A stretch of 64,000 nucleotides of DNA from assembly GCA_003695915.1 (NCBI GenBank), contig RFGF01000041.1, forward strand, positions 62,001 to 126,000, read 5' to 3'. The notes below the pieces were generated by a model. The model was not told where the DNA came from and did not search any database. It saw only the letters and a program-made list of their open reading frames with translations. Source of the stretch: Nitrospirota bacterium. Lineage in GTDB: Bacteria; Nitrospirota; Nitrospiria; Nitrospirales; UBA8639. Of this stretch, positions 1 through 64,000 are shown piece after piece (the stretch's first letter is position 1; each line of letters starts with the position of its first letter). Position numbers and translations under genes: made by a program.

Positions 1-996
1 CACCTGCTCTCGCACGATCACGAGATCGAAGTCGTCGGCTCAGCCTCGGATCCCTACAGCGCACGCGACAAGATCAAAGAGCTGAATCCCGATGTGCTCA
101 CCTTGGATGTGGAAATGCCCAAAATGGACGGGCTCACGTTTTTGGAAAAACTGATGCGGGCTCGCCCCATGCCGGTCGTCATGGTGAGCTCCTTGACGGA
201 AGCCGGCTGTCAGACGACCTTGCGGGCGTTGGAGTTGGGAGCTGTCGACTTTTGCACCAAACCCAAGGTGGATGTCCGATATGGAATGGAAGCACAAGCG
301 GATCAGCTCATTCGAAAAATCAAAGCTGCGGCCTTAGCCAACCTTCCTCGACGTTCCCGGTCAGTCGCTTCTCCTGCTCGGCCTGCGGTGTTAAGCGGTG
401 CGATGATCAAAACCACGGATATCGTGATCGCCATCGGGGCGTCGACAGGAGGCACGGAAGCCTTGAAAGAGGTGCTGGAAGTGCTCCCTTCCAACGTTCC
501 GCCGATCATCGTTACCCAACACATGCCGGAAAAATTCACGCGAACGTTCGCAGATCGGTTGAACCAGCTGTGCCGTATCGTGGTAAAGGAAGCGCAAGAA
601 GGGGACAGTGTGATCGCCGGACAGGCGTTGATCGCGCCGGGCAATTATCACATGGAACTGCGCCGGAATGGAGCCCGGTATTATGTGACATTGACACAAG
701 AGCCCCCCGTCAATCGGCATCGGCCGTCGGTGGACGTGATGTTTCATTCGGTCGCGAAATACGCCGGGGCCAACAGCGTGGGGATCATCTTGACGGGCAT
801 GGGGAATGATGGCGCTGCCGGGATGCTGGCCATGAAGCAAGCGGGGGCCTACACGTTGGCACAGGACGAAGCCTCATGTGTGGTCTTCGGAATGCCGAAA
901 GAGGCGATCAAGGCCGGAGGGGTCGATAAAATCGTGCCCCTGGCGGATCTCCCGTCGATCCTGCTTGCGCATGTGCGCAGCCATAACGGGTCTTGA
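1..996 (+). CDS. cheB: CheB chemotaxis response regulator protein-glutamate methylesterase, 5'-truncated by window edge
   Basis: CheB removes methyl groups from (and deamidates) chemoreceptor glutamates when phosphorylated by CheA. The reading frame is open from base 1, so the start lies outside the window. The N-terminal part is a receiver domain with the phospho-acceptor Asp (codon 106-108) in the motif LDVEMPKMDG. After a linker, the methylesterase domain shows the three catalytic regions: Ser in IGASTGGTEAL, His in TQHMPEKFT and Asp in LTGMGNDGAAGM. It ends 36 bases before cheR, the enzyme with the opposite activity. A second, full-length CheB lies at 13373-14503, so the cell has two; the pairs may serve different receptor sets (inference). 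Confidence 0.95.
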   Translation, partial: HLLSHDHEIEVVGSASDPYSARDKIKELNPDVLTLDVEMPKMDGLTFLEKLMRARPMPVVMVSSLTEAGCQTTLRALELGAVDFCTKPKVDVRYGMEAQADQLIRKIKAAALANLPRRSRSVASPARPAVLSGAMIKTTDIVIAIGASTGGTEALKEVLEVLPSNVPPIIVTQHMPEKFTRTFADRLNQLCRIVVKEAQEGDSVIAGQALIAPGNYHMELRRNGARYYVTLTQEPPVNRHRPSVDVMFHSVAKYAGANSVGIILTGMGNDGAAGMLAMKQAGAYTLAQDEASCVVFGMPKEAIKAGGVDKIVPLADLPSILLAHVRSHNGS

Positions 997-1032
997 TGTC
1001 GGATGTGATGTCTGAGATGTGAGCGCGCGGCG

Positions 1033-1860
1033 ATGCCGACTCTGACAGCCAAACGAGATTATTCCATCGTTCGATCACTGGTGCGGGAACGCGCTGCGAT
1101 CGTCTTGGAGCCAGGGAAGGATTATTTGATCGAGTCGCGCTTGGATAGCGTCGTGCGCGAGTTGGGCTTATCCTCGATCGATGATTTGTTGTCTCGATTG
1201 CGTGGCACACGATACAGCGTGCTGCACGAAAAAGTGGTCGAAGTCATGACGACCAATGAAACGAGTTTTTTCCGAGACCGCATCCCGTTCGAGATCTTTG
1301 CCAACGTATTATTGCCCGACGTCCTGGCCCGGCGCGATCGCGACCGTGTGCTGAGCCTGTGGTGCGGGGCCTGTTCGAGCGGCCAAGAACCGTACACGAT
1401 CGCCATACTCTTGCGCGAGCGATTCCCTGAACTTCGGCACTGGCGCATCCGATTTTTTGCCACCGATATTTCGCCCTCCATGATCGCGCGATGCCGTCAA
1501 GGGTGCTATAGCGAGATGGAAGTCAGACGGGGCATGCCCGAAACCCTGTTGACCAAATACTTTCGGAGATGTGGAACGCAATGGGAAGTCGTCGACGAGC
1601 TCAAGATGATGGTGACGTTTCAGACGATGAACCTGATCGGGACCTGGCTTTCGTTTCCGCGGTTGGATTTCGTGTTTTTGCGGAATGTTTTGATCTATTT
1701 CGACCTGGAGACGAAGAAGATGATTTTACGAAAAGTCCGCAGTCAACTGGCGCCCGACGGCTATTTGATTCTCGGAGGGACGGAAACCATCGGGAATCTG
1801 GATGACGGGTTTGAGCGCCTAGATTATCGCGGGATTTCGTGTTATCGCGTGCGAACATGA
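1033..1860 (+). CDS. cheR: CheR chemotaxis protein-glutamate O-methyltransferase
   Basis: CheR methylates receptor glutamates with S-adenosylmethionine, giving sensory adaptation. The 275-residue protein has the usual family length. It begins with a small helical domain (about 1-75) ending in the typical MTTNETSFFRD. The SAM-binding domain follows, with a glycine-containing loop (LSLWCGACSSGQEPYT) and the later family motif FLRNVLIYFD. It lies 36 bases after cheB, and the two are probably co-transcribed. No receptor in this window ends in a CheR-docking pentapeptide. Confidence 0.95.
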   Translation: MPTLTAKRDYSIVRSLVRERAAIVLEPGKDYLIESRLDSVVRELGLSSIDDLLSRLRGTRYSVLHEKVVEVMTTNETSFFRDRIPFEIFANVLLPDVLARRDRDRVLSLWCGACSSGQEPYTIAILLRERFPELRHWRIRFFATDISPSMIARCRQGCYSEMEVRRGMPETLLTKYFRRCGTQWEVVDELKMMVTFQTMNLIGTWLSFPRLDFVFLRNVLIYFDLETKKMILRKVRSQLAPDGYLILGGTETIGNLDDGFERLDYRGISCYRVRT

Positions 1861-1899
1861 TCGGCATGAATGCGACACGATGCAAGAGGATGATGGGCC

Positions 1900-2313
1900 A
1901 TGACTGATTCGTTCGAAGAGGACACCGAGGCGATGGGACGGGCACTTCAACGGCGGGCCAGTACCCGGGTCCGGGTGATGGTGGAAGCGGAATTAAAAGC
2001 GGCCGGTTCGGTCAAGATTACGGGTTGCCTGGGGAATGTCAGTCTGCACGGAATGTTTCTCAGTTGCGATGCTCGATTGCCGATCGGTACTCCCTGCCTC
2101 GCCAACATTCTGTTGTCCGGGACGGAACCGCCGATAACTATACACGCTCGCGGAACGGTCGTTCGTCACGAGGTGTCCGGGATGGCCATTCATTTTACCG
2201 AGATCGTCGACGAGGAGAGTCTTGTCCATTTGCAGCGTTTGCTTCTTTTCAACAGCGGGCAGGATGTCGAAGCGATCGAGCGAGAAATCCATTCCGCCTC
2301 CAAAGCGAGATAG
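1900..2313 (+). CDS. PilZ domain protein (probable cyclic-di-GMP receptor)
   Basis: The 137-residue protein is essentially a single PilZ domain. It shows both halves of the c-di-GMP-binding signature: the arginine motif RRASTR (about residues 11-16) and a later NVSLHG of the (D/N)xSxxG type. PilZ proteins change their interactions on binding c-di-GMP; those encoded among motility genes often slow the motor or adjust surface behaviour. This one lies 40 bases after cheR and before a STAS protein. A GGDEF-type diguanylate cyclase is encoded later in the window (25605-26621), so a local c-di-GMP signal is possible. Its exact target cannot be read from sequence. Confidence 0.85.
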   Translation: MTDSFEEDTEAMGRALQRRASTRVRVMVEAELKAAGSVKITGCLGNVSLHGMFLSCDARLPIGTPCLANILLSGTEPPITIHARGTVVRHEVSGMAIHFTEIVDEESLVHLQRLLLFNSGQDVEAIEREIHSASKAR

Positions 2314-2344
2314 GCGGTCAACCGACATCTAGTTTTCGAGGCTC

Positions 2345-2371
2345 TTTAGTTCCCGGGCGTTCCGCCGATAT
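2345..2371 (+). promoter_or_regulatory. Candidate sigma-28 (FliA) promoter upstream of the STAS gene
   Basis: The site reads TTTAGTTC-N11-GCCGATAT, against the enterobacterial consensus TAAAGTTT-N11-GCCGATAA. It matches 5 of 8 and 7 of 8 positions with exact spacing. It lies about 155 bases before the STAS start, in a stretch with no gene. The -35 half is weak. Confidence 0.35.
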
Positions 2372-2526
2372 GACGTTCCAGTATCTGTTGGGTTCCTGTG
2401 TGCGGAGTGGTTCATCGGTATCGAGGCATTCGATCACATGGGTTACGTAGAGGGACGCCACACTGCACATCGGCGTCTTTCACTAGTCTAGTCCGAGGCA
2501 CCTGTTCATCGAGGAAGGAGGTTGTT

Positions 2527-2883
2527 ATGCAGGTTTCTGAACGACAGGAGGGGGATGCCACGATCGTGAAGCTGGAGGGACGGTTCGATTTCGCCAACCG
2601 CCGTGTCTTTAAAGACACGATCGATCGTGTTCAGAGTTCATCGAGCCAACGGGTCATTTTGGATTTGGAAGGGGTCTCGTTTGTAGACAGTTCCGCACTC
2701 GGTCTCTTGGTCATTGCGCATCAACAATTTAAAACGAGGCAGCAACGGCTGAGCCTCGCGCATCCCCAACCGTATGTGCGACAAGTGTTGGAATTGGCCA
2801 ATGTCCCCAAAATGATCCCGGTATACAGCACGGTTCGAGAGGCGGTTGCCGCCGCGGGCGAAGCGATGACTGCGGTTCGCTGA
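2527..2883 (+). CDS. STAS-domain anti-sigma factor antagonist-like protein
   Basis: The 118-residue protein is a single STAS domain of the SpoIIAA/RsbV type. The conserved phospho-acceptor region is present as FVDSSALGLL, where the second Ser is normally phosphorylated by a partner-switch kinase. The ATG at 2527 was chosen over an upstream in-frame start because AAGGAGG lies 6-12 bases before it and the STAS fold begins at once. No matching anti-sigma kinase or PP2C phosphatase is encoded nearby, so the partner is unknown. The chemotaxis context suggests a motility-linked switch (inference). Confidence 0.88.
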   Translation: MQVSERQEGDATIVKLEGRFDFANRRVFKDTIDRVQSSSSQRVILDLEGVSFVDSSALGLLVIAHQQFKTRQQRLSLAHPQPYVRQVLELANVPKMIPVYSTVREAVAAAGEAMTAVR

Positions 2884-3189
2884 GTCCGTGGATTTTCGCC
2901 TCGCAGACGGTCGCCGGTGGACAGCGCCATCCATCCGCTCACCGGCGCGTGACCCCTTCTTCCGCCCACGATTTTCCTGTCTCTGCGGTTTGCGCTGAAT
3001 AGGTTTCCCGTTATCTCCGCCGCGAGGAAATGCGCATGCGTGTTGGACGGGTCACGGTCCAGGCGCACATCCAACCGATTCAGAACCCATTCTGCCTGAT
3101 ACGGAACGTATCGCCATGCACAGGACGGTCACGACCAACGCGGCTCGATCATCGTCGGACAATCATCTCCGAGGCTCGACAATCACACT
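2884..3189. other. Intergenic stretch of 306 bases without a gene
   Basis: No ORF with coding character was recognised on either strand. It contains the hairpin at 2912-2947 and presumably the promoter of the kinase gene at 3190, but no sigma-28 or sigma-54 consensus was found in it. Confidence 0.6.
2912..2947 (+). terminator. Possible hairpin terminator after the STAS gene
   Basis: Perfect 8-base inverted repeat CGCCGGTG / CACCGGCG (2912-2919 and 2940-2947), loop of 20 bases, starting 29 bases after the stop. There is no clear T run after it, so intrinsic termination is uncertain. Confidence 0.35.
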
Positions 3190-6100
3190 ATGCAGGATAA
3201 TCCGTTTTCCACTGCCTTGGGGCAGCAGATGATAGACGCGATATCTGTCGGCGTTCTCGTACTCAACCCAAAGGCCGAGATCCAGGCATACAATCATGCG
3301 GCCATGTTGTTATTGGATTGGCAAAGCGCTGCCGTCATCGGCCGGACTGGTCATGAGATCTTGGATTGTGTCATGCCCGATCGCACACCGGAATCGACGG
3401 TGTGTCCGATCGATTATGTGTACCGCACTGGGAATCAGGTGTGGTGTCCAAAACTCCGGGTCCGGACTCTCTTAGGTCAATGGAAGTGGGTCGAACTGAG
3501 CGTCAAGCCGTTCGGGGATCTTCAGCCTTGTCCGAACCTGCTGCTTACCGTTCGCAATGTGTCGCACGAACTGGAGATGTTGGACACGGTCCAACGATTG
3601 GCGTCCATTCCGGAAGAGAGCCCGTTCCCCATCATCGACGTGGATGCGGGCTGTCATATTTTGTATGCCAATCGAACGATGATCAATCTGATGGCGCCCG
3701 GGGGGATCGGCTTGTCAGGATTTGCCCATGCCTTGCCGGATCGTTTTCCTCATGTGGTCCGCGAAGCGCTGAACACTCAGCACGTTCAGAAGGATCTCGA
3801 AGTGATGGTGGGGGACCGTGTCTATTCATGGGTGTTGGTGCCTCATGCACAGGACGGAATCGTGCGCGGCTATGGACTCGACATCACGGAGCGAAAAATC
3901 GCAGCGGACGAATTGGCGGCGTTTGCCGATATGGTGGAGGCCAAAAATCGCGAATTGGATCGGGCGCTGGTCGAGGCGGAAGCCGCCAAACGGGCCAAGA
4001 CCGCGTTTTTGGCGGCGATGAGTCATGAAATTCGCACGCCCTTGAACGGTGTGATCGGAATGACGGAGATCTTGCTCGATTATCCGTTGACGTCTGAGCA
4101 ACGCGAATGCGCCGAAGCCATCAAACATTCCGCCAATGGATTGCGAGCGTTGATCAACGACATTTTGGATTTTTCTAAAATCGAGGCAGGCAAACTCGAG
4201 TTAGAGACGATTCCGTTCGATCTCGAGGATCTTCTCGATGACGTGATGGAACTCGTCGCTAAAAGCGCCCAACAAAAAGGATTGGATTTTGTCTGGACGC
4301 TCGATCCCCATGCGCCCTCCGTATTGCTAGGGGATCCCACGCGATTGAAACAAATTCTGCTCAACCTGGCCAGTAACGGAGTGAAATTTACCGAGCGAGG
4401 CGGGGTGCGAATCGATGTCGCGGTTTCTCGATTTCCCGAGGACGTGCCTCCAGGGTTGCATCCAGCCCCTGAGCATCCCTCTTCGTCCCTCCATGCTGCG
4501 GATCAGCGGATCTATCTAACGTTCAGCGTCGTCGACACGGGAATTGGCCTTTCTCCGGATGCGCAAAGCCGCGTGTTCGAGAAATTCACGCAAGCCGATG
4601 CCTCGACGACTCGAAAATACGGCGGCACCGGATTGGGCTTGGCGATCTGCAAACAATTAGTCGAATTAATGGGAGGTACCATCGGTGTCGAGAGTCGACT
4701 CGGTCAAGGATCCACCTTTTGGTTTCGGTTACCATTCCGGACGCCGTCACAGAGTCCACTGCACAGTCGGCAGGAGCGCGATGGCGATGACATCTCCGAT
4801 CGTCGAATCGGACTCATCAGCCTGTCTTCGTTCACCCAAGCTGCTGTGATCAATATCTTCGCACGGATGGGGCTCGCTGTTGAGATGAGCGATGAGATCG
4901 AACACGTCGTCCACTGGCTGGATCGACTGCAATCCATGGACCGTTTGCCCGATCTCTTGATCGTCCACACCGATGCATCGGAATCGGGTCAGCACAGGGT
5001 GCAGCATATGATGAAGGCACTGCATGCCCATGATACGTTTCGGTGTATGGGCGTTGTATGGTTGGTCCCGCGGGGCATCCGACGACCGAGCGTGCCAGAA
5101 GTCGCTCCCGGATCTGTTCGGGTGATCCATTGGCCGGCCCGTCGCAAACAGTTTGTCTCTCAAGTTCGCAGCCTGATTCGACGGTCGGATTTGGATTCCA
5201 GGCTTTCCGTCGTGGCCCGTCCTTCACCCCATAAACAACAAGTCGTGCAGCGCGAGCAAAATTGGGTTTCCCGTCATGGACATCCTAAACCACGGATCCT
5301 CGTTGCAGAAGACAATCCGGTCAACCAACGAGTGGTAGGCTGGATTCTCGAAAAGCTGGGTTGCGATGCGACCTTCGTGACCAACGGCCGTGAAGCGGTC
5401 GCGGCGACCGAGCAAACGGCTTACGACGCGATTATCATGGATTGGCAAATGCCGGAAATGGATGGATTGGAGGCCACCGCCTTGATTCGAGCCCGTGAAC
5501 GCGAGCGAGATAGAGCATGCAACCAGAAGAATATGCCGAATGTGAAACAAGAAGAACCGAGCGGCATAGTGGACACGATCTCGGTTTCTCGCCCGTCGTC
5601 ATGGGCTACCCAACGTGTTCCTATCATTGGGATGACCGCGAATGCGCTCGAGGGAGATCGAGAGATATGCTTGGAAGCGGGTATGGATGAATATGTGCCG
5701 AAACCTCTTCGTTCCGCGGATCTGAAGGCCGCCCTCCAACGATGGCTCGTCGATCCGCGAATATCGATCCCAGAAAGCGATGCATGCCGTACGCAATGCG
5801 CCGATGCCCCGCGCCCGGTACCGGGCGATTCCATGAGCGTCGCTCGTTTGACGGAGACAGGCACCCTCGTATCTCGAGAATCGTGCGATTACGATGTGAA
5901 GAGAGCGTTGCACGAGATGGACGGCGATGCCGAACTGTTGCTGTCGCTCGTTTGCGCTTTTCTCGTGACAGGCCCAGGGCTCATGGATGATCTGAACGCG
6001 GCCTATACGAAGCAGGATATTCCTGCATTTCGAACGAACCTGCATCGACTCAAGGGGTCGCTCGGGGCACTTCGGGCACACACGCATGTCGCGATGATCA

Positions 6101-6243
6101 CACAGCTTGAGCAGGCAACTCGGTCGGCATCCTCGATCGAGGCTGAGTCGTATCGACCCCTTTGCGATGCGCTTTCGCGATTGCTCGTCACATTCAAAAC
6201 TCTGCGTGATGAGTGGAGCAGGAACGCGCCTCCCTCGGAGTGA
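3190..6243 (+). CDS. Hybrid sensor histidine kinase (PAS-PAS-HisKA-HATPase-receiver-Hpt)
   Basis: A 1017-residue multidomain signalling kinase. Two PAS-like domains occupy about residues 8-125 and 135-235, followed by a short coiled coil. The HisKA dimerisation domain has the phospho-His at residue 279 (MSHEIRTPLNG). The ATPase domain carries the G boxes DTGIGL and GGTGLGLA. A degenerate region (about 520-680) may be an inactive receiver. A true receiver follows with Asp751 in IIMDWQMPEMDG, and a C-terminal Hpt domain with His952 (LHRLKGSLG). All phosphorelay residues are present, so it can run a full BarA/ArcB-type relay. No transmembrane segment is seen, which points to a cytoplasmic signal. 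Its output regulator is not identifiable here. Confidence 0.92.
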   Translation: MQDNPFSTALGQQMIDAISVGVLVLNPKAEIQAYNHAAMLLLDWQSAAVIGRTGHEILDCVMPDRTPESTVCPIDYVYRTGNQVWCPKLRVRTLLGQWKWVELSVKPFGDLQPCPNLLLTVRNVSHELEMLDTVQRLASIPEESPFPIIDVDAGCHILYANRTMINLMAPGGIGLSGFAHALPDRFPHVVREALNTQHVQKDLEVMVGDRVYSWVLVPHAQDGIVRGYGLDITERKIAADELAAFADMVEAKNRELDRALVEAEAAKRAKTAFLAAMSHEIRTPLNGVIGMTEILLDYPLTSEQRECAEAIKHSANGLRALINDILDFSKIEAGKLELETIPFDLEDLLDDVMELVAKSAQQKGLDFVWTLDPHAPSVLLGDPTRLKQILLNLASNGVKFTERGGVRIDVAVSRFPEDVPPGLHPAPEHPSSSLHAADQRIYLTFSVVDTGIGLSPDAQSRVFEKFTQADASTTRKYGGTGLGLAICKQLVELMGGTIGVESRLGQGSTFWFRLPFRTPSQSPLHSRQERDGDDISDRRIGLISLSSFTQAAVINIFARMGLAVEMSDEIEHVVHWLDRLQSMDRLPDLLIVHTDASESGQHRVQHMMKALHAHDTFRCMGVVWLVPRGIRRPSVPEVAPGSVRVIHWPARRKQFVSQVRSLIRRSDLDSRLSVVARPSPHKQQVVQREQNWVSRHGHPKPRILVAEDNPVNQRVVGWILEKLGCDATFVTNGREAVAATEQTAYDAIIMDWQMPEMDGLEATALIRARERERDRACNQKNMPNVKQEEPSGIVDTISVSRPSSWATQRVPIIGMTANALEGDREICLEAGMDEYVPKPLRSADLKAALQRWLVDPRISIPESDACRTQCADAPRPVPGDSMSVARLTETGTLVSRESCDYDVKRALHEMDGDAELLLSLVCAFLVTGPGLMDDLNAAYTKQDIPAFRTNLHRLKGSLGALRAHTHVAMITQLEQATRSASSIEAESYRPLCDALSRLLVTFKTLRDEWSRNAPPSE

Positions 6244-6602
6244 TTGCCCGAATCCATTTCGACATATTCCTTCTTCGAGTCATGGGCGCTCTCGCCGTCA
6301 TGTCTGTGAAGGAGAGGACCGTCGCCTTCGAGTAGTGAGGAGTTCTCGCGTTTCTCGATCGTAAAAGATGTTCGCGAAAAGCCGATTGACTGTTCGAGAC
6401 GGCTCTTCGTCGCCTGTGTTCGCCCCTTTTTGTATGCGGCGTCGCATTCCATTTCATCATTTGTCGGTCCCTAATGCGAAGATCACGGCAGATCATGCTC
6501 TTTGAATCGACGATCGATGCCTGTACGGTATCGAGTGTTTAAGTTCACCAATGGCCACTCCGATAGATGAAGCATCGTTAACCAAAGGAAAGAGGTGCCA
6601 TC
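6244..6602. other. Intergenic stretch of 359 bases with a sigma-28-like site
   Basis: No convincing gene on either strand. The only structured signal recognised is the sigma-28-like sequence at 6362-6388. The remainder may be the long leader of the HTH gene. Confidence 0.55.
6362..6388 (+). promoter_or_regulatory. Candidate sigma-28 (FliA) promoter upstream of the HTH-cheY-cheZ-cheA genes
   Basis: TAAAAGAT-N11-GCCGATTG: TAAA and GCCGAT are both exact and the spacing (TAAA-N15-GCCGAT) is the consensus one. The predicted start would be near 6396, giving a leader of about 200 bases before the HTH gene. Placement ahead of the core chemotaxis genes fits late flagellar expression. This is a pattern match only. 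Confidence 0.5.
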
Positions 6603-6827
6603 ATGAAAGACCTGCTAACGCTTCACGAAGTGTCGGAACTCCTGAAGGTTCCTAAATCCACGATCTATAAACTCGCGCGCGAACGTCGTCTTCCCGGACA
6701 TAAAGTCGGAAAACATTGGCGCTTTGTTCGCGAAGAATTGGAAGCCTGGGTGCGGAATGCGGGGATCGAGGATCGGATTCCGGTCGGACACGGGGTCGAA
6801 GAGCGAACACCCTATCACTTGAATTAA
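6603..6827 (+). CDS. Small excisionase/MerR-type helix-turn-helix DNA-binding protein
   Basis: The 74-residue protein is almost entirely a winged HTH of the excisionase-like family (HTH_17). It opens LLTLHEVSELLKV, continues with STIYKLARERRLPGHKVG, and ends with WRFVREELEAWV, the usual wing and helix. A ribosome site (AAAGGAAAGAGG) lies just before the ATG. It sits 90 bases before cheY. Such proteins act as phage excisionases or as small transcription regulators; no phage or integrase genes are nearby, so a local regulator of the chemotaxis genes is more likely (inference). Confidence 0.85.
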   Translation: MKDLLTLHEVSELLKVPKSTIYKLARERRLPGHKVGKHWRFVREELEAWVRNAGIEDRIPVGHGVEERTPYHLN

Positions 6828-6917
6828 GGCATCACCATTATTCGGTAAAGGTGCGCGTCCTGAACAAGACACGGTGTCCATGGCCCGACGCTCACTGAGA
6901 ATGGCGGAGGAAGACGT

Positions 6918-7301
6918 ATGTTGGATACGAGCATCAAAGTATTGGTTGTGGATGACATGTCGACGATGCGACGGATCGTCAAAAACGTGCTGAGACAGAT
7001 CGGATACGAAAATATTACGGAAGCGGAGAACGGCCAAGATGCGTTGAATAAATTAAAAGGAGGCGGGTTCGGCCTCGTGGTCTCGGATTGGAACATGCCG
7101 GTCATGTCGGGGATTGAACTACTTCGCGCGGTCCGGGCCGACGGTGAGTTGAAATCGGTCCCATTTTTGATGGTGACGGCTGAAGCGCAGAAAGACAACA
7201 TCATCGAAGCCGTACAGGCCGGCGTCAGCAACTATGTGGTGAAACCGTTCACGGCCGAAGCGTTGCAGGATAAATTGCAGAAAATCTTTGCGAAAAAGTA
7301 A
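6918..7301 (+). CDS. cheY: CheY chemotaxis response regulator
   Basis: A single 127-residue receiver domain that, when phosphorylated by CheA, binds the flagellar switch and changes rotation. The acidic pair VDDMS, phospho-acceptor Asp57 ([10 protein letters not shown]), the switch Thr in VTAEAQ and the Lys in VVKPF are all present. There is no output domain. A GGAGGAAG ribosome site precedes the ATG. It is followed 48 bases later by cheZ, its phosphatase, as in many cheY-cheZ pairs. Confidence 0.96.
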
Positions 7302-7349
7302 GGCCACCGATGTGATCATGGTCAAGACCTCCGACGAAAGGAAGACAGT

Positions 7350-7982
7350 ATGCTTGTGAACCGCGGATTGGATACCGAGGTCAGCTTAGCTCGGCCGGCG
7401 CCGAAGCCCACCGATGAGGACCGACAAATCTACGAGGAAATGGCCGAGCTCACCCGGTGCGTGGAGATGATGACGCAAACAATTCGAGAAATGGAAGCTC
7501 CCGTTTCGTCGACATCCGAACAACTGCCGCTCGCGAATTCGCATCTCGGCGAGTTGGCCAAGATGACGGAAGACGGAACGCACAAGGTCATGTCCTTGAC
7601 GGAGGAGATCGAAACGAATCGCCGGAACCTCTTGGAACAGATCGACCGGCTGGCGGAGGGTGTGCCGCCGGAACAGACTCATCTCGTGAATCACATTCGA
7701 GATGGATTGAAAGCGGACGAGACCAGATTGACGGATATCGCCGTTGCCTTGTCGTTCCAGGATCTCGTTGCGCAACGAGTGGCCAAGCTGATGACGGTGT
7801 TGGATGAAATTCAACACAAGATGCTGCGCGTGTTGGTGATTTTCGGGATTCAGAAGAAAGAGGGAGCCGCAGCGAAAGACGGACGAGGCGACGAGATGCT
7901 CAAGCAACTCGAGGCGTCGAAGCATACCGCACTTCAGCAGGAAGTGGTCGACGACATTTTGTCGAAACTAGGGTGCAAATGA
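7350..7982 (+). CDS. cheZ: CheZ CheY-phosphate phosphatase
   Basis: The 210-residue, largely helical protein has the CheZ catalytic motif SFQDLVAQRV, in which Asp138 and Gln142 have the spacing of the Asp and catalytic Gln of E. coli CheZ. The C-terminus, VVDDILSKLGCK, matches the short CheY-binding helix that ends CheZ proteins. Dephosphorylation of CheY-P ends the signal. It lies between cheY and cheA. Overall similarity outside the two motifs is low, as usual for this family. Confidence 0.9.
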   Translation: MLVNRGLDTEVSLARPAPKPTDEDRQIYEEMAELTRCVEMMTQTIREMEAPVSSTSEQLPLANSHLGELAKMTEDGTHKVMSLTEEIETNRRNLLEQIDRLAEGVPPEQTHLVNHIRDGLKADETRLTDIAVALSFQDLVAQRVAKLMTVLDEIQHKMLRVLVIFGIQKKEGAAAKDGRGDEMLKQLEASKHTALQQEVVDDILSKLGCK

Positions 7983-8069
7983 TCGGATGTTTCGTTACGA
8001 CATCTTGGTCACTCATTACGATGAGCCGAAACCTTTTACCCGATCAGCGAAGCTTGGAGTCCCGCTGCT

Positions 8070-10019
8070 ATGGCACACATGAATGAAGAGATGCGAGAAA
8101 TCCTCGAGGATTTCTTGTCGGAAAGCACGGAGATGCTCGAAGCTCTCGATCGATACTTCGTGCATTTGGAATCCGATCCGGGCAATATCGAGCTGTTGAA
8201 CGAAATTTTTCGCTGTATCCACAGCATGAAAGGATCGGCTGGTTTTCTGGGATTTACCCGTCTCGTCGAAGTCACTCACCAAGCCGAAAACGTCTTGAAC
8301 AAATTGAGACAGGGAGAGATGGTTGTCTCTCAATCCGTCATCGACATTATTTTAGAGTCCGTGGACTGTGTCAAAGCTCTGTACGCAGCCATTCGAGAAA
8401 CTGGCGAAGATTCTCGCGTAGAAGTCGATTCCGTCGTCCAGAAGCTGACCCTTACATTGGAGGCTGCCCAGGATCTGGCTTCCGCACCTTCGCGTGTCCC
8501 TCCGACCGATTCCGTCCCTGACCCGGTTTCTCCGACGTCGGCTTCATCAGACAGTGCGACCGTTTGCGTATCGGCGGCGCCACCGGCATCTGCTCAGACA
8601 GAATCTGCATCAGCAACGATAGAGCGTTCATCGCCCATGCACGCACCGGCTTCTCAGGAGGCTCCAACGGATGGTTCTCCCGCCACCGCCGACGACGCAT
8701 CGGCGTCTTCGCTGCCTCAGCCGGGATTGGCGGGTATGTTGGAGAAACTCAAAGCCGCGACGGCTCGAACCGCCGAAGCTGCCCAGCAAAAAGCCAAGCC
8801 GAGCGGAACTCGTGAAGATGAACTCACCGTTCGGGTGGAAACGCGTCGGTTGGATCATGTGATGAATCTCGTCGGCGAGCTGGTGCTCAATCGAAATCGC
8901 CTGATGAAGTTAGGGTATGGTCTGGAGGCGCAACACGAAAACGACCCGGTCATCCGTGAATTGGGACTGACCTTGGCCCAGTTGAACTTGGTGACGACGG
9001 ACCTCCAATTGGCTGTCATGAAAACTCGCATGGTTCCGGTTCGCAAAGTCTTTGCACGGTTTCCTCGGCTCGTCCGGGATTTGGCCTCCAAGCTCAAGAA
9101 ACAGGTTCGATTGGAGGTGGTTGGAGAAGAGACGGAAGTCGATAAATCCGTCGCCGATGAATTAATCGATCCGTTGGTTCACCTCGTTCGCAATGCCATG
9201 GATCATGGATTGGAAACCCCTGTGGAACGCGCTGCACAGGGAAAAGGCCCGGAAGGACTCATTCGCTTGACCGCGGCCCAGGAAGGGAACAGTATCGTCA
9301 TCCGCGTTGAAGATGATGGACGCGGGTTGCAAGTGGAAAAAATCAAAGCCAAGGCGTTGGCCAAAGGGTTAGTGACCGAAGGCGATGTGGCATCCATGAG
9401 CCCGCGCGAAATCATGAATGTAATATTTCTCCCCGGATTCAGTACGGCCGATCAGGTCAGCGATGTATCCGGGCGCGGCGTGGGGATGGATGTCGTGCGG
9501 ACGAACATTAGCCGCATGAACGGCAGTATCGAACTGGATTCGCAACCTGGCCTCGGCAGCCTCGTGACGATCAAATTGCCGCTAACGGTGGCCATTATCC
9601 AAGCCTTGATGGTGGAAGTCGAACGGAGCACCTTTGCCATTCCCCTGGCATCCGTGATCGAAGCCCACAAAGTCACGAACGATGAAATCAAAACCATCAA
9701 TGGGCAGGCGGTTCTGAATTTGCGGGACCGCATTCTCCCGCTTTTGTATCTGGCCGAACAGTTCCATCTGCCCCATAACTCCGAGGCACAGGAATGTTAT
9801 GTCGTCGTCGTGGCCGTGGGTGAACGTCGCTTCGGTGTGGTGGTCGATCAACTGCGCGCACAGGAAGAAGTGGTCATCAAATCGTTGGGCGATTTTCTGA
9901 CGGATGTGCCCGGCGTCGCCGGTGCCACCATTACAGGCGATGGGAAAGTCGTTTTGATTTTGGATATGGCCGATCTCGTTCAGGAAGTACGAAGCACCAG
10001 TATGACGATGTTGGGGTAA
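8070..10019 (+). CDS. cheA: CheA chemotaxis histidine kinase
   Basis: This 649-residue kinase takes input from receptors through CheW and phosphorylates CheY and CheB. The order is: P1/Hpt (about 1-110) with phospho-His51 in CIHSMKGSAGFLG; a long Ser/Ala/Pro-rich linker (about 125-240); the dimerisation and ATPase domains, with HLVRNAMDHG (N box), VEDDGRGL and GRGVGMDVV (G boxes); and a C-terminal CheW-like domain (about 510-645). No recognisable P2 CheY-docking domain is seen in the linker; it is either very diverged or absent. The start at 8070 gives MAHMNEEM directly ahead of helix 1. Confidence 0.96.
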   Translation: MAHMNEEMREILEDFLSESTEMLEALDRYFVHLESDPGNIELLNEIFRCIHSMKGSAGFLGFTRLVEVTHQAENVLNKLRQGEMVVSQSVIDIILESVDCVKALYAAIRETGEDSRVEVDSVVQKLTLTLEAAQDLASAPSRVPPTDSVPDPVSPTSASSDSATVCVSAAPPASAQTESASATIERSSPMHAPASQEAPTDGSPATADDASASSLPQPGLAGMLEKLKAATARTAEAAQQKAKPSGTREDELTVRVETRRLDHVMNLVGELVLNRNRLMKLGYGLEAQHENDPVIRELGLTLAQLNLVTTDLQLAVMKTRMVPVRKVFARFPRLVRDLASKLKKQVRLEVVGEETEVDKSVADELIDPLVHLVRNAMDHGLETPVERAAQGKGPEGLIRLTAAQEGNSIVIRVEDDGRGLQVEKIKAKALAKGLVTEGDVASMSPREIMNVIFLPGFSTADQVSDVSGRGVGMDVVRTNISRMNGSIELDSQPGLGSLVTIKLPLTVAIIQALMVEVERSTFAIPLASVIEAHKVTNDEIKTINGQAVLNLRDRILPLLYLAEQFHLPHNSEAQECYVVVVAVGERRFGVVVDQLRAQEEVVIKSLGDFLTDVPGVAGATITGDGKVVLILDMADLVQEVRSTSMTMLG

Positions 10020-10101
10020 GAGATCCTGCTTCCGATCCAGTGTCGGTCATGGCAAGGTCTCGGAGAGCGACGCAACAGCACAGGACAAGATCAGGAGAAG
10101 C

Positions 10102-11034
10102 ATGATGTCGAAATGGATGACCGAGGTCGATCAACGTACGGGATTGGCCGGTGCCAATAAAATGGAACTGCTCATGTTCCATCTGGAAACCGATGAAATT
10201 TACGGGATCAACGTGTTCAAAATCCGGGAAGTGATGAAAGTCCCACCCATTACCAGTATTCCGGACACAGATGCTCGCGTTTTGGGCGTGGTGAACCTCC
10301 GCGGCGAAAATATCGCCATCGTTGACCTCAAGCGCGCCATCGGATTGGGGCAACTCTGTTTGGCGACGGCGAAATTGATCATCACGGAATATAACGATAG
10401 CAAGCAAGGCTTTTTGGTCAGCGGAGTCGATCGCATCATCCGAATTTCCTGGGATCGGATTCACATCCCTCCTCCGATGGTCCGAACGAGTCGGCAAGGC
10501 GCGGTGACGGCCGTGACAAAATTGGACGATGGGCGGATGATCCTGATCCTGGATGTCGAGAAAGTCTTGGCGGAGATTCATCCCATGACTGACGAAGAAG
10601 TGTATGTCGGCATCGAGGCGACGAAACATCTGGAAGGTAAACGCGTGCTTGTCGCGGATGACTCGAGTGTCGCGCGCAAACAAATTGCGAAAACACTCGA
10701 GCGGTTGGGCGTGCAATGGGAGGAGGTCATGACCGGTCGAGAAGCCTTGCGCCGTCTGCGGCACTGGGCGGCGCTCGCCGAAGAGTCGGGGAAATCGGTG
10801 ACCGAGTTCGTGGATTTGGTTTTGACGGATATCGAAATGCCGGAAATGGACGGCTTCACGTTGACGAAATCCATTCGCGAAGATGCACGACTTCATCGCC
10901 TTCCCGTGCTGATGCATTCGTCCCTCTCCGGATATTGCAACGTCGAAAAAGGCAAAAGCGTCGGCGTGACCGATTATGTGACGAAATTCGATCCCAAGGA
11001 ATTGAGAGATAAGTTGGTTCAGGTTTTGTCGTGA
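10102..11034 (+). CDS. cheV: CheV-type CheW-receiver coupling protein
   Basis: The 310-residue protein joins a CheW coupling domain (about 20-165, with the conserved VVNLRGENIAIVDL) to a receiver domain (about 183-308). The receiver has VADDSSVARK, the phospho-acceptor Asp in LTDIEMPEMDGF, and the Lys in VTKFDP. CheV scaffolds receptors and CheA, and its receiver lets CheA tune the coupling. A separate CheW is encoded at 14564. It starts 82 bases after cheA with an AGGAGAAGC ribosome site. Confidence 0.93.
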   Translation: MMSKWMTEVDQRTGLAGANKMELLMFHLETDEIYGINVFKIREVMKVPPITSIPDTDARVLGVVNLRGENIAIVDLKRAIGLGQLCLATAKLIITEYNDSKQGFLVSGVDRIIRISWDRIHIPPPMVRTSRQGAVTAVTKLDDGRMILILDVEKVLAEIHPMTDEEVYVGIEATKHLEGKRVLVADDSSVARKQIAKTLERLGVQWEEVMTGREALRRLRHWAALAEESGKSVTEFVDLVLTDIEMPEMDGFTLTKSIREDARLHRLPVLMHSSLSGYCNVEKGKSVGVTDYVTKFDPKELRDKLVQVLS

Positions 11035-11109
11035 AGCCCGTTCATTTGTCCATCCAGCATCTGCCGATGTGATACCGACAGTGAAAAGTAGAGAGAAGGA
11101 GATTCTGCT

Positions 11110-12783
11110 ATGAAACATGCCAGCATTTCGGTTCGGTTTCTCGTCTCACTCGGGTGCCTCGGTGCCGCGATGATCGGAGTCGGCTTGTGGTTTCTCTATT
11201 CCCAGGAACAAGAACGGCTCATGAACTTATTGGAAACCGAGGGCCAAATCATTCAGGCTCAAGTGGAGGAAACGCGAGCGTATATCGCCAAAAACTATGT
11301 CGGCAAAATCAAGCAATCTTCGGTCGGCGAGGCCATCACCATTGCCCGGGAGCATGCATTCGATCCCAATGCCATTCCGTTTCCTGCCACGGCGACCAGG
11401 GAGATCGGAGAAGCTTTGGGGAAACGAAGGGTATTTCGTGCCCGGTTGATCAGCGACAATCCCTTGAATCCCGACAATGCTCCCAAAAGTGAATTCGAAC
11501 GAATGGCCGTGCAAGCGATCATGAGCGGGGCCGATGTCTACTCGATGATCGATACCAGCGGCGGTGAACCGGTTTTCCGCCGGGCCAGTGCCGATAAAGC
11601 TTCGGTGCAGGCGTGCGTCAATTGTCATGTGGGCAAACAAGTCGGCGATGTGGTCGGCTTATTGTCGCTTTCGATTCCTATGGGACAGGCCCAAGCCGGT
11701 ATGTGGATGGCATTACAGCGTACCGGCGGGTTGTTGGTGGCGGTCATCGTGGCCAGTTTGGCGATCGTGTATGTCCTCTTGCAGCGGTTCGTGCTGTCAC
11801 CACTGAATCATCTAACGCTGATGGCCAAAGATATCGCCCATGGCGAAGGCGACTTGACCAAGCGCGTCCCGATCACCCGCGACGATGAGATCGGGACATT
11901 GGCCCGGTATTTCAACGTGTTTATCGACAAGATCCAACACATGATCGCCCATGTGGCGGAAGCCACGAATCAACTGGCCTCGGCCTCTGCCGAACTGTCT
12001 GCCACGGCCGAGGAACTAGCGAAAGGATCGGAAGACCAAAATTCTCGCATGCTGCAGTCCGCCTCTGCTGTCGAGGAAATGACGATGACGGCCAGCGAAG
12101 TCGCCCGGAATTCTACGGAGGCTGCCAAGATTGCCGAAGAGACATCTCAAACGGCAAAAAGTGGATTCGAAGTGATGTCTCGAACCGTCGCGGGAATGCA
12201 ACAGGTATCGGAAGCCGTCGGTCAATCAGCCAATATTATTACGGCCTTGGGGCGATCTTCGGATCAAATCGGTGAAATCGTGCGTGTCATCGAAGATATC
12301 GCCGATCAAACGAATCTTTTAGCCCTGAATGCCGCCATCGAGGCGGCCCGAGCCGGCGAGCAGGGGCGCGGGTTCGCCGTCGTGGCCGATGAGGTGCGAA
12401 AATTGGCTGAACGGACGACCAAAGCGACGAAGGAAATCGGCGACATGATTCGGCAAATCCAGCAGGATACGAAGAGCGCCGTGGCCTCGATGGAAGATGG
12501 CACCCAACAAGTGATGAGCGGGGTGGAGCTCGCCAATAAAACCGGTGAGGCGTTGAACCGGATTCAGACGATGGTTCAACAAACCACATCCATGATTCAA
12601 CAGATCGCTCAAGCCGCCGAGGAACAGTCCACGGCCACGAAGCAGATCGCCGGAGACCTCGAAGCCGTGGCGCAAGTGACCAGGGATACGTCGAGCGGAG
12701 CCTCGGAATCCGCCAAGGCGAGTCAGGAACTCAACGCCTTAGCAGCAAAGCTTCAAGGGCTCGTTTCGTCGTTCAAAGTGTAG
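11110..12783 (+). CDS. Methyl-accepting chemotaxis protein with a haem-c-type (CxxCH) periplasmic sensor
   Basis: A 557-residue receptor. The first membrane helix is at about 8-30. The periplasmic domain (about 31-196) resembles the DUF3365/Tll0287-like haem sensor family and contains the c-type haem-binding motif CVNCH (Cys169, Cys172, His173). The second membrane helix is at about 203-225, followed by a HAMP domain (VLSPLNHL onward) and a full signalling hairpin with the tip [19 protein letters not shown]. It starts 75 bases after cheV with a GAGAAGGAG ribosome site. A covalent haem suggests sensing of redox state, O2 or NO (inference). It has no CheR-tethering pentapeptide. Confidence 0.92.
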
Positions 12784-12814
12784 TGGCTGAATGAATCCAA
12801 ATGTGTCAAAAGAC

Positions 12815-12831
12815 AAAGCAGCCGCTTTTTT
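12815..12831 (+). terminator. Weak intrinsic terminator candidate after the chemoreceptor gene
   Basis: AAAGC-AGCC-GCTTT hairpin followed by three further T residues, 31 bases after the receptor stop and between convergent genes. The stem is only five pairs. Confidence 0.3.
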
Positions 12832-12927
12832 GAGGATGTGTTCTCTGGCGATCGAGCCGATGTTGAACGAATGAAAAGAAATGAGAGCCGCCTCTCTGTA
12901 TCGGTCGACGCAGGCTGTGGGTATGGT

Positions 12928-13170
12928 CTACTCCTGACCAGGATTCTGTGTCCGTTGTTGCTGATAATGGACGACCACTCGCTCTAGAAGAGCGACAGAA
13001 TCTTTCAACACATCGGCTGCGCAGGAGAGGGTGACATTAAGTTGTTTCATCGCCTCGTTCCATCGCCCTTGTTGTTGAAGCTCTTGAAAACGACGATGAT
13101 GTTCCTGCAAGAGCGCTTTTTTCGCATCGAGCAAAAGACGGTCAGCTTCGGAATGAAATTGGTGGTTCAT
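12928..13170 (-). CDS. Small hypothetical helical protein
   Basis: The only minus-strand gene I support. It encodes 80 residues, predicted to be almost all helix (one long amphipathic helix rich in Glu, Gln, His and Arg, then a second), with no signal peptide or membrane segment. A GAGG ribosome site lies about 7 bases before the ATG on the minus strand, and the gene fills an otherwise empty 590-base gap between two + strand operons. Size and helical make-up recall small flagellar chaperones or FliT-like proteins, but I see no motif that proves this. Confidence 0.6.
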   Translation of the reverse strand: MNHQFHSEADRLLLDAKKALLQEHHRRFQELQQQGRWNEAMKQLNVTLSCAADVLKDSVALLERVVVHYQQQRTQNPGQE

Positions 13171-13372
13171 GATGAATCCTCATAAATTTCTTCCTATCAA
13201 GCATATACGGAACTCTTGGCAGCCTATCAAAGCGTGTGATGGGTCGCAAGGACTCAGAGGAACCGATTGTTTATGGTTGCTGCACGTTCGAGGCCGTTGT
13301 TCCGGCCATTGGGACGATGGTCGTCGGTATCGAACGCGATCTCGAGCTGACCGTTGGATTCGGTGATGACAC

Positions 13373-14503
13373 ATGACGATCTGCAATGCTCGGGAGATTC
13401 GTGTGCTGGTCGTCGATGATTCGGCGTTCATGCGCAAATCCCTTTCTTCGATGTTGTCGAAACATTCAGGCATTCGCGTCATTGCCACAGCGCGAGATGG
13501 ACGAGATGCCATTCAGAAAGTTCATCGGCTCGATCCGGACGTAATGACGTTGGATATCGATATGCCCGGTATGGACGGCTTGGCCGTCCTCGAGGAGATC
13601 ATGAAGAGCCATCCGCTTCCTGTCGTCGTGGTCAGCGCGTTGACGGAAGAAGGGGCGCGAGAAACAATCCGAGCTTTGGAGCTTGGGGCCGTTGATTTTC
13701 TACCCAAACATCTGAACGGATCGGCGCTCCGTATCACGCATATCGAACAAGAATTGGTCGACAAGATTCTTGTGGCAGCCCGAGCCTCGATGCCCGCAGT
13801 CGCCCGCCGCAAAGACGAGGCGGGTAAGACGTCCGATATGCGGTTGGGCGAATTGCCGTTCAGGGATTCCCATAGCGTCGATTCCGTGAGTCAGAGGCTT
13901 TTGCAATCGCTACCGAGCGCGGCGGCGCTGGTTGTTCTCGGATGCTCAACAGGAGGTCCTCAAGCGCTTCGACAAATCTTACCTCACGTTCCCCCAGGGT
14001 TTCCTGCCGGTTTCGTCATCGCGCAGCATATGCCGAAATCGTTTACCAAACCGTTCGCCCAGCAATTGAATATGGTTTGCGCGATCGACGTTCGCGAAGC
14101 GGAAGAAGGGGATCGCATCGAACCGGGCACCGTCTATATCGCTCCAGGAGGATATCATATGACGCTGCAAAGAGATCGAGCCGGGCATGTTTTTGCACGG
14201 ATCTCCGATGAACCGCGACAGGTGATCTATCGACCGTCGGTCGATCTCTTGATGCAATCGGCTGTGGAGCTCTTCGGTTCGCGAACGATCGGAGTGGTGC
14301 TGACGGGCATGGGCAATGACGGTCTCGCGGGCATGAAAGCGATTCACGACAAGGGAGGACGCTTGGTTGTGCAGGATGAAGCCTCCTCTCTGATTTATGG
14401 AATGCCGAAAGCTGTCGCTGAAGCAGGATTGACAGCTCAGCGCGTTACCCTTTCTCGCATTCCGGAAACCATTCTTGCGTTGACTCAATCCATCTGCGGA
14501 TAG
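13373..14503 (+). CDS. cheB: CheB chemotaxis response regulator methylesterase (second copy, complete)
   Basis: The 376-residue CheB has a receiver domain with VVDDSAFMRK and phospho-acceptor Asp61 (TLDIDMPGMDG). A linker of about 55 residues follows, then a methylesterase domain with catalytic Ser in LGCSTGGPQAL, His in AQHMPKSFT and Asp in LTGMGNDGLAGM. It is clearly paralogous to the CheB at the left edge but has a longer linker. It starts a second motility operon, cheB-cheW-motA-motB. No CheR is encoded beside it. Confidence 0.95.
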   Translation: MTICNAREIRVLVVDDSAFMRKSLSSMLSKHSGIRVIATARDGRDAIQKVHRLDPDVMTLDIDMPGMDGLAVLEEIMKSHPLPVVVVSALTEEGARETIRALELGAVDFLPKHLNGSALRITHIEQELVDKILVAARASMPAVARRKDEAGKTSDMRLGELPFRDSHSVDSVSQRLLQSLPSAAALVVLGCSTGGPQALRQILPHVPPGFPAGFVIAQHMPKSFTKPFAQQLNMVCAIDVREAEEGDRIEPGTVYIAPGGYHMTLQRDRAGHVFARISDEPRQVIYRPSVDLLMQSAVELFGSRTIGVVLTGMGNDGLAGMKAIHDKGGRLVVQDEASSLIYGMPKAVAEAGLTAQRVTLSRIPETILALTQSICG

Positions 14504-14563
14504 CGCGCTCGAATCGTCCTTCGTCAGCATGTCCGAAGACAACGATTTCATAGGGGGAGCAGC

Positions 14564-15046
14564 ATGGTCCACGATCATGAACAGGCCGTATTGACCGACG
14601 ACAGCGAAGAAGGCAAAGGCGACATTCTACAATTGGTGAGTTTTCACGTCGGCGATGAGGAATATGCCATTGACATTCTCGACGTGCAGGAAATCATTCG
14701 CATGGTGGAAATTACGGCCGTGCCCAATGCGGCGCCCTATGTCGAGGGCGTAATCAATCTTCGAGGAAAGGTCATTCCAATTTTAGATCTTCGGGCGCGT
14801 TTCGGCCTGCCTTCCGCTGAACGAACGAAAGACACGCGGATCATCGTCGTGGATATGGCGAACGTGATTCTCGGCTTTATTGTCGATTCGGTGTCCGAGG
14901 TCCTTCGATTGCCGGAATCGCTCATTGAACCGTCGCCAGTCACCGGAAAATCCGGAAGTGCGGAATTTCACAAGGGGGTAGGACGGGTCGATGGACGGCT
15001 CTTGGTGATCTTGGATCTGAAAGAGCTGGTTCATCGGCAGACGTAA
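14564..15046 (+). CDS. cheW: CheW chemotaxis coupling protein
   Basis: CheW links receptors to CheA. The 160-residue protein is a single CheW domain with an N-terminal extension of about 20 residues. Family motifs include LVSFHVGDEEYAIDI, INLRGKVIPILDLR and a C-terminal VDGRLLVILDL. A GGGGAG ribosome site precedes the ATG. It lies between cheB and motA, so adaptor and motor genes are probably co-expressed. Confidence 0.95.
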   Translation: MVHDHEQAVLTDDSEEGKGDILQLVSFHVGDEEYAIDILDVQEIIRMVEITAVPNAAPYVEGVINLRGKVIPILDLRARFGLPSAERTKDTRIIVVDMANVILGFIVDSVSEVLRLPESLIEPSPVTGKSGSAEFHKGVGRVDGRLLVILDLKELVHRQT

Positions 15047-15097
15047 TCATCACGTGTTTGCCGCCGATGCCGGCCGATAAAAAGCGATAGGCCGATC

Positions 15098-15859
15098 ATG
15101 GATATTCTTTCGATACTGGGAATCATTGTTGCCCTTGCCTCGATTTTGGTCGGGCAAGCATTGGAAGGCGGGCATGTCGGCTCTATTCTTCAATTGACCG
15201 CGTTTCTGATCGTGATCGGAGGGACGATCGGAGCGGTCATGCTCAACTATCCGTTGCCAATTTTCATGAAAGCTCTCGGAAGTTTAAGTCTGGTGTTCGG
15301 GAATGTCCACGTCGACGTCAAAGCCACCATCGCGAAAATCGTGGAATTGGCCAACATCAGCAGAAAGCAAGGCTTGTTGGCATTGGAAGGTCAGATCAAG
15401 ACGCTCCATGATCCGCTTATGGCCAAAGGGGTTCAATTGGTCGTCGATGGCACTGAGCCACCGAAGATTCGGGAAATCCTTGAAGTGGAAGTGGAAATGT
15501 TCGAGGAGGAATACACATTGGCAGGGAAAGTGTACGAATCCTTGGGAGGGTATGCGCCGACCGTGGGAATTTTAGGAGCCGTGCTGGGGTTGATCCACGT
15601 CATGGAAAATTTGGCCGATCCTTCGAAACTAGGAAGCGGGATCGCCGTGGCATTTGTGGCGACGGTCTATGGAGTGGGGTCGGCGAATCTCTTGTTTCTT
15701 CCGATGGGCGGGAAAATCAAGATGAAAGCCAAAGAATTGGTGATTGCCAAACTAGTGGTGATCGAAGGGTTGGTGTCTGTCGCTCAGGGTGAAAACCCAC
15801 GAATGATCGAGGAAAAACTCAGCGGCTATCTTCCTGAATCGCAGCGCAAAAAAAGTTGA
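15098..15859 (+). CDS. motA: MotA flagellar motor stator protein
   Basis: MotA forms the ion channel of the stator with MotB and pushes on FliG. The 253-residue protein has the four-membrane-helix layout: two at about 3-20 and 29-50, then a cytoplasmic domain, then helices at about 150-170 and 180-200. The conserved PTVGILGAVLGLIHVM and GIAVAFVATVYGVG of the MotA/PomA family are present. The cytoplasmic loop carries the charged segment that contacts the rotor. MotB follows 84 bases later. The sequence does not settle whether H+ or Na+ is used. Confidence 0.95.
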   Translation: MDILSILGIIVALASILVGQALEGGHVGSILQLTAFLIVIGGTIGAVMLNYPLPIFMKALGSLSLVFGNVHVDVKATIAKIVELANISRKQGLLALEGQIKTLHDPLMAKGVQLVVDGTEPPKIREILEVEVEMFEEEYTLAGKVYESLGGYAPTVGILGAVLGLIHVMENLADPSKLGSGIAVAFVATVYGVGSANLLFLPMGGKIKMKAKELVIAKLVVIEGLVSVAQGENPRMIEEKLSGYLPESQRKKS

Positions 15860-15943
15860 TCGTCTTTGTAAAAGAAGCCTCGGCTCACCGATGGAGAACG
15901 TCTTTTTATTCATTTGTGTGTATGTTCACCTGATGCGTGGATC

Positions 15944-16684
15944 ATGAAAAAAAAGCACGAGGAGCACGAAAATCACGAGCGCTGGTTGGTCTCGTATGCG
16001 GATTTCATCACCCTGTTGTTCGCCTTTTTTGTCGTCATGTATGCGGTGTCATCCGTCAACGAAGGAAAATATAAGACCCTCAGCGAATCGCTCGTGAGCG
16101 CGTTCACGAATCATAAACCCATCGGCCATCTCTCTCTCATCGAGCTTCCGTTCGAAAAACACGTCAAAGAAGTGGTCGAGGAGCCGCCGAAGGTGACGGA
16201 TCCGATTCGAGCCTATTTGAAAATCGCCAATGTCATCGAAACCATGCCGACACCCGAAGGCGTAGTCGTGAAAACGACTGCGCGTGGGCTGAATATCCGG
16301 ATCAAAGAGGATGCGTTGTTTGCGAGCGGGAGTACCCATATTCAGCCAGCGGTCAAGGAGTTTCTCGATCTCGTGGCCGGATTGGTGAAAGACTTGCCGA
16401 ACCATATCAGCGTGGAAGGTCATACGGATGCTCGACCGATCCATACGCCGACCTATCCGTCAAACTGGGAATTGGCGGCTTCGCGAGCCACCACATTGGT
16501 TCGCTATTTTACGGACGTCCACGGTCTTGACCCGCAACGGTTTTCGGCGACCAGTTTTGCCGGGTATCGACCGGTTGCCCCGAATGAGACATCCGAAGGG
16601 CGGGCAGCCAATCGACGCGTGGAAATCGTCGTGCTCAGAAATACCACGATCCCGGAACCTTCTCGCAATCCTCTGCTCGGCTGA
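15944..16684 (+). CDS. motB: MotB flagellar motor stator protein
   Basis: MotB anchors the stator to peptidoglycan. From the ATG at 15944 the protein is 246 residues: a short Lys/Glu/His-rich N-terminus, one membrane helix (about 20-38) that starts with the ion-carrying Asp20 (SYADFITLL), a periplasmic linker, and a C-terminal OmpA-like peptidoglycan-binding domain with VEGHTDARP and AASRATTLV. An upstream in-frame TTG at 15914 would add ten residues, but MKKKHEEH matches the usual MotB beginning better. It ends the chemotaxis-motor region. Confidence 0.93.
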   Translation: MKKKHEEHENHERWLVSYADFITLLFAFFVVMYAVSSVNEGKYKTLSESLVSAFTNHKPIGHLSLIELPFEKHVKEVVEEPPKVTDPIRAYLKIANVIETMPTPEGVVVKTTARGLNIRIKEDALFASGSTHIQPAVKEFLDLVAGLVKDLPNHISVEGHTDARPIHTPTYPSNWELAASRATTLVRYFTDVHGLDPQRFSATSFAGYRPVAPNETSEGRAANRRVEIVVLRNTTIPEPSRNPLLG

Positions 16685-17147
16685 AGCCCTGTCCGCCCGA
16701 ATGGTTCCTCGTTGATAGCGGTCTCGCCGTTCCATCGCCACTGCATGTCAACGATTGGTCTCGTTCCCGCCGCTCAGGAGACTCGGTTCTGCGCGATTCG
16801 AATCTCGGTTGTGACCGGCATGGCAGATTGCCGCCCTCAGCTCCCTCGCCATGCCTTGCGAGCAACAGACGATTCTTCTGAATCTGTCGTGACGAAACCG
16901 GGCCAGTCCGGTAGACCGGCAGGTTCTGCCTAATCACGGGGCAAAGGGGAAAACTTGGCCGACCGTGGTTGGGACCATTCCCTGAACGCGTTGTCATCTG
17001 TCACTTATGACCGGTGCGAGAACACGGCGAGAACCGTTCGTTGTGTTGGTTCAGGTCGTCTAAGATCCCCATGCCTCACTATGGCATATCGGTTGCTAGC
17101 GTCTTGGCAACCGTTGAGAGACGCGAGCACGAACGAGGGAGTCGCAC
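16685..17147. other. Intergenic stretch of 463 bases containing the flgF promoter
   Basis: No coding region was recognised; the short ORFs on both strands lack family motifs and good ribosome sites. The right end holds the sigma-54-type promoter at 17082-17097. Activator sites for a FleQ/FlrC-type regulator would be expected upstream or in the leader, but none can be recognised by eye. Confidence 0.6.
17082..17097 (+). promoter_or_regulatory. Sigma-54 (RpoN) promoter candidate for the flgF operon
   Basis: TGGCAT-N5-TTGCT matches the consensus TGGCAC-N5-TTGCW at all but one position, with GG and GC exactly 12 bases apart. Predicted transcription starts near 17108, about 40 bases before the flgF ATG. 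Rod and hook genes are classic RpoN targets in polarly flagellated bacteria. Confidence 0.65.
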
Positions 17148-17867
17148 ATGAATCGAGGAATCTATCCTGCCCTAGCCGGTGCCATTATTCTCGAACGCCG
17201 TTTGGACGTGTTGTCCCATAACGTCGGAAACGTCCATACGACAGGCTTTAAAAAAGATGTTCCTGCGTTCGGGACCATTCTCGCACGGGTCGCGGGACCG
17301 CCACTTGCAGGCATCGATCTGTTCCCTCAGCTTGCCACCGTTCGTCCGGATTTTTCACAAGGCGCGCTCAGACAGACTGGTCATCCGTTGGATGTGGCGC
17401 TGGAAGGCGATGGATTTTTCGTGGTGCAAACGGCATCAGGCGATCGGTTGTTTCGAGGCGGGCGCTTCGTTCGCCATGCATCGGGCACGCTCGTTACGTC
17501 TACTGGCGACCCGGTTATGGGGAAGAAAGGGCCGATCACGCTTCCTCCTGGTGAAATGACGGTGGATCGCACCGGGACGATTCGGGTGAACAACGTTGTC
17601 GTCGATCAATTTCGGCTCGTACGTGCACCGGAAGGAACCATGTTGCAAAAAGCCGGTGATCTCTACTGGAGGATGCCGGAGCAAACCGAACCGGACCCCG
17701 CAGTTCAGGTCCATCAAGGCATGATCGAACAATCGAATGTGGATGCAAGCCTCGACCTGGTCGAAATGATCAAAGTGACGCGCGGCTATGAACAGATGCA
17801 AAAAGCGATACGGACGATGGATGAGATGACCGGACAAGCCATTCAAATTGGGCGTATTCAGCGGTAA
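17148..17867 (+). CDS. flgF: FlgF flagellar proximal rod protein
   Basis: The 239-residue protein belongs to the FlgF/FlgG rod family and forms part of the proximal rod. The N-terminal rod motif, HNVGNVHTTGFKKD, is the usual Asn-rich turn. The middle carries LDVALEGDGFFVVQT, and the C-terminal helix IEQSNVDASLDLVEMIKVTRGYEQMQKAI is split here as QSNVDASLDLVEM and RGYEQMQKAI. It is shorter than flgG and lies directly before it, the usual flgF-flgG order. First gene of the operon downstream of the RpoN-type promoter. Confidence 0.93.
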   Translation: MNRGIYPALAGAIILERRLDVLSHNVGNVHTTGFKKDVPAFGTILARVAGPPLAGIDLFPQLATVRPDFSQGALRQTGHPLDVALEGDGFFVVQTASGDRLFRGGRFVRHASGTLVTSTGDPVMGKKGPITLPPGEMTVDRTGTIRVNNVVVDQFRLVRAPEGTMLQKAGDLYWRMPEQTEPDPAVQVHQGMIEQSNVDASLDLVEMIKVTRGYEQMQKAIRTMDEMTGQAIQIGRIQR

Positions 17868-17929
17868 AGGCGAGGTAACGGTTCAGCCGATGTCAGCTGA
17901 TCTCGATAACGACATGAAAGGATAGTCTT

Positions 17930-18721
17930 ATGATTCGCGCAATGCATACGGCCTCGACCGGTATGGCCGCTCAACAGCTGAATATCGATACGATCGCACA
18001 CAATTTAGCCAACGTGAATACGACTGCCTTCAAGCGGAGTCGGGCCGAATTTGCCGACCTCCTGTATCAAATTCAACGGTTGCCGGGAGCGAATGCTTCG
18101 AACGTAGGCGTGTTTCCCGTGGGCATGCAGGTCGGTGTGGGCGTGCGGCCGGTGACCGTAGCGAAAGAATTCGTCCAAGGGAACTTACGCCAAACGTTCA
18201 ATGAATTGGACCTGGCTATCGAAGGGGCTGGGTTCTTTCAGGTGACTCGCCCTGATGGGACGACGATGTACACGCGCTCAGGTTCGTTCAAACGCGACAA
18301 TACCGGAAATTTGGTCACGGGCGATGGCGATACGTTGGTTCCGACGATCACGATCCCGTCCGGAGCGCTCAAAATCGATATCGGTCAGGACGGCACAGTT
18401 TCGGTCTTATTGCCAGGTGTCGCGCAGGCGACGCAAGTAGGACAAATCCAGTTGGTGCGATTCGACAATCCATCGGGATTGGTGGCGCAAGGCAACAATT
18501 TGTTTATGGAAAGTACGGCGTCCGGGCCGGCTCAACAAGGTACTCCAGGGTTTGCTACCGGATTTGGCCTCATTCAGCAAGGATTTTTAGAAACATCCAA
18601 TGTCAACATTGCCGATGAGATGGTCAATATGATCATTGCCCAACGAAGTTATGAATTGAACGCCAAGGCCATTCAAGCTGCCGACGATATGATGGCGGTG
18701 GCGAACAATCTCAGGCGATAA
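17930..18721 (+). CDS. flgG: FlgG flagellar distal rod protein
   Basis: FlgG polymerises into the distal rod that passes through the P and L rings. The 263-residue length is typical. It starts MIRAMHTASTGMAAQQ, has HNLANVNTTAFKRSRAEF, the central LDLAIEGAGFFQVTRPDG and the C-terminal SNVNIADEMVNMI with RSYELNAKAIQAADDM. All are strong FlgG hallmarks. It follows flgF and precedes flgA by three bases. Confidence 0.97.
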   Translation: MIRAMHTASTGMAAQQLNIDTIAHNLANVNTTAFKRSRAEFADLLYQIQRLPGANASNVGVFPVGMQVGVGVRPVTVAKEFVQGNLRQTFNELDLAIEGAGFFQVTRPDGTTMYTRSGSFKRDNTGNLVTGDGDTLVPTITIPSGALKIDIGQDGTVSVLLPGVAQATQVGQIQLVRFDNPSGLVAQGNNLFMESTASGPAQQGTPGFATGFGLIQQGFLETSNVNIADEMVNMIIAQRSYELNAKAIQAADDMMAVANNLRR

Positions 18722-18724
18722 CCG

Positions 18725-19480
18725 ATGACCAAGCGACATCTCTTTCTCCCAATTCTTTTGATTGGTTGGCTCATGGGGAGCGCGGGGCAGGCTCAACTCG
18801 CCGAAGCGAAGCGTCCAGCGGATCATCACGGGGAACATCGTGCCGTCGTCACGCTCGTGCAACTAGAACAAACCTTGCATCGCTATTTTGCAGAACGACT
18901 CGCATCACCTGACGTGACGTTGACGGTGCGCGTGCTGCATCCTCGGGACCCCATTGCAGTCTCCGTGCCGCGATTTTCGCTTCGAATTCCATCGACGGAA
19001 TTTCTGATACGAACCGGGCGCCGTGCTGCACGAGTCGATATCATAGCCGGCGATCGGCTAGTCCAACGCATTCCGGTTGTCGTAGAGGTGAACGCGACGA
19101 TGGATGCCGTCGCACCGGTCCGGTGGATTCGCCCCAAGCAGGTTCTGACCGATGGCGATTTGACCGTACTCCGAGTCGCACTTCCAACGCTCAACGCGGA
19201 TTATCTTTCCACGATCCAAGAAGCGGTGGGTCAAAGAGCGGTGCGCCCGTTGTCGCCACGCCAACCCATTCCTCGCGCTTGGGTGAGCGCTCCACCGGTC
19301 ATTCGAAAGGGCGATCGGGTGATCATCCAGGCCAAACGTGCCGGATTGCTGGTCCAGGCCGTCGGGATCGCCAACCGATCGGGAAAGCCAGGCGAAACGA
19401 TCTCGGTCCGAAATCAAACGTCTGGACGCGAAGTGCTCGGGACCGTGGTTGAGGCGGGGTTGGTGGAGGTTGCATTTTGA
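18725..19480 (+). CDS. flgA: FlgA periplasmic P-ring assembly chaperone
   Basis: FlgA helps FlgI assemble into the P ring in the periplasm. The 251-residue protein has an N-terminal signal peptide (about 1-24, hydrophobic LFLPILLIGWLMGS, ending GQA). The C-terminal half is a SAF domain, including the family pattern GETISVRNQTSGREVLGTVV. It is separated from flgG by three bases and overlaps flgH by four, so translation is coupled. FlgA sequences are poorly conserved; the SAF domain plus position make the call. Confidence 0.9.
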   Translation: MTKRHLFLPILLIGWLMGSAGQAQLAEAKRPADHHGEHRAVVTLVQLEQTLHRYFAERLASPDVTLTVRVLHPRDPIAVSVPRFSLRIPSTEFLIRTGRRAARVDIIAGDRLVQRIPVVVEVNATMDAVAPVRWIRPKQVLTDGDLTVLRVALPTLNADYLSTIQEAVGQRAVRPLSPRQPIPRAWVSAPPVIRKGDRVIIQAKRAGLLVQAVGIANRSGKPGETISVRNQTSGREVLGTVVEAGLVEVAF

Positions 19481-20175
19481 GTCCGTCCCTCTTCTGGACG
19501 AGTCCGCTGCTTGCCGGGGTCTCAGGTGCGTTACTCATGGTGCTGGGCTGTGCTTCATCCGAGCCGCAGAAACCGCCGATTTCTCAAGCCGTCGAGCCGG
19601 TGTTCCCGCCGCCATCCAATTCGCTCGGCTCGCTATGGGATGAACACAACGGCCGTGCATTTATGTTCGAGGATCGTCGAGCCAGCCGCGTGGGCGATAT
19701 CGTGATCGTACGTATTGTCGAGCAACACAAAGGGTCGAAGTCGGCCCAGACCCAAGCCGATCGAAAATCGACATATCAAAATGAAGTCGGCGGCACATTT
19801 TTCGGGCTGAACAATTTCATTTCGGCTATTGTGGACGGCGTGAAGGTGGATACCAGCGCAGAAAATAAATTCAAAGGAGAAGGCAAAACCAGTCGGGAAG
19901 ATACCCTGACGGGTACCATTGCGGCACAGGTGACCGAAGTGTTGCCAAACGGCGATTTACGGATACGAGGCCGACGGGAAGTGACCGTCAATAGCGAGCG
20001 TCAAACGATGACCATTTCCGGGATCGTTCGACGCATCGATCTCGATACGCAAAACACCGTCGTCTCGACGGCTATTGCCGATGCCAAAATCGAATATACC
20101 GGACTCGGTGTCGTGGACGATGTTCAACGACCGGGTTGGTTGGTTCGTATCTTCGATTGGATCTCGCCATTGTGA
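19477..20175 (+). CDS. flgH: FlgH flagellar L-ring lipoprotein
   Basis: FlgH forms the outer-membrane L ring. The 232-residue protein has a lipoprotein signal peptide with a lipobox-like VLGC (acylated Cys25). The mature part includes NSLGSLWDEHNGRAFMFEDRRA (split here as SLGSLWDEHNGR), AGDIVTV-like VGDIVIVRIVE and the conserved C-terminal LPNGDLRIRGRREV and NTVVSTAIADAKIEY. It starts with TTG that overlaps the flgA stop (TTGA), which implies translational coupling. Presence of an L ring confirms an outer membrane. Confidence 0.94.
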   Translation: MSPSLFWTSPLLAGVSGALLMVLGCASSEPQKPPISQAVEPVFPPPSNSLGSLWDEHNGRAFMFEDRRASRVGDIVIVRIVEQHKGSKSAQTQADRKSTYQNEVGGTFFGLNNFISAIVDGVKVDTSAENKFKGEGKTSREDTLTGTIAAQVTEVLPNGDLRIRGRREVTVNSERQTMTISGIVRRIDLDTQNTVVSTAIADAKIEYTGLGVVDDVQRPGWLVRIFDWISPL

Positions 20176-20237
20176 TGACGATGAGATCTGTCGTGCCGTC
20201 CACCATACGAATGACCCGGGCACGAGGCCGCTGTGGG

Positions 20238-21368
20238 ATGCGGTATCCGGCAATCGGCAAGGCAATCGTATGTCTGATCGCGATCGCGATCATGAACATC
20301 CCGGCGCATGCCGCGCGGATCAAAGACATAGCGTTCGTCGAAGGGATTCGAGACAACCAATTGATCGGGTACGGCCTGGTCGTCGGATTGGATCGAACGG
20401 GGGATTCTGTCGTCGGCGGTCAATTCACGGCCCAAGCGATTATGTCCATGCTGAATACTATGGGAATCAACCTGAAGGTCGATCCGATCCAATTGTTGAC
20501 ACGGAATACCGCCTCCGTCATGGTCACAGCCAAGCTTCCTCCGTTTGCCAGACCGGGGATGAAATTGGATGTTCAGGTGTCGTCGTTGGCCAATGCTAAA
20601 AGCTTGAAAGGCGGAACGTTGCTGTTGACGCCGCTCAAGGCCGCCAATCAGAAGGTCTATGCCGTTGCCCAGGGACCCATTTCGACGGCGGGATTCGAGG
20701 CCGGGGCCGCAGGGACAACCGTGGTGAAGAATCAGCAGTCTGGCGGCATTATTCCCGGTGGGGCGATCGTGGAACGGGCCGTCGATCTCAAAATCGAAAC
20801 GTGGGACCAATTCTCGCTGGCCATTCAGCAAGCGGACTTTACGACGTCGTTGCGAGTCGCCGAGGCGATCAATGCCCATCTCGGCCCGGACATTGCCGAG
20901 CCGGTGAGTTCGGGACAGGTCGTGGTCCATGTGCCTGACTCCTATCGTGGGAAAGTCGTTCAATTGATCGCGGCCATCGAAGGTCTGGATATCGATGTCG
21001 ATGTGCGAGCCAAGGTAGTGATCAATGAACGAACCGGCACCATTGTGATGGGAGAACATGTGCGTCTTTCCTCCATGGCCATCTCTCATGGAAATTTGAC
21101 CGTTAAAATTACGACGACCTTCAATGTCTCTCAGCCAGAAGCGCCCGGTTTAATCGGTTCAGCGGCAGGCCAAACCGTCGTCACGCCGGAAGTGGAGGCG
21201 AACGTGGAGGAAGAACCGGGTCGGGTGATACAAGTGGATCGGACGGTGACATTGGGCGAGTTGGTGAAAGCGCTGAATTCTGTCGGTGTGACACCGCGGG
21301 ATCTGGTTGCAGTCTTGACGGCTGCAAAAGCAGCGGGAGCTCTTCAAGCAGACCTGGAGATGATTTGA
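20238..21368 (+). CDS. flgI: FlgI flagellar P-ring protein
   Basis: FlgI forms the P ring around the rod in the periplasm. From the ATG at 20238 the protein is 376 residues, with a signal peptide (MRYPAIGK, then a hydrophobic stretch, cleavage after AHA) followed by ARIKDIAFVEGIRDNQLIGY, the standard mature start. The end TAAKAAGALQADLEMI is the usual C-terminus. An in-frame ATG at 20175 overlaps the flgH stop and would give a 46-residue leader; it may be used through coupling, but family length and signal-peptide size favour 20238. Confidence 0.92.
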   Translation: MRYPAIGKAIVCLIAIAIMNIPAHAARIKDIAFVEGIRDNQLIGYGLVVGLDRTGDSVVGGQFTAQAIMSMLNTMGINLKVDPIQLLTRNTASVMVTAKLPPFARPGMKLDVQVSSLANAKSLKGGTLLLTPLKAANQKVYAVAQGPISTAGFEAGAAGTTVVKNQQSGGIIPGGAIVERAVDLKIETWDQFSLAIQQADFTTSLRVAEAINAHLGPDIAEPVSSGQVVVHVPDSYRGKVVQLIAAIEGLDIDVDVRAKVVINERTGTIVMGEHVRLSSMAISHGNLTVKITTTFNVSQPEAPGLIGSAAGQTVVTPEVEANVEEEPGRVIQVDRTVTLGELVKALNSVGVTPRDLVAVLTAAKAAGALQADLEMI

Positions 21369-21427
21369 GGTAGAAAGCGCCGAGCCTTTCCCGGCAGGGA
21401 ATGGGTGCGGAGAATCGAGAGGAGATC

Positions 21428-21769
21428 ATGGAGATCACAGGAGGATTATCGCTGCCGGTCCGGCCGGCCGAGACAGTGTTTGATCAAGGACGTCAAGCAG
21501 TGGAAACCGCGATCGGGAAGCGCGATCTCGTGACCGCGGCTCACGCGTTTGAAAGTTATTTTTTAACCTATGTCATGAAAGTCATGCGCGAAACGGTGCC
21601 CAAAGGAGGCTTGCTCAACAATCGGATGGGAGAAGTTTATTACGCCTTTTTGGATCAAGAGATCGGGAAACGGGCAGCGGAGGGAGGAGGAATCGGGTTG
21701 AGCGAAATGATCCTGTCCGCCTTAGCCGACACGGTTCCGGATGAGCCGGCGAATCGAGTCCCTCGTTAA
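21428..21769 (+). CDS. flgJ: FlgJ-type rod-binding protein, lacking the muramidase domain
   Basis: The 113-residue protein corresponds to the N-terminal rod-binding domain of FlgJ, which caps the growing rod. The family core is clear: AAHAFESYFLTYVMKVMRE, PKGGLLNNRMGEVYYAFLDQE and the C-terminal GGIGLSEMIL. The peptidoglycan hydrolase domain of enterobacterial FlgJ is absent, as in many non-enterobacteria, so another enzyme must open the wall. The ATG at 21428 has a GAGGAG ribosome site six bases upstream. Its stop codon overlaps the flgM promoter candidate. Confidence 0.92.
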   Translation: MEITGGLSLPVRPAETVFDQGRQAVETAIGKRDLVTAAHAFESYFLTYVMKVMRETVPKGGLLNNRMGEVYYAFLDQEIGKRAAEGGGIGLSEMILSALADTVPDEPANRVPR

Positions 21770-21793
21770 GTTTGCCTGTCACGCCTCCGATAA
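21766..21793 (+). promoter_or_regulatory. Sigma-28 (FliA) promoter candidate for flgM
   Basis: TTAAGTTT-N12-TCCGATAA: 7 of 8 positions match in each half of the consensus TAAAGTTT-N11-GCCGATAA, with one extra spacer base. The predicted start is near 21801, and the flgM ATG is at 21824. In other bacteria flgM is often transcribed from its own sigma-28 promoter as negative feedback. Confidence 0.6.
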
Positions 21794-21823
21794 CAAGAAG
21801 TAACAACAAGGAGGCATAACGCT

Positions 21824-22141
21824 ATGAATATTTCTGGACCTGACCCTAGTGGGGCATTGGGAAAGCTGTTTTTCCCTGTTCACCAAAAAGAAGGGACGAA
21901 CGATGAACTTCGCGTCACGCATTCGGTATCCCAGAATGGGACGAACGATGAAGTATCGCTTTCGTCGTTCGCGCATGAGGTGCGTAATCTCTCCGAACGA
22001 GCCAGGCATGTGCCGGATGTGCGCACGGACCGGCTGCAGGAAGTGCGGACGGCGCTGGATCGCCAGGAATTGGCCTCATCGCAACAAGTGGCTGATGCCA
22101 TCGTTCGCGACACAGTTCTCAATTCCTTGTCATTGGCGTAA
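21824..22141 (+). CDS. flgM: FlgM anti-sigma-28 factor
   Basis: FlgM binds FliA (sigma-28) until the hook is finished, then is exported, which releases late gene expression. The 105-residue protein has a disordered N-terminal half and the conserved C-terminal sigma-binding segment: VSLSSFAHEVRNLSERAR, then PDVRTDRLQEVRTALD and the end VADAIVRDTVL. A strong AGGAGG precedes the ATG. It is followed by flgN, flgK and flgL, as in many species. The disordered half contains a short tandem-like duplication (GTNDE twice, see the repeat entry). Confidence 0.92.
   Translation: MNISGPDPSGALGKLFFPVHQKEGTNDELRVTHSVSQNGTNDEVSLSSFAHEVRNLSERARHVPDVRTDRLQEVRTALDRQELASSQQVADAIVRDTVLNSLSLA
21893..21952 (+). repeat. 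15-base direct repeat inside flgM
   Basis: The 15-mer GGGACGAACGATGAA occurs at 21893-21907 and again at 21938-21952, exactly 45 bases apart and in the same frame, so GTNDE is encoded twice. Recombination between copies would remove 15 codons without a frameshift. Confidence 0.85.
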
Positions 22142-22267
22142 CATCCGGTCTTTGGGCCGGTCGCTCGTCAATTCGTCGAGGGCTGTGGTGCCCGTCGATG
22201 GTGCCGGGGTACGATGCCCGGGTCACTCCTCGCGGAACGGTGGGCAAAAGCACGAAGGATTGGGGCG

Positions 22268-22744
22268 ATGAGTTGGGACGATCTCCGACGCACCCTTTGT
22301 GAGGAACGCCAGGCCTATGCCGCCTTGGTGAATGTGCTCATCCGTGAGCAGCAAGCTTTGCGGCGCATGGACCGGTTGGCCCTTCAGGAGCTGAACGAAT
22401 CGAAAGAGCGGCTTTTCGAACACATTGCCGCTTACGAACGGGAACGGATGAAGTATCTCAAAGCCTTGACCGGGTTGGACCATCCTCGAGACGCGCTGAC
22501 GTCCCTCCTTCATTGCTCCCGGACAGAGCGTTCAGCGCTCCACGTCATCGTTGCCGAATTGATGACCGTGGCTGTTCGTGCGCACGCGCTCCTCGATCAC
22601 AATCGCATGTTGATTGCCAATGGCTTACAATTAGTGCGCGGCGTCATCCAAGCGGTCGCGGAGAGTTGTGCAGGGCAGATTTACGGGATAGGCGGCTGCC
22701 GCTCGAGTGCGCCTATCGGGCTCGCCCTGAATGTGCGTGGATAA
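22268..22744 (+). CDS. flgN: FlgN flagellar chaperone for FlgK and FlgL
   Basis: The 158-residue, largely helical protein fits the FlgN family, which escorts hook-filament junction proteins FlgK and FlgL to the export gate. The N-terminal helix carries LRRTLCEERQAYAALVNVL, followed by EQQALRRMDRLALQEL, typical of FlgN (alternating hydrophobic and Gln/Glu residues). Position between flgM and flgK is the usual one. The ATG at 22268 (MSWDDL) was preferred to one at 22214 because FlgN helix 1 starts there and AAGGA lies about 10 bases upstream. Confidence 0.85.
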   Translation: MSWDDLRRTLCEERQAYAALVNVLIREQQALRRMDRLALQELNESKERLFEHIAAYERERMKYLKALTGLDHPRDALTSLLHCSRTERSALHVIVAELMTVAVRAHALLDHNRMLIANGLQLVRGVIQAVAESCAGQIYGIGGCRSSAPIGLALNVRG

Positions 22745-22750
22745 TCGTGT

Positions 22751-24409
22751 ATGGTCGGCATTGACAACATTTTTCAGATTGGGCGTGTCGGCATCCAGGC
22801 CCACCAGCGTGCGCTTGCGACGATTGCGCACAACATCGCCAATCTCAGCACGGAGGGATTTGCTCGTCAAGAAGCGGTGTTGGAGACGGCGATCCCTGAA
22901 GGCGGCATCGTGGGATCGGGTGTAAAGGTCGAACAAATCCGCCGTCATGTGGATTCGTTTATCGAACATCGATTGACCGACGTCCAGGAGGATGTGGGGC
23001 GTCTCGCCGCTCGGCAAACCGCTTTGGAGCGGACCGACGGCGTGTTGACAGAATCGGACAATCACGGCATCGGCTTTTCCCTGTCTGAATTCTTCAATGC
23101 GGTGCGAGATGTGGCGACGACGCCTGAAAATGCCGTGCAACGAACAGTGATGTTGGAAAAAGGACGAGCATTGGCGGACGAGTTCAATCGAGTCGGAAAG
23201 GAATTGGATCGAATCCGCCGGGATATCGATGCCGAGATCGGTCGACATCTTTCCACGATCAATGCAACCGCCACACAAATCGCCAGCCTGAACGATCAGA
23301 TTTTCGTCGCCGAGGCGAATGGTGAGTCGGCCAACGATCTGCGCGATAAGCGACAGGTGCTCGTGAACGATCTTGCAGAATTAGTGGATGTCGAGGTGGT
23401 TCCACAAACGGATGGCCTTGCGGTAATGGTGGGCGGTCATCTGTTAGTCGGCGGCAATACCGCCAATGCGTTGGCCCAAGTGGCGGATGCCGACAATCCG
23501 CCGATGAACGACGTGGTCTTTGTCCGAAGCGATGGCACGAAATTGACGATTACCTCAAAAATCGGTGACGGAAAAATCGGCGGGCTTTTGACGGCTCGCG
23601 ATATCGACATCGCAGGATTGCAAGATCGCCTGGATCGCACCGCAGCGGTTCTCGTCAACGAGTTCAATCGCCAACATCAAGCCGGATACGGGCTCGACGG
23701 GACGACGAATAACGTGTTTTTCGCTGCGTTGAGTCCGGAACCACCGGTCGCTTCCGATGCCAATACCGGAGGAGCAGCCGGAACATCCGTCACGATTTCC
23801 ACCCCATCGTCCCTCACGTTTCACGAATATGAAATCCAATTCACCAGTGCTACAGCCTACAACGTGGTCGATACCGTCACGGGGTCGACGGTGATCAGCG
23901 GCGGCGCGTACACTTCGGGGGGGAGCATCACGTTCGATGGGTTGACTGTCGTGATCACCGACAATACCGGAGCACCGGCTTCAGGCGATGTGTTCACAGT
24001 CAATGCCCATAAGGGCGCAGCGGAAGATCTCGCCGTCTCCCTGAGCGAGACGGATAAAATCGCCGCATCGTCGACCTCGACGGGTGTACCGGGAAACAAT
24101 GTCAATGCGTTGGCATTGGTCGATATTCACACCACACGGCACTCTACGCTAGGGAGCGTGACGTTGAACGATTACCATGCGATCACCACCGGCAATGTGG
24201 GAAGTACGACTCGCGAAGTCCAGCTCGCAAAGATTTCTACCGAGGCGGAGTTCGATCAAGTCATGGCGCTCCGAGAAAGCGTCTCCGGTGTCTCGTTGGA
24301 CGAGGAATTCACCGATCTGTTGAGTGTTCAGCGGGCGTTCGAAGCGTCGGCCCGGCTGATCACCGTTGCCGATGATTTGCTCCAGACTTTAGTGACGCTC
24401 GGCCGATAA
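22751..24409 (+). CDS. flgK: FlgK hook-filament junction protein 1 (HAP1)
   Basis: The 552-residue FlgK starts with the rod/hook-type motif (AHNIANLSTEGFARQEAVLE) shown here as HNIANLSTEGFARQE. The long D1 helices carry LNDQIFVAEANGESANDLRDKR, given as LNDQIFVAEA and NDLRDKRQVL. The C-terminal helix ends VSLDEEFTDLLSVQRAFEAS, also typical. Residues about 358-437 form a beta-rich insert that resembles one in FlgL (177-259). It follows flgN by six bases and is followed by flgL after 11. Confidence 0.95.
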   Translation: MVGIDNIFQIGRVGIQAHQRALATIAHNIANLSTEGFARQEAVLETAIPEGGIVGSGVKVEQIRRHVDSFIEHRLTDVQEDVGRLAARQTALERTDGVLTESDNHGIGFSLSEFFNAVRDVATTPENAVQRTVMLEKGRALADEFNRVGKELDRIRRDIDAEIGRHLSTINATATQIASLNDQIFVAEANGESANDLRDKRQVLVNDLAELVDVEVVPQTDGLAVMVGGHLLVGGNTANALAQVADADNPPMNDVVFVRSDGTKLTITSKIGDGKIGGLLTARDIDIAGLQDRLDRTAAVLVNEFNRQHQAGYGLDGTTNNVFFAALSPEPPVASDANTGGAAGTSVTISTPSSLTFHEYEIQFTSATAYNVVDTVTGSTVISGGAYTSGGSITFDGLTVVITDNTGAPASGDVFTVNAHKGAAEDLAVSLSETDKIAASSTSTGVPGNNVNALALVDIHTTRHSTLGSVTLNDYHAITTGNVGSTTREVQLAKISTEAEFDQVMALRESVSGVSLDEEFTDLLSVQRAFEASARLITVADDLLQTLVTLGR

Positions 24410-24420
24410 GGACAGTAGGC

Positions 24421-25572
24421 ATGCGAGTCACCGACCGCCAACATGTCGATGCCCTGCTTGCTGCGATTCAGGGATATCGTCGGGATATCTTCGATCGACA
24501 AGAGCAAATTGCATCGGGGAAACGGGTGAATCGGCCGTCCGACGATCCCGCAGCGTATCAGCGGATCGAGCAATTTCGTTACGTGCTGAAGACCGCGAAT
24601 CGTCGGCGAACGTCGGTGGAAGAGGGGCAGCGGCGACTTACGGTGTCCGATGGTGTGCTCGATTCGACGAGCAACCTGTTGCAGCGCGGCAAAGAGTTGG
24701 CGATCCAGCAGCGCAGCGATACCAATACGGCGACCGAACGCACCAACGTGGCGAAGGAAGTCCACCAGCTGTTTCAACAGGTGGTCTCGCTTGCCAATAC
24801 GGAGATGAACGGTCGATCGCTGTTCGCCGGATTTGAGACCGAGACGGATGCCTTTGCGCTGGATGCGGCCTCGGCCTCGGCCTCCTCGTCGAATACCGGG
24901 GGTGCTACGGTCAGTGCATCGGTCGCATCGGCTTCGGCCCTGCAACCGCATGTCTATGAAATCGCCTTTACCAGCTCAACGCAATTTGACATCACTGACT
25001 TAACGACTGGCCAACTCGTCTCTTCAGGAAATACCTATACATCGGGATCTCCGTTCAGCTTTAACGGACTCAGCGTCACGATCACGAATGGATCGGGACC
25101 TCCACAGACTGGAGATCGCTTCTACGTGCGATCGGAATATAGTTACCAGGGAGATGACAATTCGATAGCCGTGGAGACTGGCGATAGAGAAACCGTGGCC
25201 ACCAATGTGCCAGGCAGTCAAGTCTTTTCCGGGCCGACGGCGAATGTGTTGACCGTACTCCAAGATTTTCATCAAGCGTTGGTGACCAACGATGAGGCAG
25301 GAATCGAGACAGCCATCGGGCAATTGGATGCGGCCCTGACGCAGGTGACCAACGCCCGCACCGAGGTGGGAGCCCGGATCAAGCGACTCGATGTGGTCAG
25401 GGCGAGCCTAGATCTTCTCTCCCTCAATACGGAGTCGCTTCGATCCGATTTCGAAGATGCGGATTTTGCCAGAGTCGCCTCCGAGCTCGCTGCGCTGCAA
25501 ACGCAACTCGAGGCTTCTATGGCGACGTTGACGCGGCACTTTCAAACTTCGCTGTTGGATTTTTTACGATAA
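24421..25572 (+). CDS. flgL: FlgL hook-filament junction protein 3 (HAP3)
   Basis: The 383-residue FlgL belongs to the flagellin superfamily. The N-terminal helix has SGKRVNRPSDDPAAYQRI, the hallmark of FlgL and flagellins, and RGKELAIQQRSDTNT. The C-terminal helix includes ARIKRLDVVRASLD and the end LEASMATLTRHFQTSLLDFLR (split here as MATLTRHFQTSLLDFL). The middle (about 177-259) is a beta-rich domain of the same kind as in FlgK. It contacts the first flagellin ring. No flagellin gene is in the window. Confidence 0.94.
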   Translation: MRVTDRQHVDALLAAIQGYRRDIFDRQEQIASGKRVNRPSDDPAAYQRIEQFRYVLKTANRRRTSVEEGQRRLTVSDGVLDSTSNLLQRGKELAIQQRSDTNTATERTNVAKEVHQLFQQVVSLANTEMNGRSLFAGFETETDAFALDAASASASSSNTGGATVSASVASASALQPHVYEIAFTSSTQFDITDLTTGQLVSSGNTYTSGSPFSFNGLSVTITNGSGPPQTGDRFYVRSEYSYQGDDNSIAVETGDRETVATNVPGSQVFSGPTANVLTVLQDFHQALVTNDEAGIETAIGQLDAALTQVTNARTEVGARIKRLDVVRASLDLLSLNTESLRSDFEDADFARVASELAALQTQLEASMATLTRHFQTSLLDFLR

Positions 25573-25604
25573 TGCGCATCAGTTGAAGACAAAGGGACTC
25601 CTCG

Positions 25605-26621
25605 ATGCGGGGCGATGAGTCGGTTGAGGCGATGGGAGACGACGATTCGATGCGGGTACTGGTTGCCGACGATGACCCTGTGACGCTGCATATGGTGACG
25701 TATCGGCTCACACAGCTCGGGTACGAAGTCATTGGATGTGCGGATGGGCCACAGGCCTTGGCGGCATTAGAATCGAATGACCCACCCCGACTGGCGATTG
25801 TGGATTGGATGATGCCCGAGCCGGATGGATTGGCCTTATGTCGATACATTCGCACTCGGTCGGCAGGTCCATACATTTATACCATTTTATTGACAGGGAA
25901 GGATGAGAAACAGGATCGCCTGATCGGATTGCAAGCGGGTGCCGACGACTACCTGACCAAGCCCTTTGATTTGCAAGAACTCGAAGCCCGAGTGCGGATC
26001 GGACAGCGGATCGTGGACCTCGAAAACAAATTAGTGGCCGCGCACGAAGCGCTGAAAAAACAGGCGATGCAGGATCCGCTGACCGGAGCCCTCAACCATG
26101 GAGCGATCCTGGATATCCTCTTTCGCGAGCTGGCCCGGGCCCAGCGAGAACATCATCCGCTGAGCATCATTTTAGCGGATCTCGATGAATTCAAGCGGAT
26201 CAATGATGTGTATGGTCATCTGGTGGGCGATCATGTGCTAGTCGAAGCGACTCGTCGCTTTCAACACAATTTGCGGCCCTACGATGCGGTTGGACGATAT
26301 GGGGGAGAAGAATTTTTGATCGTCCTGCCGGCTAGCGATCCCCCCACCGCTATGGGACAGGCGGAACGCATTCGATTGGCCTTGTCCCAACACCCCTTTC
26401 TCGTCGGTGGAACGGAGTTGACGGTGACGGTGAGCCAAGGCGTATCGACATGGATGGAACCGCAGGATCCGGATCTCGTGGGGTTGATCAACGCCGCGGA
26501 CAATGCCTTATATCTGGCGAAGAACAGCGGACGCAATCGTGTGGAATATCTTGCCTATGATGCGAAGGCTCGGCCATCGATTTCGATCTCTCTCCCGACT
26601 CCCTCATTTTATGATCCGTAG
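25605..26621 (+). CDS. Response regulator with GGDEF domain (diguanylate cyclase)
   Basis: The 338-residue protein has an N-terminal receiver (about 16-135: VADDDPVT, phospho-acceptor Asp in IVDWMMPEPDG, Lys in LTKPFD). A coiled coil follows (about 138-160), then a GGDEF domain (about 165-325) with the intact active site RYGGEEF and the earlier DPLTGALNHGA. It should make c-di-GMP when phosphorylated, like PleD or WspR. No I-site RxxD is obvious five residues before GGEEF. It sits between flgL and fliW; c-di-GMP could act on the PilZ protein at 1900. Start codon is uncertain among three nearby ATGs (25605, 25632, 25650). Confidence 0.9.
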   Translation: MRGDESVEAMGDDDSMRVLVADDDPVTLHMVTYRLTQLGYEVIGCADGPQALAALESNDPPRLAIVDWMMPEPDGLALCRYIRTRSAGPYIYTILLTGKDEKQDRLIGLQAGADDYLTKPFDLQELEARVRIGQRIVDLENKLVAAHEALKKQAMQDPLTGALNHGAILDILFRELARAQREHHPLSIILADLDEFKRINDVYGHLVGDHVLVEATRRFQHNLRPYDAVGRYGGEEFLIVLPASDPPTAMGQAERIRLALSQHPFLVGGTELTVTVSQGVSTWMEPQDPDLVGLINAADNALYLAKNSGRNRVEYLAYDAKARPSISISLPTPSFYDP

Positions 26622-27032
26622 TGAGGGTACGCATTCTGCTTAACGGACAAGAGACCATGCAGATCGATCTGCTAGACCTGGTGTTCGAAGACCATGATGG
26701 TCCCGTGGCACGCTCATTCGGCATTCGACAGGGCAATTGAAGTCATGGAACCTCAGGTAAATATCTGCAGGCGTATGACGATGGGGTTCCCTCATTCGTT
26801 CGACCTTCGTACACGGGCTCTTGGTGCATGGCTGAGGTCCCTGTTTCATGTCGACCCCGCTCTTCTTGTTGTTTCGAGAACAAGACCTATCGATCATGAA
26901 TCCTGTCTCGAAGGCCCGGCTCCTGTCGCGCCTCCTCACGTGCCTCGCCGGATGTTGCATGCCGCTTATCATCTACTCGCGTGCGCGGCCAACACGTCCT
27001 CGTTGGATCCGCCTCCTCCTTGCGAGAATGGA
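26622..27032. other. Stretch of 411 bases without a supported gene
   Basis: The frame of the following response regulator stays open back to 26694, but the encoded sequence has no receiver features and no family resemblance, so I treat it as an untranslated leader. No promoter consensus was recognised. Confidence 0.5.
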
Positions 27033-27491
27033 ATGAAGAAGATGGATTCCGATTCTTCTTCGCCTCGTCCGCATATTCTGGTCGTCGATGACGACGCCAT
27101 GGTCGCGTGTGTCACAGCGGAATTGTTGGCGGCGCTCGATTACGAGGTCACGACGGTGGCCAGTGGCAAGGAGGCGATCGCGTACTGTCGAGCCTGTCTG
27201 ACTCCGATTGACCTTGTGATTCTCGATTTGCTGATGCCGGACATGGACGGCACCATCTGTTTCGCACAGCTCCGGAAAATTCATCCATCTCTCAACGTCT
27301 TGATCTCCACAGGCAGCGACGATGACGATCGAGCGGTCAACGAACTCTTACAACGGGGGGCAATCGGCGTGATTCAAAAGCCGTTCGATATTCACGAACT
27401 CTCCCATGCGGTGGGCCGGGTTTTAGGCCGGCGGACGATCAGTTGTGCCTCGTTCGTTCCTCCGCCGTCTTCGAGCCGACAGGTCAATTGA
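27033..27491 (+). CDS. Stand-alone response regulator receiver protein
   Basis: The 152-residue protein is one receiver domain followed by a Ser/Pro-rich tail of about 20 residues. Conserved residues are the acidic pair in VVDDDAMVA, the phospho-acceptor Asp in ILDLLMPDMDG, the Ser/Thr region STGSDDD and Lys in IQKPFD. There is no output domain, so it would act through protein contact, perhaps with the hybrid kinase at 3190 or a chemotaxis kinase (inference). The ATG at 27033 (MKKMDSDSS) was chosen because the receiver begins soon after; longer in-frame starts exist. It precedes fliW by three bases. Confidence 0.85.
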   Translation: MKKMDSDSSSPRPHILVVDDDAMVACVTAELLAALDYEVTTVASGKEAIAYCRACLTPIDLVILDLLMPDMDGTICFAQLRKIHPSLNVLISTGSDDDDRAVNELLQRGAIGVIQKPFDIHELSHAVGRVLGRRTISCASFVPPPSSSRQVN

Positions 27492-27494
27492 CCC

Positions 27495-28034
27495 ATGACA
27501 CTGATTCAGGTTGACACGACGCGGTTCGGGCGCATCGAAGTCTCCGAGGATTCTATCTTGACGTTTCCTTCCGGGTTAGTGGGATTGGCGCACTGTACCA
27601 GATTCGTTGTCATCGAGGAAGAACATCATCCGACCTTTCAATGGTTGCAAGCCGTCAATGAACCGGGGTTGGCGTTCGTCGTGGTCGATGCGACCGTGAT
27701 CAATGCCGACTATCACGCGGAGATTCCCGTTGATGCTGTCGCGGAACTTGAATTGACCGAAGGGGATCAGATTGGGTTGTATGTGATCGTCACCATTCCG
27801 CCGGGACGTCCGGAACAAGCTACCGTCAATTTGCGAGGACCGATTGTGCTCAATCTACGGACGCGAAAAGCTAAACAGCTTGTGCTTCATGAAGCGTGGC
27901 CTCTGAAATTTCCTTTATATCACGAGAACGAGACCGATGGTGATGCGTCCCGTAAGGGGGCTGACGATCATGATGCGCGTGTTTATGCCCATGCGGCTCC
28001 TCGACCGAAGCACGTGAAATCGTTGAATGAGTGA
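27495..28034 (+). CDS. fliW: FliW flagellar assembly factor
   Basis: FliW binds flagellin and, when free, binds CsrA and blocks its repression of flagellin translation. The 179-residue protein has the family core: TRFGRIEVSEDSILTFPSGL (split here as RFGRIEVSEDSILTFPSGL), FQWLQAVNEPGLAFVV and the later VNLRGPIVLNLRTRKAKQLVL (part: NLRGPIVLNLRTRKAKQ). The last 30 residues, rich in Asp and His, are an extension. Adjacent to csrA, the typical pair. Confidence 0.94.
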   Translation: MTLIQVDTTRFGRIEVSEDSILTFPSGLVGLAHCTRFVVIEEEHHPTFQWLQAVNEPGLAFVVVDATVINADYHAEIPVDAVAELELTEGDQIGLYVIVTIPPGRPEQATVNLRGPIVLNLRTRKAKQLVLHEAWPLKFPLYHENETDGDASRKGADDHDARVYAHAAPRPKHVKSLNE

Positions 28035-28099
28035 ACTCGGTCTCCCGGTGCTCGAAGGAGCGCGGCATCGGTTAGTCGACAAACGCCACGGATGGCTCC

Positions 28100-28381
28100 A
28101 TGCTCATTTTAACGAGAAAGATCAACGAAGCGATTCGCCTGGGCGATGACATTCGCATCGTCTTGGTTCAAGTCAAAGGCGGCCAAGTACGAATCGGTAT
28201 CGAATGTCCTCCGCATATCCGCGTCCTGCGGGAAGAACTGTATGAAGCCGTGAAAAAAGAAAATCTCCGTGCGCTGTCTCCCGACGTCGAACATCTGCGG
28301 ACACTTGCCAGCCGCCGCATGCGTCCGCCGCATGATAACCGTTCCATCGATTCTTCCTCCTCCTCTGAGCCCTCTTCCTAA
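28100..28381 (+). CDS. csrA: CsrA RNA-binding translational regulator with an extended C-terminus
   Basis: CsrA binds GGA-containing RNA hairpins; here it probably represses flagellin mRNA and is held off by FliW. The 93-residue protein begins MLILTRKINEAIRLGDDI and has VRIGIECPPHIRVLREELYE, both standard CsrA, including the Arg at the RNA-binding strand. Most CsrA proteins are 55-75 residues. This one has about 30 more, with a Ser-rich end (SSSSSEPSS), a possible extra FliW contact or a disordered tail. It is the last recognised motility gene. Confidence 0.95.
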   Translation: MLILTRKINEAIRLGDDIRIVLVQVKGGQVRIGIECPPHIRVLREELYEAVKKENLRALSPDVEHLRTLASRRMRPPHDNRSIDSSSSSEPSS

Positions 28382-28621
28382 GCCTCGCCTTTGCGGTCTG
28401 AAGCGAGAATGCCAATCCATCTGAGCGGTGGCTCCATTCCTCTCTCCCGATGTTGTCCCTATTCCTTTCCGTCACCGTCATGGACGGATCCATTTTGCCT
28501 CGTAGAGCACGATTTGCCTATCCGCCGTCTATCGAATGAAATGGTCTTCTTTTTGCAAGCCCGAGTCACGAAAATGAATCCCTTCGTGATTTGGCAGAGT
28601 TTATGACCATGGGTCTGCCTG

Positions 28622-29854
28622 ATGGACCGTCAATACTTTGACGTCGTTGTCATCGGGGGAGGCATTATCGGATGCGCCCTGACATGGGAGTTGGCCAAGC
28701 ACGGCTGCCAAGTGGCGTTATTGGAAAAGGAACGCGATGTGGCGCTGCATACGAGCGGGCGCAATAGCGGCGTCGTTCATGCTGGGTTCAATGCCAAACC
28801 TGGAACGCTCAAGGCGCGCTTATGTGTGCAAGGCAACGAAGCTATTCGCCGCTTTGCACACGAGCATCGGATTCCTTATGAACAAGTGGGAACGTGGGTG
28901 GTAGCGACGGAAGAAAACGACCTTGGCGTGCTCAACGCGCTCAAGCGCCAGGGCGATCAAAACGGCGTGCCTGGTTTGGAATTGGTCGAAGCGCGAGACA
29001 TGCTGCGGGCCGAACCACACAGTCGCGGGCTGCTGGCGCTCTATGCACCGACCGGCGGGATCATCGATTCCGCACACTTGACTCGAGTCGTGGCGAACGA
29101 CGCGCAGCGACATGGTGCGGTCTTGTGTTGCGGACAGCGCGTTCTCGGTATACGCGAGCACTCGCACGAGGTCGAACTTGTCACGCCGACCCATCGATTC
29201 GGCGCGGCCTTGATCATCAATTGCGCAGGGCTATTTGCAGATCGATTGGCGCACACCATGGGGGTCGGCCGGGCCTATCGTATCGTTCCGTTTCGCGGGA
29301 GCTATTTTTCCATCCGCCGGGCTGGTCCCCCGATTGTGAACTCGATGCTCTATTCCGTCCCTCCTCCGCAGCTTCCCTTCTTGGGGGTTCACCTGACCAG
29401 AACCGTGCATGGCACTGTCCTGGTAGGGCCAGATGCAATGCCGGCCATGGGCCCCGAAGCCTATGCCGCCTCCCTGAGGAATCTGCACGAGTTCTGCTCA
29501 TTGGTCAGCCGACGGGTGATATGGAAAATGATGTATCGCTATCGACGCGTCTTGGTGAGCCAATGGGGCCCTCGGCTCTGGCAGCGCAAACGACGATATT
29601 TTTGCCAAGCAGCCAATCGGCTGGTGCGCGGATTGCAGGAGCAAGAGTTGGTTTGTGACGCGCGGGTCGGCATCCGTCCTCAGTTGGTGCATACCAGTGG
29701 AGAGTTGGTCGAGGATCTCTTGGTAGAGCGAACGGAACGGAGCCTCCATGTGCTGAATACAGTGTCGCCTGGCATGACGTGTGCACTCGCCTTCGCTCAA
29801 TGGTTGGCTGATGGCGTTCGTGGCTCGTTTATCGATGCCGCCGTCACGGCGTAA
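28622..29854 (+). CDS. lhgO: FAD-dependent 2-hydroxyacid oxidoreductase, LhgO-like (L-2-hydroxyglutarate oxidase family)
   Basis: The 410-residue protein has an N-terminal FAD-binding Rossmann motif (VIGGGIIGCA), LLEKERDVALHTSGRNSGVVHAG, the signature of LhgO (shown as TSGRNSGVVHAG), and later the conserved VLVGPDAMPAMGPEAY. LhgO oxidises L-2-hydroxyglutarate to 2-oxoglutarate. It is the first gene of the sugar region and is separated from csrA by 240 bases. It may be an ordinary metabolic gene or may oxidise a hydroxyacid or sugar intermediate of the cluster; I cannot tell. It ends 40 bases before the next gene. Confidence 0.82.
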   Translation: MDRQYFDVVVIGGGIIGCALTWELAKHGCQVALLEKERDVALHTSGRNSGVVHAGFNAKPGTLKARLCVQGNEAIRRFAHEHRIPYEQVGTWVVATEENDLGVLNALKRQGDQNGVPGLELVEARDMLRAEPHSRGLLALYAPTGGIIDSAHLTRVVANDAQRHGAVLCCGQRVLGIREHSHEVELVTPTHRFGAALIINCAGLFADRLAHTMGVGRAYRIVPFRGSYFSIRRAGPPIVNSMLYSVPPPQLPFLGVHLTRTVHGTVLVGPDAMPAMGPEAYAASLRNLHEFCSLVSRRVIWKMMYRYRRVLVSQWGPRLWQRKRRYFCQAANRLVRGLQEQELVCDARVGIRPQLVHTSGELVEDLLVERTERSLHVLNTVSPGMTCALAFAQWLADGVRGSFIDAAVTA

Positions 29855-29894
29855 GGGATCGCGCTTTTTATTTTTGCTCGGGAATGTCGAGGGT

Positions 29895-30842
29895 ATGGCA
29901 AAACCTTCAATGAAAATCTTGGTCACAGGCGGAGCGGGATATATTGGTTCCATTCTGGTTCCCGCGTTATTGAACCGTGGGTTCGCTGTGACCGTACTCG
30001 ATAACTTTTTATACCGGCAGGCCAGTTTGTTGGATTGTTGTGCCCATCCCTCCCTGACGATCATCCGCGGAGATTGTCGAGACGAGCGACTGCTGACCAG
30101 GCTTTTGAGCACGCATGATTGCGTGATTCCGCTCGCAGCCATGGTCGGTGCGCCTCTGTGCGATCGCGACGTTGTGGCGGCGCGAACCATCAATTACGAT
30201 GCGATCGCCTTGCTCTGCAAGTTGGCCTCCTCCTCGCACATGATTCTCTTTCCGGTGACCAACAGCGGGTACGGCATCGGGGAGCCCGGAAAATTGTGCA
30301 CGGAGGATTCTCCGCTTCGGCCGCTGACCCTTTATGGCGAAACGAAAGTCAAGGCCGAACGCGTCGTACTGGATCGGGAGCGGAGTATCTCGTTTCGATT
30401 GGCGACGGTCTTCGGGGCTTCACCGCGGATGCGCCTGGATCTGTTAGTGAACGATTTTGTCTATCGGGCCGTGCACGATCGAGCCGTCGTCGTCTTCGAA
30501 GGTCAGTTCAAACGCAATTATATCCACGTCCGCGATGTGGCCAAAGCATTTCTCCATGCCATCGACCAGTTCGAGACGATGAAAGGTCGACCATATAACG
30601 TTGGACTCGAGAATGCCAACTTGTCCAAGATCGAGTTATGTCGAACTATTCAACGCCTCATTCCGAACTTTGTGTTTTGCGAAGCGCCGGTAGGCGAAGA
30701 CCCGGATAAACGCGATTACATGGTCTCCAATGCACGAATCCTGGCGACCGGCTATCGGCCTGACTGGTCGTTGGAAGAGGGAATCCTCGAATTGAAAAAG
30801 TGCTATGAAATTTTACGGGCGAATCACTATGCCAATGTCTGA
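29895..30842 (+). CDS. NAD-dependent epimerase/dehydratase (extended SDR), nucleotide-sugar type
   Basis: The 315-residue protein has the NAD-binding motif ILVTGGAGYIGS at its start and the catalytic YxxxK as YGETK (after PLRPLTL). It belongs to the UDP-glucose 4-epimerase/dehydratase superfamily; substrate is unknown. It resembles the epimerase at 43779 along its length (PRMRLDL, YNVG and FNAG regions), so these two are paralogues. The start at 29895 was chosen over 29781 because the Rossmann strand starts four residues later. It overlaps the next gene by 14 bases. Confidence 0.85.
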   Translation: MAKPSMKILVTGGAGYIGSILVPALLNRGFAVTVLDNFLYRQASLLDCCAHPSLTIIRGDCRDERLLTRLLSTHDCVIPLAAMVGAPLCDRDVVAARTINYDAIALLCKLASSSHMILFPVTNSGYGIGEPGKLCTEDSPLRPLTLYGETKVKAERVVLDRERSISFRLATVFGASPRMRLDLLVNDFVYRAVHDRAVVVFEGQFKRNYIHVRDVAKAFLHAIDQFETMKGRPYNVGLENANLSKIELCRTIQRLIPNFVFCEAPVGEDPDKRDYMVSNARILATGYRPDWSLEEGILELKKCYEILRANHYANV

Positions 30843-31605
30843 TGCTCGATGGACGAAGGATGCCCATGTTCCCTTCGATGCCGTGATTTTGTGCGGGGGG
30901 CTGGGAACCCGATTGCAGTCGGTGCTCGGCGATGTTCCCAAACCGATGGCGCCGGTTGCCGGGCGCCCTTTTCTCGAACGGCTATTGATGAAGCTTCAGC
31001 GATCGTCATGCACTCATGTCGTGTTGTGTGCCGGACCGAACCTGCAATGTATGTGGAAGTATTGTCAAGACGGCGAGCGATGGGGGCTGCATATCGAATA
31101 TGCGAAGGAGCCCGAGCGGTTGGGGACCGGAGGAGCCCTGCGCTGTGCTTTGCCGCATCTGCGAACCGACCCTGTGGCGGTGCTCAACGGTGATACGTGG
31201 TGTGACGTTGATCTTTGCACAATGGTGCGGTGGCACGGTTGGCGCGGCGCCCGATGTACGATCGCGCTCACAGCCGCCCCTGATGCCGATCGCTACGGAT
31301 CGGTGCGACGAACACCGGAGGGAGCGATCACACAGTTCGCCGAGAAACGCGGGAGGGGGGAAGCGGGCTGGATCAATGCCGGCGTCTATGTCATCGCACA
31401 GGAAGTGATTCGATCTATTCCGTCCGACCGACCCGTTTCGTTGGAATGCGAGATCTTTCCGCAGTGGGTTGGACGAGGATTGTACGGCTATGACGGCGTT
31501 CGGCAATTTCTCGACATCGGAACGCCGGAGTCGTACCGACAGGCCACGCGGTGGTTTCCTGAACCTTTCGCGGTGAGTGACGGCGGACCCCGTGGAATGG
31601 AGTGA
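30829..31605 (+). CDS. hddC: Sugar nucleotidyltransferase, HddC-like (heptose-1-phosphate guanylyltransferase family)
   Basis: The 258-residue protein carries the nucleotidyltransferase signature LCGGLGTRL followed by VPKPMAPVAGRPF, the metal-binding NGDTW and the late EKRGRGEAGWINAGVYV. It most resembles HddC, which makes GDP-D-glycero-alpha-D-manno-heptose, and the related RmlA/mannose-1-phosphate enzymes. The call to HddC rests on direct adjacency to an HddA-like kinase. The base and the sugar cannot be proven from sequence. Starts at 30829 or 30835, both inside the end of the preceding gene, suggesting coupling. Confidence 0.75.
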   Translation: MPMSDARWTKDAHVPFDAVILCGGLGTRLQSVLGDVPKPMAPVAGRPFLERLLMKLQRSSCTHVVLCAGPNLQCMWKYCQDGERWGLHIEYAKEPERLGTGGALRCALPHLRTDPVAVLNGDTWCDVDLCTMVRWHGWRGARCTIALTAAPDADRYGSVRRTPEGAITQFAEKRGRGEAGWINAGVYVIAQEVIRSIPSDRPVSLECEIFPQWVGRGLYGYDGVRQFLDIGTPESYRQATRWFPEPFAVSDGGPRGME

Positions 31606-31638
31606 GTTCGGAATCATGTGCGCTCTGGAACGTCTCCG

Positions 31639-32712
31639 ATGATCATCAGTCGAACGCCGTTTCGTCTTTCATTTTTTGGTGGAGGAACGGATTATCCGGC
31701 TTGGTATCGCAAGCACGGCGGGGTCGTGTTGGCCGCCTCGATCGATAAGTATTGCTATCTGACCTGTCGGTATCTCCCACCGTTTTTCGAGCACCGGATT
31801 CGTGTGGTGTATTCGCGGATCGAAAGCTGCCAGACCGTCGACGAGATTCAGCATCCTGCGGTACGGGAAATTCTGAAAGCGTTGCACATCGAGCGCGGCG
31901 TGGAAATTCATCATGATGGTGATTTGCCGGCGCGCAGCGGTATGGGGACAAGTTCGGCATTTACCGTTGGACTGCTGCATGCGCTCTATGCCTTGAAGGG
32001 CTATATGCCGACGAAACAGGAATTGGCCATGGAAAGTATCGCGATCGAACAGGACCGCTTGCACGAAACCGTTGGGTCGCAGGATCAAGTGCTCGCGGCC
32101 TACGGCGGATTCAACCACGTGACGTTTCTCACGAACGGACAGATCTCCGTTACACCTGTTGTGGTATCTGCCGAGCGCTTGAAGGAGCTGAACGATCATT
32201 TGATGTTGTTTTTCACCGGACTTAAACGGACGGCGGCTACGATCGCCGATACCTATGTCAACGATCTCGAAGCCCGAAAACGCCAATTACGGATCATGAA
32301 GGATCTGGTCGATGAGAGTTTATCCATTCTCAATCGGGGAGGAGATCTCCGAGGATTCGGCGAATTGCTGCACGAAGCCTGGCAGGCCAAGCGCACGTTG
32401 AGTGCGAAAGTGTCGAATCCGGAGATCGATGACATGTATGCACAAGCTAGAGCCGCAGGGGCCCTGGGAGGAAAACTCACGGGAGCCGGTGGCGGGGGGT
32501 TTTTCTTGTTGTTCGTCCCGCCGCCAGCTCAACCACGCGTACGCGAGGTTCTTCGACGGCTGTTGCTCGTACCGTTCAAATTCGAGTTTGCCGGAAGCCA
32601 AATCATTTTTTGCGATCGCGAAGAGCCTTACACAGAAGAAGATAGAATACGAACGATTGATGCGATCCGAGGCGGCAAGGAAGCTGATTTGCTTTCCATT
32701 GGATCGATCTGA
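31639..32712 (+). CDS. hddA: GHMP-family sugar kinase, HddA-like (D-glycero-alpha-D-manno-heptose-7-phosphate 1-kinase)
   Basis: The 357-residue kinase starts MIISRTPFRLSFFGGGTDYP, characteristic of HddA and related GHMP sugar kinases. It has the ATP loop LPARSGMGTSSAF and the C-terminal GHMP motif LTGAGGGGFFLL. HddA phosphorylates the anomeric carbon of D-glycero-D-manno-heptose 7-phosphate. Together with HddC and the GmhA-like isomerase at 40321 it implies a GDP-heptose route; a GmhB phosphatase is not visible in the window. The ATG at 31639 replaces a longer GTG start at 31618, because the family start lies there. Confidence 0.85.
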   Translation: MIISRTPFRLSFFGGGTDYPAWYRKHGGVVLAASIDKYCYLTCRYLPPFFEHRIRVVYSRIESCQTVDEIQHPAVREILKALHIERGVEIHHDGDLPARSGMGTSSAFTVGLLHALYALKGYMPTKQELAMESIAIEQDRLHETVGSQDQVLAAYGGFNHVTFLTNGQISVTPVVVSAERLKELNDHLMLFFTGLKRTAATIADTYVNDLEARKRQLRIMKDLVDESLSILNRGGDLRGFGELLHEAWQAKRTLSAKVSNPEIDDMYAQARAAGALGGKLTGAGGGGFFLLFVPPPAQPRVREVLRRLLLVPFKFEFAGSQIIFCDREEPYTEEDRIRTIDAIRGGKEADLLSIGSI

Positions 32713-32733
32713 GTCAGCCAGCATCGAGGCGCT

Positions 32734-33717
32734 ATGGAGCATACAGCCACAATTTTTATCGCTGCGAGCAATCCGATGATTCGTTCGGCGTTGCAGCGCG
32801 CATTGCGTCTTCGAGGCTATGTGCATTGCGTCGATCAGGATATGGTCCCTCTCGATCTCACCGATGCGCGGGAGGTCGATCGCGTCTTTGCACGGTTTCG
32901 TCCGGATTATGTGTTTTGTGCAGGTGGACCATCGGCCGGGTTGGCCGCCAATCGATCCGAACCGGCCGATTTGTTGAAGGACAACTTGCTCGTGCAATTG
33001 CATGTGATCGATAGTGCGTGCCGACACGGAGTAAAAAAATTGTTGTATCTCGGGAGTTCGTGCAGTTATCCCCGGTCATGTCCTCCTCCCATGAAGGTCG
33101 ACGATCTCATGACCGGGCCGTTGGAACCAACGAGCGAACCGTATGCCATGGCCAAACTCATGGGGCTGACCATGGTCCAGGCCTATCGTCGACAATACGG
33201 GCTGAGGGCCATCGCGGCTATCCCCGGCGACGTCTTCGGTCCGCATGATGATTTTTCCGATCGCGGGCATGTCCTCCCAGCGTTGATGCGGAACATTCAT
33301 GCGGCGAAGGAGCAACGGCAGCCGTCGGTTTCGATTTGGGGAACCGGAACGGCGCGGCGGTTTTTTCTCTACGCCGAGGATTTGGCCGATGCCTGTCTCT
33401 TTCTGATGCACCACTATGAGGGAGAGCGGCCGATCAATCTCGGCGGCACCGTCACCGTGTCCATCAAAGAATTGGCGCAACAACTCAAACGCTTGATCGG
33501 CTACGAAGGAACGTTGGAGTTTACAGGCGCCTATGGCGATGGCATGCCCGATAAGACGTTGGATGTGAGACCGTTGTTCGAGTTGGGGTGGCAGCCGAAA
33601 CGGACGTTTCGGGAAGCCTTGCAGCTGACCTATGCCTGGTTTTTGGAGCATCACACGACTGTAGCAAATGCTGCAGCGGAGTCATGGCATAAATGTTCGA
33701 CGGGAATGCGAACGTGA
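32734..33717 (+). CDS. GDP-L-fucose/colitose synthase-like SDR (Fcl/ColC type) with altered cofactor loop
   Basis: The 327-residue protein follows GDP-L-fucose synthase throughout. It has the catalytic Ser-Cys pair in LGSSCSYP, Tyr/Lys in EPYAMAKLMG and the His of HVLPALMR. These residues carry out 3,5-epimerisation and 4-reduction. The N-terminal dinucleotide loop is strikingly altered: Fcl has AGHRGMVGSA, whereas here the same place reads AASNPMIRSA, with all three glycines replaced. Cofactor binding may be weak or changed. ColC, an Fcl homologue, acts after ColD in colitose synthesis, and the next gene is ColD-like. Confidence 0.82.
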   Translation: MEHTATIFIAASNPMIRSALQRALRLRGYVHCVDQDMVPLDLTDAREVDRVFARFRPDYVFCAGGPSAGLAANRSEPADLLKDNLLVQLHVIDSACRHGVKKLLYLGSSCSYPRSCPPPMKVDDLMTGPLEPTSEPYAMAKLMGLTMVQAYRRQYGLRAIAAIPGDVFGPHDDFSDRGHVLPALMRNIHAAKEQRQPSVSIWGTGTARRFFLYAEDLADACLFLMHHYEGERPINLGGTVTVSIKELAQQLKRLIGYEGTLEFTGAYGDGMPDKTLDVRPLFELGWQPKRTFREALQLTYAWFLEHHTTVANAAAESWHKCSTGMRT

Positions 33718-33760
33718 GCATCACTCGAAACACACCGATGGCGATCGAGCACAACGGATC

Positions 33761-35083
33761 ATGACATCGATGCACGAACGGATGCCGGTTTCTGATCTCG
33801 TCTCGATGCCGCACGATGCCGCGACGTGGACCGATCTTCACTGGCCGCTGATGTACAATAACGTCACACGCCAGGATCTCGATGCATTGATCGAATTTTT
33901 ACATCACGATATTCCGCGATTGACTCAGGCGGAGCAGGTCGAAGCCTTTGAGCGTGAATGGTCGACGTGGTTGGGCGTCAAGCATAGCGTGTTTGTCAAT
34001 TCCGGATCCTCCGCCAATCTCCTTACCCTAGCTGCGCTTCGTGAACACACCGGTCCGGGAGAGATCATCGTTCCAGCTCTCACCTGGGTCTCGGATATCG
34101 CCGCGGTGTTGCACTGTGGGTTTACACCGGTTTTCGTCGATAGCGATCCATCGACTTTGGGGATGGATCCCGAGCAAGTCCTCGCCAAGGTCACCTCGAA
34201 AACCCGAGCGGTGTTTCTGACGCATGTTTTGGGATTGAATGCATTGACCGACGAGTTGGTCGGCGAGTTGACTGCTCGAGGCATTCCGTTGATCGAAGAT
34301 GCATGCGAATCGCATGGTGCGACCTTTCGCGGACGAAAAGTTGGGACATTCGGCCTTCTGTCGAACTTTTCCTTTTATTTTGCCCACCACATGAGCACGA
34401 TCGAAGGGGGAATGATTTGCACTGACGATCCGGAGCTCTATCAAACCGTTCGCATGATGCGGTCACATGGGTTGGTTCGCGAATCGACCTCGGAAGAACT
34501 CAAGCGTGCGTATGCCCGCCGCTATGCCGATTTGCATCCCGATTTTATTTTTGCCTTTCCGGCTTACAACGTTCGGAGCACGGAATTGAATGCGGTGATC
34601 GGTCGATCGCAACTCAGGCGGCTGGATGCGAATATTGCGATTCGTCGGCGGAATTTTCAGCTTTTTCTGGATCATTTAGATCCTGATCTCTTTCGAACCG
34701 ATTTTCAGATCGAGGGGAACTCCAATTATGCGCTGATTCTCGTTCTTCAGCGGCCCGATCCTGTCCTGCGCGATCGCGTGGCCCAAGCCCTGCGCGGCTG
34801 CGGCGTCGAGTATCGTCAGGGATTGTCGGGCGGAGGCAACCAACTCCGGCAACCGTATCTTCGACATCGATGTCCGTCTGTGGACCGCCTCAATCTGCCT
34901 GTTGTCGATCATCTGCACTTCTATGGATTCTATCTCGGAAATTATCCCGAACTCCCGCCGGACCATATCCTGACGTTATGTCGCGTCCTCAATGGCTTGG
35001 GCAGCACGGGGATTTGTACGCGTCCCATGATCTCGTCCCTTCCGAAAAAGGAGAGCGTTCATGTCGAACACCGTTCAGCCTGA
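33761..35083 (+). CDS. PLP-dependent sugar 3-dehydratase, ColD/RfbH-like (DegT family with His for Lys)
   Basis: The 440-residue protein is a DegT/DnrJ/EryC1 fold enzyme (FVNSGSSANLLTLAAL, IEDACESHGATF). At the place where aminotransferases have the PLP-binding Lys, it reads FSFYFAHHMSTIEGG, with His209. This Lys-to-His change marks the 3-dehydratases ColD (GDP-4-keto-6-deoxymannose) and RfbH/E1, which remove the C3 hydroxyl. The closely spaced cysteines that bind the E1 iron-sulphur cluster are not present, so it is nearer to ColD in mechanism. The start at 33761 (MTSMHERM) avoids overlap with the previous gene. Confidence 0.82.
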   Translation: MTSMHERMPVSDLVSMPHDAATWTDLHWPLMYNNVTRQDLDALIEFLHHDIPRLTQAEQVEAFEREWSTWLGVKHSVFVNSGSSANLLTLAALREHTGPGEIIVPALTWVSDIAAVLHCGFTPVFVDSDPSTLGMDPEQVLAKVTSKTRAVFLTHVLGLNALTDELVGELTARGIPLIEDACESHGATFRGRKVGTFGLLSNFSFYFAHHMSTIEGGMICTDDPELYQTVRMMRSHGLVRESTSEELKRAYARRYADLHPDFIFAFPAYNVRSTELNAVIGRSQLRRLDANIAIRRRNFQLFLDHLDPDLFRTDFQIEGNSNYALILVLQRPDPVLRDRVAQALRGCGVEYRQGLSGGGNQLRQPYLRHRCPSVDRLNLPVVDHLHFYGFYLGNYPELPPDHILTLCRVLNGLGSTGICTRPMISSLPKKESVHVEHRSA

Positions 35084-36590
35084 TGTGGTTCTGGTCAATC
35101 CCGGCAATCGCCTGCAAATCTATCAATCGTTGGGGGCGACGCTGTCGGCGATCGAACCTCCCGTTTGGCCGGCTCTGATGGCCACGTTCCTTCGGCGGCG
35201 TGGGTTTTCCGTCGAGTTGCTCGATGCCAATGCCTTGGATCTCACTCCCGAAGATACTGCACGCCAAATTGTGGATATGAATCCGCGCCTGGTCGTCGTA
35301 GCAGCGTATGGCCATAATCCCTCTGCCTCGACGCAAGTGATGCCAGCGGCCGGGGCGGTTTGCCGGGCCGTCAAACAGGCCAAGGACGACGTGAAGATCA
35401 TAATGCTCGGTGGACATGTCGCCGCGCTGCCCGAACGGACCCTACAGGAGGAAGCGGTCGATTATGTGTGTACAGGCGAGGGACTTTTCACGATAGCCGA
35501 CTTGCTGGAATGTCTCAAGGCGAATGGTAAATTGTCCGCTGTTCGTGGATTATGTCATTGGGAGCACGGGCGACCAGTACGAACCGCTCCGGCACCCAAT
35601 GTCGAGGCACTCGACGAAGAAATACCTGGCATGTCATGGGATCTTCTCCCCATGCATGAGTATCGGGCTCATAATTGGCATTGTTTCGGCTTTTTGGACC
35701 GCCGTCAGCCCTATGCCTCGCTTTATACCACGTTGGGATGTCCCTATCACTGTACCTATTGTTGCATTCAAGCTCCGTTCAAGGAGGGCGAACGGGCATT
35801 GGGTTATGTGCCGCAGGTCAATAGTTATCGATTGTGGAGTCCGGAGTCGGTCGTGGCGCAAATCGATCAGGTGGTCAATACCTACGGCGTTCGGAACATC
35901 AAGTTCGCTGACGAAATGTTTGTCCTCAACAAACGACATGTGAATGCGATCTGCGATCGCCTTCTCGAGCGAGGCTATGACTTGAACATCTGGGCGTATG
36001 CCCGCGTGGATACGGTCAAGGACGGCATGGCCGAGAAACTTCGGGCGGCGGGGTTTCGGTGGCTGTGTTTTGGAATTGAAGCAGGAAGCCGACGTGTGCG
36101 CGACGAGGTCTTGAAATCCTATGAGCAAGAACAAGTGTATCGGACCATTCAAACGGTCAGGCAGGCCGGCATTTCCGTCATCGCCAATTATATTTTCGGC
36201 TTGCCCGAAGACGATAATGACACGATGCAGGCGACGCTGGATTTGGCACTCGATCTCAATTGTGAGTTCGCCAATTTTTACAGCGCCATGGCGTATCCGG
36301 GCTCGCCGCTCTACGAGCAGGCGATACGCCATGGCTGGCCGCTTCCTGACACATGGTCGGGCTATTCTCAGCATTCGGTCGATTGCTTGCCGCTTCCGAC
36401 TAAATATCTGTCGGGAAGCGAGGTGTTGGCGTTTCGTGATCACGCCTGGAACACCTATTTTGAGCGTCCCGCTTATCGGGACATGATCGAGCGGACATTT
36501 GGTATCGAGACGCGCCGGCATGTCGAAGACATGGCGGCGTATTCGTTGCCCCGCCGCTATGCGAATGGTGTCGGGATGCCCGTACGATGA
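35061..36590 (+). CDS. B12-binding-type radical SAM protein
   Basis: The 509-residue protein has an N-terminal cobalamin-binding-like Rossmann domain (about 1-140), with VLVNPGNR at the start and MLGGHVAALPE. It is followed by a radical SAM domain with the [4Fe-4S] motif CPYHCTYC (Cys227, Cys231, Cys234) and then FADEMFVLNKRH and CFGIEAGS. The family includes methylases and other carbon-skeleton enzymes; function here is not deducible. It overlaps the end of the ColD-like gene by 23 bases, so it is likely part of the same operon. Confidence 0.85.
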   Translation: MSNTVQPDVVLVNPGNRLQIYQSLGATLSAIEPPVWPALMATFLRRRGFSVELLDANALDLTPEDTARQIVDMNPRLVVVAAYGHNPSASTQVMPAAGAVCRAVKQAKDDVKIIMLGGHVAALPERTLQEEAVDYVCTGEGLFTIADLLECLKANGKLSAVRGLCHWEHGRPVRTAPAPNVEALDEEIPGMSWDLLPMHEYRAHNWHCFGFLDRRQPYASLYTTLGCPYHCTYCCIQAPFKEGERALGYVPQVNSYRLWSPESVVAQIDQVVNTYGVRNIKFADEMFVLNKRHVNAICDRLLERGYDLNIWAYARVDTVKDGMAEKLRAAGFRWLCFGIEAGSRRVRDEVLKSYEQEQVYRTIQTVRQAGISVIANYIFGLPEDDNDTMQATLDLALDLNCEFANFYSAMAYPGSPLYEQAIRHGWPLPDTWSGYSQHSVDCLPLPTKYLSGSEVLAFRDHAWNTYFERPAYRDMIERTFGIETRRHVEDMAAYSLPRRYANGVGMPVR

Positions 36591-36659
36591 TCCGGCTCAT
36601 GAGAGCAAGCACTGTCGATAAATTGGTTGCCGAAGCCTCATATCCCACAGGAGCTGTCC

Positions 36660-37502
36660 ATGCCGACGAATGTGACGATCGAGGACCTACAGCGAAAATC
36701 GCATTGGTTGCGACAAGAATTGTTTGAACTGGTCATGCGACGAAAAAAGGGTCATCTTCCGTCATCCTATTCCTGTGCCGAGATGGTGATCGCCTTGATG
36801 TACGGGGGATATATTCGAGGCTATCCTTCCGCTCCTCGCCACCCGGATCGCGATCGGTTGATTGTCAGCAAGGGACATGCCGCTATGGTGCTCTATCCCA
36901 TTTTGGCGGACCTCGGGTATTTCCCCAACGATGAGTTGGACAAGTTTGCGACGCCCGAAGGGCGCTTGCGCTTGTACGCCGATCACACGATTCCGGGCAT
37001 AGAAACGATTACGGGCTCCCTGGGGCACGGGTTAGGAATCGGATGCGGCTATGCGTATGCCGCGAAACAGGACGGCAAAGATGCTCGCACGTTTGTGCTG
37101 CTGTCGGACGGCGAGTGTTACGAAGGGTCGGTGTGGGAAGCGGCGATGTTCGCTGCGCATCATCGATTGGACAATCTCATCGTGATTGTCGATCGCAACG
37201 GTCTGTGTATTCTCGATCGGACGGAAGCCTGCGTGAAATTGGATCCGCTCGACGACAAATGGCGGGCCTTCGGATGGGAAGTGCTCACGGTCGATGGTCA
37301 TGCGTATCGCAGCATTCTTCCGGCGTTGGATCGTGCCGTCGCACATCGTTCAGGGCGGCCGATGGCGATCGTGTCGCATAGCGTCAAAGGAAAAGGTATC
37401 TCGTTTATGGAACATCAAGCATTGTGGCACAACACAATGCCCAATGAGGACCAGATGCAGCAGGCACGGCGCGAATTACTGGACAACTGCATCGACGGGT
37501 AA
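36660..37502 (+). CDS. Transketolase-like N-terminal subunit (split ThDP enzyme, pair A)
   Basis: The 280-residue protein corresponds to the N-terminal (pyrophosphate-binding) domain of transketolase. It includes GHLPSSYSCAEMV, VSKGHAAMVLYP, TGSLGHGLGIGCGYA and the ThDP motif SDGECYEGSVWEAAM ending in VDRNG. Transketolases move two-carbon ketol units between sugars. Split forms are common in secondary pathways. Its partner is the next gene. The ATG at 36660 has CAGGAG at a good distance and is preferred to one at 36627. Confidence 0.9.
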   Translation: MPTNVTIEDLQRKSHWLRQELFELVMRRKKGHLPSSYSCAEMVIALMYGGYIRGYPSAPRHPDRDRLIVSKGHAAMVLYPILADLGYFPNDELDKFATPEGRLRLYADHTIPGIETITGSLGHGLGIGCGYAYAAKQDGKDARTFVLLSDGECYEGSVWEAAMFAAHHRLDNLIVIVDRNGLCILDRTEACVKLDPLDDKWRAFGWEVLTVDGHAYRSILPALDRAVAHRSGRPMAIVSHSVKGKGISFMEHQALWHNTMPNEDQMQQARRELLDNCIDG

Positions 37503-37513
37503 AGGATCTATCG

Positions 37514-38464
37514 ATGAGCGTAACGCACGAGCTTCCACGGGATGTGTTTATCGATTGCGTTCACCAAGCTGCCCAGCGTGACAAGAATATTTATTTCCTG
37601 AGCGCGGATTTGGGGGCGAAAGCCTTGGATCGGTTCCGTGCCGAAAGGAACGGACAGTTCATTCATGCCGGGATTTGTGAGCAAAACATGATCGACGTCG
37701 CGGCAGGATTAGCGCTCGAGGGTAAGATCGTCTATGTCTACGCCATGGCTCCATTCGTCACATTACGATGCTACGAACAGATTAAAGTCGCGCTGGCCTC
37801 CATGGCGCTTCCCGTGACCATTATCGGAGTCGGCGTGGGATATAGCTATGATGACGCCGGTCCCACGCATTATGCGACGGAAGATCTCAGTTGCATGCGT
37901 GCATTGGGTGGAATCGAAATTGTGACGCCTTGTGATACCCAATCGGTTACGATCACCGCCCATGTGACCTATACGCAACCGGCATTGCGGTATGTCCGCC
38001 TGGACCGGGTCTTTCTCCCATCTGTGTATCTGCCGAACGATACGAGATTTCTCGCAGACGGTATGGCGGAAATCGAGCACGGCGATCAGGTGTGCCTGAT
38101 AACGACGGGCTATATGGTGCACAGGGCGTTGGAGGTCAGCAAGGTGTTGCAGGGTGCGGGTTACCGTATCGGAGTCGTGGATCTGTATCGAATCAAGCCC
38201 ATTGACGTATCCGTCCTGCGAAGGGTCGTGGAGCGGTACGAGTGCATTGTGACATTGGAGGAACATTTTCTCAGCGGAGGATTGGGGAGCGCCGTGCTCG
38301 AAGCCTGTGCCGATGCCGGCATTTCTCGGTCGATTCTTCGGCTCGGGATCCCGGATCAGTATCGTTTCGAAAACGGGGGACGGGACTATCTGCATCGCCT
38401 GGTCGGTCTCGATGTGCCCAGTTTGACAGCCCGTATTGCCGAGTTTTTATCACGAACGGAATGA
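37514..38464 (+). CDS. Transketolase-like C-terminal subunit (split ThDP enzyme, pair A)
   Basis: The 316-residue protein has the pyrimidine-binding and C-terminal transketolase domains. The catalytic Glu that activates the thiazolium ring is in HAGICEQNMIDVAAG, followed by the family TPCDTQSV and VVDLYRIKPID, and EEHFLSGGLGSAV. It starts 11 bases after the N-terminal subunit, so the two are co-translated and should form one heterotetramer. Together they could generate or cleave a ketose (e.g. seven or eight carbons) for the downstream isomerase; the substrate is not known. Confidence 0.9.
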   Translation: MSVTHELPRDVFIDCVHQAAQRDKNIYFLSADLGAKALDRFRAERNGQFIHAGICEQNMIDVAAGLALEGKIVYVYAMAPFVTLRCYEQIKVALASMALPVTIIGVGVGYSYDDAGPTHYATEDLSCMRALGGIEIVTPCDTQSVTITAHVTYTQPALRYVRLDRVFLPSVYLPNDTRFLADGMAEIEHGDQVCLITTGYMVHRALEVSKVLQGAGYRIGVVDLYRIKPIDVSVLRRVVERYECIVTLEEHFLSGGLGSAVLEACADAGISRSILRLGIPDQYRFENGGRDYLHRLVGLDVPSLTARIAEFLSRTE

Positions 38465-38471
38465 TCGATTC

Positions 38472-39419
38472 ATGTCATACGACGATATCGTCATTGCCGT
38501 TACCTCGCATTCGTTTTCTTCCGATCCCTATCTGCGAGAACGGTTGCTCGTATCGTTCCCGCGAAGCCGGTTCAATGGCGAGTCGCCCAAGTTGTCCAAC
38601 GCCGAACTGAAAGCCTTGTTGCACGATGCGGATGGCGCCATCATCGGAACGGATGTTATCGATGCGAACGTGCTTCAGGTCTGTCCCCGCTTGCAAGTGA
38701 TCGCCAAATATGGGGTCGGCGTCGACAATATCGATTTTCACGCTTGTGCCGATGCCGGTATCCATGTGGGATGGACGCCTGGCGTGAACCGATTGTCCGT
38801 TGCCGAGCAAACGCTGGGATTCATGCTCTGTCTGTCGCGCAATTTATACAGTTCGTCGCTCTTGTTGAAGCAGGGGATTTGGAAGAAACAGGGTGGCATG
38901 CAGCTCAGTGAAAAGAGAGTGGGCATTATCGGATTGGGCCATGTCGGTCGAGAGGTTGTGCGACTGCTCCAACCTTTCCGGTGTTCGATCCTCGTCAACG
39001 ACATCATGGATCGCTCGGAGATTTGTCGTCGATATAGGCTGATCTCGGCGAGCAAAGAGCGCATTTTTCGGGAAGCCGATTTCGTAACGATCCACACCCC
39101 GCTGACACCTGAGACGCGGCATCTCGTGAATCTCGATACCTTGTCCCTGATGAAACCCAGCGCGTTTCTCATCAATACCTCGCGCGGAGCGGTGGTGAAC
39201 CAAGCTCATTTGAAGGAGGCTTTACAAAAAGGCGTCATTGCCGGCGTCGCTATGGATGTGTACGAAGACGAGCCGCCAACGGACAGAGGATTGTTGAGTT
39301 TGCCGAATGTCTTTTGTACGCCCCATATTGGTGGCAATGCAAAGGAGGCGATCCGCGCCATGGGGCTCTCGGCTATTGAGCACGTAAAAGCCTTTTTCGG
39401 CAGGTGTCAACCGCTATGA
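38472..39419 (+). CDS. D-2-hydroxyacid dehydrogenase, phosphoglycerate-dehydrogenase-like, without ACT domain
   Basis: The 315-residue NAD-dependent enzyme has the cofactor motif VGIIGLGHVGREVV and the catalytic triad: Arg in NTSRGAVVN, Glu in DVYEDEPP and His in CTPHIGGNAKEA. It lacks the regulatory ACT/ASB domains of SerA. In this operon it may oxidise or reduce a glyceryl or other hydroxyacid side chain or a phosphosugar acid rather than serve serine synthesis (inference). It starts eight bases after the transketolase subunit and its stop overlaps the next start (ATGA). Confidence 0.85.
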   Translation: MSYDDIVIAVTSHSFSSDPYLRERLLVSFPRSRFNGESPKLSNAELKALLHDADGAIIGTDVIDANVLQVCPRLQVIAKYGVGVDNIDFHACADAGIHVGWTPGVNRLSVAEQTLGFMLCLSRNLYSSSLLLKQGIWKKQGGMQLSEKRVGIIGLGHVGREVVRLLQPFRCSILVNDIMDRSEICRRYRLISASKERIFREADFVTIHTPLTPETRHLVNLDTLSLMKPSAFLINTSRGAVVNQAHLKEALQKGVIAGVAMDVYEDEPPTDRGLLSLPNVFCTPHIGGNAKEAIRAMGLSAIEHVKAFFGRCQPL

Positions 39420-40303
39420 ACGTGCTTGTTCTCGGGGGATCAGGATTTTTAGGAAGCTTCGTCGCCGATGAATTGACCAAACGAGGGTATGGCGTGACCA
39501 TCTTCGATCGCCGCCCGTCTCCGTATCGGCAACCGTCGCAGCGTATGATCGTTGGCGATCTTCTCGATCGTCAGGCAGTGCACGAGGCCGTGGCCGGTCA
39601 CGACATCGTCTACAACTTTGCCGGATTCGCCGATTTGAATGCCTCGATCAACAATCCCCTTCCTGTTCTGGAAGTCAATATTCTCGGCAACGCCCATGTC
39701 TTAGATGCCTGCGTGACGCACGGCGTCACTCGGTTTGTGTACGCCAGCACGGCCTACGTCTTTTCGTCGAAAGGGTCCTTTTATGGCGTGAGCAAGCGCT
39801 GTTCCGAGAAGATCATCGAGGAATTCAGCAGACAGTACGGGTTGGCATATACGATTATTCGGTACGGCTCGGTCTATGGTCCACGATCCGATGAGCAAAA
39901 CCGAATATATAAGCTCCTGAAACAAGCCCTCGTTGAACGAAAAATTACGTTCCAAGGAGATGGCGAAGAGGAGCGGGAATATATTCACGTCCAAGATGCT
40001 GCGGTGTTGAGCATCGAGATCCTCGCCGACCAGTATCGGAATCAACATGTCATACTCACCGGTGTGGAGCGCTTCAAATATTCCCAATTGCTGAACATGA
40101 TCAAAGAAATCTTCAACAACGAGATCGAGATCGAATACCTGAAAAAAGACTATCAGGGGCATTATGTCTACACGCCGTATTCCTTTTCTCCCGAGCCCGG
40201 AAAAAAAATGATCTGCAACCCGTTCATCGATTTTGGCCAAGGTCTGCTCCAAACGATCGCGCATATTCATGAGCGTATGCATGTTCAGTCTTCATCACCG
40301 TAA
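39416..40303 (+). CDS. NAD-dependent epimerase/dehydratase (extended SDR)
   Basis: The 295-residue protein has LGGSGFLGSFVADEL near its start and the catalytic Tyr/Lys pair in FYGVSKRCSEK, with the upstream Ser/Thr in YASTAYVFSS. It belongs to the nucleotide-sugar epimerase family; substrate unknown. It shares a four-base ATGA overlap with the dehydrogenase gene and is followed 17 bases later by a GmhA-like isomerase. The last third is less conserved and has an unusual EIEYLKKDYQGHYVY segment. Confidence 0.83.
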   Translation: MNVLVLGGSGFLGSFVADELTKRGYGVTIFDRRPSPYRQPSQRMIVGDLLDRQAVHEAVAGHDIVYNFAGFADLNASINNPLPVLEVNILGNAHVLDACVTHGVTRFVYASTAYVFSSKGSFYGVSKRCSEKIIEEFSRQYGLAYTIIRYGSVYGPRSDEQNRIYKLLKQALVERKITFQGDGEEEREYIHVQDAAVLSIEILADQYRNQHVILTGVERFKYSQLLNMIKEIFNNEIEIEYLKKDYQGHYVYTPYSFSPEPGKKMICNPFIDFGQGLLQTIAHIHERMHVQSSSP

Positions 40304-40320
40304 CCGAGGAGAATCTACCT

Positions 40321-40944
40321 ATGCACGATATGGCGTTTTTACGAAACCATTTTCAGAAATGTTGCCGTTTGTTGCTGGCTGCAGACGTGCACCATGAATT
40401 AATTCGATTCAAGAACCTGCTTGTCACGGCCCGACAAAACGGCAAGAAGATGATCCTGGCGGGGAATGGCGGGAGTGCAGCAATCGCCAGTCACTGCGCG
40501 ATCGACTTTAGCAAAGCCGCGAATGTCAGATCAGTGAGCTTTTCAGACCCATCGCTGATCACCTGCTTGGCCAATGATTATGGATATGAATGCTGGTTGG
40601 AAAAGGCCTTGGAATTGTATGCCGAAGAGGGGGATATCGTTGTGTTGATCAGCTCGAGCGGACGTTCCGCTAACATACTTCGTGCTGCCGATTACGCCCG
40701 TCGGCACGGGCTGCTTGTGGTGACCTTTTCGGGGTTTGCCGCCAATAATCCTTTACGCACTCGCGGACATCTGAATTTCTGGGTCAAAAGTCGCTCGTAC
40801 AACCTCGTGGAAATGCTTCATCAATTCTGGCTCTTGTCCGTTTGCGATGTTCTTGTAGCGGGAAAGACAGCAAGGTCGAGAAGACAACCGCGCGTGGTTT
40901 TTGGAACACAAGGCGTTTCCTCCTCCATTTCTACTGCAGCATAG
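40321..40944 (+). CDS. gmhA: SIS-domain phosphosugar isomerase, GmhA-like (sedoheptulose-7-phosphate isomerase family)
   Basis: The 207-residue SIS protein has the GmhA-type phosphate loop AGNGGSAAIASHCAIDF, then LISSSGRSANIL. E. coli GmhA uses Glu65 and a C-terminal His; at the aligned places this protein has Asp (in AIDF) and a His in VEMLHQFWLL. The isomerase chemistry is plausible with a conservative change. GmhA converts sedoheptulose 7-phosphate to heptose 7-phosphate, the substrate class of HddA. A CGAGGAGAAT ribosome site precedes the ATG. The Arg/Ser-rich tail (about 25 residues) is an extension. Confidence 0.82.
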   Translation: MHDMAFLRNHFQKCCRLLLAADVHHELIRFKNLLVTARQNGKKMILAGNGGSAAIASHCAIDFSKAANVRSVSFSDPSLITCLANDYGYECWLEKALELYAEEGDIVVLISSSGRSANILRAADYARRHGLLVVTFSGFAANNPLRTRGHLNFWVKSRSYNLVEMLHQFWLLSVCDVLVAGKTARSRRQPRVVFGTQGVSSSISTAA

Positions 40945-41124
40945 CGATGCTCAGTTGAGCCAAACGATTGAAGGACCAAGCCTTTCGATCGTGCTCGCTT
41001 CTCATCATTGATCCCGTCAGATTATTGGCAGGATGCCGACCTTTTTGACGTGACGATCATCGCGCCGTCAGTGTGCACTGTCCTAAATCCTTCGTGTTGT
41101 TGAGCAGGTGATCTTGGACGCCGT

Positions 41125-41140
41125 TGGCCTACGATTTGCA
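41125..41140 (+). promoter_or_regulatory. Sigma-54-like promoter inside the sugar cluster
   Basis: TGGCCT-N5-TTTGCA is read as TGGC at 41125-41128 and TTGCA at 41136-41140, with GG and GC exactly 12 bases apart. It lies about 55 bases before the epimerase start at 41194, the same layout as at flgF. It sits in the only gap of some 250 bases (40945-41193) within the operon. It is a pattern match without other support. Confidence 0.45.
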
Positions 41141-41193
41141 CCGGCGCTAATTCCAAACGGGGTATTCGGAATATCAACCAAAGCCCTCTTCGC

Positions 41194-42230
41194 ATGACGA
41201 TCAGCCCGATGCCTAAGCGTGTTCTTGTCACAGGTGGCGCCGGTTTTATCGGAAGCCATCTGGTCGAACGGTTGCTCCACGATGGGCATGAAGTTTCCGT
41301 TCTCGATAATTTTTCGACCGGTTGCATCGAAAACCTCTCTCATTTGTCGGGTCATGCGCGTCTCCATATCGAAGAGGGAGACGTCACAGACAGCCGGTTG
41401 CTGGCCGAGCTCCTTCAGTCCATCGATTGGGTCTTTCATCTGGCAGCCTTAGCGGATATTGTCCCTTCGGTGACCAAGCCTCTGGATTATTATCGGGCCA
41501 ATGTCACGGGAACGGCCACCATCGTCGAAGCCGCCCGTCAAAACAGGGTTCAACGGTTTGTCTACGCAGCCTCTTCTTCATGCTACGGAATTCCCTCCAT
41601 CTATCCCACGCCCGAAACGGCAGATATTCGACCACACTATCCCTATGCGCTGACCAAATATCTCGGAGAGCAGTTGGTCATGCATTGGGCACAGGTCTAT
41701 GGGCTGCCGGCTGTTTCCCTTCGTCTCTTTAATGTCTTTGGTCCTCGAGCGAGAACGACGGGCTCGTATGGCGCCGTGTTCGGCGTCTTTCTCGCCCAAA
41801 AATTAGCAGGTCAACCGTTTACCATTGTGGGTGATGGCACGCAGACTCGTGATTTCACCTTTGTGACCGATGTGGTCGAAGCGTCATCAAGGCAGCGATG
41901 TCGACGATCACGCAAGAAATTTTCAATGTGGGATCGGGGAACACGTACAGCATCAATCAGCTTGTCGGATTGCTCGGTGGCGAGGTCACCTATATTCCCG
42001 AGCGCCCAGGCGAGCCTCGTTGTACCTTTGCGGATATTACGAAGATCCGGCGTCTGTTGGGATGGGCGCCAACCGTCTCGTTCGAGGAAGGAGTCAGTGT
42101 GATGTTGAAGGGGATTGACGCCTGGCGAGGCGCACCGGTTTGGGATCCTCAGTCGATCGCCGAAGCTTCGGCTGAATGGTTTCATTATCTTGGGCGCGCA
42201 GAGCACGTTCCTTCATCCCGGGTCGCGTAA
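41194..42230 (+). pseudogene. NAD-dependent epimerase/dehydratase interrupted by a single-base frameshift
   Basis: The first part (frame of 41194) has [16 protein letters not shown], the catalytic YPYALTKYLGEQ and runs well to FVTDVVEA near 41883. It then loses all similarity (SSRQRCRR). The next frame (from about 41883) continues the family exactly: VIKAAMSTITQEIFNVGSGN and the usual C-terminus up to 42230. One missing base at 41881-41883 explains this. Restored, the protein would be 345 residues, normal for a UDP-glucose-4-epimerase-like enzyme. It may be a real lesion, a phase state or a sequence error. As written the first ORF stops at 42102. Confidence 0.85.
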
Positions 42231-42231
42231 C

Positions 42232-43767
42232 TTGAGTCATCTTCTTGCTTTGGAAAAAATTCATCCGCTTGATGAGTTGGTTCCTATCCTTCAGGATTTT
42301 CGTGAGGAAGGAAAGGTTATTGTCCATTGTCATGGGGTGTTCGATCTGCTGCATGTCGGACACATTCGCCATCTCGAGGAGGCGAAATCTCTTGGCGACG
42401 TCTTGGTCGTGACGGTGACGCCGGATCATTATGTCAACAAAGGGCCCCATCGCCCGGCTTTCCAACAAGAACTGCGGGTCGAAGGACTGGCACCTCTAAG
42501 TGTCGTCGATTTCGTCGCCGTGAATTATTGGCCGACGGCTGAGTACACGATTAAATTGTTGCAGCCCGACGTGTATGTCAAAGGCCCCGACTATCGGGAC
42601 GGCCGGCTCGATCTGACGGGAGCGTTGAAACGGGAGCAAGCTGCGGTGGAATCCGTGGGTGGACGATTGGTCACCACTTACGATGTGCAGTTTAGTTCGA
42701 CCCAATTATTGAATCGATATCTTCCTCTTGTTCCGTCCCACGTTCATAGTTGGCTGGAGCGTTTCCGGGCTCGCCATACGGCGGAGGAGCTTATTGGTTA
42801 TCTGGATAACATGCGCTCTCTTCGCATTCTGGTCGTGGGAGAGGCAATTTTAGATGAATATGTGTACTGTCATGCGCTTGGAAAGTCTTCCAAAGAACCC
42901 ATTTTGGCTATGCAGTTTCATTCCAAAGAGGTCCATGCGGGAGGGAGTGTCGCTGTTGCCAATCATGTGGCCGATTTCTGTGAACATGTTGATCTGGTCA
43001 CGTATGTCGGAACGATCAAACCGCAAGAAAATCTCATTCGGCAGCGTCTGAAATCCAATGTGTCGCTATCGGTTATCTATAAGACCGGCTCGCCTACCAT
43101 CGTAAAACGTCGTTTCATCGAATCCTACCAGTTTGCCAAAGTCTTTGAGATGTACGAAATGAACGATGCTCTCCTGACCGAACGCGAAGAGCAGGAATGC
43201 GGCGATCTCCTCGATGAAAAAATCGGAAACTGCGATGTGGTGATCGTGTCCGATTTTGGTCACGGATTGATGACGCCGCGCCTTATCAATCTCGTCGTGC
43301 AACGAGCACCGTTCGTTGCCGTCAATACACAGGCGAATGCGGGCAACATGGGATTTCATACGATTTCCAAATATCCGAAAGCCGACTATGTGTGTATTCA
43401 TGAAGGAGAGCTGCGACTCGATCAACGCGGACGACACGATCCTATCCGGCCCATGATGATTTCGCTTGCCGATCGAATGCGCTGTCCGACGATCCTCGTC
43501 ACTCGAGGAAAGGAAGGTACCATCTCCTATCATCGCGAGGGCGGGTTCGTGGAAAGCCCTTCGCTGGCGACTAAGGTGGTCGATCGAGTGGGAGCGGGTG
43601 ATGCTGTGTTGAGTCTGACATCGCCGTGCGCGGCACTGGGCATGTCGCCTGAGATGATCGGGTTTATCGGAAACTTAGCCGGAGCGCAGGCTGTGATGTG
43701 CGTCGGGAATCGAGATTCGCTCGATCGCCTTTCATTGATTCGGAGTATTGAATCGCTCCTGAAATAA
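42232..43767 (+). CDS. Bifunctional nucleotidyltransferase-PfkB kinase fusion, HldE-like with reversed domain order
   Basis: The N-terminal domain (about 1-165) is a cytidylyltransferase-type fold with HGVFDLLHVGHIRHL (HxGH). The C-terminal domain (about 195-510) is a PfkB/ribokinase-type kinase with ILVVGEAILDEY, HAGGSVAVANHV and the catalytic DRVGAGDAVLS. HldE has the same two activities, but the kinase comes first. The family is seen in LPS and other sugar clusters with SIS isomerases. It would phosphorylate and activate a sugar phosphate, perhaps the product of the GmhA-like enzyme. The start is probably TTG at 42232, just after the frameshifted epimerase; this is uncertain, since the frame is open back to 42115. 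Confidence 0.85.
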   Translation: MSHLLALEKIHPLDELVPILQDFREEGKVIVHCHGVFDLLHVGHIRHLEEAKSLGDVLVVTVTPDHYVNKGPHRPAFQQELRVEGLAPLSVVDFVAVNYWPTAEYTIKLLQPDVYVKGPDYRDGRLDLTGALKREQAAVESVGGRLVTTYDVQFSSTQLLNRYLPLVPSHVHSWLERFRARHTAEELIGYLDNMRSLRILVVGEAILDEYVYCHALGKSSKEPILAMQFHSKEVHAGGSVAVANHVADFCEHVDLVTYVGTIKPQENLIRQRLKSNVSLSVIYKTGSPTIVKRRFIESYQFAKVFEMYEMNDALLTEREEQECGDLLDEKIGNCDVVIVSDFGHGLMTPRLINLVVQRAPFVAVNTQANAGNMGFHTISKYPKADYVCIHEGELRLDQRGRHDPIRPMMISLADRMRCPTILVTRGKEGTISYHREGGFVESPSLATKVVDRVGAGDAVLSLTSPCAALGMSPEMIGFIGNLAGAQAVMCVGNRDSLDRLSLIRSIESLLK

Positions 43768-43778
43768 CCGGGCATCAT

Positions 43779-44789
43779 ATGAAATCTATGCACGATGAGA
43801 GCAACACGGTTCTTGTCACCGGAGGTGCGGGATATGTCGGCGCGGCTTTAGTGCCGGCATTACTCGCCGCTGGCTACCATGTCAAAGTCCTCGATCTGTA
43901 TCTGTATGGCGAGGACGTATTCGGACCCGTTCGTCATGATCCGAGGCTTACCGAGATCAAAGGCGATATTCGCGATTGCGACCTCCTTCGCGCCATTCTT
44001 CCCGGTTGCGATGCCGTGATCCATCTTGCCTGCATTTCCAATGACCCCTGTTTCGAATTGGATCCAGAACTCGGACGATCCATCAATTATGAGTGTTTCG
44101 CAGACCTCGTGGATTTGGCAAAAGATTCCGGCGTACGCAGATTTATCTATGCGTCGTCTTCCAGCGTGTATGGGATCAAACATGAGCATCACGTGACGGA
44201 AGAGTTACCGCTCGAACCATTGACGCACTATTCCCGATACAAGGCGTTGTGTGAGGACATCTTGCTCGGCAAGCGCGGCCCGGGATTCGAAACCGTGATC
44301 GTACGCCCAGCGACAGTGTGCGGATATTCACCGCGACTCCGGCTGGACCTGACCGTGAACATTTTGACCAAGGATGCCGTCGTGAAACGAGCGATCACGA
44401 TTTTTGGCGGGGAACAAAAGCGCCCCAATATCCATATTCAGGATATGGTGCGAGTCTACGAGGAACTTCTCCGCCAACCCCGAGCGCGTGTGGACGGCGA
44501 AATCTTCAACGCAGGATATGAGAATCATACCATTAATGAACTTGCCGACATGGTCCGAGTCCGTGTGGGATCGGATGTCGTGCTGACGAAACAAGCCTCC
44601 ACGGACACACGTTCATATCATATTTCGTCCGAGAAACTCGCTCGGACCATAGGATTTCGACCTGCCCGATCGATCGAAGATGCCGTCGATGAACTGAAGA
44701 CAATCCTGAGCGAGCCGCGCATGCAGCGGTCTTTGGACGATAGTCGTTATTACAATATCCGTCGCATGAAAGAGGTCGCGCTTGTTTAA
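43779..44789 (+). CDS. NAD-dependent epimerase/dehydratase (extended SDR), paralogue of the one at 29895
   Basis: The 336-residue protein has [19 protein letters not shown], the Ser/Thr region YASSSSVYG and the catalytic YSRYKALCED. It is similar along its length to the SDR at 29895 (shared PALL, PRLRLDL/PRMRLDL and terminal DELK/LELKK regions), which points to duplication within the cluster and possibly to successive steps on related substrates. Eleven bases separate it from the fusion kinase, and its end overlaps the start of the next gene. Confidence 0.85.
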   Translation: MKSMHDESNTVLVTGGAGYVGAALVPALLAAGYHVKVLDLYLYGEDVFGPVRHDPRLTEIKGDIRDCDLLRAILPGCDAVIHLACISNDPCFELDPELGRSINYECFADLVDLAKDSGVRRFIYASSSSVYGIKHEHHVTEELPLEPLTHYSRYKALCEDILLGKRGPGFETVIVRPATVCGYSPRLRLDLTVNILTKDAVVKRAITIFGGEQKRPNIHIQDMVRVYEELLRQPRARVDGEIFNAGYENHTINELADMVRVRVGSDVVLTKQASTDTRSYHISSEKLARTIGFRPARSIEDAVDELKTILSEPRMQRSLDDSRYYNIRRMKEVALV

Positions 44790-45846
44790 CGCACCGGTAG
44801 AGCCTCTGACATCGCCGCATCATCGCGGGCTTGCGGCATTTGCTGGTTCATCGTGGCGCCTCCCGCCTTCCCGATTGCTCGACTTGTACCGTGCGATGTA
44901 TCGGATACGTCTGATCGAAGAGGAAATTGCCGCGCGCTATCCCCAGCGACAAATGCGGTGTCCCGTTCATTTGTGTATCGGGCAAGAAGCGATCCCTGTC
45001 AGTGTCAGCGCGCATCTCGGTAACCATGATTATGTGATGAGCGGGCACCGATCGCATGGTCATTATTTGGCAAAAGGCGGTGATTTGAAGCTCATGATGG
45101 CAGAACTGTACGGGAAAGCGACCGGGTGCGCCGGTGGCAAAGGGGGATCCATGCATCTCATCGACCGGTCGGTGGGCTTTTTGGGTGCCATGCCCATCGT
45201 CGGAAGCGCCATTCCCGTTGCTGTCGGCGTGGCGTTCGGCTCGATGCTGCAGCAGCGAAATCGTGTCACGGTCGTCTATTTTGGTGAAGCCGCGACCGAA
45301 GAAGGAGTCTTTCATGAAAGCGTCAATTTTGCGGTGCTAAAACGACTCCCCATCATTTTCGTTTGTGAAAACAATTTTTACTCCGTGTATTCGTCACTTT
45401 CGGTTCGCCGGCGAGAGGGACAACGACTCAGTGACCTGGTTCGAGCGTATGGAATCGCCAGCGAACATCTCGACGGCAATGACGTGCTCGAGCTCTATAC
45501 CTATGCTGGGGAGGCCGTAGACAGGGCGCGCAATGGGCACGGGCCGACTTTTTTAGAGTGCACGACCTATCGATGGCGCGAGCACTGTGGTCCGCATGAC
45601 GACGATCACCTGGGATACCGGGATGCCGAAGAAGTTCGCTATTGGAAGGACCGGTGTCCGATTCGGCGATTGGAAACGGCATTGTTCAATGATGGGATCT
45701 TGACGGAAGAGGATATTCATACCTTTCGTGCACAGGTCTTATCAGAGATCGAGTCCGCCGTGGAATTTGCCCAAAGGAGTCCCTTTCCAAGCTTCCGTCA
45801 ACTTTTTACGGATGTCTTTGCCGAGTCTGCCAGGGAGCGCACGTGA
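44782..45846 (+). CDS. ThDP-dependent dehydrogenase E1 alpha subunit (pyruvate/acetoin dehydrogenase type)
   Basis: The 354-residue protein matches E1 alpha of 2-oxoacid dehydrogenases. It has IGQEAIPVSVSAHL, SGHRSHGHYLAKGGD, GCAGGKGGSMHL and the ThDP motif YFGEAATEEGVFHESVNF ending in CENN; the usual GDG is GEA here. E1 alpha/beta decarboxylates a 2-oxoacid and passes a two-carbon unit to lipoyl E2. No E2 or E3 gene is near, so the two-carbon unit may go to another acceptor such as a keto sugar, as proposed for branched-sugar pathways (inference). Starts with TTG overlapping the previous stop. Confidence 0.87.
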   Translation: MFNAPVEPLTSPHHRGLAAFAGSSWRLPPSRLLDLYRAMYRIRLIEEEIAARYPQRQMRCPVHLCIGQEAIPVSVSAHLGNHDYVMSGHRSHGHYLAKGGDLKLMMAELYGKATGCAGGKGGSMHLIDRSVGFLGAMPIVGSAIPVAVGVAFGSMLQQRNRVTVVYFGEAATEEGVFHESVNFAVLKRLPIIFVCENNFYSVYSSLSVRRREGQRLSDLVRAYGIASEHLDGNDVLELYTYAGEAVDRARNGHGPTFLECTTYRWREHCGPHDDDHLGYRDAEEVRYWKDRCPIRRLETALFNDGILTEEDIHTFRAQVLSEIESAVEFAQRSPFPSFRQLFTDVFAESARERT

Positions 45847-46907
45847 TGACCAGACGCTTGCGGTTTGTCGAGGCAGTGAGGGAAGCCTTGGAACTCGCGT
45901 TGCTTGAAGACCACTCCGTGTATGTCATGGGACTGGGCGTGCCGGACCCCAAAGGAATTTTTGGAAGTACAGTCGGGCTGCAAGAACGATTTGGAACGCA
46001 CCGCGTCATGGATATGCCAGTGTCGGAAAACGGGATGACCGGTGTAGCCATCGGCTCCGCACTTGTCGGCATGAAACCGGTATTGACGCATCAACGCATG
46101 GATTTCGCCTTATTGGCCATTGAGCAAATAGTCAATCAAGCGGCGAATTGGCATTACATGTTTGGCGGACAACAAAGCGTTCCCGTGGTGATCCGCCTTG
46201 TTATTGGACGAGGTTGGGGACAAGGTCCCCAGCATTCGCAAAGTCTTCAGGCATGGTTCGCGCATATACCAGGATTGAAAGTTGTCATGCCGACGACGGC
46301 TTACGATGCGAAGGGATTATTGCTCGCCAGCATCGCTGATCCGAACCCGGTGTTATTTATCGAACACCGATGGCTGCACGATCTCGTCGATGACGTGCCG
46401 GCTGGGCGATATGCCATCCCCTTGGGACAAGCGAAGATGCTCCGCGAAGGGCACGATGTCACGATCGTCTCCACGTCATTCATGACCGTCGAAGCGCTGC
46501 GCGCTGCGGCCAGGCTCATGCAAGCCGGCATCTCGGCGACCGTCGTCGATGTCCGATCGCTCCGGCCACTGGACGAACAATCGATTCTCGCCGCCATTCG
46601 AAACACCGGACGGGTAGTGATCGCCGATACAGGTTGGAAATCATTTGGTGTGAGCGCCGAACTCTGCGCCATGATCGTCGAACAAAGCTGGAAAGACTTA
46701 CGCCATCCCCCTGTTCGTATTGGATTGCCAGATTGCCCCACTCCTACTAGCCATGCCCTGGCCAAATATTTTTATCCGACGGCCGACGACATCGTGCGTC
46801 ATGTCTTAAATATGTTCGATAAGGCTGACGAGATTATGGCCGACGAGGGGGAACGGGATTCGGCCCTGCTGGATGTCCCGGATCTGAGCTTTGCTGGACC
46901 GTTTTGA
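45846..46907 (+). CDS. ThDP-dependent dehydrogenase E1 beta subunit
   Basis: The 353-residue protein is E1 beta. The catalytic Glu region is MPVSENGMTGVAIGSAL, followed by MFGGQQSVPVVIR and GRGWGQGPQHSQSLQ, and the C-terminal VVDVRSLRPLDEQSI. It starts on the stop of E1 alpha (GTGATGACC; an alternative GTG at 45843), so the subunits are coupled. The protein ends with an extra tail of about 25 residues. It and E1 alpha are the third split ThDP enzyme of the cluster. Confidence 0.88.
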   Translation: MTRRLRFVEAVREALELALLEDHSVYVMGLGVPDPKGIFGSTVGLQERFGTHRVMDMPVSENGMTGVAIGSALVGMKPVLTHQRMDFALLAIEQIVNQAANWHYMFGGQQSVPVVIRLVIGRGWGQGPQHSQSLQAWFAHIPGLKVVMPTTAYDAKGLLLASIADPNPVLFIEHRWLHDLVDDVPAGRYAIPLGQAKMLREGHDVTIVSTSFMTVEALRAAARLMQAGISATVVDVRSLRPLDEQSILAAIRNTGRVVIADTGWKSFGVSAELCAMIVEQSWKDLRHPPVRIGLPDCPTPTSHALAKYFYPTADDIVRHVLNMFDKADEIMADEGERDSALLDVPDLSFAGPF

Positions 46908-46920
46908 AGGAGGAAAAGCG

Positions 46921-47952
46921 ATGAGACGTACAAGATCGGGTTGTGTGTCGGAAACGCCCGAGATGCGCAAGATCGTGGTGCTGGGCAGCAACTCGTTTTC
47001 GGGAAGTGATTTTATCGATCTCCTCCTGGAAGACCCTCGTAATCAGGTTGTGGGAATCAGTCGGTCTCCGGAGAAGCCTGCGCTCTTTTTACCGTATAAA
47101 CGCCACAGCTCGCACAATTTTACGTTTCATCAACTCGATCTCAATAAAGAGCATCATCGGATCCTCCAATTGTTGGATGACTTCCAGCCGCACTATGTCG
47201 TGAACTTCGCGGCGCAAAGCGAAGTAGCACCCAGTTGGTGCTATCCAGAACACTGGTTTCAAACGAACGTGGTGGCACTGAGTCGATTGACCAATGCTCT
47301 CCGAGAGCGCGCCTATCTGAAGCGTTATGTCCACATTTCTTCTCCTGAGGTCTACGGAACTTGTCGGACCCGGCTTACGGAATCGGCCCCGCTCAATCCC
47401 AGCACTCCGTATGCCGTATCCAAGGCAGCCGGGGATCTCTTTCTGTTTACGCTCGTCAAACAGTTCAATTTCCCGCTGGTGATGATTCGATCGACCAATG
47501 TCTATGGGCCGCATCAGCAATTATTCAAATTGATTCCCCGTACCATCATCGCGTTGAAATTGGGCGAAACAATTCAGCTTCATGGAGGAGGGAGAGCTGT
47601 CAAATCCTACATCCATATTCGGGATGTATCCCGCGGCGAGCTCCTCGCGATGGAGAAAGGCCGAATCGGACACATTTATCATCTTTCTCCGCCTGCCGGT
47701 ATTGCTGTGCGAGATGTGGTGCGCAGGTTGTGCATGCTTCTGGGGAAGGACTTCGAGAAATCCACCGTGGAAGTCGAAGAGCGATGCGGTCAGGACGCGG
47801 TATATCAAATTGACTCGACGCGCAGCGAGCAGGAACTCGGGTGGTTTCCCAAAATCACCTTTTCCGATGGTTTACAGCAAACGATCGAGTGGGTGGAAGC
47901 CTATTGGCCCGAAATCGTGCGCAACCCCAGAGAGTATCGTCATGTCGCGTGA
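46921..47952 (+). CDS. NAD-dependent dehydratase/epimerase, RmlB/GMD-like, with modified catalytic loop
   Basis: The 343-residue protein resembles nucleotide-sugar 4,6-dehydratases: VVLGSNSFSGSDFIDLLL at the start, NFAAQSEVAPSW, the catalytic STPYAVSKAAGDLF and RSTNVYGPHQQ. True 4,6-dehydratases have (T/S)(D/S)E in the loop before VYG; here it is SSPEVYG, so the acid Asp/Ser position is Pro. It could be a dehydratase with one acid (Glu) or an epimerase. AAGGAGG lies seven bases before the ATG at 46921, which decides the start. The glycine motif is also altered (GSNSFSG). Confidence 0.84.
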   Translation: MRRTRSGCVSETPEMRKIVVLGSNSFSGSDFIDLLLEDPRNQVVGISRSPEKPALFLPYKRHSSHNFTFHQLDLNKEHHRILQLLDDFQPHYVVNFAAQSEVAPSWCYPEHWFQTNVVALSRLTNALRERAYLKRYVHISSPEVYGTCRTRLTESAPLNPSTPYAVSKAAGDLFLFTLVKQFNFPLVMIRSTNVYGPHQQLFKLIPRTIIALKLGETIQLHGGGRAVKSYIHIRDVSRGELLAMEKGRIGHIYHLSPPAGIAVRDVVRRLCMLLGKDFEKSTVEVEERCGQDAVYQIDSTRSEQELGWFPKITFSDGLQQTIEWVEAYWPEIVRNPREYRHVA

Positions 47953-48023
47953 GCATCGGTCAGCGAGTACAAACCAACGGTTGAGCGAATGATGCATCGA
48001 GGGATTGAGAGGGGGTGTGAGCG

Positions 48024-49247
48024 ATGACTGATGTGATCACGATGGGCGATCCCAGAGTTTCGACAGCGCAGCGATGCGCTCTTTGTCAAAGAGCGAGCGT
48101 GGTACCTTTGATCGATTTACCCGCGCTTCCCCTCACGGGATTATTGTGCCCTTCGGGGCGAGAGCGTGCGGCGTGTGAGGGGATCGATCAGGAATTTCTA
48201 TGGTGTGAGCAGTGTCGACATGGTCGACTCAAACACGAAGTGTCGAGGGAACTCCTCTATGGTCGACACTATGCCTTTCGCACATCGATGACCACGACGG
48301 CTCAAGACGGCATTCGGCATTTTGTCGCGTTCCTTCGTGAGCTTATTGGACCGGGACGCTTTCGTACGATACTGGATGTTGGATGCAACGATGTGCATCT
48401 GACCAGGCTGTTGGCCCCCTTAGCGGAACGGTGCATCGGCATCGATCCTGTGTGGGCCGATCAAGACGGAAAGTTTATCGAGCCGAATATCCAGGTCCTC
48501 GGTGCTTATATCGAGGAGATCTCGGATGTTCCTTTTTCCGAAATGGCTCCTGATCTCATCGTCTGCCGGCATGTGGTGGAACATCTTTCCGATCCGCGTG
48601 CGGTGCTCCATCAGCTTATGCAAAGTGCTGCGCCTGACGCGCTGTTTCTTGTCGAAATCCCGGAATTTTCGTCCTTGCTGAAACGATACCGATTCGATCA
48701 GATCTTTCACGAACATGTCCAGTATTTCACCCTGCATTCCCTTCTTCGCCTGATCGACGAGGTCGGCGGGATCTACCGTGGACATCGAGAAAATTTTCAT
48801 CACTGGGGATCCGTCATGGTGGCCTTTCAAAAAAACACGACAGCTACGAGAGACACTGTTCAAGCCCTGGATACAACTTGCTTGACTCCACAAACGATCG
48901 TCAATCGGTATGCCTCATTTAAACAGCACCTGCGTCTCACTCGTGACGTGCTTGAACGGGAATCCAACGATCTTCAATTTGGATATGGTGCCTCTCCCAT
49001 GTTGCCGGTTCTCGCCTATCATCTCGAAACGGATTTCTCGTATTTCCAGGCTATCGTCGACGACGACCGGACGAAACATGGAAAGAGCTATGCCAATTTA
49101 CCATTATCCATTTGTTCGCCCGATGATCTCCCGTGGACAACGTCCACGGTCATGATCACGGCACCGGAGAGCGGAAGGAGTCTCTTGCATCGGAGCTTCC
49201 AAAAAGGCGCGCGACAGGTCGTCTATCCCCTGCCGCTCGTCAGTTGA
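48024..49247 (+). CDS. SAM-dependent sugar C-methyltransferase (TylC3/NovU-type)
   Basis: The 407-residue protein has the three-part layout of NDP-ketosugar C-methyltransferases. First, an N-terminal zinc-binding domain with Cys pairs CALCQ and WCEQCRHG. Second, a SAM-binding domain with LDVGCNDVHLTRLL and CRHVVEHL, ending in the active-site HEHVQYFTLHSL. Third, a C-terminal domain with GYGASPMLPVL and DDDRTKHGK, as in TylC3 (YGASxKGN). This enzyme class puts a methyl branch on C3 (or C5) of a 4-keto sugar. It therefore supports a branched deoxysugar product. Confidence 0.87.
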   Translation: MTDVITMGDPRVSTAQRCALCQRASVVPLIDLPALPLTGLLCPSGRERAACEGIDQEFLWCEQCRHGRLKHEVSRELLYGRHYAFRTSMTTTAQDGIRHFVAFLRELIGPGRFRTILDVGCNDVHLTRLLAPLAERCIGIDPVWADQDGKFIEPNIQVLGAYIEEISDVPFSEMAPDLIVCRHVVEHLSDPRAVLHQLMQSAAPDALFLVEIPEFSSLLKRYRFDQIFHEHVQYFTLHSLLRLIDEVGGIYRGHRENFHHWGSVMVAFQKNTTATRDTVQALDTTCLTPQTIVNRYASFKQHLRLTRDVLERESNDLQFGYGASPMLPVLAYHLETDFSYFQAIVDDDRTKHGKSYANLPLSICSPDDLPWTTSTVMITAPESGRSLLHRSFQKGARQVVYPLPLVS

Positions 49248-49264
49248 CAGGACGAGGATGTGCC

Positions 49265-50047
49265 ATGGAACTGGGAATACGCCAACGACGAGCATTGATC
49301 ACGGGTGCAGGACGAGGTCTGGGACGGAACATTGCGGAATGTTTAGCCCAAGAAGGCGTACAGATCGCTGCGATATCCCGGACTCAGCGCGATGTAGATC
49401 GTCTTCTATCAGCGATCGCGTCTTCGAGAGGCGATCACGTAGGCGTGATTGCAGATTTGACGGAGGAGGATGCGCCCTTACGGGTAATGGAGGAGTTGAG
49501 CCGTCGTTCTTTTTCCCCGATCGATATCGTGGTCCACAATGTGGGCGGCACGCTGGGTGTTACCGATCCGTTCTGTTCTCTTCGAGAGTGGCGCCGGGTG
49601 TTTCGCCTGAATCTTGAGATTGCCATTGAGCTCAACCTGTCCTGTATTCCGATTATGCAGCGTCAGGGTTGGGGACGGATCGTATTGATTGGATCGATCG
49701 CGGGCATGGAGAACCATGGTCCTGTTCCGTACTGCAGTGCCAAGGCCGCGCTGATTGCCTACGGCAGGAGTCTGGGGCGCGTACTCGCGCGTGACGGCAT
49801 CGTGGTGTCCGTCGTTCTCCCGGGTGCGGTGTTTACGGAGGGTGGCTATTGGGATATGGCGTCAATGGAAAAGCCCGAGCATGTTCGCGAGTATCTGGAG
49901 AAGCGGATGGCGATCGGACGATTCGGGCGGCCCGACGAGATCGGCAAAATGGTTGCGTTTCTGTGTTCCAATCATGCGTCCTTTTGCATTGGTTCGGTCA
50001 TTCCCATCGATGGAGGACAAGGACGCAGTTATTTTGGTCACATTTAG
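49265..50047 (+). CDS. Short-chain dehydrogenase/reductase (classical SDR)
   Basis: The 260-residue protein is a classical SDR: TGAGRGLGRNIAE for cofactor, HNVGG for the NNAG element, catalytic Ser (IGSIAG) with YCSAKAAL, and a C-terminal IPIDGGQG. It resembles 3-oxoacyl-ACP reductase-like enzymes but may reduce a sugar keto group here. A GAGG site lies eight bases before the ATG at 49265. It is followed eight bases later by the second split transketolase. Confidence 0.86.
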   Translation: MELGIRQRRALITGAGRGLGRNIAECLAQEGVQIAAISRTQRDVDRLLSAIASSRGDHVGVIADLTEEDAPLRVMEELSRRSFSPIDIVVHNVGGTLGVTDPFCSLREWRRVFRLNLEIAIELNLSCIPIMQRQGWGRIVLIGSIAGMENHGPVPYCSAKAALIAYGRSLGRVLARDGIVVSVVLPGAVFTEGGYWDMASMEKPEHVREYLEKRMAIGRFGRPDEIGKMVAFLCSNHASFCIGSVIPIDGGQGRSYFGHI

Positions 50048-50055
50048 GACACATT

Positions 50056-50835
50056 ATGCGGCATAACAACGATCTCAGACGAACTATTGTCGAGATGGTC
50101 TATCGAGGCCGAGATGGACATATTCCCAGTGCGTTTTCTATTTTGGACATCGTTCAAGTGCTCTACGAACGCGTACTCCGAGTCGATCCTCGATCTCCGA
50201 ATTGGCCTCATCGAGATTATTTTATTCTGAGCAAAGGGCATGGCTGCTTGGCGCTGTATGTCGTGCTGGAGCGTCTCGGGTTTCTTTCCCGAGAGGATCT
50301 CGATCGCTTTTGTCGATCTGGCGGGATTTTGGGAGAGCATCCTGATTGCACACAAGTGCCCGGAGTGGAAGCCTCAACGGGATCGTTGGGGCACGGGTTT
50401 CCATTTGCGGTGGGGATTGCGTATGGGCTTCGCCTACGCCAGATGCCCAATCGAGTGATCGTCCTGGTTGGCGATGGAGAATGCCATGAAGGGACGATTT
50501 GGGAGGCTGCGCATGTCGCGGCCAATCTAAGGCTCGGCAATCTCTGCGTGATTGTCGATTGGAACGGTTCGGCGGCCCAATTATTGCCACAGGACGATCT
50601 TCCGCTCAAATGGAACGCCTTTGGATGGTCGACACGCGTCATCGATGGCCATTCTCAAGCGGACATTGTTGCCGCGCTCCAACATGTGTCGTTTCAAGGA
50701 ATAGGCACCCCCTCTGTTCTTCTTGCAAAAACGATCAAAGGCAAAGGCGTGCCATTCTTGGAAGGGCACGGGCACTGGCATCATCGTATCCCTGATGAAC
50801 GTGAATACCAAGCAATAATGGAAGCTCTCGCATGA
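50056..50835 (+). CDS. Transketolase-like N-terminal subunit (split ThDP enzyme, pair B)
   Basis: The 259-residue protein is a second N-terminal transketolase-type subunit. It has GHIPSAFSILDIVQVL, LSKGHGCLALY, STGSLGHGFPFAVGIAYG and the ThDP motif GDGECHEGTIWEAAH ending in VDWNG. It is shorter than pair A's N-subunit and only moderately similar, so the pairs likely have different substrates. The ATG at 50056 was chosen because the family begins there. It overlaps pair B's C-subunit by four bases (ATGA), a sign of coupling. Confidence 0.9.
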   Translation: MRHNNDLRRTIVEMVYRGRDGHIPSAFSILDIVQVLYERVLRVDPRSPNWPHRDYFILSKGHGCLALYVVLERLGFLSREDLDRFCRSGGILGEHPDCTQVPGVEASTGSLGHGFPFAVGIAYGLRLRQMPNRVIVLVGDGECHEGTIWEAAHVAANLRLGNLCVIVDWNGSAAQLLPQDDLPLKWNAFGWSTRVIDGHSQADIVAALQHVSFQGIGTPSVLLAKTIKGKGVPFLEGHGHWHHRIPDEREYQAIMEALA

Positions 50836-51800
50836 CCGCGCCTTCGATTCGGGAACAGTTTGCCAAGACAATGCTTCAACTCGGGCAAGCGGATGAATCG
50901 CTGGTTGTGCTTGTCGGCGATATTAGCCATTTTCTGTTGCAGCCGTTTGCCAAACGGTGTCCCGGGCGCTACCTCAATGTGGGCATTTGTGAAGCCACCA
51001 TCGCGAGCATGGCAGCCGGAATGGCGAAATTGGGATTCCGACCGGTCATCCATACCATTGCCCCTTTTCTCGTTGAGCGGGCGTTCGAACAAATCAAATT
51101 GGATTTTGGGTATCACCGGCTCGGTGGCAATATCGTGACGGTGGGCAGTGCATTCGATTACGCCAATCTCGGCTGTACGCATCATTGTTATGGCGACTTT
51201 GCGCTGTTAAAAACGTTGCCCGGCACGCAAATCGTCTATCCCGGGAGCCCCGTAGAATTCGACGTGCTGTTTCGCCAAAGTTATCGCAATTCGTGCATGA
51301 CCTATTTTCGCGTGCCTGCTCATGGTCATGGACAGATATTTGAGGAACAAGATCTGACGTTGGGACGCGGGATTCGCCTCTGTGCAGGCACAAATTTGAC
51401 CCTTGTGACCACTGGTCCACAGCTGAACAATGCGTTGGTAGCACGATCGCTGCTCCAGAACGATGGATGGGATTCGGAGGTTGTCTATCTTCACACGATT
51501 CGTCCGCTCGATACGGAACTGGTCCTGAACAGTGCCAGAAAGACCAAAAGAGTCTTAGTGATCGAAGAACACATGCGCAGTGGAGGGCTCGGAGACGATA
51601 TATTGCGGGTTCTGAGCATGGAGACCGGGATTCAGATTGATAACTTGGGAATACCGGACGAATTCGTAAGGGGTTATGGATCCTATGAGGACCACTGTCG
51701 TGGCTTGGGACTGAGTGCAGAAGGTATCGTCAATCGAGTGAGGAGGCAATTTGGGACGCCTCGCCGGGCTCGCTCTGCGGAAAAAGTTGCATGTCTGTAA
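50832..51800 (+). CDS. Transketolase-like C-terminal subunit (split ThDP enzyme, pair B)
   Basis: The 322-residue protein has the transketolase pyrimidine domain with catalytic Glu in VGICEATIASMAAGM, IVYPGSPVEFDV and the C-terminal VVYLHTIRPLDTEL plus EEHMRSGGLGDDIL. It starts on an ATGA overlap with its N-subunit. Its family is that of transketolase or DXS-like C-subunits of unknown specificity. Its end overlaps the next methyltransferase gene by ten bases, so the whole block is one transcript. Confidence 0.9.
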   Translation: MTAPSIREQFAKTMLQLGQADESLVVLVGDISHFLLQPFAKRCPGRYLNVGICEATIASMAAGMAKLGFRPVIHTIAPFLVERAFEQIKLDFGYHRLGGNIVTVGSAFDYANLGCTHHCYGDFALLKTLPGTQIVYPGSPVEFDVLFRQSYRNSCMTYFRVPAHGHGQIFEEQDLTLGRGIRLCAGTNLTLVTTGPQLNNALVARSLLQNDGWDSEVVYLHTIRPLDTELVLNSARKTKRVLVIEEHMRSGGLGDDILRVLSMETGIQIDNLGIPDEFVRGYGSYEDHCRGLGLSAEGIVNRVRRQFGTPRRARSAEKVACL

Positions 51801-52474
51801 CGGCTAAAGAAAAACAGAATCAAGCACAACTTGATCGGTATTTTGCACAAGGGGGAGTTCAACTGGGCCCTTGGACGAGTCATCTTTGGCGGGATGACCC
51901 GAGACACCTCGGATTCCTTTTGGCCAGATATAAATTTTGCGCCAAAATGCTTTCCGGCAAACGTCGCGTCTTGGAGGTGGGATGCGGCGATGCCTTCGGC
52001 ATGAGGGTTGTACAACAAACGGTTGAGTCTATCTGCGGTATCGATCTTGAGCCGCAGGTCGTGGCGGATGCCCAACGTCGATTGGCCGTTGAACAACAAC
52101 AAGGCGTTACATTGAAAATTCACGACATGACGGAGAGCGGGCTAGAAGAGAAATTCGAGGCAGCATATTCCCTGGACGTCATCGAGCATATTCCCAAGGA
52201 ACGGGAGCATCGCTTCATGACGCATCTCTGTCAGTCGCTTATCCAACATGCGGTATGCATCATTGGAACGCCCAATATCACGGCCAGCGTCTATGCGAGC
52301 CCGTTCGCGGCCCAAGGGCACATTAATTTGAAAAGCGCGGAAACGCTTCAGACGTTGTTGGTCCCATACTTTCGACACATCTTTTTATTCTCCATGAATG
52401 ACGAGGTCGTCCATACCGGATTTTATCCCATGGCACATTATCTGTTGGCAATGGGTGTGGAACTACGTGTCTAA
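51791..52474 (+). CDS. SAM-dependent methyltransferase (class I)
   Basis: The 227-residue protein has a Rossmann methyltransferase core: VLEVGCGDAFGMRVV for SAM binding, the acidic GIDLE, and YSLDVIEHIPKE. It belongs to the Methyltransf_11/25 clan; the methyl acceptor is not known. The N-terminus is a 30-residue extension. It overlaps the transketolase C-subunit and precedes a radical SAM gene. Confidence 0.85.
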   Translation: MSVTAKEKQNQAQLDRYFAQGGVQLGPWTSHLWRDDPRHLGFLLARYKFCAKMLSGKRRVLEVGCGDAFGMRVVQQTVESICGIDLEPQVVADAQRRLAVEQQQGVTLKIHDMTESGLEEKFEAAYSLDVIEHIPKEREHRFMTHLCQSLIQHAVCIIGTPNITASVYASPFAAQGHINLKSAETLQTLLVPYFRHIFLFSMNDEVVHTGFYPMAHYLLAMGVELRV

Positions 52475-52572
52475 ACGAACCGGCGTTGTAAGAAAAGGCC
52501 TGCTGCCAGAATCAACGAAAATCAACCGAAACGATCGATCGCTTGGTCAGAAACAGCTGGAGAGCGAAATCT

Positions 52573-54261
52573 GTGGTCCGACGAATCAGTTTTGCTGATT
52601 TGACGCATACCGGTCAGTTGGTCGCCTCAAATACCTTTCCGTATGGTGTGTGCCTGGTTGCTGCGTACGCTGAACGGTATTTCGATGGCGCATTGGATAT
52701 CTTCGTCTGCAAGTATCCATCCGATTTCAGCGAATATTTGGATCAAGGCATTCCTCATATCGCGTGTTTTTCCAATTACTCATGGAATTGTTCGTTGGCC
52801 TATGCTTTCGCTCGTCGACTGAAACAGATTGCCCCTGACACCGTCGTCATTTTTGGCGGCCCCAACTATCCGCTGACGCTCGATGAGCAACGAAGATTTC
52901 TGGAGCAACATCAAGCCATCGACTTTTACATTCAATTCGAGGGAGAGCGAGCTTTGCTAGCACTCTTAAAAGAGCTGGAGAGTTGCGATTGGAATGTTCA
53001 GGTCTTCAAACAAACCCATCGCCCGATCCCCAGTGTGCATTATCTCGTTCACGGCACGCTGATTCACGGCGAGCATGCCGGCCGAATTACACAGTTGGAT
53101 GAAATCCCTTCGCCCTATTTGACGGGCCGTTGCGACAAGTTTTTTGACGGGGTGCTGATCCCCATGCTGCAAACCAATCGGGGGTGCCCATTTCGGTGTA
53201 CGTTTTGTACAGAAGGCCAAGATTACTATAACAAGGTCCATTGCTATTCTTCTCGACGGGTCATCGATGATTTGACCTATATCGCGGAACGCGCCACGGT
53301 CCCCGACCTGATCATCGTGGATTCGAACTTCGGGATGTTCAAAGAAGATGTGGCGGTTGCCCGGTATCTTTCGGAGCTTCAACACGTCTATGGATGGCCT
53401 CGCTATATTCATGTGTCTACCGGAAAAAATAACAAGGAACGTGTTCTCGAGGTCGCGGAGTTGGTGAAGGGAGCCATGAGCTTTTCGGCAACCATACAAT
53501 CTTCCGATCCGCGAGTGCTCCAGAACATCAAGCGATCCAATATCTCGATTGATCAACTGATCACGGTAGCCAAGAACGCTGGTCGAATCGGCGCCAATAG
53601 TTACTCCGAAATCATTTTGGGACTGCCCGGAGATTCGGTGTCCGCCCATCGACACTCCATTCTGTCGATGGCTGATGCGGATGTGAATGTGATCCGCATG
53701 TATCAATTGATGATGTTGCCAGGATCAGAATTAGCGCGTCCCGAGTGTCGCCAGCGTTACCGGATGAAAACCCGATTTCGCGTGATGCCGAGAAATTTCG
53801 GCTGTTATCGCTTCGCTCACGAACAGTTTGCGTGCGGCGAGATTGAAGAGATTTGCGTGGCGAATGACACATTGAGCTTTTCGGATTATGTGACGTGTCG
53901 AGAATTTAATCTCACCGTTGAATTATTTTATAACGGTGGAGTCTTCGAGGAGCTGATTCAATTCCTCAAATGGAAAAACGTAAGACCCTCACAATTTCTC
54001 GAAGCTGTGCATGAACATATTCTGACCGAAGCGTCGTCGGTCTTAACCGAAATATATACCGGCTTTCGAAGGGAAACCATCCACGCTCTGTCCTTGTCGC
54101 CAGAGGAGTTGCTGGATCAACTCGCCGATCCTCGAGCAGTCCAACAATACATTTCCGAAGAAAAAGGCAATAATGAGCTTTTTAAATATCGTGCGCTCGG
54201 ATTTTTTATCATATGGACGCACTGCACGATGCGGCGTTTTCGGTTGCTGAAGGCGTATTGA
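52573..54261 (+). CDS. B12-binding-type radical SAM protein, N-terminal part of a frameshifted gene
   Basis: The protein has an N-terminal cobalamin-type domain (about 1-150; FGGPNYPLTLDEQ) and a radical SAM domain with CPFRCTFC (Cys205, Cys209, Cys212, counted from the GTG at 52573), then DSNFGMFKED and the helical second half. It ends abnormally at WTHCTMRRF. After a T6 run at 54202-54207 the coding continues in another frame (54213-54653), which supplies the family's C-terminal region. One more T would join them into a protein of about 693 residues. Start is uncertain between TTG 52543 and GTG 52573; the upstream gene ends at 52474. Confidence 0.8.
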   Translation: MVRRISFADLTHTGQLVASNTFPYGVCLVAAYAERYFDGALDIFVCKYPSDFSEYLDQGIPHIACFSNYSWNCSLAYAFARRLKQIAPDTVVIFGGPNYPLTLDEQRRFLEQHQAIDFYIQFEGERALLALLKELESCDWNVQVFKQTHRPIPSVHYLVHGTLIHGEHAGRITQLDEIPSPYLTGRCDKFFDGVLIPMLQTNRGCPFRCTFCTEGQDYYNKVHCYSSRRVIDDLTYIAERATVPDLIIVDSNFGMFKEDVAVARYLSELQHVYGWPRYIHVSTGKNNKERVLEVAELVKGAMSFSATIQSSDPRVLQNIKRSNISIDQLITVAKNAGRIGANSYSEIILGLPGDSVSAHRHSILSMADADVNVIRMYQLMMLPGSELARPECRQRYRMKTRFRVMPRNFGCYRFAHEQFACGEIEEICVANDTLSFSDYVTCREFNLTVELFYNGGVFEELIQFLKWKNVRPSQFLEAVHEHILTEASSVLTEIYTGFRRETIHALSLSPEELLDQLADPRAVQQYISEEKGNNELFKYRALGFFIIWTHCTMRRFRLLKAY

Positions 54262-54653
54262 TGTCAGCTGCCTCTTTAACGGATTGCGATGCCGTGTATC
54301 TTCGTGAATTGAAGCAATTCAGTTTGTACAGAAAATTGTGCTTGATCGACACCGAACCCGAATATGACGCAACATTTCACTATCGATTTTTGGACTTTGC
54401 CGCTGATCGGTTTGATGGGGACCCGCATCTCTATGCGCAAGGACAGGAAACAACGTTGCATTTTCATCACACGCCGGACCAAAAGGGAATGATGGAAGGC
54501 TATCTGCGACAGTATGGAACCTCTTTGACGGGACTGGGACGAATATTGCTGCGAAGTCATGTTAAACGGTTGTATCGGACGGTATCGATAGGCAAGAGAA
54601 CGGAGCGTGTTGCCCAAACGGCTGCATCGAGGGTACCCGTGGTTGCTTCGTGA
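54213..54653 (+). CDS. C-terminal fragment of the radical SAM gene at 52573 (after frameshift)
   Basis: The 146-residue reading frame has no start signal and begins with sequence that directly continues the previous frame: KYRALGFF then YHMDALHDAAFSVAEG. It includes a later DQKGMMEGYLRQYGTSLTGL and RILLRSHVKRLYR, which look like the helical end of this radical SAM family. Hence it is most likely not an independent gene. It is listed separately because it is the annotated shape of the sequence; whether it is expressed depends on frameshifting or on a true base being missing. It ends nine bases before the next radical SAM gene. Confidence 0.72.
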   Translation: MDALHDAAFSVAEGVLMSAASLTDCDAVYLRELKQFSLYRKLCLIDTEPEYDATFHYRFLDFAADRFDGDPHLYAQGQETTLHFHHTPDQKGMMEGYLRQYGTSLTGLGRILLRSHVKRLYRTVSIGKRTERVAQTAASRVPVVAS

Positions 54654-54662
54654 GGGCTATCG

Positions 54663-56240
54663 ATGAAAACAGTGTTGATTGTAGTCCCGCCTTTGGTTCT
54701 CCAGCATGACACGGAAGAGACAAGTTTTTCTCGGCCAGATATCGAGTCCTATCGGCTCGTGACCCCTGTCGAGCCAGTCAGTGTGGCGACGGATTTGCAG
54801 CTTCGTGGATTTGCGGTGAGTTTCCTGGATCTGGGTATTTATCGACATGAACGGTTTGAAAAGCTGGCTTTCCGACTCAAAACCATTCGCCCTGATGCGG
54901 TTGTGATGGTTCAGTCCATTTTGACATTTGCCACCGCTCAAGATTGGAATGGCAAGTACGTATTTGACCTGGCCAGACAAGAGAATCCATCTGTGGTCAC
55001 GATTTTGACAGGTGGCCATGCGACGAATTATCCAGGAGAAGCGGTGAAAGCCGGCATTTGCGATTATTCGATTAGAGGGGAAGTCGATTTCGCCGTAGGA
55101 CAGCTTTTGGAAGCCCTTCGGGACGGAGGAGATCTAAGCGGTATCCCAGGCTTATCTTATCGCAGAGGCGATGAAATCTCTACTACCTCATCGTATGGTT
55201 CGGTGGACATCGCCGCCATACCCATCCCGGATTATGCCGTTTTGGATCAAGAGCATCGCGACCGTTATGCCGCTGTGCTGGAGTTTGGAAAAATTCGCTA
55301 TCCGGAAAAGAGTGCGCGGTATCGGGATATCATGACCTCTCGTGGCTGTCCTCTCCGGTGTGCCTTTTGCAGTGTGGCGCCGCTCCGTGGAGAAAAACAA
55401 CGATATCGGCGAAAGCCTATGGAGCGGGTGATTCGGGAGATCGAATCAGCTCTTGACGAGGGTGTCGAGGAAATTCATTTTTTTGACGATCTCTTTGCAG
55501 AGACGGAATCGCAAGTTTTGGATTTCACCAATGCCTTGGTCAAACACAACCTCAAATTTCATTGGTTCGTCGCACAAGGCATGCCATTGTGGCCCTTGAC
55601 GCCTACGTCGCTGGCGGCGATGAAAGAAACGGGTATGTATCGTCTGATTTGTCCGTTTGAATCGGGCAATGACCGAGTGCTCAAGCGCATCATTGGAAAA
55701 AAGTATTCGACCGTCGATCATCACCATCGCGTTGTCGAATGGGCCAGTCGTTTGGGCATCGAGCTGATTGGAATGTTTGTCGTGGGCATGCCCGGAGAAA
55801 TGCGAGCCGAAATTTTGGATACGCTGAATTTTGCCGAACATCATCCGCAGCTCGATTACTCCGTCTTTTCCATCGCGACCCCCATGGTCGGGACCAGATT
55901 GATGAAGCAGGTGATGAACCGGCAAGAAGGCTTCGATCAAGAGGCTATCAATCGGGTAATCAAACGCACCGTCGCTCTCTATCACACCGAGGAGTTTCAG
56001 CCCTATGAATTGGGTGTCATTCGAGCATTCGATTGGGATCGTATCAATTTCGGGACAGAAGAGCGCTGCCGGAAATATGCCCAAATGGTTGGGCTGACCC
56101 TTCAGCAGCTCGACGAGCTTCGGGACCATGCCAAAGAAACGTTTTTCAGCTTTTTCCCGAATTATCACGGGCCGTTTTCATTTCATGAGCTCATTCACTG
56201 CCCCCGCTTGTATCGAGAAATGGAGCCCCGCATCGCCTGA
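54663..56240 (+). CDS. B12-binding-type radical SAM protein
   Basis: The 525-residue protein has an N-terminal B12-binding-like domain (about 1-150; LTGGHATNYPGEAV, DYSIRGEVD) and a radical SAM core with CPLRCAFC (Cys229, Cys233, Cys236), FFDDLFAETES and CPFESGNDRVLKRI. It resembles proteins of the BchE/HpnP type in layout only. The substrate is unknown; a role in methylating or rearranging a sugar or lipid is possible. It is nine bases after the preceding frame and eight bases before the RmlD-like gene, so it is in the same operon. Confidence 0.85.
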   Translation: MKTVLIVVPPLVLQHDTEETSFSRPDIESYRLVTPVEPVSVATDLQLRGFAVSFLDLGIYRHERFEKLAFRLKTIRPDAVVMVQSILTFATAQDWNGKYVFDLARQENPSVVTILTGGHATNYPGEAVKAGICDYSIRGEVDFAVGQLLEALRDGGDLSGIPGLSYRRGDEISTTSSYGSVDIAAIPIPDYAVLDQEHRDRYAAVLEFGKIRYPEKSARYRDIMTSRGCPLRCAFCSVAPLRGEKQRYRRKPMERVIREIESALDEGVEEIHFFDDLFAETESQVLDFTNALVKHNLKFHWFVAQGMPLWPLTPTSLAAMKETGMYRLICPFESGNDRVLKRIIGKKYSTVDHHHRVVEWASRLGIELIGMFVVGMPGEMRAEILDTLNFAEHHPQLDYSVFSIATPMVGTRLMKQVMNRQEGFDQEAINRVIKRTVALYHTEEFQPYELGVIRAFDWDRINFGTEERCRKYAQMVGLTLQQLDELRDHAKETFFSFFPNYHGPFSFHELIHCPRLYREMEPRIA

Positions 56241-56248
56241 GGTGGGGC

Positions 56249-57109
56249 ATGATAGCGGTTATCGGTTCTCAGGGATTGCTTGGTCGACATGTCATGGCGC
56301 ATTTGGTGCGCTCCGGGTATACCGTCGTGACAAGTTCGCACCGCCCTGGCGCAGATGTCTGTATCGATTTGCGCGAGCCAGTAAAGCCATTCCCATTTCG
56401 CTTCCGTAACGTCTCATGGGCAGTGTTGTGCAGTGCGATCTCGGGTCTCGATCAGTGTGCTCGAGACGTCGCAGGTTCATATCGGTTCAATGTGGTGCAC
56501 ACCATCGAGTTCATTGAACAATTATTCCACCACCATGTTGTCCCGATTTTTTGTTCCTCAGATCTCGTCTTTGCAGGGATCTCGGGGAACTATGCGGAAC
56601 ATGATCCTCGGAATCCCAGCACGGAATATGGACGACAGAAGAAAATCGTCGAAGATTACTTGCTCGGTCAGGACCGACCCTGGATCATCTTGCGGCTCAG
56701 TAAATTGTATGCAACTACGCCGGACGATCGCTCGCCGATCGGTGACACTGTCAGACGACTCCAATATGGAGAGCGCGTCCGCTGTGCGGTTGATCAAATG
56801 ATCACTCCCACGTATGTGCAAGATGTCGCGCGCATCATTGAGTGGTGCATACGAACCAATCGGCGCGGGTGTTATCACGTTGCGGGACCGCAGTCCATGA
56901 CTCGCTATGAATTAGGATTAAAAATCGCGAAGCGGTTACAGGCCGAAGCACGCATTGAACGATGTTCGATCGCTGAGTTGAACTTGTCGGAAATACGCCC
57001 GCTCAATAATACGCTCGATACTCACAAGCTCCGGTCTGACTACGATGGATCGTTGACGACCCTTGATGAGTGTCTTTCCGAGATTCTTCAATTGCCCGTT
57101 GAACGATGA
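56249..57109 (+). CDS. dTDP-4-dehydrorhamnose reductase-like SDR (RmlD family)
   Basis: The 286-residue protein has the RmlD-type cofactor motif VIGSQGLLGRHVM, the Ser-containing FCSSDLVFAG and the catalytic YGRQKKIVEDYLL. RmlD reduces the C4 keto group of dTDP-4-keto-rhamnose; here the substrate could be any 4-keto deoxysugar of the pathway. No RmlA/RmlC partner is in the window, so a rhamnose role is doubtful. It lies between radical SAM genes and starts eight bases after one. Confidence 0.84.
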   Translation: MIAVIGSQGLLGRHVMAHLVRSGYTVVTSSHRPGADVCIDLREPVKPFPFRFRNVSWAVLCSAISGLDQCARDVAGSYRFNVVHTIEFIEQLFHHHVVPIFCSSDLVFAGISGNYAEHDPRNPSTEYGRQKKIVEDYLLGQDRPWIILRLSKLYATTPDDRSPIGDTVRRLQYGERVRCAVDQMITPTYVQDVARIIEWCIRTNRRGCYHVAGPQSMTRYELGLKIAKRLQAEARIERCSIAELNLSEIRPLNNTLDTHKLRSDYDGSLTTLDECLSEILQLPVER

Positions 57110-57194
57110 CTCGCTTCTTGACACGCCGTTGCGTCAGGCTTCCGCTTTCTAGGGAACAGAGGATGAAGGGAATGCCTGCGTCACCGCGTCCACG

Positions 57195-58667
57195 ATGTTC
57201 ATGACTGCAACGACATATCTAGAACAAGGCCGTCAGGCCCGGCGACACGGGAATGTCCAATTGGCGCTAGCGTGTTTTCAGCGAGCCATTGGCGAGAACC
57301 CATATCAGATTGAAGGTTATCGAGAGCTGGGTTCGACGTTAGTAGGTGTCCAGCGTTTTGCTGATGCCGTGGCTGTGTATCGGCAGGCGATTGCCCATGG
57401 GGCTACGCATCCTGATCTTTATCGATCTTTAGGATTCGCAGAATATCGCAATGGGGAGTATGCGGCCGCCGCCGCATCGTTTCGCACAGCACTGACGTTC
57501 AATCCTGACGATGTGTCGGCTGTGCAAGGCTTAGCTGAGGTCTATCGGGTTCAAGGGCGCGGTCGCGAAGCGTTGGAAACGATCGTCAATGCACTGCACC
57601 GCCAACCAGGCAATATCACCCTCTGGGAACTGTGTGCCCAATTGGGTCGCCTTCTGAAGCTGGACGATGTCGCGCGGACCGCCACGGAGCAAGTCCAACG
57701 TCTCGCCGGTAGTGCATCGGAAGCAATCGACAGCCACCGTCTCGATAACATCAATATCGAAATTACCACCTATTGCAACTTTTCCTGTGCCGGCTGTTAT
57801 CGCACCATCTTGATGAATCAAGGACAGTGGAAAAATCGGCATATGGCCGTCGAGGAATTTCGGCGGATTGTCGACGGTCTCCCGCCGACTACCGATGTCT
57901 TGCTCTATGGAGTCGGGGAACCATCTTTGCATCCTCGATTGCCTGAGCTCATTGCTATCGCAGCAAAGGAGACCAAGTTTCAAAGAGTCCTTCTGACAAG
58001 CGACATTTCTGCACGGCAAGTCGAATACTACTTGGAACTGTTCGACAAGGGCCTCGCCTCGTTGACGGTGTCCGTGGATTCATTGGATCAATATCTCGCC
58101 GCTGAATTGCGAGCGGGGACCAAGGTTCGGGAATTAGCGGAGCGGCTCCGCGTACTGGTACAAGCTCGTCCCGGCCAAATTGAGATTCGAACCGTGGTCA
58201 GCACAAAGAATATCCATGCTATTCCCGACCTGTTTTGCACCCTCGATGCTCTCGGACCGTTCACGGTTCATTTGCAACCCTACGATGATCTCGGAAACCC
58301 CGAGGGATGCATTCCGTGGGAACAGCGGGCATGGTTTGTGAACGAAATCCCAACGGTCGCCAGGCAGTTTCCCAATCTACGAGTACGTCTGGGCGAGTTT
58401 TTCCCCTCTCCCGCATTGTGCCAAAAGCCTTGGAAAGAGCCATTCGTGACGGTCGATGGCCATCTGACTCCGTGCTGCCGTATTACCAGTTCGGCGATCA
58501 TTTCATTTGGCAGCCTTCTGGAGGCTCCTTTTGGCGAAGTGTTCGCTTCGGAACAAGCCCAACAATGGCGTGCTGCCTTTTTGAAGGCTTCTCCAGCCGT
58601 TTGTCATGGGTGCCCGATGCACATCGCCCGACGTCCACCTCGCTCAGGTGAATGCGTAAGCCCATAG
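57195..58667 (+). CDS. TPR-radical SAM-SPASM fusion protein
   Basis: The 490-residue protein joins an N-terminal tetratricopeptide region (about 1-165; repeats GYRELGSTLVG, LYRSLGFAEYR, LAEVYRVQGR) to a radical SAM core with CNFSCAGC (Cys194, Cys198, Cys201). It ends in a SPASM-type cysteine-rich domain (LCQKPWKEPFVTVDGHLTP, then PCCRI and VCHGCPMH). SPASM enzymes usually modify peptides or small substrates using extra iron-sulphur clusters. The TPR region may bind a partner, for example a protein to be glycosylated or modified (inference). Starts at 57195 or at 57201. Confidence 0.87.
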   Translation: MFMTATTYLEQGRQARRHGNVQLALACFQRAIGENPYQIEGYRELGSTLVGVQRFADAVAVYRQAIAHGATHPDLYRSLGFAEYRNGEYAAAAASFRTALTFNPDDVSAVQGLAEVYRVQGRGREALETIVNALHRQPGNITLWELCAQLGRLLKLDDVARTATEQVQRLAGSASEAIDSHRLDNINIEITTYCNFSCAGCYRTILMNQGQWKNRHMAVEEFRRIVDGLPPTTDVLLYGVGEPSLHPRLPELIAIAAKETKFQRVLLTSDISARQVEYYLELFDKGLASLTVSVDSLDQYLAAELRAGTKVRELAERLRVLVQARPGQIEIRTVVSTKNIHAIPDLFCTLDALGPFTVHLQPYDDLGNPEGCIPWEQRAWFVNEIPTVARQFPNLRVRLGEFFPSPALCQKPWKEPFVTVDGHLTPCCRITSSAIISFGSLLEAPFGEVFASEQAQQWRAAFLKASPAVCHGCPMHIARRPPRSGECVSP

Positions 58668-58698
58668 GATATGAGCACTCAAGGGAGGCGAGTCTGTC

Positions 58699-59358
58699 AT
58701 GGCTGAAGTCAACCTTCTTGATCGTTATCCGCGTGTCAAACGGCCGGTCGAAGAACGCGGCCAATGCATTACCGAGCAGCACCGCGGTGTGGCCCGTCAT
58801 TTTGGAAAGGAATATTTTGATGGCGATCGTCTGACGGGATATGGCGGTTATCGATATCATCCAAAGTTCTGGCAAGCTACGGTGAGGCGATTTGCCGAAT
58901 TCTATGATTTGGCTGAAGACTGCAGTGTCTTGGATGTCGGGTGCGCCAAAGGATTTATGCTTTACGATTTTCAAGCATTTTTGCCGCAGGCAACGTTTGC
59001 AGGTATCGATATCTCCCCATACGCCATCGCTCATAGCCCTGCATCCATCCGTCCCTTTCTGTGTGTTGGAAATGCCAAGGCCTTGCCCTTTCCTGATCGC
59101 TCCTTTGACCTCGTTATCTCGATCAATACCGTCCACAATCTCCCGATCGAGGAATGCAAACGTGCATTACAGGAAATTCAACGTGTGTCCAAACACCATG
59201 CGTTCGTCACAATGGATGCCTGGCGAAATGACCGAGAACGAGAGCAGTTGATGAAATGGAATTTGACCGCGCTGACCTATTTGCATGTTGAGGAGTGGAT
59301 TGCGTTGTTCAACGAGATCGGGTATGGCGGTGATTATTATTGGTTTCTTGTTGACTAA
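58699..59358 (+). CDS. SAM-dependent methyltransferase (class I)
   Basis: The 219-residue protein has a Methyltransf_11 core: VLDVGCAKGFMLYDF, AGIDISPYAI and the post-I motif LPFPDRSFDLVISINTVHN. N-terminal residues (about 1-55) form a charged extension. The acceptor is unknown; O-methylation of a sugar is the simplest idea in this context. A GGGAGG ribosome site precedes the ATG. Confidence 0.87.
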   Translation: MAEVNLLDRYPRVKRPVEERGQCITEQHRGVARHFGKEYFDGDRLTGYGGYRYHPKFWQATVRRFAEFYDLAEDCSVLDVGCAKGFMLYDFQAFLPQATFAGIDISPYAIAHSPASIRPFLCVGNAKALPFPDRSFDLVISINTVHNLPIEECKRALQEIQRVSKHHAFVTMDAWRNDREREQLMKWNLTALTYLHVEEWIALFNEIGYGGDYYWFLVD

Positions 59359-59433
59359 GTGAAAACCTTGCGCTGGTTCTGATCTCAAGCGAATCACCTT
59401 CCCAGCGCATACTTGGAGGGAGACAACACGCGC

Positions 59434-60471
59434 ATGGAGGTTTATGCGGCCGTTCTCGTTGAACCAAAGAGGCCATTGCGGATCGAGCGCTTGGGGCTCC
59501 CTGCCTTGAAAGCCGGTCAAGTCCTGGTAGAGATCGCCTATGGCGGTCTCTGTGGCACGCAATTGTTGGAAATTCGCGGTGCGAAAGGCCCCGACCCGTA
59601 TCTCCCGCATGTTCTTGGCCATGAGGGAGTGGGGACAGTTTTGGACGTCGGGAAACAGGTCACCAAGGTGCGCGCTGGAGATCGCGTGGTGTTGTCATGG
59701 ATACAAGGGTGTGGCATGGATGCCGAGCCCGCACAATATTCCAGTGCACTCGGTCGAGTGAATGCCGGGAAAGTCAGCACCTTCATGACGCACGCCATTG
59801 TTTCAGAAAATCGGGTTACACCAGTGGCTCAATGGGTGCCGGTCAAGGAAGCCGCGATCATGGGTTGTGCCATGTTGACGGCCATGGGCATGGTCGATCG
59901 GGCCCTGGGTGTTCGATCGGGCTCGACATTGGCGCTTTTCGGATTAGGCGGTATCGGGTTGAGTACGGCCATCATGGCGCGAGCGCGAGGGGCCATCGTG
60001 TTTGGCGTCGATGTTCGCGAGACGAAACTCCACCATGCGCAGGCATTGGGCGTGCAGCATGTTGTCAATGCTGCAAAGGAAGATCCGATCGCTCGCATTC
60101 GGGCCCTGACATCTGATCAGGGGGTGGATTATGCCATCGAGGCAGCAGGAGACAAGCAGGCCATGGAAGCAGCGCTGGGCGTGACTCGAACGAATGGTGG
60201 TGTGTGCCTACTGGCTGGCAATGTTCCACGAGGTATGACTCTACAAGTGGATCCTTACGACCTGATACGAGGAAAGCGACTGTGCGGAACATGGGGAGGC
60301 GGGGCGGAGCCTGACGCCGATCTTTCGAAACTCGTCGAGGTCTACCCCATCATATCTGAACAAATGTCACGAGTCATCACGCATGTGTTTCCCTTGCACG
60401 AGATCAATTGTGCCGTGGTATGCGCATCAGAAGGTTTGGCTGGACGAGTCTTGCTTCACACCGTTCATTAA
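59434..60471 (+). CDS. Zinc-containing alcohol dehydrogenase (MDR family)
   Basis: The 345-residue protein is an MDR dehydrogenase. Catalytic zinc ligands are present: Cys in GGLCGTQLLE, His-Glu in LGHEGVG and Cys in IMGCAMLTAMG. The NAD motif is LFGLGGIGLSTA. The four-Cys structural zinc lobe is missing: the loop reads QGCGMDAEPAQ, with only one Cys. It could oxidise a sugar or reduce an aldehyde of the pathway. The ATG at 59434 was preferred to 59413 because GGAGGGA lies about 13 bases upstream. Confidence 0.85.
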   Translation: MEVYAAVLVEPKRPLRIERLGLPALKAGQVLVEIAYGGLCGTQLLEIRGAKGPDPYLPHVLGHEGVGTVLDVGKQVTKVRAGDRVVLSWIQGCGMDAEPAQYSSALGRVNAGKVSTFMTHAIVSENRVTPVAQWVPVKEAAIMGCAMLTAMGMVDRALGVRSGSTLALFGLGGIGLSTAIMARARGAIVFGVDVRETKLHHAQALGVQHVVNAAKEDPIARIRALTSDQGVDYAIEAAGDKQAMEAALGVTRTNGGVCLLAGNVPRGMTLQVDPYDLIRGKRLCGTWGGGAEPDADLSKLVEVYPIISEQMSRVITHVFPLHEINCAVVCASEGLAGRVLLHTVH

Positions 60472-60486
60472 CGGATTGAAAAAGGA

Positions 60487-61827
60487 ATGTCTGTAATGAG
60501 CAATCCCTGTCGATTTGTCTTCACCTCGTGCGTGTGGGGGAAAACCTATACCCAGTGGTTTATGCAAGTCGGATTGCCCTCTCATCTTGCGCCAGGCAAT
60601 CTCGGCTTGTTCGGCCAATCGCACACTCTGCAGGGGGAATACCATATTTTTACCACAACGAACGATGCTGCGGTCATCAAAATGTGCCCTGCTTTTCGGC
60701 AATTAGCGAACATGGTCCAGCCCTACATTCATCCAATTGACAATCTCATTGCTCGCTATGAAGCTGAGGCTATCAGCAAATACGACGTCATGTCGCTCTG
60801 CCATGCGCACAGCGTCCAACGGGCGGCACAAATCGGTGCCGGATTAGTCGTGCTGGCACCGGATCTGGTGCTCGCAGACGGGGGTATGCAAACCTTGCTC
60901 GATCTCGCCTCGTCAGGGAAAAAACTCGTCCTTACAGGGAGTTTGCGCGTGATCGGTGAATCCTTCATCCGGGAAATCCACCCATGCGCCGACAAGGGAC
61001 ACGATGTCTCCTTACCCCTGCATGCTCGTGAACTCGTCGAGTTGGTGTTCAAACATTGGCACCCTTTCAATCAGACGTATCTATGGAACTCCGAATTTTT
61101 TAATCGACGTTGGCCTGCATTCCTTTTTTGGTCCGTACCCAATGAAGGGCTGGTTCAACGAGGTATTCATTTGCATCCGCTGCTTTCGTTCCCGACAACC
61201 GGCCAGCAATATCGATGGAGTAAAGATCTAGGGATCGATGGACTGGACTATATGATTCGTGTGTGTCCTGATCAAGACGATCTCCATGTGATCGGTGATT
61301 CTGATCATGTGTACTATGTCAATCTTGATCCTCAGTGGAATGACGCGTTACCGCGTCACAAAGCCAGCGCTCTTGATATTGCGCGATGGGTGATTCGGCA
61401 GACGTGCGACCATCATCGATGGTCGATGACGCAGCCGATACGCCATCACATGGGAGCCTGTTCCTCGGCATGGCTGTCGGTCGAAAAAGAATCCGAAAGC
61501 GCCATCCATACCATTCTCAAATATGTCGAAGTCTTCGAACAGCATGCCGATCTCTTACAGGAGTTGGAAGGGAGGTTCGCGGAGCAGGAAGGGAAAATCC
61601 GAGAATTGATAGGTAAATGCGCGTTTCTCGTTCAGGATGGTGCGAGGCTCCGGAATCTCTTGGGTGTGGAATATTATAAGGCTGGTCGGCTGCCGGAAGC
61701 CAAAACATTCTGGGAGACCGCGCTTCGCATGGATCCGTCTTGTGTGGACGCTCAGGAAAACTTATCGGTGCTCGATCAATCGTCCAAAAGCATGGCCTCA
61801 ACGCCTCCATCGTTGAGCCATCACTGA
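60487..61827 (+). CDS. Protein of unknown function with C-terminal TPR-like repeat, possibly glycosyltransferase-related
   Basis: The 446-residue protein is not recognised with confidence. The first 290 residues have a mixed alpha/beta character, with a hydrophobic strand LVVLAPDLVLADGGM that might be a DxD-like site (PDLVLADG), and later strands such as MIRVCPDQDD and HVIGDSDHVYYVNLD. The end (about 360-435) is helical and includes a single TPR-like unit (LLGVEYYKAGRLPEAKTFW shown partly). It is the last gene before a terminator-like hairpin. A glycosyltransferase-type fold is a guess. Confidence 0.8.
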   Translation: MSVMSNPCRFVFTSCVWGKTYTQWFMQVGLPSHLAPGNLGLFGQSHTLQGEYHIFTTTNDAAVIKMCPAFRQLANMVQPYIHPIDNLIARYEAEAISKYDVMSLCHAHSVQRAAQIGAGLVVLAPDLVLADGGMQTLLDLASSGKKLVLTGSLRVIGESFIREIHPCADKGHDVSLPLHARELVELVFKHWHPFNQTYLWNSEFFNRRWPAFLFWSVPNEGLVQRGIHLHPLLSFPTTGQQYRWSKDLGIDGLDYMIRVCPDQDDLHVIGDSDHVYYVNLDPQWNDALPRHKASALDIARWVIRQTCDHHRWSMTQPIRHHMGACSSAWLSVEKESESAIHTILKYVEVFEQHADLLQELEGRFAEQEGKIRELIGKCAFLVQDGARLRNLLGVEYYKAGRLPEAKTFWETALRMDPSCVDAQENLSVLDQSSKSMASTPPSLSHH

Positions 61828-61851
61828 CTGGTTGTGCGCCAATCCCCTCGC

Positions 61852-61872
61852 TTGTCTCGTCAGACAATTTTT
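61852..61872 (+). terminator. Intrinsic terminator candidate after the long sugar operon
   Basis: Perfect hairpin TTGTCT-CGTC-AGACAA followed directly by five T residues, 25 bases after the stop at 61827. The stem has six pairs, so it is modest in strength, but position and T run fit an operon end. Confidence 0.5.
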
Positions 61873-61888
61873 CCCCTATTCATGAATT

Positions 61889-61908
61889 CTTGACCTTCCT
61901 AGGTTAAG
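61889..61908. promoter_or_regulatory. Inverted repeat in the AT-rich leader of the gene at 62055
   Basis: CTTGACC-TTCCTA-GGTTAAG, seven-base arms with one mismatch. The left arm contains TTGACC, a good -35-like hexamer, so this might be an operator over a promoter. Confidence 0.3.
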
Positions 61909-61947
61909 AAATACCAAAAGAGAGCATGTTTGCAAGTACGTCTGTGT

Positions 61948-61975
61948 TAAAGAAAAAGCAAGAATCTGTCGATAC
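61948..61975 (+). promoter_or_regulatory. Weak sigma-28-like site upstream of the radical SAM gene at 62055
   Basis: TAAAGAAA-N12-GTCGATAC matches 5-6 of 8 positions in each half of the FliA consensus with one extra spacer base. It lies about 80 bases before the ATG in an AT-rich stretch where chance matches are more likely. Confidence 0.25.
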
Positions 61976-62054
61976 AGTAACTAACCACCACCAAAACCAA
62001 AAGCGATAGTATGCCAATCTTTCATCATGCCGTGAACCGTCTGCGAGGGCACTG

Positions 62055-63698
62055 ATGCACATTCTTTTGTTATTTCCGTCATGGACCGGGGCCTATGGCG
62101 GTCTCGTCAGCTATTTCGCCCGACGGTCATCGACATGGCCACCGTTGAATCTCGCCTTGCTGGCAGCGATCGCTGAGCAGCATGGCCATCGTGTGACCAT
62201 CATCGATGGCGAAGCGGAAGGGTTCTCCCATGAACAATTGGTCGAAACCGCGTTGTCCCATCAGCCGGATCTGATCGGGCTGACGGCTACGAGTCCGTTC
62301 TTTCATCTCAGCAAAACCGTCGCAGCACTGGTCAAAGCACGAGCGCCACACTTGCCGATCGCCATTGGCGGACCTCATATCACCATCATGAAAGAGCAGG
62401 CATTTTTGCCGGTCTTCGATTTCGCGTTCGTGCATGAAGCCGAAGAAAGCTGGCCTCAGTTCCTGGCCCATTATGAATCGGGAAAAGACCTGGCCGAGGT
62501 CAAAGGCTTGCTCTTTCGCCGAAATGGGACCGTAGTGACCACGGGTATGCCCGACACCATTTCCGATCTCGATCGGTTCCCATTCCCTGCCAGGCATTTG
62601 CTTCCGATGGCCAGGTATAAATTGGGCACCTTGCAGGGACGGAAGAATTTCACGTCGATCCAGACAATGCGGGGATGCCCCTGGAAATGCATCTTCTGCG
62701 CCTCGGAGGCACTCAAAACCACCTCAATGCGCGTTCGTTCGCCACAGTCGGTCGTTCAGGAAATGGCGGAGGTCGTGGAACGGTTTGGCATCACTCATTT
62801 CTATATTGTCGATGATGTCATGACGTTGTGGCGGGAGCATATCGTGGAAATCTGCGATCGCCTCGATGCCGCCAACCTCTCGATTACCTTCGAAGGGAGC
62901 ACACGCGCGAACCTCGTGGATGAAGCGCTGATCGCTCGACTGGCCAGGAGCGGATTGATCCGGCTGTCCTTTGGTCTGGAATCCGTCAATGCTCAGATTC
63001 GCAAGACCATGAAAAAACAGGTTCCGCTCGAACACTATGTACGTGCGAACGCCATCTGTAATCGATACGGAATCGAGGCGTTGAATTCCGTCATGATCGG
63101 ATTGCCTGGGGAAACCCGAGAGACGGTGCGCGAAACGCTGGAATTCCTGGGACGGTCTCGCGATGTGAAACAGGCGAATTTTGCCATTGCGGTCCCGTAT
63201 CCAGGAACCGAGTTTCACGAGATGGCACTCGCAGGCTCACACGGCGTCAGTCTGATGACGACAGATTTTTCGGAATACCGGAGATATGGAAGCGCGGTCA
63301 CGACCGTGAACGGATTGACGCCTGACGATCTAGTGGATTTGCAAAACGAAGGATTTGTCAAGATTTATTCTGCGCCGTGGCGGTGGAGACCCATGCTCAA
63401 AAAACAAGGTCTGCTTGGCGGAGCGCTGACACTCGCTCGTGTGGCTCGATTAGCTCTATCTAAGTTGGCCCGCCATCGGCTCTGCCATCGCGCTCCGCAT
63501 TTTGAACGATCACACAGACAGGATTCTGGCGCCTTCAATCTTGAAGAACGCCTTATCCATGATTCTGCGCGATCTTCTATATCGGATGTGCCGACACCTC
63601 CGGCAAGTGGTTCCCCTGAGTTTATTCACATTGGATCGACGAAGAAGGCTGCACATGCCGGACACTATGGCTCCCCCAACAATCCCCATTTTGCATAG
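62055..63698 (+). CDS. B12-binding-type radical SAM protein with a long C-terminal tail
   Basis: The 547-residue protein has an N-terminal B12-type domain (about 1-150; ALLAAIAEQHGHRVTIIDGE, AIGGPHITIMKE). Its radical SAM core has CPWKCIFC (Cys208, Cys212, Cys215), FYIVDDVMTLWREH and LSFGLESVNAQIRKTM. The catalytic part ends near residue 465; about 80 further residues are basic then Ser/Pro/His-rich and look disordered. It starts a new transcription unit after the terminator-like hairpin at 61852. The substrate is unknown. Confidence 0.85.
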   Translation: MHILLLFPSWTGAYGGLVSYFARRSSTWPPLNLALLAAIAEQHGHRVTIIDGEAEGFSHEQLVETALSHQPDLIGLTATSPFFHLSKTVAALVKARAPHLPIAIGGPHITIMKEQAFLPVFDFAFVHEAEESWPQFLAHYESGKDLAEVKGLLFRRNGTVVTTGMPDTISDLDRFPFPARHLLPMARYKLGTLQGRKNFTSIQTMRGCPWKCIFCASEALKTTSMRVRSPQSVVQEMAEVVERFGITHFYIVDDVMTLWREHIVEICDRLDAANLSITFEGSTRANLVDEALIARLARSGLIRLSFGLESVNAQIRKTMKKQVPLEHYVRANAICNRYGIEALNSVMIGLPGETRETVRETLEFLGRSRDVKQANFAIAVPYPGTEFHEMALAGSHGVSLMTTDFSEYRRYGSAVTTVNGLTPDDLVDLQNEGFVKIYSAPWRWRPMLKKQGLLGGALTLARVARLALSKLARHRLCHRAPHFERSHRQDSGAFNLEERLIHDSARSSISDVPTPPASGSPEFIHIGSTKKAAHAGHYGSPNNPHFA

Positions 63699-63769
63699 CT
63701 TATCCCGAGAAGCTGGAGAATGGCTTGGCAGAGTCTCCTGCAACTCATGATGCGCTTGGAAAGCTCGCC

Positions 63770-64000
63770 ATGAAGGCGCTCCTCATCCAACTTGAATTTT
63801 TTCAGTGGCACACGGCTCGGCCATGGACTTATCCCATGCATGCTGGTCTTGTACGGGCATTGGAGCAATGGGGGATGGAAGTGGTCGCAGTACCGGCCAT
63901 TCCTGAATTGGCGGCTTTTCCCTCGGCGAATTGGTTAACGAAGCTCCGCCGTCTGTACGACAACACTTCGTTCGATCAAGTGTGGCTTTGGTTGCTGCAT
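63770..64000 (+). CDS. Start of an unknown gene cut by the right window edge
   Basis: An ATG at 63770, preceded by GGAAAG, opens a frame that stays open to the end (77 codons). It begins MKALLIQLEFFQWHTARPW, then has LVRALEQWGMEVVAVPAIPE, a pattern like the first strand-helix-strand of a GT-B glycosyltransferase. It could be the first glycosyltransferase of the cluster, but too little is present to decide. Confidence 0.6.
   Translation, partial: MKALLIQLEFFQWHTARPWTYPMHAGLVRALEQWGMEVVAVPAIPELAAFPSANWLTKLRRLYDNTSFDQVWLWLLH

Follow-up and report, generated by a model that had tools for sequence, protein, structure and literature searches.

The gene at 57195-58667 of the 64,000-nucleotide stretch of Nitrospirota DNA that was analysed (the window) encodes a fusion of TPR units, a radical SAM barrel and a one-cluster Twitch tail, and it stands in a flagellar glycan island. 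What is new is the TPR arm on a Twitch radical SAM enzyme in such an island. By analogy with known systems we tentatively propose, with somewhat less than even confidence, that the protein is an accessory tailoring enzyme of the flagellar glycosylation island that would be docked through its TPR at flagellin or at the glycosylation machinery.

Domain architecture and type of the tail

The gene and its parts are laid out as follows.

57195..58667, + strand: TPR-radical SAM-Twitch fusion protein, ATG start, 490 aa
57207..57722, + strand: five TPR units, residues 5-176 (AlphaFold2 helices 5-17 to 157-176; Pfam TPR models)
57741..58409, + strand: radical SAM barrel, residues 183-405 (PF04055 at 188-324; C194, C198 and C201 forming CX3CX2C)
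58410..58634, + strand: one-cluster Twitch tail, residues 406-480 (PF13186 at 409-474; motif test; C409-X17-C427 and C470-X2-C473)

Each Pfam domain scored above its gathering score. The N-terminal part was matched by TPR_2 (3.4e-15), TPR_14, TPR_16 and TPR_19, with the best stretches within residues 44-150, the barrel by Radical_SAM (2.2e-13, residues 188-324) and the tail by PF13186, which Pfam names SPASM (1.4e-9, residues 409-474; 38.5 bits against a gathering score of 21.5). Membership of the radical SAM superfamily is indicated by the CX3CX2C motif inside the PF04055 barrel, whose cysteines C194, C198 and C201 are invariant in all three orthologs. The AlphaFold2 model (pLDDT 81.0, pTM 0.59) places ten TPR helices (5-176) ahead of the barrel and the tail; the loops at the cluster cysteines are of low confidence, and the alignment that fed the model had 18 rows, with 16 radical SAM proteins from viral contigs used only as depth. 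The frame is neither a chance ORF nor a mis-joined one, because two orthologs of 500 aa share all three domains. No clear ribosome-binding site was seen by eye ahead of the ATG, promoter-like sites equalled the shuffle mean, terminator-like sites fell below it, and there were no Rfam matches within 28000-64000.

The first-pass annotation had described a TPR-radical SAM-SPASM fusion. TPR, barrel and PF13186 all stand, whereas neither the three orthologs nor the 28 relatives tested contain the seven-cysteine SPASM motif, in a motif test run without a positive control. That motif, which holds two auxiliary clusters, is given in PMC6231123 as CX9-15GX4C-gap-CX2CX5CX3C-gap-C. The tail of the fusion has instead four cysteines in the pattern CX17C...CX2C, invariant in all three orthologs, each of which fits CX12GX4C...CX2C; the general one-cluster pattern CX9-15GX4C...CX2C, again tested without a positive control, was found in these three and in 25 of the 28 relatives. 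C372 and C428 are likewise invariant in the three orthologs, and PF13186 was matched at E 0.001 by 29 of the 31 proteins scanned. Because the four-cysteine pattern is present and the seven-cysteine motif is absent, the tail is to be classed from its sequence as a one-cluster Twitch of the BtrN and MoaA type, with a single predicted auxiliary cluster. That peptides are the usual substrates of SPASM enzymes is a premise that carries little weight for such a tail: according to PMC6231123 and PMC9012708 the Twitch members include BtrN, acting on an aminocyclitol, and MoaA, acting on GTP, both small-molecule enzymes, together with SkfB, acting on a peptide. Similarity networks are moreover described in PMC6231123 as poor predictors of fold or function in this radical SAM subfamily.

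In the fold comparison the highest-scoring radical SAM rows were SuiB (Z 21.8), SkfB (21.7), MoaA (20.9), ChlB (20.8) and PqqE (20.5), followed by BlsE (20.3), a viperin-like protein (19.7), anSME (19.2) and DesII (18.9). These modelled-fold scores are not decisive between a peptide and a small-molecule substrate, because the peptide enzymes SuiB and SkfB lead yet MoaA and ChlB lie within one Z unit of them. In Foldseek it was the TPR that brought glycosyltransferases carrying such repeats (OGT, SPINDLY) to the top, and SkfB was the sole radical SAM entry among the best 50. BtrN gave no row in a PDB sequence search at E 1, nor among the best 50 rows of the fold comparison. To our knowledge, BtrN is without a TPR.

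BtrN resembles the fusion in having a Twitch tail with four cysteines, which in BtrN fully ligate one cluster; it acts on an aminocyclitol (PMC6231123, PMC9012708), and its pathway leads to the small-molecule antibiotic butirosin, a setting unlike that of the fusion. SkfB and SuiB share with our protein the order of an N-terminal domain, a barrel and a Twitch (SkfB) or SPASM (SuiB) tail, but their N-terminal protein-binding domain is an RRE and not a TPR, they modify precursor peptides, and the SkfB cluster is ligated by CX33CXC (PMC6231123), unlike the tail of the fusion.

Of the 47 named NCBIfam radical SAM families listed, the 25 with the best scores all stayed below their curated cut-offs; the highest score belonged to TIGR04311 (76.5 of 400 bits), and TIGR04317 gave 63.3 of 380. 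The two families are a putative metalloenzyme maturase and a tungsten-enzyme maturase, respectively, and these far sub-threshold scores are what speaks for some other radical SAM role (such as adenosylation, epimerisation or the maturing of a partner enzyme), in which the cluster would be no oxidant and the TPR would bind that partner. We consider such a role quite improbable: both scores span only residues 184-353, the generic barrel, and the neighbours scanned included no recognisable metalloenzyme that would call for a maturase of this kind.

Orthologs and relatives of the fusion

The three orthologs counted are the window gene (genome G000), L130:8235-9734 in G412 and L042:13491-14990, on the minus strand, in G269. 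Both of the others are 500 aa long, carry TPR, PF04055 and PF13186 matches in Pfam and can be aligned along their full length with the window protein, to which they are 46% and 40% identical; pairwise identity among the three reaches 44-56% in barrel and tail but 30-35% in the TPR part. With the radical SAM part as the query, a phylum sample of 395 genomes gave one further ortholog, that of G269 (E 1.6e-104, the next match being 4.5e-20), and some match at E 1e-8 in 77 genomes. The sample of the window's own family had a match in 2 of 48 genomes, its own included, and thereby yielded G412. No other ortholog was found in the family of G269 (6 of 37 genomes match at E 1e-10, the remaining five at 2.2e-16 or weaker), and an order-level sample added none (2 of 235 genomes, both already known); the phylum, family and order samples overlap. 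The search for the same fusion in other genomes that had been recommended at first reading was thus rewarded by G269 and G412, where the gene is beside flagellar genes in both.

TPR models matched 3 of the 31 proteins scanned, a set made up of the three orthologs and 28 other relatives with a locus, the weaker matches of the 395-genome search being left out; the three are exactly the orthologs, which form one clade in the tree with support of 97/97. The fusion looks rare in this phylum, to which the claim applies, and the earlier impression of an uncommon layout holds there. A domain fused to the N-terminus of a radical SAM/Twitch enzyme is in itself nothing exceptional, since relatives carry an alpha/beta hydrolase or a methyltransferase in that position; the TPR version is. 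The hydrolase (Hydrolase_4) is found on 4 of the 31 proteins (L011, L017, L018 and L019). Three neighbourhoods of hydrolase-fused relatives were viewed (L044, L188 and L191), none of which resembles a sugar cluster, and L131:6530-8437 in G409 is a methyltransferase-radical SAM-PF13186 fusion amid ORFs that look by eye like glycosyltransferases. In a search of titles and abstract beginnings, with subscription journals mostly outside its reach, no paper on such a TPR-radical SAM fusion was found.

Twitch proteins from glycan clusters of the same phylum (L012, L014 and L020 among others) have the same barrel and one-cluster tail as the fusion, and such relatives adjoin glycosyltransferase- or epimerase-like genes; they differ in that TPR occurs in none of the 28 scanned and in that they fall outside the TPR clade. 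Beside this clade in the midpoint-rooted tree (support 80/88, branch 2.18) stand L032:220-2385 and L037:1129-2388, radical SAM proteins with N-terminal repeats of the GFSGWAY type and without the one-cluster tail pattern. G000 itself has a second radical SAM protein, L040:2-1111, which is encoded on contig C103 and shares 24% identity with the radical SAM part of the fusion; by eye it is near glycosyltransferase-like and methyltransferase-like ORFs and has no TPR.

A pattern scan of genome contigs with the single window protein found no relative, and with a two-sequence alignment it returned the G269 contig and one plain TPR protein, the patterns being so strict that, as inspection of the sequence indicates, the G412 ortholog would have been missed. 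The G269 ortholog is identical to a protein on contig JACRHD010000065.1. Phage records held no close relative at E 1e-6, and plasmids gave 5 records at 21-30% identity; in the two of these inspected, a 'radical SAM protein' CDS adjoins glycosyltransferase genes in one and nucleotide-sugar genes in the other. Distant radical SAM relatives on 78 viral contigs (L047-L124) are 20-27% identical, and the one-cluster tail pattern was absent, by a simple test applied where an ORF was found, from the 43 inspected.

The flagellar sugar island with and without the gene

The first reading had set the gene next to sugar genes, which was confirmed, and in a flagellar context, which is supported and now stands on firmer ground. 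In G000 the island runs from about 28600 to beyond the right edge of the window, with FlgI, FlgK and FlgL-type genes on its left flank and, past the window on the right, a flagellin gene (L041:15222-16049, PF00669 match) followed by FliD (L041:16670-18061) and FliS (L041:18099-18491). It contains epimerases, a nucleotidyltransferase, a GHMP kinase, a SIS protein, an HldE-like PfkB-cytidylyltransferase, transketolase- and E1-type thiamine enzymes, methyltransferases and a DegT aminotransferase. We infer that the kinase, SIS and HldE-like genes are of the heptose type. Four radical SAM enzymes of the island match the B12-binding domain, one of them just under the cut-off. The features referred to below are these.

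24421..25572, + strand: FlgL/flagellin-type protein, left flank of the island
44782..46907, + strand: thiamine-enzyme pair (E1_dh 44782-45846; Transket_pyr/Transketolase_C 45843-46907)
51791..52474, + strand: class I methyltransferase, whose G269 ortholog adjoins the radical SAM gene
54663..56240, + strand: radical SAM enzyme with B12-binding domain (B12 match 31.2 bits, cut-off 32.1)
56249..57109, + strand: RmlD-type reductase, 37% match in G269
58699..59358, + strand: class I methyltransferase, next gene downstream of the fusion; at E 1e-25, 23 of the 395 genomes have a homolog
59413..60471, + strand: zinc-type alcohol dehydrogenase family protein
60487..61827, + strand: putative glycosyltransferase-like protein with C-terminal TPR, the TPR match here being below the Pfam cut-off

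The protein at 54663-56240 is 60-65% identical in G269, G137 and G412, and the thiamine pair is matched in G269, G412, G137, G356, G310, G126 and G239. For the reductase, the G412 stretches gave nothing at E 1e-10, and it was the best match of no ORF in the G137 stretches. The N-terminal domain of the protein at 60487 matches no Pfam family, and its model, built from two sequences, has a pLDDT of 47; in the orthologs of this protein from G269 and G412 the TPR match exceeds the Pfam cut-off.

Two further observations concern the chemistry of the island. A KedN5-like B12 radical SAM gene at 52543-54653 looks split into 52543-54261 and an overlapping ORF, 54213-54653, the halves matching residues 4-553 and 556-693 of the intact 707-aa protein of G137 (L159:7763-9886); the split is either a frameshift in G000 or an assembly error. 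A second transketolase-type pair (49849-51800) has only weak matches in the G412 stretches, 25-38%, to the first pair, and the corresponding place there holds a single-chain thiamine enzyme (TPP_enzyme N/M/C; L130:757-2520), which is present also in G137 (L159:2909-4678). It looks as if one thiamine carboligase was replaced by another, a swap that hints at a branched-chain sugar.

The fusion gene is beside flagellar genes in all three genomes that carry it. In G000 and G412 it is placed between the FlgL-type and flagellin genes, and in G269 MotA and MotB are on one side of it and both flagellin-type genes and FliD on the other. G137, which has the same genus label as G412, likewise has an island between FlgL-type and flagellin genes, with an E1-type pair, epimerases, a methyltransferase, an SDR, two B12-type radical SAM enzymes, a methyltransferase of the 58699 type and an alcohol dehydrogenase; the TPR-radical SAM gene is absent from it, with no match at E 1e-8, 1e-10 or 1e-12. 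In the three stretches of G137 examined no ORF had the 51791 or the 60487 protein as its best window match, and distant relatives of the latter (25-30%) are found elsewhere in that genome. Of the 23 genomes of the 395-genome sample with the 58699-type methyltransferase, 21 are without the radical SAM gene, among them G239, G310, G356 and G126, which have the alcohol dehydrogenase and several other island genes and no flagellin match; most genomes are drafts, in which absences of a gene may be assembly gaps. Since G137 and these four genomes share parts of the pathway without the gene, it is an optional extra, so far seen only beside flagellar genes. In the same sample the gene and the 60487 protein have their close matches in the same two genomes, G000 and G269 (for the latter protein E 2.3e-73 in G269, the next best being 4.6e-29), and G412 carries both as well.

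The flagellin of G137 is 88-91% identical to those of two carriers of the gene; for G412 the figure is 90.5% over 275 columns, the two islands being similar with the gene present in one and absent in the other, while the flagellins of G000 and G412 are 82% identical. As G137 has a similar flagellin and no gene, an island of this kind can evidently do without it. When the flagellins of the carriers G000, G412 and G269 were set against those of G137 and G302, no column was invariant in the first group and missing from the second; this is a weak comparison of five sequences, which at the level of sequence gives no preference to a residue-specific change in flagellin. This bears directly on the first-pass proposal that the enzyme modifies the flagellin polypeptide ahead of glycan attachment, which found no backing: no column tracks the gene, and the similar island of G137 lacks it. 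More generally, it is improbable that the fusion modifies an amino-acid residue of flagellin or of another surface protein, with the TPR in the role of a sactisynthase RRE. The position of SuiB and SkfB at the head of the radical SAM fold rows (Z 21.8 and 21.7), SkfB as the only radical SAM protein in the best 50 of Foldseek, and the flagellin binding reported for the TPR of FlmG in PMC7591256 are consistent with it; the lack of separating columns between the carriers and G137 and G302 in those five sequences, and the sugar enzymes that surround the gene, argue against it. Glycan tailoring is the better bet than modification of the flagellin protein.

Proposed docking through TPR and proposed role of the enzyme

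Among the ORFs scanned, TPR is fused to Pfam glycosyltransferases in the islands of three genomes.

L041:6050-8593: TPR-glycosyltransferase, the one in G000
L042:3330-5549, L042:6189-8426 and L043:8959-10035: TPR-glycosyltransferases, three in G269
L159:13422-15866 and L159:15873-19998: TPR-glycosyltransferases, two in G137

The G269 island also contains a match to the Maf N-terminal domain (L133:9059-10858). The first-pass view of the TPR as a protein-binding surface agrees by analogy with flagellin-binding TPRs documented in two systems. FlmG of Caulobacter has, like our protein, an N-terminal TPR joined to a flagellin-modifying enzyme, and the TPR half binds flagellins while the glycosyltransferase half alone does not, as stated in PMC7591256; its catalytic half is a GT-B glycosyltransferase, in contrast to the radical SAM half of the fusion. 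In Maf-1 the TPR confers acceptor and site specificity for flagellin, according to other work cited in PMC13317340; the TPR is C-terminal and the catalytic part a glycosyltransferase, while the fusion has an N-terminal TPR and a radical SAM part. Because TPRs recur on the glycosyltransferases of the islands and those of FlmG and Maf-1 recognise flagellin, the natural reading by analogy is that the TPR would dock on flagellin or the transferase assembly. In the putative TPR groove, however, 3 of 30 positions are invariant, as against 12 of 40 in the core and 14 of 100 elsewhere (three orthologs, register set by hand), the lowest share within the TPR, even though the flagellins of G000 and G412 are as much as 82% identical; such low conservation speaks against a fixed flagellin-binding groove.

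The unconserved groove suits another possibility, that the fusion acts on a free cytoplasmic nucleotide sugar and its TPR only holds an enzyme complex together, never meeting flagellin. The genes identified nearby are mostly sugar enzymes, the dehydrogenase and B12-type radical SAM enzymes next to it likely act in this way, and TPR-less Twitch relatives are near glycosyltransferase- or epimerase-like genes in five of nine neighbourhoods viewed, a count based on visual inspection and a coarse BLAST against window proteins, with one of the five (L185) doubtful. We nevertheless find this somewhat unlikely, as the gene is only beside flagellar genes (three of three), is absent from the four genomes that share some of the pathway yet gave no match for flagellin, and as the other TPRs of these islands mark glycosyltransferases.

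We therefore return to the tailoring of flagellar glycans, which is favoured because the gene is beside flagellar genes in every genome that carries it, with sugar enzymes and glycosyltransferases as neighbours; because the four cysteines of the tail equal the number of ligands of the fully ligated Twitch cluster of BtrN; because the gene and the 60487 protein co-occur in G000, G269 and G412; and because G137 and the four genomes without a flagellin match keep parts of the island or pathway without the gene. Against it are the unconserved groove, the place of SuiB and SkfB at the top of the radical SAM fold rows, the absence of the gene from G137 and the small number of orthologs, only three.

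In the proposed tailoring reaction, the barrel would cleave S-adenosylmethionine and abstract a hydrogen from a sugar carbon, as expected from knowledge of the family, and the four-cysteine auxiliary cluster would accept the second electron in a two-electron oxidation like that of BtrN, the outcome being a dehydrogenation or a ketone for epimerisation. Docking through the TPR, either to flagellin or to those glycosyltransferases of the island that bear a TPR themselves, would allow the sugar to be edited on or near the flagellin-bound glycan, and the next genes, for a methyltransferase, an alcohol dehydrogenase and the putative TPR glycosyltransferase, may act in the same tailoring branch. That the TPR arm holds flagellin itself, and that the radical enzyme edits protein-attached sugars in the cytoplasm before export, we judge unlikely.

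The pair of G412 and G137 makes the role of the gene testable through a comparison of their flagellin glycans. If the TPR does dock on flagellin, the recognition principle known from TPR glycosyltransferases would extend to radical enzymes, and the fusion would offer a defined system for asking whether glycans are edited after their attachment.
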